Shown here one piece after another: positions 1-16,134 of a stretch of DNA of 16,134 nucleotides (positions are counted from its first letter, which is position 1; every line of letters starts with the position of its first letter). Both the position numbers and the translations under genes were made by a program. The DNA lies in contig JAAXVQ010000012.1 in the NCBI GenBank assembly GCA_013335425.1, forward strand, positions 1 through 16,134, in the 5' to 3' direction. This DNA comes from Candidatus Firestoneibacteriota bacterium (lineage in GTDB: Bacteria; Oederibacteriota; JAAXVQ01). The notes beneath the pieces were generated by a model. The model saw only the letters and a list, made by a program, of their open reading frames with translations. It searched no databases and had not been told where the DNA came from.

Positions 1-2
1 CC

Positions 3-512
3 TTTACGGCAGGCTTTTTCGAGAGTATTTATCCGCTTTCAAAAATTATCCCGGAAAAGTGGGTGCTTTCCCTGCCTCACGGCCGCAGCGCGGTTATGCG
101 CCTTTCCAATGTGTACGGCCCGCGCCAGAGCCCGAAAAATGTTTTTAACGCCTTTTTAGGACGCCTATTGGGGCCGGCGGAAGAGGCGGTCTCCTTTTCG
201 GATGATACCCGCGACTTTATTTCCGCCGCCAAGGCCGTCCAAGCCATAGAGACAGCGGGGCGCAAACTGAGCGCGGGCGAGTTTTCTGAAAATGAGAAGT
301 TTTTAATTGTTTCTGGAAAATCGACGGGCATGGAGGCGTTGCTGAATTTGGTAAGAAAGGTCCTGGGACGTTTTGGTTTGCTCCGTCTGCAAAAAGAAGC
401 CGGTCGGGCTGAATCGGTCCCTCAGAAAATGCCGGAAGTTGACACGCGTAAAGCGGAGCAACTACTAGGGTTTGACCCGCGCAGCGACTTGGAAGAAGGT
501 ATTCAGGATATG
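3..512 (+). other. Domain: NAD-dependent nucleotide-sugar epimerase/dehydratase, C-terminal part
   Basis: This is the C-terminal half of an extended short-chain dehydrogenase within the giant protein. Visible marks are YPLSK at 30-44 (catalytic Tyr and Lys), then the family motif RLSNVYGPRQ (about 102-131), DDTRDFI (about 201-221), and the closing motif DTRKAEQLLGFDP followed by LEEGI (about 438-507). The closing motif matches the usual C-terminal end of NDP-sugar epimerases such as GalE-like enzymes. The NAD-binding glycine motif must lie left of the window. Substrate specificity cannot be read from this half. Confidence 0.85.
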
Positions 513-3500
513 GTCCTGGAAGTCGGCCTGCCCGGACTTTTAAGCCAGGAAGCCCGTTCGAAGAAGGACGCCGAGGCCGAACGTCGGATTTTAGAGGCGC
601 GATACCGGAACCAGATCCCGCTGGGTTTTAATCCCGGGGAGAAAGTTAAAATTAAAGGTGTGGTCATGGATGTGGACGGTACCATAACCTACAACGCCAC
701 CCGCCCGCCTGAAGGGCAAAATCTTGAAGAACTGGTTAAATGCTTGCGTGTCGGCATTCCCGTGCTGTTGATCAGCGGCTCTCCCATCAGCAAGCAGCAG
801 TGGGTAAAGATTTATAGGAATGGCGATGAAAATCAATATTTCCTATCTGAGCAAAAATTTGAGGAAGCCAGTTTGCTGGAACGAGTTATCGCGCCGATCC
901 GCGCGGAATTGGAACGGCAGAACAAACTTGCCGGGCAAAGCGGAGATCTGTCGGCGCTGCAGCATCTCACAGTGAAAGGAATCGATGGTGCTGAGACGAT
1001 AAGTTTTGCCGAGCAAGGAAAAGAATGGTGGCACTTAGATGAAGCGGTTGCGATCCCCGCCAAGGATCAATGCGCCCTCGGCAGGGCTTTGGCTGTCGGC
1101 TACCTCAAGGTGCTCAAACCAAGTCTGAATCTTGATGAAAGGCAGCAATACGAATTTGATAGCGCGTTGGAGGGACTGCGCGCCGCAGAGGATGTTTTGT
1201 CGGTTATTCAATGGCTCACCACGACTACTCAAAAATTCGGGGTGGAAACCAAGTTTTGGCTGTTTAATTCAGAAATGGTTCTTAAGGAAAAAACTAAAAA
1301 AATTCCGGCAAGCCTTGTCCTGAAAGAAGCGGAAGCGGAACTGATACGAGAAGGGAAGGTAAACATAAAGGATTATGCTTTAACCTTCGGCGGAACTTTC
1401 ATTAAAATCAGCCGGCTGGAAAAAACACCCTCGGTTCAAACGTGGGTGGATCGCCTTGCCGGCGAGGGCGCGGTCTTGGGGTTGGGAGATACCACCACTG
1501 ATGATTTTCTGGGGAAAGCTAAAGATCCGCTTTATTTCGCCTTTTTCATTGGTAAGGCTTTAGAAATGGCCAAGTATCCAAACTTGATTATCGCTCGGGA
1601 TGACCGCAATCACGATAACGTCGCATTTCAAGCCACTGGGGAGATTTTAAACAAATTTCGCGAAGCTGTTGAGAAAGGACTCGTGTTTGGAAGTTTGAAA
1701 ATTTTCGACAATCGTTACAGCTGGCATGATTTGCTGGCAGCTGATTTTCCCATGGAACAAATGTTGGCGGAACGTCGTTCTGATCAACCTAAGGAAGGTC
1801 CGAACAGTGCCGGGAAAGCGCCCGCTTGGCGCTCGCTGAAACAGTTGATTGAGTCCCGGAAACGCGAGCATACCGCGTTGCCTAAAGCGCTGGCGGAACT
1901 GGCCCCGTTCGCAGAGCAGGTTTGGGTAACTGAAGAGAATCACGGTAGCGCCTATTTTATTAAAGTGGCCCTACCCGGATCGGACGGGAAAATTGAGTAT
2001 GCATATGCTTACTTGGGTTCTCACGACGACTGGGACAAGGGGCTGGCAAATCAAGGCCATCTTTTTGGTTTGACCTATAATAAGTGGGCGGCACAACGTC
2101 CCGACTTTCTTTATAGGACCGAGGTGGCCCTTGGACAATGGCAGACAGAAAGAAAGCGGCTCCTCAACCAACCTTTGAACAACTTGATTAAGGTCATACC
2201 CGACCTGATTCATCAAACTGAATTTGAAAACAGATTGAATGACCTTCTCAACCATGTTAAACCTGAACGGCTGCCGGCAGGGCCCATTTCCCTTGAGAAC
2301 CTCACCTGGACACAATTATACAATGCGCTCAAACCGTCGTCTTCTCATGAGAAGGAGTCAAATGCTTTTGAAGATCTCAATTGGCTGGCGGACACTTATA
2401 TCGGAGCTTACTTAGAAAAAAAGTATCCCAAATTGTTTTTAGGCCGGGTCCCGGTACACAAACAAACCGTTAAAGATCTGCCGCTGTGGCCGGTGAGCCC
2501 TTCACCCGACTTGACACCTGACAGTTTGAGGTGGATGCCGGAAGGCGGAGCAAAACGTGTACCGAGCGTTTATGCAGCCGCGCCTAAAATAAGCCTGGAC
2601 GAAATTCGAAGCCGGCTTGCTAAAAATATTTCCGTTCAGCCGCCGCACGGTCAACTGAGCCTTTTTGGAGACAACTCCCCGTTATCCGTCGAAAGTGCCC
2701 GTCCGGTCCAACTTGAACGAACCGCCCATCCGGCCCCCGACGTTATCCAACCACCTGCTCAGGCTTTGATCATAGGTCAGGTCCAAGAACGGCTCTTACA
2801 AGAAGACTTTATTGGCGTTGCTGATCTGAAGTTTTCATTGACCGTTAGGCCTGCTGGTATGCCGGTCAATGTTCGATTTAATGCACCTCACACGGTGGCT
2901 TATGCAACTGAGGCGGAACTTTCCTCGCCGGAAGAAATTTATCGAATATATAAAAAGAGACTGGTTGAACTTGAACTCATAACGTTAGATATAGAAATGG
3001 CACCTCTGGATCGTGAAATATTCGTTCGTTGGTATGTCGCCGGCTCGGGGGAGACGAACGCTCCCAGAACCCGTTCCAGCGCCCCGCTGAAGAAATTGGT
3101 GGCATCGATTTTGGCAGATCCTTCTTTTTCGGAGGCGGAAAAACATAAATTGGCAAAAGAGATTTTGGATATTAGATATTATTCCCAGTTGTCTTTTATT
3201 TTGGAAATGCAACGAAAGGAACTTGAAAGCGCGAGAATCTTTTTGGGAACTTCGGAATGGGTGTCTTTAGAAACGCTGAAAAATTCAGGGGAATTGCCTG
3301 CCGGCTTGCGGTCGTTTTCGCCTTATGCCTCCCGGGTTTGGGTCATAGCGAATACGTATCGGGAAGGAGAGCAGGAAGAAATCCGATATTTCGTGCGGGT
3401 CGCGCTTCCGCTTGAGAACGAAATTCCTAAATTTGCCTATCTGTATTTGGGTGCCCGAGACGACGTGCAAAGCAACCGCAGCTTTAGTTGGTACGGCACA

Positions 3501-6500
3501 CTTTTTAACTGGAGCTTTTCAACTTGGAAACAGAAACATCCGGACTTGTTCAACGTTTCCGGGCTGCCGAACTACCCGGACATTTTTAAAAGGACGCTCT
3601 TCGCTCAGGAACAGCCTGCGGTACGGGATTTGCCCCTCTGGCCGGTTACGGAACACGCACAGATCAAGTTTCCTTTTTTATCCTGGATGACGGAGGCAGG
3701 GCAGACACACGGCCCGCCACCTTATTACCGGCATTGTCTGAAAGTATCTTTGGCTGATATTTTGGCCTCGCTCGCCAAACAAAAGACGTCGGCGTTGCCG
3801 ACTTTGGTTGCCGTCCCTGAGAAAGCGGCGGCGCTAAAAGCGGAATCGGCTGTTAAAACTGCGGATTTAAGTCGGATTACCTACCGCGCTGCTGTATCCG
3901 AGGATTTCCCGGATATTGTGGCTATCCATAATAAAATGTGGAACGGCAAGCCGGGCTTGGAAAATTTGTACACGGTTGAGGATCTGGAAAATTATAAAGA
4001 AAAAGATCCCAACGGCATCCGAGTGGCATTGAGCCCGGAAGGAAAAGTTTTGGGCGCGGTCTTCAGCCGCCGCCTTATGACCCGCGGGGATCCCGGCAAA
4101 ATCAGCGAGTTGAACTGGAAGGAAGTAACCACCATCGGCGGTATGGAAAAATGGGACAGCCGTTACTTTTTTGCCATCAGCGTGGAAGAATCTGCCTACA
4201 TCGGCCTGGGCAAGGCGCTGATCAACGATACCAAGGCCTATCTCCAAGAGCACGATCCCCAAACCCGTTTTTATTTCACGCTCAGTCCTTCGATGTATAA
4301 ATCTTCGAATTACCGTCCTTCGCCTTTGCCGACTGCTCCCGAAGCTTTGGCGGCATATCATGCCCAGCGAGCCGAACATGCCGGTTTATCGGATATCGAA
4401 TTCGATCTGCAATTCGGGTTGCGTGCCGGCTTAAAAGATGCGGATAAAGAATACATCCGCTGGCTGTCGGCTTTACGCGCGCAGTACCCCGAACTTAACG
4501 ATGCGGAGTTTGATGCGCAACACGGTTTTCTGGCACACCTTAATTACAAAATATTGGGTCGTGACGGCAAGCCCACTTTTTATGACATCACTGCGCGGTT
4601 TCACCGCCGGAACGGAGCCAAAATCGCCGCCATCTTCCGGAACTTGCGTCCGGACTGCGAGTGGTCGTTATCATACTCCTACAGCGATGGCGCGGAAGAC
4701 TTGAAAGACACGGATTTCAGGGGCGAGGGCTTGACGCCCGGCGCGAGTCCGGCTGCAATCCCTTTCCTGGCCCGGATGGTACGCAAGCTGCATCCGGAAG
4801 CATCGCAAGATGAGTTGATCTTACATTTGCTGCCAAAATACGAGAGCGCGATTTTCGGCGCAGTATCGTTGTTGCTGACTTTCGGGATGCTTTCGGCGTT
4901 GGGTTTGGCTATTGCCGGTTGGACTTTGCCGGCCCTGGGATTGAAATTTTCCTTTGCGGGCATGACCGGCTATTTGCTCACGAACTTCCTTTTTGCAGGT
5001 TTACACAAACAGGTATACCGTTGGAAACAATTGCCCGGTTCGGGGGGAAATCCGGTTTTTGGCTGGGTATCGGAAAAAGCGGATTTCAGCGTGCGGCGGG
5101 AGCTGTTTGCCGTTTCCGCCTTAAAGATTCATTGGCCTTACCTGCTGGGCCTGGTAGCCTTTCTGCCGACCTTGGGCTGGGTGAACGTTTGGAGTCTGCT
5201 GGGGCCCGGGAGTCTCTTGGCGGCGGGAATGTTCGGGAGCATGGCGGTCGTAACCGGCTTGACGGCTATGGTTTTAATGGCCGTGGCGGGCAGGTATGCC
5301 GTTAAATTCCATAGGCAATACAACCGCCAAGCCAAACAAATTGGCGAACCGGTTTTGGCAGTGGAGACGGGCGGGAACGTCCGGGGGGCGGGCGGTACGG
5401 CGGAAATAAAGACCACCCGTGAAGCGGCCGAACGCTTGAAACAGTGGCTTGCCGAACATCCGATCAGAGCTTCTTTGGATGACCAGGTGCAGAATAAACC
5501 GGTTCGGGTTTCGGTACGTTTGTTGACCTTGGAGGATCGCGAGAAATTGCCGGCTGCGTTGGTGGAGATCAAAAAAACTTTTTACTACCGTGATCCCAAT
5601 ATCGTCGTCCTGGCCCTTGAATCTCCGCGGGGCATCGAGGGTGTTTTGGCGTTGAACGCCCTTATGCCCGATGATCAACGGTTTCAACAAATCTTGGTTG
5701 ATTTTCAAAAATTCAACCCGCACCCGCCGGTTATGGAAATTGAATCTTTTGTCACCCGTCATGACGCGTTTACCGCCGACAAGCAATTTCGATACACCGG
5801 CGCGGGATCCATTTTGCTGGCCGTCGCCGCCAAAGCTATTTTGGAATTGCGAGGACCGCAGGCCGCCGACGAATTGAACTCGGTATTGTTGGCCCAAATC
5901 ATTAAAGTCGGCGCGTATCGAAATCCGAAGACGAACGAAGATCTGGATCCGGATGATTTCTACCTTAAAGCCGGCATGGAGCCGTTGGATAAAGCGGCGT
6001 TCGAGGATCACCGGAATGCCAATGCCGTTTCCAAATTGGTGGGGAAAGGCGACCTGCGGGCGACCTATGAAACTCAGTTCTATTGGTCGACCCGGCCCAT
6101 GATCCGATTCATTCAAAATGCCATGCTTAGGTATGGCATCAAAGGGATGAATTGGCTGAGTGACAAGGATTTCATTACGCCTCGTTCTTTTCAGCCGAAA
6201 CAAGCGGATTCCAAAGTTGAAATTGTAACCAGTCTTACTGACGAAGAGATCAAACGGATCAGCGAGAAATATAAGGGAGACGGTCATCAGGAGCCCGGGA
6301 GGGTGCCTTCGAGCAAGGATTATGGTTCAACTTTGGAGGCTGTAAAGGAAAAAGTTTTTCCGGAAATCGTCCAAAAGATGCCGGCTTTTAACACCGAGTT
6401 AAAAGGCACGGAAGTCATGCTTATCGGTCCCGGGAGCGATGCCCGCGAGATTATTCAGTTGGCCGAATTGTTTCCCGGCATTAAGACGATTCACGTGGTT

Positions 6501-7949
6501 GAAGCCGATCCTCAGTTTATGCCTAAGATCACCGAGGAGGTTAACGCCTTTTTTGGCCCTGTGTCGGAAATTAAGATTAAATGGCATACCGTCAATCTCT
6601 TGGAATTGCCTCAGGACCTTTCGAATAAAATTGATATGGTATACGCGCGAAAGATTTTTGATCCGGATTTTTTCAGTTCGACGCAACTTCGGCAAGCGGC
6701 ATCGGAAATATTCAGGGTACTAAAAAACGGGGGCGTGCATATTTCTTCCAAACATCACCTGAAGGAAGCGGCTTTACAAGGCTTGCCGTTTAAATCCATT
6801 GACCTCTCGCTGAAAAATCAGCCGGCTTTGGCTGAATTTAAAGTCCGGGTCAAATCCGGACCGGAAAATGAAAGGCAGTCCGGCGTCCGGTCAGGTGCAG
6901 ACACGGCCAAAGCAGGGGAAGGAACATTGCTTTTTGAAACGGCCAACACACCTGTGACCGTGCCGGCCTGGCAGCTCTTGCAACGGGCTCGTGAGGTACG
7001 CTGGCTTTTCCTGTTGGTTTTGCGTTTGGGTTTTGACCTGTTGAATGTGCTGGCCGGGGATGGGAAGACTTTCCGGGCGAAAGGTCTTGACGAACAGGAA
7101 ACGACTTTTTGGCTTACCGGTCTGGTGCGCCGTTATTTTCGCCGCGATGCCGGGGAATCTATCCGTTTTATGCCGAAAGTTCAGGCCATGGAATCTTCCT
7201 CGTTTTGGCAGCGGACGCTGGGGAAATATTCTGAAAATAAAGCACAAGAACCTCCCAGCTTGGGTTTTTCGCAGGATCTGCTTTGGGCTCTTTCCCGTCA
7301 GGGCCGTCAAGGCGGATTGGCGGCAGCATTGCGCGCACGGCTGGCTTTGAAGCTGGCGGAGCAGATTTGTTATTACCGCGGCGCGGAGTTTTACCGACAA
7401 ACCTGGGAACTCAAGTGGGCGGATCATTTCGGCGAAGCTTGGTTGGCGGCCGGGCTGTTGCCTTTAGGGCCGGTCTCGGGTTGGATGCATGCGCTTTTAG
7501 CCCGGATATATGGACCTGACAGCTATGTAAACCTGGTGGTTGCCTCTCTTTCTCCGGACCTGATTCGGACTTCCAATTTGGCGCAACACGCCAAAGTCGG
7601 CGACCGCCAACTTATGAAACTGCTGCACGCTCTGGTATTGGGTGGTGACGAGAACAAAGCGCGGGATCAATGGACAGCGCTTATCGGTCGGATCGATCCG
7701 CAAACGGCTACGGCGGATTGGCTGTTTGTTTCCGAAGCCATTCGGCGCATGCGGCAGGTGGAGCAAGTTAAGATCTCAATTTTAGATGCCCAGGGAAATT
7801 CGTTCTTGCTGAGTGTGCCGTCGGCAGTGTTTAATTCACCCAAGGCCAAGGGGGTCTTGTTCGATCATTTGCCCCCGGCTTGGAAGCCGGCTGAGACCAT
7901 GGACAACGCAAGGCCCAAGCGGTCGCAATGGTTTGCGGGATCTGCCTAA
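3..7949 (+). CDS. Giant multidomain protein (epimerase-HAD-duplicated module-GNAT-TM-GNAT-methyltransferase), 5' partial
   Basis: The frame is open from the left edge to TAA at 7947-7949, giving at least 2,648 residues. A GTG at 63 is not the start: the codons before it encode YPLSK (30-44), the YxxxK active-site motif of extended SDR enzymes, so the gene begins outside the window. Residue numbers in this and the domain entries count from position 63. Order: SDR C-terminal part (to ~150), HAD phosphatase (~195-560), unknown module copy 1 (591-854), unknown linker, module copy 2 (1068-1239), GNAT-like (~1265-1550), four hydrophobic segments (~1596-1748), second GNAT-like (~1805-2025), Rossmann methyltransferase-like (~2060-2236), unknown C-terminus (~2290-2628). 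No stop or frameshift interrupts it, so it is maintained as one frame. Giant mosaic genes are known from Omnitrophota. The overall function is unknown. Polyprotein processing or a membrane-tethered multi-enzyme are both possible and undecided. A strong terminator follows 32 nt after the stop. Confidence 0.9.
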   Translation, partial: FTAGFFESIYPLSKIIPEKWVLSLPHGRSAVMRLSNVYGPRQSPKNVFNAFLGRLLGPAEEAVSFSDDTRDFISAAKAVQAIETAGRKLSAGEFSENEKFLIVSGKSTGMEALLNLVRKVLGRFGLLRLQKEAGRAESVPQKMPEVDTRKAEQLLGFDPRSDLEEGIQDMVLEVGLPGLLSQEARSKKDAEAERRILEARYRNQIPLGFNPGEKVKIKGVVMDVDGTITYNATRPPEGQNLEELVKCLRVGIPVLLISGSPISKQQWVKIYRNGDENQYFLSEQKFEEASLLERVIAPIRAELERQNKLAGQSGDLSALQHLTVKGIDGAETISFAEQGKEWWHLDEAVAIPAKDQCALGRALAVGYLKVLKPSLNLDERQQYEFDSALEGLRAAEDVLSVIQWLTTTTQKFGVETKFWLFNSEMVLKEKTKKIPASLVLKEAEAELIREGKVNIKDYALTFGGTFIKISRLEKTPSVQTWVDRLAGEGAVLGLGDTTTDDFLGKAKDPLYFAFFIGKALEMAKYPNLIIARDDRNHDNVAFQATGEILNKFREAVEKGLVFGSLKIFDNRYSWHDLLAADFPMEQMLAERRSDQPKEGPNSAGKAPAWRSLKQLIESRKREHTALPKALAELAPFAEQVWVTEENHGSAYFIKVALPGSDGKIEYAYAYLGSHDDWDKGLANQGHLFGLTYNKWAAQRPDFLYRTEVALGQWQTERKRLLNQPLNNLIKVIPDLIHQTEFENRLNDLLNHVKPERLPAGPISLENLTWTQLYNALKPSSSHEKESNAFEDLNWLADTYIGAYLEKKYPKLFLGRVPVHKQTVKDLPLWPVSPSPDLTPDSLRWMPEGGAKRVPSVYAAAPKISLDEIRSRLAKNISVQPPHGQLSLFGDNSPLSVESARPVQLERTAHPAPDVIQPPAQALIIGQVQERLLQEDFIGVADLKFSLTVRPAGMPVNVRFNAPHTVAYATEAELSSPEEIYRIYKKRLVELELITLDIEMAPLDREIFVRWYVAGSGETNAPRTRSSAPLKKLVASILADPSFSEAEKHKLAKEILDIRYYSQLSFILEMQRKELESARIFLGTSEWVSLETLKNSGELPAGLRSFSPYASRVWVIANTYREGEQEEIRYFVRVALPLENEIPKFAYLYLGARDDVQSNRSFSWYGTLFNWSFSTWKQKHPDLFNVSGLPNYPDIFKRTLFAQEQPAVRDLPLWPVTEHAQIKFPFLSWMTEAGQTHGPPPYYRHCLKVSLADILASLAKQKTSALPTLVAVPEKAAALKAESAVKTADLSRITYRAAVSEDFPDIVAIHNKMWNGKPGLENLYTVEDLENYKEKDPNGIRVALSPEGKVLGAVFSRRLMTRGDPGKISELNWKEVTTIGGMEKWDSRYFFAISVEESAYIGLGKALINDTKAYLQEHDPQTRFYFTLSPSMYKSSNYRPSPLPTAPEALAAYHAQRAEHAGLSDIEFDLQFGLRAGLKDADKEYIRWLSALRAQYPELNDAEFDAQHGFLAHLNYKILGRDGKPTFYDITARFHRRNGAKIAAIFRNLRPDCEWSLSYSYSDGAEDLKDTDFRGEGLTPGASPAAIPFLARMVRKLHPEASQDELILHLLPKYESAIFGAVSLLLTFGMLSALGLAIAGWTLPALGLKFSFAGMTGYLLTNFLFAGLHKQVYRWKQLPGSGGNPVFGWVSEKADFSVRRELFAVSALKIHWPYLLGLVAFLPTLGWVNVWSLLGPGSLLAAGMFGSMAVVTGLTAMVLMAVAGRYAVKFHRQYNRQAKQIGEPVLAVETGGNVRGAGGTAEIKTTREAAERLKQWLAEHPIRASLDDQVQNKPVRVSVRLLTLEDREKLPAALVEIKKTFYYRDPNIVVLALESPRGIEGVLALNALMPDDQRFQQILVDFQKFNPHPPVMEIESFVTRHDAFTADKQFRYTGAGSILLAVAAKAILELRGPQAADELNSVLLAQIIKVGAYRNPKTNEDLDPDDFYLKAGMEPLDKAAFEDHRNANAVSKLVGKGDLRATYETQFYWSTRPMIRFIQNAMLRYGIKGMNWLSDKDFITPRSFQPKQADSKVEIVTSLTDEEIKRISEKYKGDGHQEPGRVPSSKDYGSTLEAVKEKVFPEIVQKMPAFNTELKGTEVMLIGPGSDAREIIQLAELFPGIKTIHVVEADPQFMPKITEEVNAFFGPVSEIKIKWHTVNLLELPQDLSNKIDMVYARKIFDPDFFSSTQLRQAASEIFRVLKNGGVHISSKHHLKEAALQGLPFKSIDLSLKNQPALAEFKVRVKSGPENERQSGVRSGADTAKAGEGTLLFETANTPVTVPAWQLLQRAREVRWLFLLVLRLGFDLLNVLAGDGKTFRAKGLDEQETTFWLTGLVRRYFRRDAGESIRFMPKVQAMESSSFWQRTLGKYSENKAQEPPSLGFSQDLLWALSRQGRQGGLAAALRARLALKLAEQICYYRGAEFYRQTWELKWADHFGEAWLAAGLLPLGPVSGWMHALLARIYGPDSYVNLVVASLSPDLIRTSNLAQHAKVGDRQLMKLLHALVLGGDENKARDQWTALIGRIDPQTATADWLFVSEAIRRMRQVEQVKISILDAQGNSFLLSVPSAVFNSPKAKGVLFDHLPPAWKPAETMDNARPKRSQWFAGSA
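640..1740 (+). other. Domain: HAD-superfamily phosphatase
   Basis: Residues ~195-560 of the giant protein carry the haloacid-dehalogenase signature. Motif I is DVDGT (D203 nucleophile, D205 acid/base). Motif II is LLISGS (S238). Motif IV is GDTTTDD (D476, D480), which binds Mg2+. The distance from motif I to motif IV, about 270 residues, is long and includes an apparent cap or insertion at about 260-440. HAD enzymes of this shape usually remove phosphate from sugar phosphates or related small molecules. Its position directly behind a nucleotide-sugar epimerase suggests, but does not prove, a sugar substrate. All key acidic residues appear intact, so activity is plausible. Confidence 0.8.
1833..2624 (+). 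repeat. Intragenic duplicated module, copy 1 (residues 591-854)
   Basis: This is the first copy of a module found twice in the giant protein. Landmarks shared with copy 2, in the same order: SLKQL / SLETL; QVWV / RVWV; YFIKVALP / YFVRVALP; YAYLGSHDD / YLYLGARDD; VKDLPLWPV (803-811) / VRDLPLWPV; LRWMPEGG / LSWMTEAG; KISLDEI / KVSLADI. Copy 1 is about 90 residues longer. The extra sequence lies between the 'RPDF' landmark and DLPLWPV (about nucleotides 2115-2460) and is mostly predicted helical. I do not recognise this module as a known domain. The divergence between copies indicates an old duplication. Confidence 0.85.
3264..3779 (+). repeat. Intragenic duplicated module, copy 2 (residues 1068-1239)
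   Basis: This is the second, shorter copy of the unknown module at 1833-2624, with the same ordered landmarks ending in VRDLPLWPV (1187-1195), LSWMTEAG and KVSLADI. It is separated from copy 1 by about 210 unassigned residues that include a Pro-rich linker, and it is followed directly by the first GNAT-like domain. Aromatic and charged positions (W, Y, DD, LPLWP) are better kept than the rest. That pattern is typical of a folded domain rather than low-complexity sequence. Confidence 0.85.
3855..4710 (+). other. Domain: GNAT-like acetyltransferase 1 (possibly degenerate)
   Basis: Residues ~1265-1550 begin with a GNAT-type N-terminus (ITYRAAVSEDFPDIVAIHN) and reach a motif-A-like stretch, SAYIGLGKALI. 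In active GNATs this stretch is usually Q/R-x-x-G-x-G/A and binds acetyl-CoA pyrophosphate. Only part of the consensus is kept here, and the leading Arg/Gln is missing. It ends with FHRRNGAKI, RNLRP and SLSYSYS, resembling the 'FHxxNGA' ending of some large bacterial GNAT proteins. An insertion of about 100 residues separates the two parts. Activity is doubtful; a structural or binding role is possible. Confidence 0.6.
4848..5305 (+). other. Membrane-spanning segment of the giant protein (about four helices)
   Basis: Four hydrophobic stretches are visible in residues ~1596-1748: around AIFGAVSLLLTFGMLSALG, then GYLLTNFLFAGLH, then YLLGLVAFLPTLGWV, and finally SLLAAGMFGSMAVVTGLTAM. Basic residues follow the last helix (GRYAVKFHRQYNRQ). 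An even number of crossings would leave the flanking enzyme-like domains on the same side of the membrane, presumably the cytoplasm. FAGLH resembles the FxxxH motif of CPBP intramembrane proteases, but the EExxxR motif of that family is not seen, so no protease call is made. Confidence 0.7.
5478..6130 (+). other. Domain: GNAT-like acetyltransferase 2
   Basis: Residues ~1806-2022 form a better GNAT candidate than the first. Motif A reads FRYTGAGSILL, close to the R-x-x-G-x-G/A acetyl-CoA binding pattern (Arg near residue 1910). The end carries DFYLKAGM, matching the common 'FYxKxGF' end of GNAT folds. The N-terminal part (VRLLTLEDREKLPAAL) resembles a GNAT first strand and helix. The substrate is unknown. 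It follows the membrane segment after a short Gly-rich linker (about 5362-5400). Confidence 0.65.
6240..6770 (+). other. Domain: class I SAM-dependent methyltransferase-like
   Basis: Residues ~2060-2236 show a Rossmann methyltransferase pattern. There is a glycine motif VMLIGPGSDA (near 2118), then an acidic end of strand 2 (HVVEADP, near 2145). After these come IDMVYARKIFDPD and a motif typical of family ends, SEIFRVLKNGGVHI. The glycine motif is GPGSD rather than the commoner GxGxG, but it is compatible with SAM binding. Methyl acceptor unknown. Confidence 0.65.
6936..7946 (+). other. Unrecognised C-terminal region of the giant protein (residues ~2292-2628)
   Basis: About 335 residues without a family I can name. 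The sequence is rich in Leu, Ala, Arg and Trp, and looks mainly helical. It has one moderately hydrophobic stretch near the start (VRWLFLLVLRLGFDLLNVLAG) and a second around AWLAAGLLPLGPVSGWMHALL, either of which could touch the membrane. The last 60 residues turn strand-like (VEQVKISILDAQGNSFLLSV). Its composition and continuity argue that it is translated, but nothing shows a function. Confidence 0.5.
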
Positions 7950-7981
7950 GGGCGAAAAGACGGCGGTATTATCGGCTTGAC

Positions 7982-8026
7982 GCAAATGAAAACCCTCCGG
8001 AATGTCTCTGGAGGGTTTTCATTTGC
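7982..8026. terminator. Bidirectional intrinsic terminator between convergent genes
   Basis: A perfect 17-bp inverted repeat (7982-7998 with 8010-8026) encloses an 11-nt loop. The stem has a GC core (CCCTCC/GGAGGG) flanked by A-tract and T-tract, so a U-run forms on either strand. It lies 32 nt after the giant gene's stop and 46 nt after the stop of the converging SDR gene, and can serve both. Confidence 0.88.
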
Positions 8027-8072
8027 AATTGGGAATATATTTGACGACTGCGGGTATCCGGCAAGCAGCCGA

Positions 8073-8867
8073 TCAGGGCAGCATCAAGCGTTTGCTTACG
8101 CGCAGAACCAGGTTGCGCGAAGCCAAGCGGACGAAGGCCAGCGTGAGTTTGTTGACCAAGCCGGGTACCACGCGCTTGCGTCCGCGAAAGAGGGCACGCA
8201 CGCCGGCTTGGGCCACGGCCTCGGGCGTCAGGACCGTCATTCGGAAGGCCAAGGTGTCTTCCATTTGTGCCCGTTGGGCGAACTGCGTGGCGGTCGGGCC
8301 CGGACACAGGGCGGTTACGCTCACACCGGTACCCGCGAGTTCCGTGCTTAAGGCTTCGGAGAAACTCAGCACGAACGCTTTGGTGGCGCCGTAAACGGCC
8401 AGGTTGGGCATGGGGGCAAACGAACCCGTGGAACCGACATTGAGGATTTTTCCCCGCTTGCGTGCGATCATTGCCGGCAGAAAGAGATGCGTCAGCCGCG
8501 CCAAGGCGCGTATGTTGACCTGAAGCATGGTTTCCTGTGCGTGCCAGGGCGCATGGGCGTACTTGCCGGAAGCGCCCAAACCCGCGTTGTTGACCAAAAT
8601 GTCCACGGTCCGTTTCTGCCGGCGTACTTGGTCGAAAAGTTTTTCAGGTGCCTCGGGGCGTTCGAGATCCAGGGGCAAACACCAAGCATGGATGCCGTAG
8701 CGGGTCTCAATTTCCCAGGACGTTTCCGCCAACCCTTTGGCGCTGCGGGCCGCCAAAATCAGCTCATAACCCCGCGCAGCCAGTTCAAAACTCAGTGCAC
8801 GGCCGATCCCGCTGGAAGCACCTGTGATCAGGGCGGTTTTCGCCCCGGGGGTGATGAGTTTCGGCAT
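8073..8867 (-). CDS. Classical short-chain dehydrogenase/reductase (DltE-like, COG0300 type)
   Basis: 264 residues, the usual length for a classical SDR: a soluble NAD(P)-dependent oxidoreductase acting on an alcohol or ketone substrate. TGASSGIG (15-22) binds the cofactor, NNAG (93-96) stabilises the central sheet, and the catalytic set is N118, S146, Y159 and K163 (YGATK). PG (189-190) follows as expected. Arg41 after strand 2 (AARS) favours NADP(H). Start: ATG at 8867 with AAGGAG at 8881-8876 on the minus strand, 8 nt upstream. The gene converges on the giant gene and diverges from the methyltransferase gene. The substrate cannot be inferred; SDRs of this subgroup have varied or unknown substrates. 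Confidence 0.93.
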   Translation of the reverse strand: MPKLITPGAKTALITGASSGIGRALSFELAARGYELILAARSAKGLAETSWEIETRYGIHAWCLPLDLERPEAPEKLFDQVRRQKRTVDILVNNAGLGASGKYAHAPWHAQETMLQVNIRALARLTHLFLPAMIARKRGKILNVGSTGSFAPMPNLAVYGATKAFVLSFSEALSTELAGTGVSVTALCPGPTATQFAQRAQMEDTLAFRMTVLTPEAVAQAGVRALFRGRKRVVPGLVNKLTLAFVRLASRNLVLRVSKRLMLP

Positions 8868-8899
8868 TCGTTAGGCTCCTTGGCGTGTGGAATAACATC

Positions 8900-8929
8900 A
8901 CTATACCCGATGACCGGATATTTTTGCAA
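8900..8929 (-). promoter_or_regulatory. Candidate sigma-70-type promoter of the SDR gene
   Basis: Read on the minus strand: TTGCAA (8929-8924), 18-nt spacer, TATAGT (8905-8900). Each hexamer matches the consensus at 4/6 and 5/6 positions respectively. The predicted transcript start, near 8893, lies about 26 nt before the ATG and just ahead of the Shine-Dalgarno sequence. The assignment rests on sequence match only. Confidence 0.5.
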
Positions 8930-9019
8930 GGGCTGCGTAACGCAATCTCCCTTCACTGGCTGTGGTTTTTCCATTGCATTCCCCGGTAAGCGTGATAGAT
9001 TGAACCCACTTGTATTACC

Positions 9020-9025
9020 TATAAT
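9020..9025 (+). promoter_or_regulatory. Candidate -10 box (TATAAT) for the methyltransferase-mntP unit
   Basis: A perfect TATAAT sits 25 nt before the methyltransferase ATG, just ahead of the GGAGG at 9041-9045. The best -35-like hexamer, TTGAAC at 9000-9005, is only 14 nt away, shorter than the usual 16-18. The promoter may therefore be weak or activator-dependent, or the match may be chance. A leader this short leaves no room for a riboswitch. Confidence 0.4.
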
Positions 9026-9050
9026 TTTTCCCCGGCACTGGGAGGGCGGC

Positions 9051-9848
9051 ATGTCCGGATCAGGGGAACAGGCGTTTGATGAAGTGGCAGGCGAATACCA
9101 GCAAAAAGCCTTGGTGCAGCACCGGGCGGCGAAGAAATTGTTGGCTCTGGCGGAAGTTCGGGAGGGTGAAGACGTCCTGGATGTGGCTTGCGGTCCCGGG
9201 CATATCACCGATGCCCTTCGTTCCTTGACCACCGGGCGTGTGCTGGGCACGGACATCAGTGAAGGCATGCTGAACGAGGCCCGGCAACAGTATCCACGGC
9301 TGGAGTTCAGGCATATCGCGGCCGAGGACCTTGACTATGCCGGGGAATTCGACCTGGTGTTTTGCAACAGTTCCCTGCAATGGTTTGAGCACCCGGACCG
9401 GGCTCTGGCAGCCATGTTCCGGGCGCTGCGCCGGGGTGGGCGCTTGGCACTGGCTTGTCCCACGGCTTGGGGTCTCTTTGCGCAGGCAGTCGATTCTGTG
9501 ACCCAATACCCCGAGATTGCTCCGGTATTTAAACATTGGCGCAATCCCTGGTTTGTGTTGCCGGATTTGGCGGGTTACCGCGCCCTGGCCGAAGGGGCGG
9601 GTTTTGCCACGCGGCAGGCCGAGTTGGCCGAGGAAACCGAGACCCTGGCCTTGGAGCGGGCCTACCAGGTTTATCTCTCGGGCGCAGCCAACGGCTATAC
9701 GGGGCGAATGTATTATGCCGAAGATTTTCCGGAAACGTATGTTCGGGAGTTCAATGCCGGTGTACGCCGTGTCTTGGAGGCTCAAGCCGTGGCGGGCAAA
9801 GTGGCGGTGACGTTTACGCGTTTGTTTTATCTGGGGGAAAAAAAGTAA
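9051..9848 (+). CDS. Class I SAM-dependent methyltransferase (Tam/BioC-like)
   Basis: 265 residues. The SAM-binding motif is VLDVACGPG (42-50), with TDIS (67-70) at the end of strand 2. FCNSSLQWF (104-112) is the 'SLQW' motif shared by trans-aconitate methyltransferase and BioC malonyl-ACP methyltransferase, followed by FRALRRGGRLAL. The C-terminal half forms the substrate-capping region and does not settle which substrate is used. No bio genes are nearby, so BioC is not favoured. Start chosen at ATG 9051 because GGAGG lies 5 nt upstream and the protein then begins with the normal amphipathic N-terminal helix; the frame extends upstream to 8487 but that part overlaps the SDR gene and encodes nothing recognisable. 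mntP follows after 11 nt, so the two are probably co-transcribed. Confidence 0.88.
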   Translation: MSGSGEQAFDEVAGEYQQKALVQHRAAKKLLALAEVREGEDVLDVACGPGHITDALRSLTTGRVLGTDISEGMLNEARQQYPRLEFRHIAAEDLDYAGEFDLVFCNSSLQWFEHPDRALAAMFRALRRGGRLALACPTAWGLFAQAVDSVTQYPEIAPVFKHWRNPWFVLPDLAGYRALAEGAGFATRQAELAEETETLALERAYQVYLSGAANGYTGRMYYAEDFPETYVREFNAGVRRVLEAQAVAGKVAVTFTRLFYLGEKK

Positions 9849-9859
9849 AGGGGAGTCTC

Positions 9860-10420
9860 ATGTCGATTTGGATTATGTTGAGCCTGGCCGTGAGTTTGGC
9901 CATGGATGCCGGCGCCGTGGCCATTGGTTCTTCCATTAAGCTTTGCCGGGTCAATGCCGGACAAATGTTGCGCATGTCGTTGAGTTTCGGTTTTTTTCAA
10001 TTTCTTATGCCCGTGGTGGGCTGGGCGTTGGGGCGGGGCGTAGCCGGCCGCATTCAGAACATGGATCATTGGGTGGCGTTTGGGCTATTGACGTTGGTGG
10101 GCGGACATATGATCGCGGAGTCTTTTCACCCGCCCGCTGCCGGAAAGGAAAGCGCGGATCCGACACGCGGGTGGCGGTTGCTGATTTTATCCATCGCCAC
10201 CAGCATTGACGCCCTCGCCGTAGGTCTGAGCTTGTCCTTGCTGCGGGTAACCATCTGGCTGCCGGCAACGGTCATCGGCGTGGTCACGGCCGGGCTGACG
10301 GCTTTAGGGTTGCAGTTGGGCTGCCGCCTGGGCAATCTTTTCGGCCGCCGCATGGATTTGGCGGGCGGGCTTATCCTCATAGGCATCGGTGTGGGCATTT
10401 TGGTGGAACACCTTAAGTAG
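9860..10420 (+). CDS. mntP: Manganese efflux pump MntP
   Basis: 186 residues, the normal size for MntP, an inner-membrane Mn2+ exporter that protects against manganese excess. Six hydrophobic helices are apparent. Family motifs: SLAMDAGAVAIG with Asp16, GFFQFLMPVVGW (44-55), DHWVAFGLLTLVGGHMI (69-85), and ATSIDALAVGLSL (113-125) with Asp117, the counterpart of the second functional Asp. The C-terminus GGLILIGIGVGILVEHL is typical. Start: ATG at 9860 with GGGGAG at 9850-9855. It lies 11 nt behind the methyltransferase gene. In many bacteria mntP is controlled by a yybP-ykoY riboswitch or MntR; neither is visible here. Confidence 0.95.
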   Translation: MSIWIMLSLAVSLAMDAGAVAIGSSIKLCRVNAGQMLRMSLSFGFFQFLMPVVGWALGRGVAGRIQNMDHWVAFGLLTLVGGHMIAESFHPPAAGKESADPTRGWRLLILSIATSIDALAVGLSLSLLRVTIWLPATVIGVVTAGLTALGLQLGCRLGNLFGRRMDLAGGLILIGIGVGILVEHLK

Positions 10421-10449
10421 GGCGGCGGCGCGCCGCACCTGATTAGTTT

Positions 10450-10489
10450 AAATAAAAACGCCGGGAAGATTTTCCCGGCGTTTTTATTT
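10450..10489. terminator. Bidirectional intrinsic terminator (mntP / HD-GYP gene)
   Basis: A perfect 18-bp stem (10450-10467 with 10472-10489) has a 4-nt loop GATT. The GC core CGCCGGGAA is flanked by an A-rich left arm and T-rich right arm, giving a U-tract in both directions. It lies 29 nt after the mntP stop and 20 nt after the stop of the converging HD-GYP gene. A separate 12-bp palindrome, GCGGCGCGCCGC (10425-10436), precedes it and may add structure. Confidence 0.92.
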
Positions 10490-10509
10490 TGTGACTTTCA
10501 AGGATGACT

Positions 10510-11649
10510 TTAGGCGGTCGTGGTATTGTAAATTTCACGCATTTCTGCGATTCGGCTGATGAACAGTTGCACCAGTTCGGGATCAAAGTGGGACCCTGAA
10601 CCTTCCTGCAGCATGGACACCACTTGTTCCGGGGGGAACGGGTCTTTGTACGGACGCCGGGACGAAAGCGCGTCAAACACGTCAATGATGGCCGCCAGCC
10701 GGGCCGAGAGGGGAATTTGATTGCCCGCGATTTTTTGGGGATAGCCGCTGCCGTTCCATTTTTCATGATGGCAGGTGGCGATTTCCAAGGCGAGTTTCAT
10801 ATGCGGTCCGCGTCCCAGGATTTCGCCTCCCAAACTCGTATGCCGCTGCATGATTTCCCATTCGGCCGGGTCCAGTTTGGCCGGTTTTAAAAGCACGGCA
10901 TCGGGGATGGCCACCTTGCCGATATCGTGCATCATCATGGACAATTTTAAGGATTCCAGATCCTTGGGGGAAAAGCCCAAGGCCGGACCCAGGGCAAAGG
11001 CATAAGCCCCGCAGCGTTCGATGTGCAACCCCGTGTCGCCGTCACGGTATTTTTCCGCCTTGGCCATGTTGAGCATACTGTCCATATACGCGCGCTTGAC
11101 CTCGTCGTAAAGCCGGGCGTTTTCAATGGCAATGGAAATTTCGCGGGAAATGGCTTTTAGACTGCGGGCGTCGTCGGAGGTGAAGGTGCCGCGGGCTTTG
11201 TTGAGCACTTCCAATACGCCGATGCACTTGCCCTTGACCTCAATGGGCGTGGCAATGAGATTTTTGGTGACGAACTTGGATTTTTCATCCACCTTGTTGT
11301 AAAAGAAGGGGCTCTTGGCGGCTTCGGGAATAAGCAGGGTGCGTTTGGTTTGGAACGAACGCCCGGCCACGCCCTGGTCCGCGGGCATGCGAATGACCTT
11401 GAGAATGTCTTTTTTATCTCCGGTAGCCAGGTAAAATTTGAGTTGGTTGGTCTCGGCATCATAAATCAAAATGGACGAAGCCGTGGCCCCGACCGTTTTT
11501 TCCATCAAGTGCATGGAAAGGTTTAAAACTTCGTCGATTTCCAGCGAGGAGTTGATCAGACGGCGGATGCGATCCGGCACTTCGGAAACAAACGCATGGT
11601 TGGCGGCGCGGGCAACAGGTTTGGCTTTAGCAGTTTTTTTTGCGCGCAT
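10510..11649 (-). CDS. GAF/HD-GYP domain protein, likely cyclic-di-GMP phosphodiesterase
   Basis: 379 residues; cytosolic, with no membrane segment or signal peptide. After a Lys/Ala-rich N-terminus (1-20), a GAF sensor domain spans about 28-180, then an HD-GYP domain spans about 190-370. HD-GYP proteins hydrolyse c-di-GMP with two or three metal ions. The expected ligands are all present: D205, H209, H241-D242, H270, H294-H295 and D323, plus GYP (302-304) and RPYK (332-335). One departure is WNG where the family usually has WDG before GYP. There is no receiver domain, so input is through the GAF ligand rather than phosphorylation. Start: ATG at 11649 with GGGGGAG about 6 nt upstream on the minus strand. 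It ends just before the bidirectional terminator it shares with mntP. GAF ligand and output are unknown. Confidence 0.93.
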   Translation of the reverse strand: MRAKKTAKAKPVARAANHAFVSEVPDRIRRLINSSLEIDEVLNLSMHLMEKTVGATASSILIYDAETNQLKFYLATGDKKDILKVIRMPADQGVAGRSFQTKRTLLIPEAAKSPFFYNKVDEKSKFVTKNLIATPIEVKGKCIGVLEVLNKARGTFTSDDARSLKAISREISIAIENARLYDEVKRAYMDSMLNMAKAEKYRDGDTGLHIERCGAYAFALGPALGFSPKDLESLKLSMMMHDIGKVAIPDAVLLKPAKLDPAEWEIMQRHTSLGGEILGRGPHMKLALEIATCHHEKWNGSGYPQKIAGNQIPLSARLAAIIDVFDALSSRRPYKDPFPPEQVVSMLQEGSGSHFDPELVQLFISRIAEMREIYNTTTA

Positions 11650-11678
11650 GAGGTGCTCCCCCTAATAAATACTTTCAA

Positions 11679-11694
11679 TTCAATCATTGTGCCA
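11679..11694 (-). promoter_or_regulatory. Candidate sigma-54-like promoter of the HD-GYP gene
   Basis: On the minus strand TGGCAC is followed after exactly 5 nt by TTGAA. The sigma-54 consensus is TGGCAC-N5-TTGCA/T. The -24 half is perfect; the -12 half lacks the usual C. A start near 11670 would give a leader of about 21 nt. No sigma-54 activator gene is in the window. This is a pattern match in AT-rich sequence and could be chance. Confidence 0.3.
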
Positions 11695-11791
11695 CAATTT
11701 AGTGGTTGTGTAAAGTCTTGCCCTGGGGTTTTAACGGCAGATTTCGGCACAGAGGATATGAAAAGTTTTAACTTTTTCTTTCTCATCTATA

Positions 11792-12012
11792 GGCTCCTGA
11801 CGATCAATGAATTTCTGAAAAAATGGGGAAAACATGCCTGCCCAGCACCGGGGTTGGCAGCTAAACTCCGCCGATTCGCAGCCCACGGTGTGCCTAAGGT
11901 AGGAGGCGAGAGACCGGTTATCCGGAGGGTTTGATCGAGCGTAGCGCGAGGCAGGCATGTCGCTAAGGCCGTTTTCCCCGTTTTTTTAGAAATTCATTGA
12001 TCGTCAGGAGCC
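11792..12012. repeat. 221-bp inverted-repeat element (structured RNA or MITE-like candidate)
   Basis: Outer arms 11792-11833 and 11971-12012 are inverted copies matching at 40 of 42 positions. In a plus-strand transcript both mismatches become G-U pairs, so all 42 positions could pair. A further 11-bp inverted match (11832-11842 with 11950-11960, ACATGCCTGCC) continues inward after a 10-nt one-sided insert at 11961-11970. The interior, about 107 nt, is GC-rich and contains a small hairpin CCGG-TTAT-CCGG (11914-11925). There is no target-site duplication, no coding capacity and no transposase. The element ends 21 nt before the uppP promoter. It could be a miniature inverted-repeat element or an independently transcribed RNA; I recognise no known family. 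Confidence 0.85.
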
Positions 12013-12033
12013 GTCGCCTCTTCCGATATTCGC

Positions 12034-12062
12034 TTGCAGGTTCGGGATCGCCCGCTTATAAT
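12034..12062 (+). promoter_or_regulatory. Candidate sigma-70-type promoter of the uppP operon
   Basis: TTGCAG (12034-12039), 17-nt spacer, TATAAT (12057-12062). The -10 is perfect and the spacer optimal; the -35 matches 4/6. Transcription would start near 12069, giving a leader of about 85 nt before the uppP ATG. It lies immediately downstream of the inverted-repeat element. Confidence 0.65.
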
Positions 12063-12154
12063 TATGACCGCTCTTTATTTTTGGTTTGCAGAGGACGGGA
12101 TTTTCGCCGCGCGCGTTCCACCTCGCTATTTTTCCTCGGGAGACCCGACTGCCT

Positions 12155-12967
12155 ATGTTTTGGGAAGCGCTCGTGCTCGGATGCGTGCAAGGGTTGACTG
12201 AGTTTTTGCCCATCAGCAGCTCGGCGCATTTGACCCTTTTGCCGCAACTGTTTCATTGGAGAACCCCTTGGCTGAATTCCCTGAGTTTTGACGTGGCCCT
12301 GCACTTGGGGACCTTGCTGGCGTTGTTGCTGTATTTTTGGAAAGAAGTGGCGATCATGGCCGGGGCCTGGCTGCGTAAAGGCCTGACCCGGCAGGCCTGG
12401 TCGGATCCGAATTCCAAACTGGCCTGGTGGATTATCCTGGGTACTATTCCGGCCGTGATTTTAGGCTTTCCCTTTGAGAAGAAAGTGGAACTTTGGTTTA
12501 GAGCGCCGCTGGCCGTAGCCATAAGCCTCATGGCGGCCGGGTTGCTCATGGGCACAGCCGAGTACGTCTCCCGTAAGCAGAAAGCCCTCGGTGAGTTGAG
12601 CCTGGGGCAGGCGTTGGCGATTGGTTGTGCGCAGGCGTTGGCACTTATCCCCGGCGTGTCGCGTTCCGGCATTACCCTGACCGCCGGCCTGTTCGCCGGG
12701 TTTAAACGTGAAGACGCGGCACGCTTTTCTTTTCTCTTGGCCATGCCCGTAACCGCCGGTGCCTGTGTCCTGAAATTCAAAGACCTCTTCAAGCTCACTT
12801 CGAGCGCGGAGCTGGCCGCCACGGTGGCCGGCATCCTCAGCTCGGCGGTGGTGGGTTGGCTGTGCATTCACTTTCTGCTGGCCTATTTGCGGCGGAGCAG
12901 TTTATATATTTTTGTCATCTACCGGCTGTTTTTGGGGCTGGGGGTCGTCATTTGGTGTTTGGTTTAA
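12155..12967 (+). CDS. uppP: Undecaprenyl-diphosphatase UppP (BacA family)
   Basis: 270 residues, standard length. This polytopic inner-membrane enzyme removes a phosphate from undecaprenyl diphosphate, returning the lipid carrier for peptidoglycan and other envelope glycans; overproduction is linked to bacitracin resistance. Signature motifs: QGLTEFLPISSSAH (12-25) with the catalytic-site Glu, ALHLGT (48-53), and PGVSRSGIT (166-174) with the essential Arg170. About eight hydrophobic helices are visible. Start chosen at ATG 12155, where the family's N-terminal helix (FWEALVLGCVQGLTE) begins; a GGGAG lies about 12 nt upstream, rather far. A TTG at 12086 in the same frame would add 23 residues unlike the family and has no ribosome-binding site. 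First gene of an apparent four-gene operon; next gene after 33 nt. Confidence 0.95.
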   Translation: MFWEALVLGCVQGLTEFLPISSSAHLTLLPQLFHWRTPWLNSLSFDVALHLGTLLALLLYFWKEVAIMAGAWLRKGLTRQAWSDPNSKLAWWIILGTIPAVILGFPFEKKVELWFRAPLAVAISLMAAGLLMGTAEYVSRKQKALGELSLGQALAIGCAQALALIPGVSRSGITLTAGLFAGFKREDAARFSFLLAMPVTAGACVLKFKDLFKLTSSAELAATVAGILSSAVVGWLCIHFLLAYLRRSSLYIFVIYRLFLGLGVVIWCLV

Positions 12968-13000
12968 ACGCTCAGAGATTTGATTTTTCCGGAGGTTGAT

Positions 13001-13672
13001 ATGGATCCTTATTCCGCCCAACTGTTGGTGATGAACCAGATCGGACAGTGGTCGGCCCAATTCATCGGGCATGTGAAAATGTGGCTGATCTCCCTCGGCC
13101 TCATCCTAGTGGGCTTGGTGGTCGCCGAAAGCGTGCGTTATCTGGCCATAACCCTGCTGCGTCTTGTGAAGTTCGACGTGGTGGCCGGCCGCCGCGGCTG
13201 GACCAAGTTTTGGCAGCGTTTCCGCGCCGATGTCAGCCCCACATCCGCCATCGTACAATTTCTATTTTGGTTCACGTGGCTGGCTTGTTTCATGAAGGCT
13301 TTGGACCGTCTGGATACGGAGTGGCTGGCTTGGATAGGCCGGATGTATTTTACCTTCCTCCCCTTAACCGTGGCGGCACTGCTGATCGCCGGCTCGGCCG
13401 TGACGTTGGCCGGTTTTCTGGGCCACGCTTTGCGCACGGGCTTCGGCGGGCCGGGAGCGCTTTTGGCCGCGGCCTTGGTGCAAGCCCTGACTTATTCTTT
13501 GGGCGGCTACTATGTTCTGTCGGTCTTGGGCATAGAGGCGGCTTTGGCGCAGGGATTGACCTTGATCGTTTTTGGCGCCGTGACTTTAGGGATCGTGGCC
13601 GGTTGGGTCATTCACCCCGGTCGCGGTTTGCGTCCGGTTCTGCGGGTCGAAGATCCCGAGGAAGGTGGCTGA
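13001..13672 (+). CDS. MscS-like transmembrane-helix protein without channel domain
   Basis: 223 residues with five likely membrane helices (about 27-49, 82-100, 115-138, 153-175, 184-205). The pattern resembles the conserved TM-helix repeats found in some MscS-type mechanosensitive channel proteins. FDVVAGRRGW (58-67) follows helix 1, then SPTSAI, then long Gly/Ala-rich helices (GPGALLAAALVQALTY, LGIEAALAQGLTLIVFGA). It stops after IHPGRGLRPVL and lacks the cytoplasmic beta domain of MscS. Transport activity is therefore unproven; a membrane scaffold or small-channel role is possible. Start: ATG at 13001 with GGAGG 5 nt upstream; an in-frame TTG at 12980 precedes that ribosome-binding site and is rejected. 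Stop lies 4 nt before the debranching-enzyme ATG. Confidence 0.75.
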   Translation: MDPYSAQLLVMNQIGQWSAQFIGHVKMWLISLGLILVGLVVAESVRYLAITLLRLVKFDVVAGRRGWTKFWQRFRADVSPTSAIVQFLFWFTWLACFMKALDRLDTEWLAWIGRMYFTFLPLTVAALLIAGSAVTLAGFLGHALRTGFGGPGALLAAALVQALTYSLGGYYVLSVLGIEAALAQGLTLIVFGAVTLGIVAGWVIHPGRGLRPVLRVEDPEEGG

Positions 13673-13676
13673 ACCC

Positions 13677-15638
13677 ATGCTGCGCTTCGGACGCGACACC
13701 TGCGGCAACATTGAACTTTCTTCCCGCAAAGAGTGGTTGGAAACCAACGGCTTGGGCGGTTATGCTTCGGGCACGGTAGCGGGCATGCACACGCGCAGCT
13801 ACCATGCCTGGCTGACGGCGTCCACCCAGGTTCCCTTGCGGCGCATGCTGATGCTTTCGCAATTGGAGGAATGGGTCACCTATGAGGGGCAGAAATATGC
13901 GCTGGCCACCAACCAGTACCGGGGTGCGCTCAACCCCCAGGGGTATTTGAACCTGGAAGAGTTCCGCTTGGACCCGTTTCCGACCTGGGTTTACCGGCTG
14001 GCCGATCAACGCCTGGAAAAGCGCATTTTCATGTCCCATGGGCATAACCTCACCTGGATTTTGTACCGTCTGCTGACGCCTTCCGAGATGCCCGTCACCA
14101 TGAGCGTGCGTCCCTTGGTGAATTTCCGCAGCCTGCACTTGCGCAAACGCGAGCGGCGCTTTTTCAACACCCATCACGACCTGGCGGAGCATGCCATCCG
14201 CATGATCCCCGAGGGCAATTATCCCACGCTCAACCTTTATCACAATGCCGAAGCCTTTGAACATTCGGCCCTTTGGTATCAGAACATGTATTATCGCGAG
14301 GAAGAAGAGCGCGGGCTGGATTGTCAGGAAGACCTGTTCTCACCCGGACTTTTAAGTTTTGAACTCAAGGACAATGAAACGTCCTTTGTGGCCGCCACCA
14401 TAGAAACTTTGTCCTCGCCGAACCCGGAGACCGCGGCCGAGGTGGAACGTGTGCGTCGGAAGGATTTGCTTAAAGGCGCGACACCCGAAGACGACTTCGG
14501 ACAATTGCTGCGCCTGGCCGCGGATCAGTTTTTGGTCAAGCGGGACGAGGGCTTGAGCGTTATTGCCGGCTACCCCTGGATGAGCGACTGCGGACGCGAT
14601 GCCCTCATTGCCTTGCCGGGCTTGACGCTGGCGACCCGGCGGTTCACGGAAGCACGCACCCTGCTGACCACCCTGGCCGGGTATACCCAGGAGGGTTTGC
14701 TGCCCAACCATTTTTCCGAGGACAATGCCCGGCCTTTGTACAATACCGTGGATGCAGCCCTGTGGTTTTTTCACGCCGCGCAGCAATACGTGCGCGCCAC
14801 CGGGGATAAAATTTTCGTCTACAAACAGCTCTGGCTCACCCTGCGTGAGATCGCCGAGTTTTATATCAAGGGCACGCATTGCCGCATCCGCATGGACGAT
14901 GACGGGCTGATCAACCTGCCCGAGGAAGCGGCCCAGTGGACATGGATGGATGCGCAGGTGGGGGATTGGGTGGTCACGCCGCGTTCGGGCAAGCCCGTGG
15001 AGGTCAATGCCCTGTGGTACAATGCCGTCTGCTTTCTGCGCGATTTAGCCGCGGAGTTCGGGGAACACGAAGACCATCGGCGTTTTACCGATTTGGCTGA
15101 AAAAATCCGCGAGTCCTTCAACCTTCTGTTCTGGAACGAGAAAAAAAGCTGCCTCTACGACTGTGTGGAGGACAACTTTCGCGATCCCACCCTGCGCCCG
15201 AACCAACTCTTGGCGCTGTCTTTGCCGAACCCCTTGGTCACCGGCGAGCGCGCGCAGCGGGTGTTGGGCGTGGTTCGGCGCGAACTCTACACGACCTTTG
15301 GGTTACGGACCCTGGACCAAAGCAACGAGCATTACGTAGGGACTTACCAAGGCGACATTCTCCGGCGGGAAGGCGCTTCGCATCAGGGCACGGTCTGGCC
15401 CTGGCTGATCGGCCCTTATGCAGATGCGCTCCTGGCCGTCCAGGGACCCACGGAGCAAGTGAAAAACGAGCTGCGCCAATTGGTGTTGCCTTTCGAGGCG
15501 CATTTGCAGGAATACGGTTTGGGCACGATTTCGGAAATGTTTGACGGCAATCCCCCGCACAAGGCGCGCGGTTGCGTGGCCCGGGCCTGGAGCGTGTCTG
15601 AAATTTTACGGGTGCACACGCTCTTGGCCGAACTATGA
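13677..15638 (+). CDS. Glycogen debranching enzyme (amylo-alpha-1,6-glucosidase, GH133 / archaeal type)
   Basis: 653 residues. The enzyme cleaves alpha-1,6 branches of glycogen-like glucans in the cytoplasm. The N-terminal domain begins RFGRDTCGNIELSSRKEWL then NGLGGYASGTVAG and SYHAWL, the standard opening of this family. The C-terminal (alpha/alpha)6 catalytic domain shows YPWMSDCGRDALIALPG (near 299), YNTVDAALWFF, TWMDAQVGDWVVTPRSGKP (near 422), RPNQLLALSLP, HQGTVWPWLIGPY and GTISEMFDGNPPH (near 615), ending CVARAWSVSEILR. These are close matches to GH133 enzymes. Start: ATG 13677 with GAAGGTGG 8 nt upstream; a GTG at 13665 in frame overlaps the previous gene and gives only four extra residues. 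No other glycogen gene is in view. Its stop overlaps the next start (ATGA). Confidence 0.95.
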   Translation: MLRFGRDTCGNIELSSRKEWLETNGLGGYASGTVAGMHTRSYHAWLTASTQVPLRRMLMLSQLEEWVTYEGQKYALATNQYRGALNPQGYLNLEEFRLDPFPTWVYRLADQRLEKRIFMSHGHNLTWILYRLLTPSEMPVTMSVRPLVNFRSLHLRKRERRFFNTHHDLAEHAIRMIPEGNYPTLNLYHNAEAFEHSALWYQNMYYREEEERGLDCQEDLFSPGLLSFELKDNETSFVAATIETLSSPNPETAAEVERVRRKDLLKGATPEDDFGQLLRLAADQFLVKRDEGLSVIAGYPWMSDCGRDALIALPGLTLATRRFTEARTLLTTLAGYTQEGLLPNHFSEDNARPLYNTVDAALWFFHAAQQYVRATGDKIFVYKQLWLTLREIAEFYIKGTHCRIRMDDDGLINLPEEAAQWTWMDAQVGDWVVTPRSGKPVEVNALWYNAVCFLRDLAAEFGEHEDHRRFTDLAEKIRESFNLLFWNEKKSCLYDCVEDNFRDPTLRPNQLLALSLPNPLVTGERAQRVLGVVRRELYTTFGLRTLDQSNEHYVGTYQGDILRREGASHQGTVWPWLIGPYADALLAVQGPTEQVKNELRQLVLPFEAHLQEYGLGTISEMFDGNPPHKARGCVARAWSVSEILRVHTLLAEL

Positions 15639-16134
15639 CCCGCGGCGCGGTGGCGTTGACCGCCGTGCGCCCCCACAGTCCGGCGGCGCGTGCCGGATTG
15701 CGTCCCGGTGACCGGCTCCTCGCCGTTGACGGCCTGGTGCCCGAAGACGCGGTGGACGTCATGTACGCCATCGCGGAAGAACAATTTGAAGTCGAGGTTG
15801 AACGCACGGGGCGCGTGCGCACCGCGGTCGTGACCCGGCACATGGGGCAGGATTGGGGCGCCCAAATGGAGCCGCCCGCCGTTCGTCATTGCGGCAACCG
15901 CTGCGTGTTTTGTTTTGTGGACCAGATGCCCCCGGGTTTGCGCCCGAGCCTGTATGTCAAAGACGAGGATTACCGGCATTCTTTTTTATACGGCAATTAC
16001 GTCACCCTTTCCAACACGACACGGCGCGACCTGGAACGAATCAAGCGTTTGAAGCTGTCACCCCTGTATATTTCCGTGCACGCCACCGAGGAACCCGTCA
16101 GGAAAAAGCTCCTGGCCCGCGTGCGGCCCAGGAG
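15635..16134 (+). CDS. DUF512 family PDZ/radical-SAM-like Fe-S protein, 3' partial
   Basis: Open from ATG 15635 to the right edge; 166 residues visible. An N-terminal PDZ-like segment (GLRPGDRLLAVDG, 21-33) is followed by CGNRCVFCFVDQMPPGLRPS with Cys86, Cys90 and Cys93 in the CxxxCxxC spacing of radical-SAM 4Fe-4S sites. LYVKDEDYR and SFLYGNYVTLSN follow, the diagnostic stretch of the DUF512 / COG1625 family. Full-length members are about 430-450 residues, so over half lies outside the window. The biochemical reaction of this family is not established. The start codon overlaps the debranching enzyme stop (ATGA) and no strong ribosome-binding site is seen, pointing to translational coupling. 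Confidence 0.92.
   Translation, partial: MTRGAVALTAVRPHSPAARAGLRPGDRLLAVDGLVPEDAVDVMYAIAEEQFEVEVERTGRVRTAVVTRHMGQDWGAQMEPPAVRHCGNRCVFCFVDQMPPGLRPSLYVKDEDYRHSFLYGNYVTLSNTTRRDLERIKRLKLSPLYISVHATEEPVRKKLLARVRPR

What the first reader, a model, noticed from the sequence alone, without database searches (positions are those of the whole stretch)
3..7949. Giant mosaic protein with an unusual enzyme order
One uninterrupted frame joins a nucleotide-sugar epimerase, a HAD phosphatase with intact acidic residues, two copies of an unknown module, two GNAT-like domains around a four-helix membrane segment, a methyltransferase-like domain and an unknown tail. I know no named family with this order. The gene extends further left, so the full protein is larger. 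Giant genes are known in Omnitrophota, but the chemistry suggested here (epimerise, dephosphorylate, acylate, methylate) would be a multi-step sugar or small-molecule modification assembled on a membrane.
Basis: partly seen in the sequence, partly recalled or inferred. Interest (0 to 1): 0.8.

Follow-up and report, generated by a model that had tools for sequence, protein, structure and literature searches.

The report
Giant exported mosaic protein, conserved ends
This is the back part of one of a large family of giant patchwork proteins, apparently exported from the cell, in which a constant front piece and constant last residues enclose a shuffled set of enzyme-like modules; the same front piece marks giant proteins in other poorly known bacterial phyla, which gives a handle on what these puzzling giants do.

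Summary
The 2,648-codon frame is real and the module list largely holds, though the GNAT labels are weak. It is the 3' part of a longer gene: contig C137 of the same genome ends in the missing half of the same epimerase, behind kinase-like modules; a stop close to C137's end leaves the junction unproven.

The order is not a pathway. Related genomes hold 8-32 places each of a constant head (signal-peptide-like leader plus TIKI/ChaN/erythromycin-esterase-like domain), opening ORFs of up to 9,482 aa with shuffled modules; 56 of 60 end in [small]-Ala/Val. Of 12 ORFs found by the window's tail domain whose frame starts inside the DNA, 10 have the head. The head occurs in 8 of 8 genomes of the window's order, 0 of 37 others of its phylum, 108 of 193 of an Omnitrophota record's phylum, 35 of 119 of an Elusimicrobia record's, 0 of 141 controls. 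Low cysteine (0.35% vs 0.96%) suggests export.

Best reading: exported, combinatorial proteins for contact with other cells. Function is inferred.

The parts
3..7949 (+). 3' part of a giant ORF, 2648 codons plus stop; 5' end lost at the contig edge
3..542 (+). C-terminal half of a nucleotide-sugar epimerase (YPLSK at residues 10-14); its N-half lies at the end of contig C137
585..1802 (+). HAD-type module, D223xD225GT and GDTTTDD present; 6 copies in 5 ORFs of the collection
1815..2717 (+). unknown module, copy 1 (also in a G004 giant ORF)
2715..3182 (+). unassigned stretch, no relative found in the collection
3186..3797 (+). unknown module, copy 2 (lacks the middle of copy 1)
3825..4742 (+). 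GNAT-like region 1 (weak: CurA E 0.69)
   Evidence: reading
4755..5387 (+). membrane module, 3-4 hydrophobic helices, homologous to two copies in P0002
5400..6257 (+). GNAT-like region 2 (by reading only)
   Evidence: reading
6255..6902 (+). class I methyltransferase-like domain
6909..7847 (+). recurrent tail domain (helical, one hydrophobic helix)
7842..7949 (+). C-terminal element ending ...RPKRSQWFAGSA, the family's basic/small-Ala end, and stop

Best explanation
The ORF is the C-terminal part of one member of a multi-copy family of giant exported mosaic proteins.

SHOWN by sequence: members whose 5' end is in hand mostly start with a signal-peptide-like segment and a TIKI/ChaN/Ere-fold head with conserved D, H, E, H; continue with a variable set of enzyme-like, peptidase-like, kinase-like and membrane modules; and end with a C-terminal element closing in [small]-Ala/Val.

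INFERRED: Sec takes the protein out of the cytoplasm. The constant C-terminus is a sorting or processing signal read by a protein that recognises free C-termini. The head and the HExxH modules are hydrolases that act on partner surfaces or cut the giant itself. The variable modules are cargo that acts on, or is delivered to, other cells. The arrangement recalls MARTX or polymorphic effectors (constant ends, exchangeable cargo), with no claim of homology. For this member the cargo would be three kinase-like modules (if C137 is its left flank), an epimerase, a HAD hydrolase, and GNAT-like and methyltransferase-like domains around a membrane module.

For: Link of the window to the head: of the 25 ORFs behind the 28 tail places, 12 have a frame that starts inside the DNA and 10 of these have the head. 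In the collection fetched mostly for its heads, so biased, it is 26 of 27.

C-terminus: 56 of 60 head ORFs with their stop in hand end [ASGM][AV] against 7 of 64 neighbours; -AA 41 of 60 against 2 of 64, Fisher p 1e-15. Ten further tail ORFs all end [SA]A.

Export: cysteine 0.351% in 111 giants against 0.958% in 65 neighbours, p 9e-9; window protein 0.19%.

Mosaic: 44% of 272,529 middle residues resemble another giant; 35 recurrent module families; an exact repeat of 1,268 bp covering the HAD module inside one giant. HExxH: 56 seen, 7.4 expected from composition.
Confidence: 0.6

Rival explanations
1. Exported adhesin or coat scaffold: the modules are enzyme folds kept as binding surfaces, mostly without catalysis, and the giants form a surface layer for attachment, as proposed in print for Omnitrophota giants.
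For: Matches to enzyme families are mostly weak; one of six HAD copies has lost the second Asp; Seymour et al. 2023 (PMC10066038, passages) propose adhesion or a coat; length and multiplicity suit surface proteins.
Against: In the HAD module both motif-I Asp are kept in 5 of 6 copies and GD...D in 6 of 6 (two of the six are identical copies in one ORF). Kinase-like copies on C137 keep HxD and TDP (reading). The head's four polar residues are conserved. HExxH is enriched.
Confidence: 0.25
2. Secreted polyprotein: the giant is cut by its own or other peptidase-like modules into separate periplasmic or surface enzymes; the constant ends serve export and processing.
For: HExxH motifs and rhomboid domains recur, with weak metallopeptidase matches; the head is TIKI-like; unrelated domains are joined in line.
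Against: No conserved cleavage linker was looked for; there are no peptide data; the window part itself has no HExxH.
Confidence: 0.2
3. Membrane-bound assembly line for a sugar or small molecule: epimerise, dephosphorylate, acylate, methylate.
For: Epimerase, HAD, GNAT-like and methyltransferase-like domains lie on one chain around a membrane segment.
Against: None of the relatives found keeps this set; no match to the protein in the 99%-complete genome of the same genus, G001; the likely left flank carries kinase-like modules; paralogues mix modules with unrelated ones; cysteine depletion suggests a place without the cofactors.
Confidence: 0.05
4. Assembly artefact: chimeric joining of separate genes into one frame.
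For: Metagenome assembly of 525 contigs, 84% complete; C137 has a stop at its edge.
Against: A 2,648-codon open frame by chance is about 10^-56; giant ORFs with the head or tail occur in 8 of 8 genomes of the order and P0002 comes from another source; the ends agree.
Confidence: 0.03

Closest known systems
Giant ORFs of Omnitrophota (Seymour et al. 2023, PMC10066038; passages read)
   Same: Very long ORFs with membrane segments in uncultured bacteria with a suspected host-dependent life; the passages call most of them poorly conserved with few annotated domains.
   Different: The passages read name no common N- or C-terminal part. Here a common head is found in 108 of 193 genomes of an Omnitrophota record's phylum, and the window's order has 8-32 head places per genome.
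Gigantic Omnitrophota proteins with Skillet-clade Lipocone domains (eLife RP108061, PMC12419801; passages read)
   Same: Combine polysaccharide enzymes, histidine-kinase parts, peptidases, methylases and TM segments; suggested role in predation.
   Different: Lipocone membership of the window's membrane module was not shown; a TIKI-like head and Ala C-terminus are not mentioned in the passages read.
TIKI/ChaN/erythromycin-esterase superfamily (RRSP, PMC6254334; EreC, PMC7979712; passages)
   Same: Fold match and His/Glu/His pattern with the same spacing of 28 between His and Glu in the family's head domain.
   Different: Asp replaces the first Glu; no sequence-level match above chance in Pfam, NCBIfam or a PDB profile search; heads giant proteins.
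MARTX multi-effector toxins (PMC6254334, passages)
   Same: Logic only: constant ends, exchangeable internal effectors, variation by recombination; one MARTX effector is itself TIKI-type.
   Different: No RTX repeats or cysteine protease domain among Pfam matches of the window ORF; signal-peptide-like leader instead of type 1 secretion.
Giant1-5 surface proteins of Apilactobacillus kunkeei (PMC12863079, abstract start in listing)
   Same: Consecutive giant genes taking about 6% of a genome.
   Different: No homology tested.

Membership tests
TIKI/ChaN/Ere superfamily (the family's head, not on the window) | TIKI core fold | tested here: met
TIKI/ChaN/Ere superfamily (the family's head, not on the window) | 2His/2Glu catalytic motif | tested here: inconclusive
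   H90, E118 (28 later, as in RRSP and EreC) and H404 kept in every profile-found head with a letter there (87, 88 and 89 in the order; 12 of 12 distant); the first Glu is Asp (D88) in 87 of 87 and 12 of 12. Activity not testable here.
Head-bearing giant family (defined here) | Head at the N-terminus | tested here: inconclusive
   Left end of the window gene is lost; 10 of 12 tail-found ORFs starting inside the DNA have it; C137 adds 1,293 codons without reaching it.
Head-bearing giant family (defined here) | Tail domain and [small]-Ala/Val C-terminus | tested here: met
   Tail profile 417 bits on the window (the window is one of the 7 sequences of that profile); BLAST without the profile finds it in G004, G003, G006, P0002 and G000:C307; protein ends ...FAGSA. 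The tail domain is found in part of the giants only.
Giant ORFs of Omnitrophota as in Seymour et al. | ORF longer than 20 kb | tested here: inconclusive
   7.9 kb on the window plus, if adjacent, 3.9 kb on C137; open towards missing sequence.
Skillet-clade Lipocone | Four-helix core with ExxQ motif in helix 3 | tested here: inconclusive
   Residues 1585-1795 show 3-4 hydrophobic helices; I see no ExxQ there by reading; no profile was used.
HAD phosphatase | DxD motif I and acidic motif IV | tested here: met
   D223VD225GT and GDTTTDD; models of HAD-IIB kind match below cut-off.
GNAT acetyltransferase | Profile match to a GNAT family | tested here: not met
   No GNAT Pfam family listed at E up to 10 for either region; only CurA at E 0.69 for region 1.
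MARTX toxin | RTX repeats and cysteine protease domain | tested here: not met
   None among Pfam matches of the window ORF at E up to 1; the rest of the gene is not in hand.
PKS/NRPS megasynthase | KS/AT/ACP or C/A/PCP modules | tested here: not met
   None among Pfam matches of the window ORF at E up to 1.

The most novel reading that the evidence does not exclude
At least three candidate-phylum lineages (FCPU426/Goldiibacteriota-type, Omnitrophota, Elusimicrobia) share a dedicated export and sorting pathway for TIKI-headed giant proteins: a secreted hydrolase head, a C-terminal Ala signal read by a free-C-terminus receptor or tail-specific protease, and a recombining store of cargo modules, including cytoplasm-type enzymes meant to work inside other cells.
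Probability: 0.25. Interest if true: 0.88.

Novelty: new variant of a known kind. Interest (0 to 1): 0.72.

Why it matters
Giant bacterial proteins have been reported as poorly conserved and hard to interpret. A shared head with a predicted hydrolase site and a shared C-terminal signature turn many of them into a definable family with testable parts, found in the phyla of records labelled FCPU426/Goldiibacteriota, Omnitrophota and Elusimicrobia; in one genome the head ORFs fill about 8.8%. It gives small domains (head, C-terminal element, HAD, kinase-like) that can be made and assayed without the giants, and a marker to look for in proteomes of uncultured, possibly predatory bacteria.

Searches for prior description: (open-access PubMed Central only; bioRxiv not held). 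None of the listings or passages I saw describes the common head or C-terminus.

Tried and rejected

Considered and rejected: PKS/NRPS-like megasynthase (no such domains); Omnitrophota origin of the window (nearest named kin otherwise); a fixed pathway order.

Biases found on checking: most loci were fetched because they hold a head, so the 26 of 27 is biased, and it counted one ORF (G002:C63) as open only because the fetched piece was cut; the unbiased figure from the tail search is 10 of 12. The rows of A6 came from a scan whose patterns include VHIQDLH, so the conservation of D88 and H90 there is partly by construction; one search repeats it on heads found by profile.

Rows dropped: in the distant C-terminus count, 4 of 20 pieces had no stop and one was dropped because its letters were partly masked and its frame ambiguous, leaving 15. 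One very long frame is left out of the stated maximum for the same reason. Of 118 head places, 93 head ORFs of 500 aa or more were in hand, 60 with their stop, heads under 350 aa were left out (89 kept). In some searches only up to 7 or 11 candidates per genome were scored, so counts per genome are lower bounds; the place lists there are cut.

Full report
THE OBSERVATION. The window is the whole of contig C138 of a genome in 525 contigs, 84% complete. Frame 3..7949 (+) is open for 2,648 codons, with a chance of about 10^-56 at this composition. The epimerase is a C-half (PDB match to UDP-glucose 4-epimerase E 3.4e-6). The HAD module keeps D223xD225GT and GDTTTDD. The unknown module is present twice. 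The methyltransferase is supported just below Pfam's cut-off. The GNAT labels are weak.

THE LEFT FLANK. Searching the window's own genome with the N-terminal and central part of the epimerase region of a relative (G003) found the missing N-half at 55% identity within 70 bases of the end of contig C137, in an open frame of 1,293 codons. Pfam sees Epimerase at E 8.7e-15 and protein kinase at E 1.7e-13 (two stretches) there. By similarity to one region of P0002, three kinase-like regions precede the epimerase. C137 covers the relative's residues up to the loop before the active-site Tyr, and the window starts near that Tyr. Against simple continuity: C137 has a stop 26-28 bases from its end, and the two ends share no sequence. 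C137 does not reach a head, so the gene, if this is its flank, is longer still.

THE FAMILY. The only other protein found by database search with the whole ORF was P0002, 4,596 aa, sharing the membrane module (twice) and the tail. In 59 related genomes (own included), matches outside the epimerase came only from the window's own genome and the same order. Those genomes hold giant ORFs of up to 9,269 aa at these places. Three ORFs that carry the tail (G003, G006, P0002) begin with the same head, as does the G004 giant, whose tail lies behind a frame break; G004, G006 and P0002 are 52, 68 and 49% identical to G003 there. A head profile over the 45 held genomes of the phylum rang in 8 of 8 genomes of the order (18, 11, 8, 32, 10, 16, 13 and 10 places, 118 in all, some of them fragments at contig ends) and in 0 of 37 others. 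A tail profile gave 8 of 8 and 0 of 37. In the fetched collection the iterated tail profile found 39 places in 35 sequences.

DOES THE WINDOW GENE HAVE A HEAD? The tail search was made without regard to the head: its 28 places lie in 25 ORFs. In 12 of these the frame starts inside the DNA; 10 have the head and 2 do not. The two are G004:C12, directly behind the 9,269-aa head ORF in another frame, and G002:C63, whose frame overlaps the end of another frame that runs off the contig; that upstream frame contains the peptide LENILQSGEE with which a head ORF of the same genome ends at the edge of contig C34. In the collection fetched mostly for its heads the figure is 26 of 27, which is biased. So a head is likely, not certain.

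THE DISTRIBUTION. A scan of named genomes returned 43 loci. Close ones are labelled FCPU426, Goldiibacteriota, Firestonebacteria or plain bacterium; distant ones (24-34% identity) are labelled Omnitrophota (6 loci) and Elusimicrobia (2). Searching the phyla of two of these gave 108 of 193 genomes (record title Omnitrophota; ORFs up to 23,964 aa, one longer frame left out) and 35 of 119 (record title Elusimicrobia; up to 13,472 aa). Two other, unnamed phyla served as controls: 0 of 40 and 0 of 101. Some hits are stand-alone ORFs of about 500-600 aa, so the head can exist alone.

THE C-TERMINUS. Of 93 head ORFs in hand, 60 have their stop in the fetched DNA. Of these 56 end [ASGM][AV], 50 end in Ala and 41 in Ala-Ala; of 64 neighbouring ORFs, 7, 10 and 2 do (Fisher p 1e-15 for Ala-Ala). 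A basic stretch often precedes (RRxRxS..xAA). Of 4 tail ORFs without a head in hand, the window among them, 3 end so; 10 of 10 tail ORFs read later end [SA]A. Of 20 distant giants sampled, 16 had their stop in the piece and one of these was dropped as partly masked. Of the remaining 15, 9 of 11 in the Omnitrophota-record phylum end [SA]A and 4 of 4 from the Elusimicrobia record end in QA, preceded by Ile; no background was computed there. The window ends FAGSA. That free C-termini ending in Ala are read by tail-specific proteases (Tsp/Prc) and, as ssrA-like tags, by ClpX is recalled knowledge, not tested.

EXPORT. Cysteine is 0.351% of 343,661 residues in 111 giants and 0.958% of 21,915 in 65 neighbouring ORFs, Mann-Whitney p 9e-9; it is lower in each of the 7 genomes compared, and the window protein has 0.19%. 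In four distant giant pieces cysteine is 0.31% against 0.84% in neighbours; one of the four (L130) shows no depletion. Low cysteine fits a life outside the cytoplasm but is indirect.

THE CARGO. Outside head and tail, 44% of 272,529 residues resemble another giant at E 1e-6. Thirty-five recurrent module families were extracted, a few of which overlap the C-terminal region. Of 20 seeds scanned with Pfam, matches above the curated cut-off are kinase, PPDK, HD and calcineurin-like phosphoesterase (two seeds); others are weak or absent. Whole-giant scans add rhomboid, histidine-kinase ATPase, epimerase, methyltransferase, HAD and GNAT. HExxH occurs 56 times against 7.4 expected from composition. 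Inside the G004 giant an exact 1,268-bp repeat covers the HAD module: a recent copying event or an assembly repeat. Strict re-ordering was weakly shown: 9 of 43 pairs, all through M25/M29. Different partner sets are well shown. Head ORFs occupy about 8.8% of G006, 5.8% of G004 and G002, 3.1% of G001 (from the frame lengths and rounded genome sizes).

HOW IT MOST LIKELY WORKS. Shown: constant ends, variable middle, predicted hydrolase head, cysteine depletion. Inferred: Sec export; C-terminal Ala as sorting or processing signal; cargo acting on or in other cells. Enzyme types that need cytoplasmic cofactors on a protein that seems to leave its own cytoplasm are best explained by action inside another cell, or by loss of catalysis; the data do not decide. 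MARTX-like logic is an analogy, not membership.

WHAT IS KNOWN. Seymour et al. (PMC10066038, passages) report ORFs over 20 kb in many Omnitrophota, most of them poorly conserved with few annotated domains, with a predation or adhesion hypothesis. The Lipocone paper (PMC12419801, passages) reports gigantic Omnitrophota proteins mixing similar enzyme types. PMC12057145 (passages) cites giant genes in Omnitrophota, Elusimicrobia and related lineages; PMC11573180 (passages) cites the Omnitrophota giants. None of the passages I saw names a common head or C-terminus; the library holds no bioRxiv papers, so the cited preprint on giant genes was not seen.

Noticed in passing
window 8073-8867 (-), 8487-9848 (+), 10510-11649 (-), 12086-12967 (+), 13665-15638 (+): Ordinary neighbours by Pfam: short-chain dehydrogenase, methyltransferase (its listed ORF overlaps the former on the other strand; the Pfam domain itself lies downstream of the overlap), GAF-HD protein, UppP/BacA, glycogen debranching enzyme.
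   Followed up: partly
window about 7985-8020: GAAAACCCTCC...GGAGGGTTTTC inverted repeat just after the giant's stop, terminator-like by reading; the scan did not list it.
   Followed up: no
L022/L023 (G004:C12), about 17487-18736 and 24114-25363: Exact 1,268-bp repeat covering a HAD module, 6.6 kb apart within one giant ORF.
   Followed up: partly
L023 16810-16852 (G004:C12:36810-36852) and L285 (G002:C63): Two giants whose chain continues in another frame: in G004 the break separates a 9,269-aa head ORF from a 1,013-aa tail ORF that begins with a histidine-kinase ATPase; in G002:C63 a 1,628-aa tail ORF starts over the end of another frame. Error, decay, programmed shift or two real genes not decided.
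   Followed up: partly
G002:C34 15666-48713 (L198, L196, L199, L200): Four giant head ORFs in tandem on one strand with about 200-250 bp between them, the last open at the contig end.
   Followed up: no
L149 (G003:C280): A head match with two TAG and one TAA inside in the profile search, perhaps a decayed copy or a leader read in from upstream.
   Followed up: no
L181:1123-1701 (-): Recurrent module M1 (membrane helix plus HExxH site) weakly resembles the eCIS core domain, E 0.026, below cut-off.
   Followed up: no
genomes: Stand-alone head ORFs of about 500-600 aa in the Omnitrophota-record phylum beside the giant forms.
   Followed up: no
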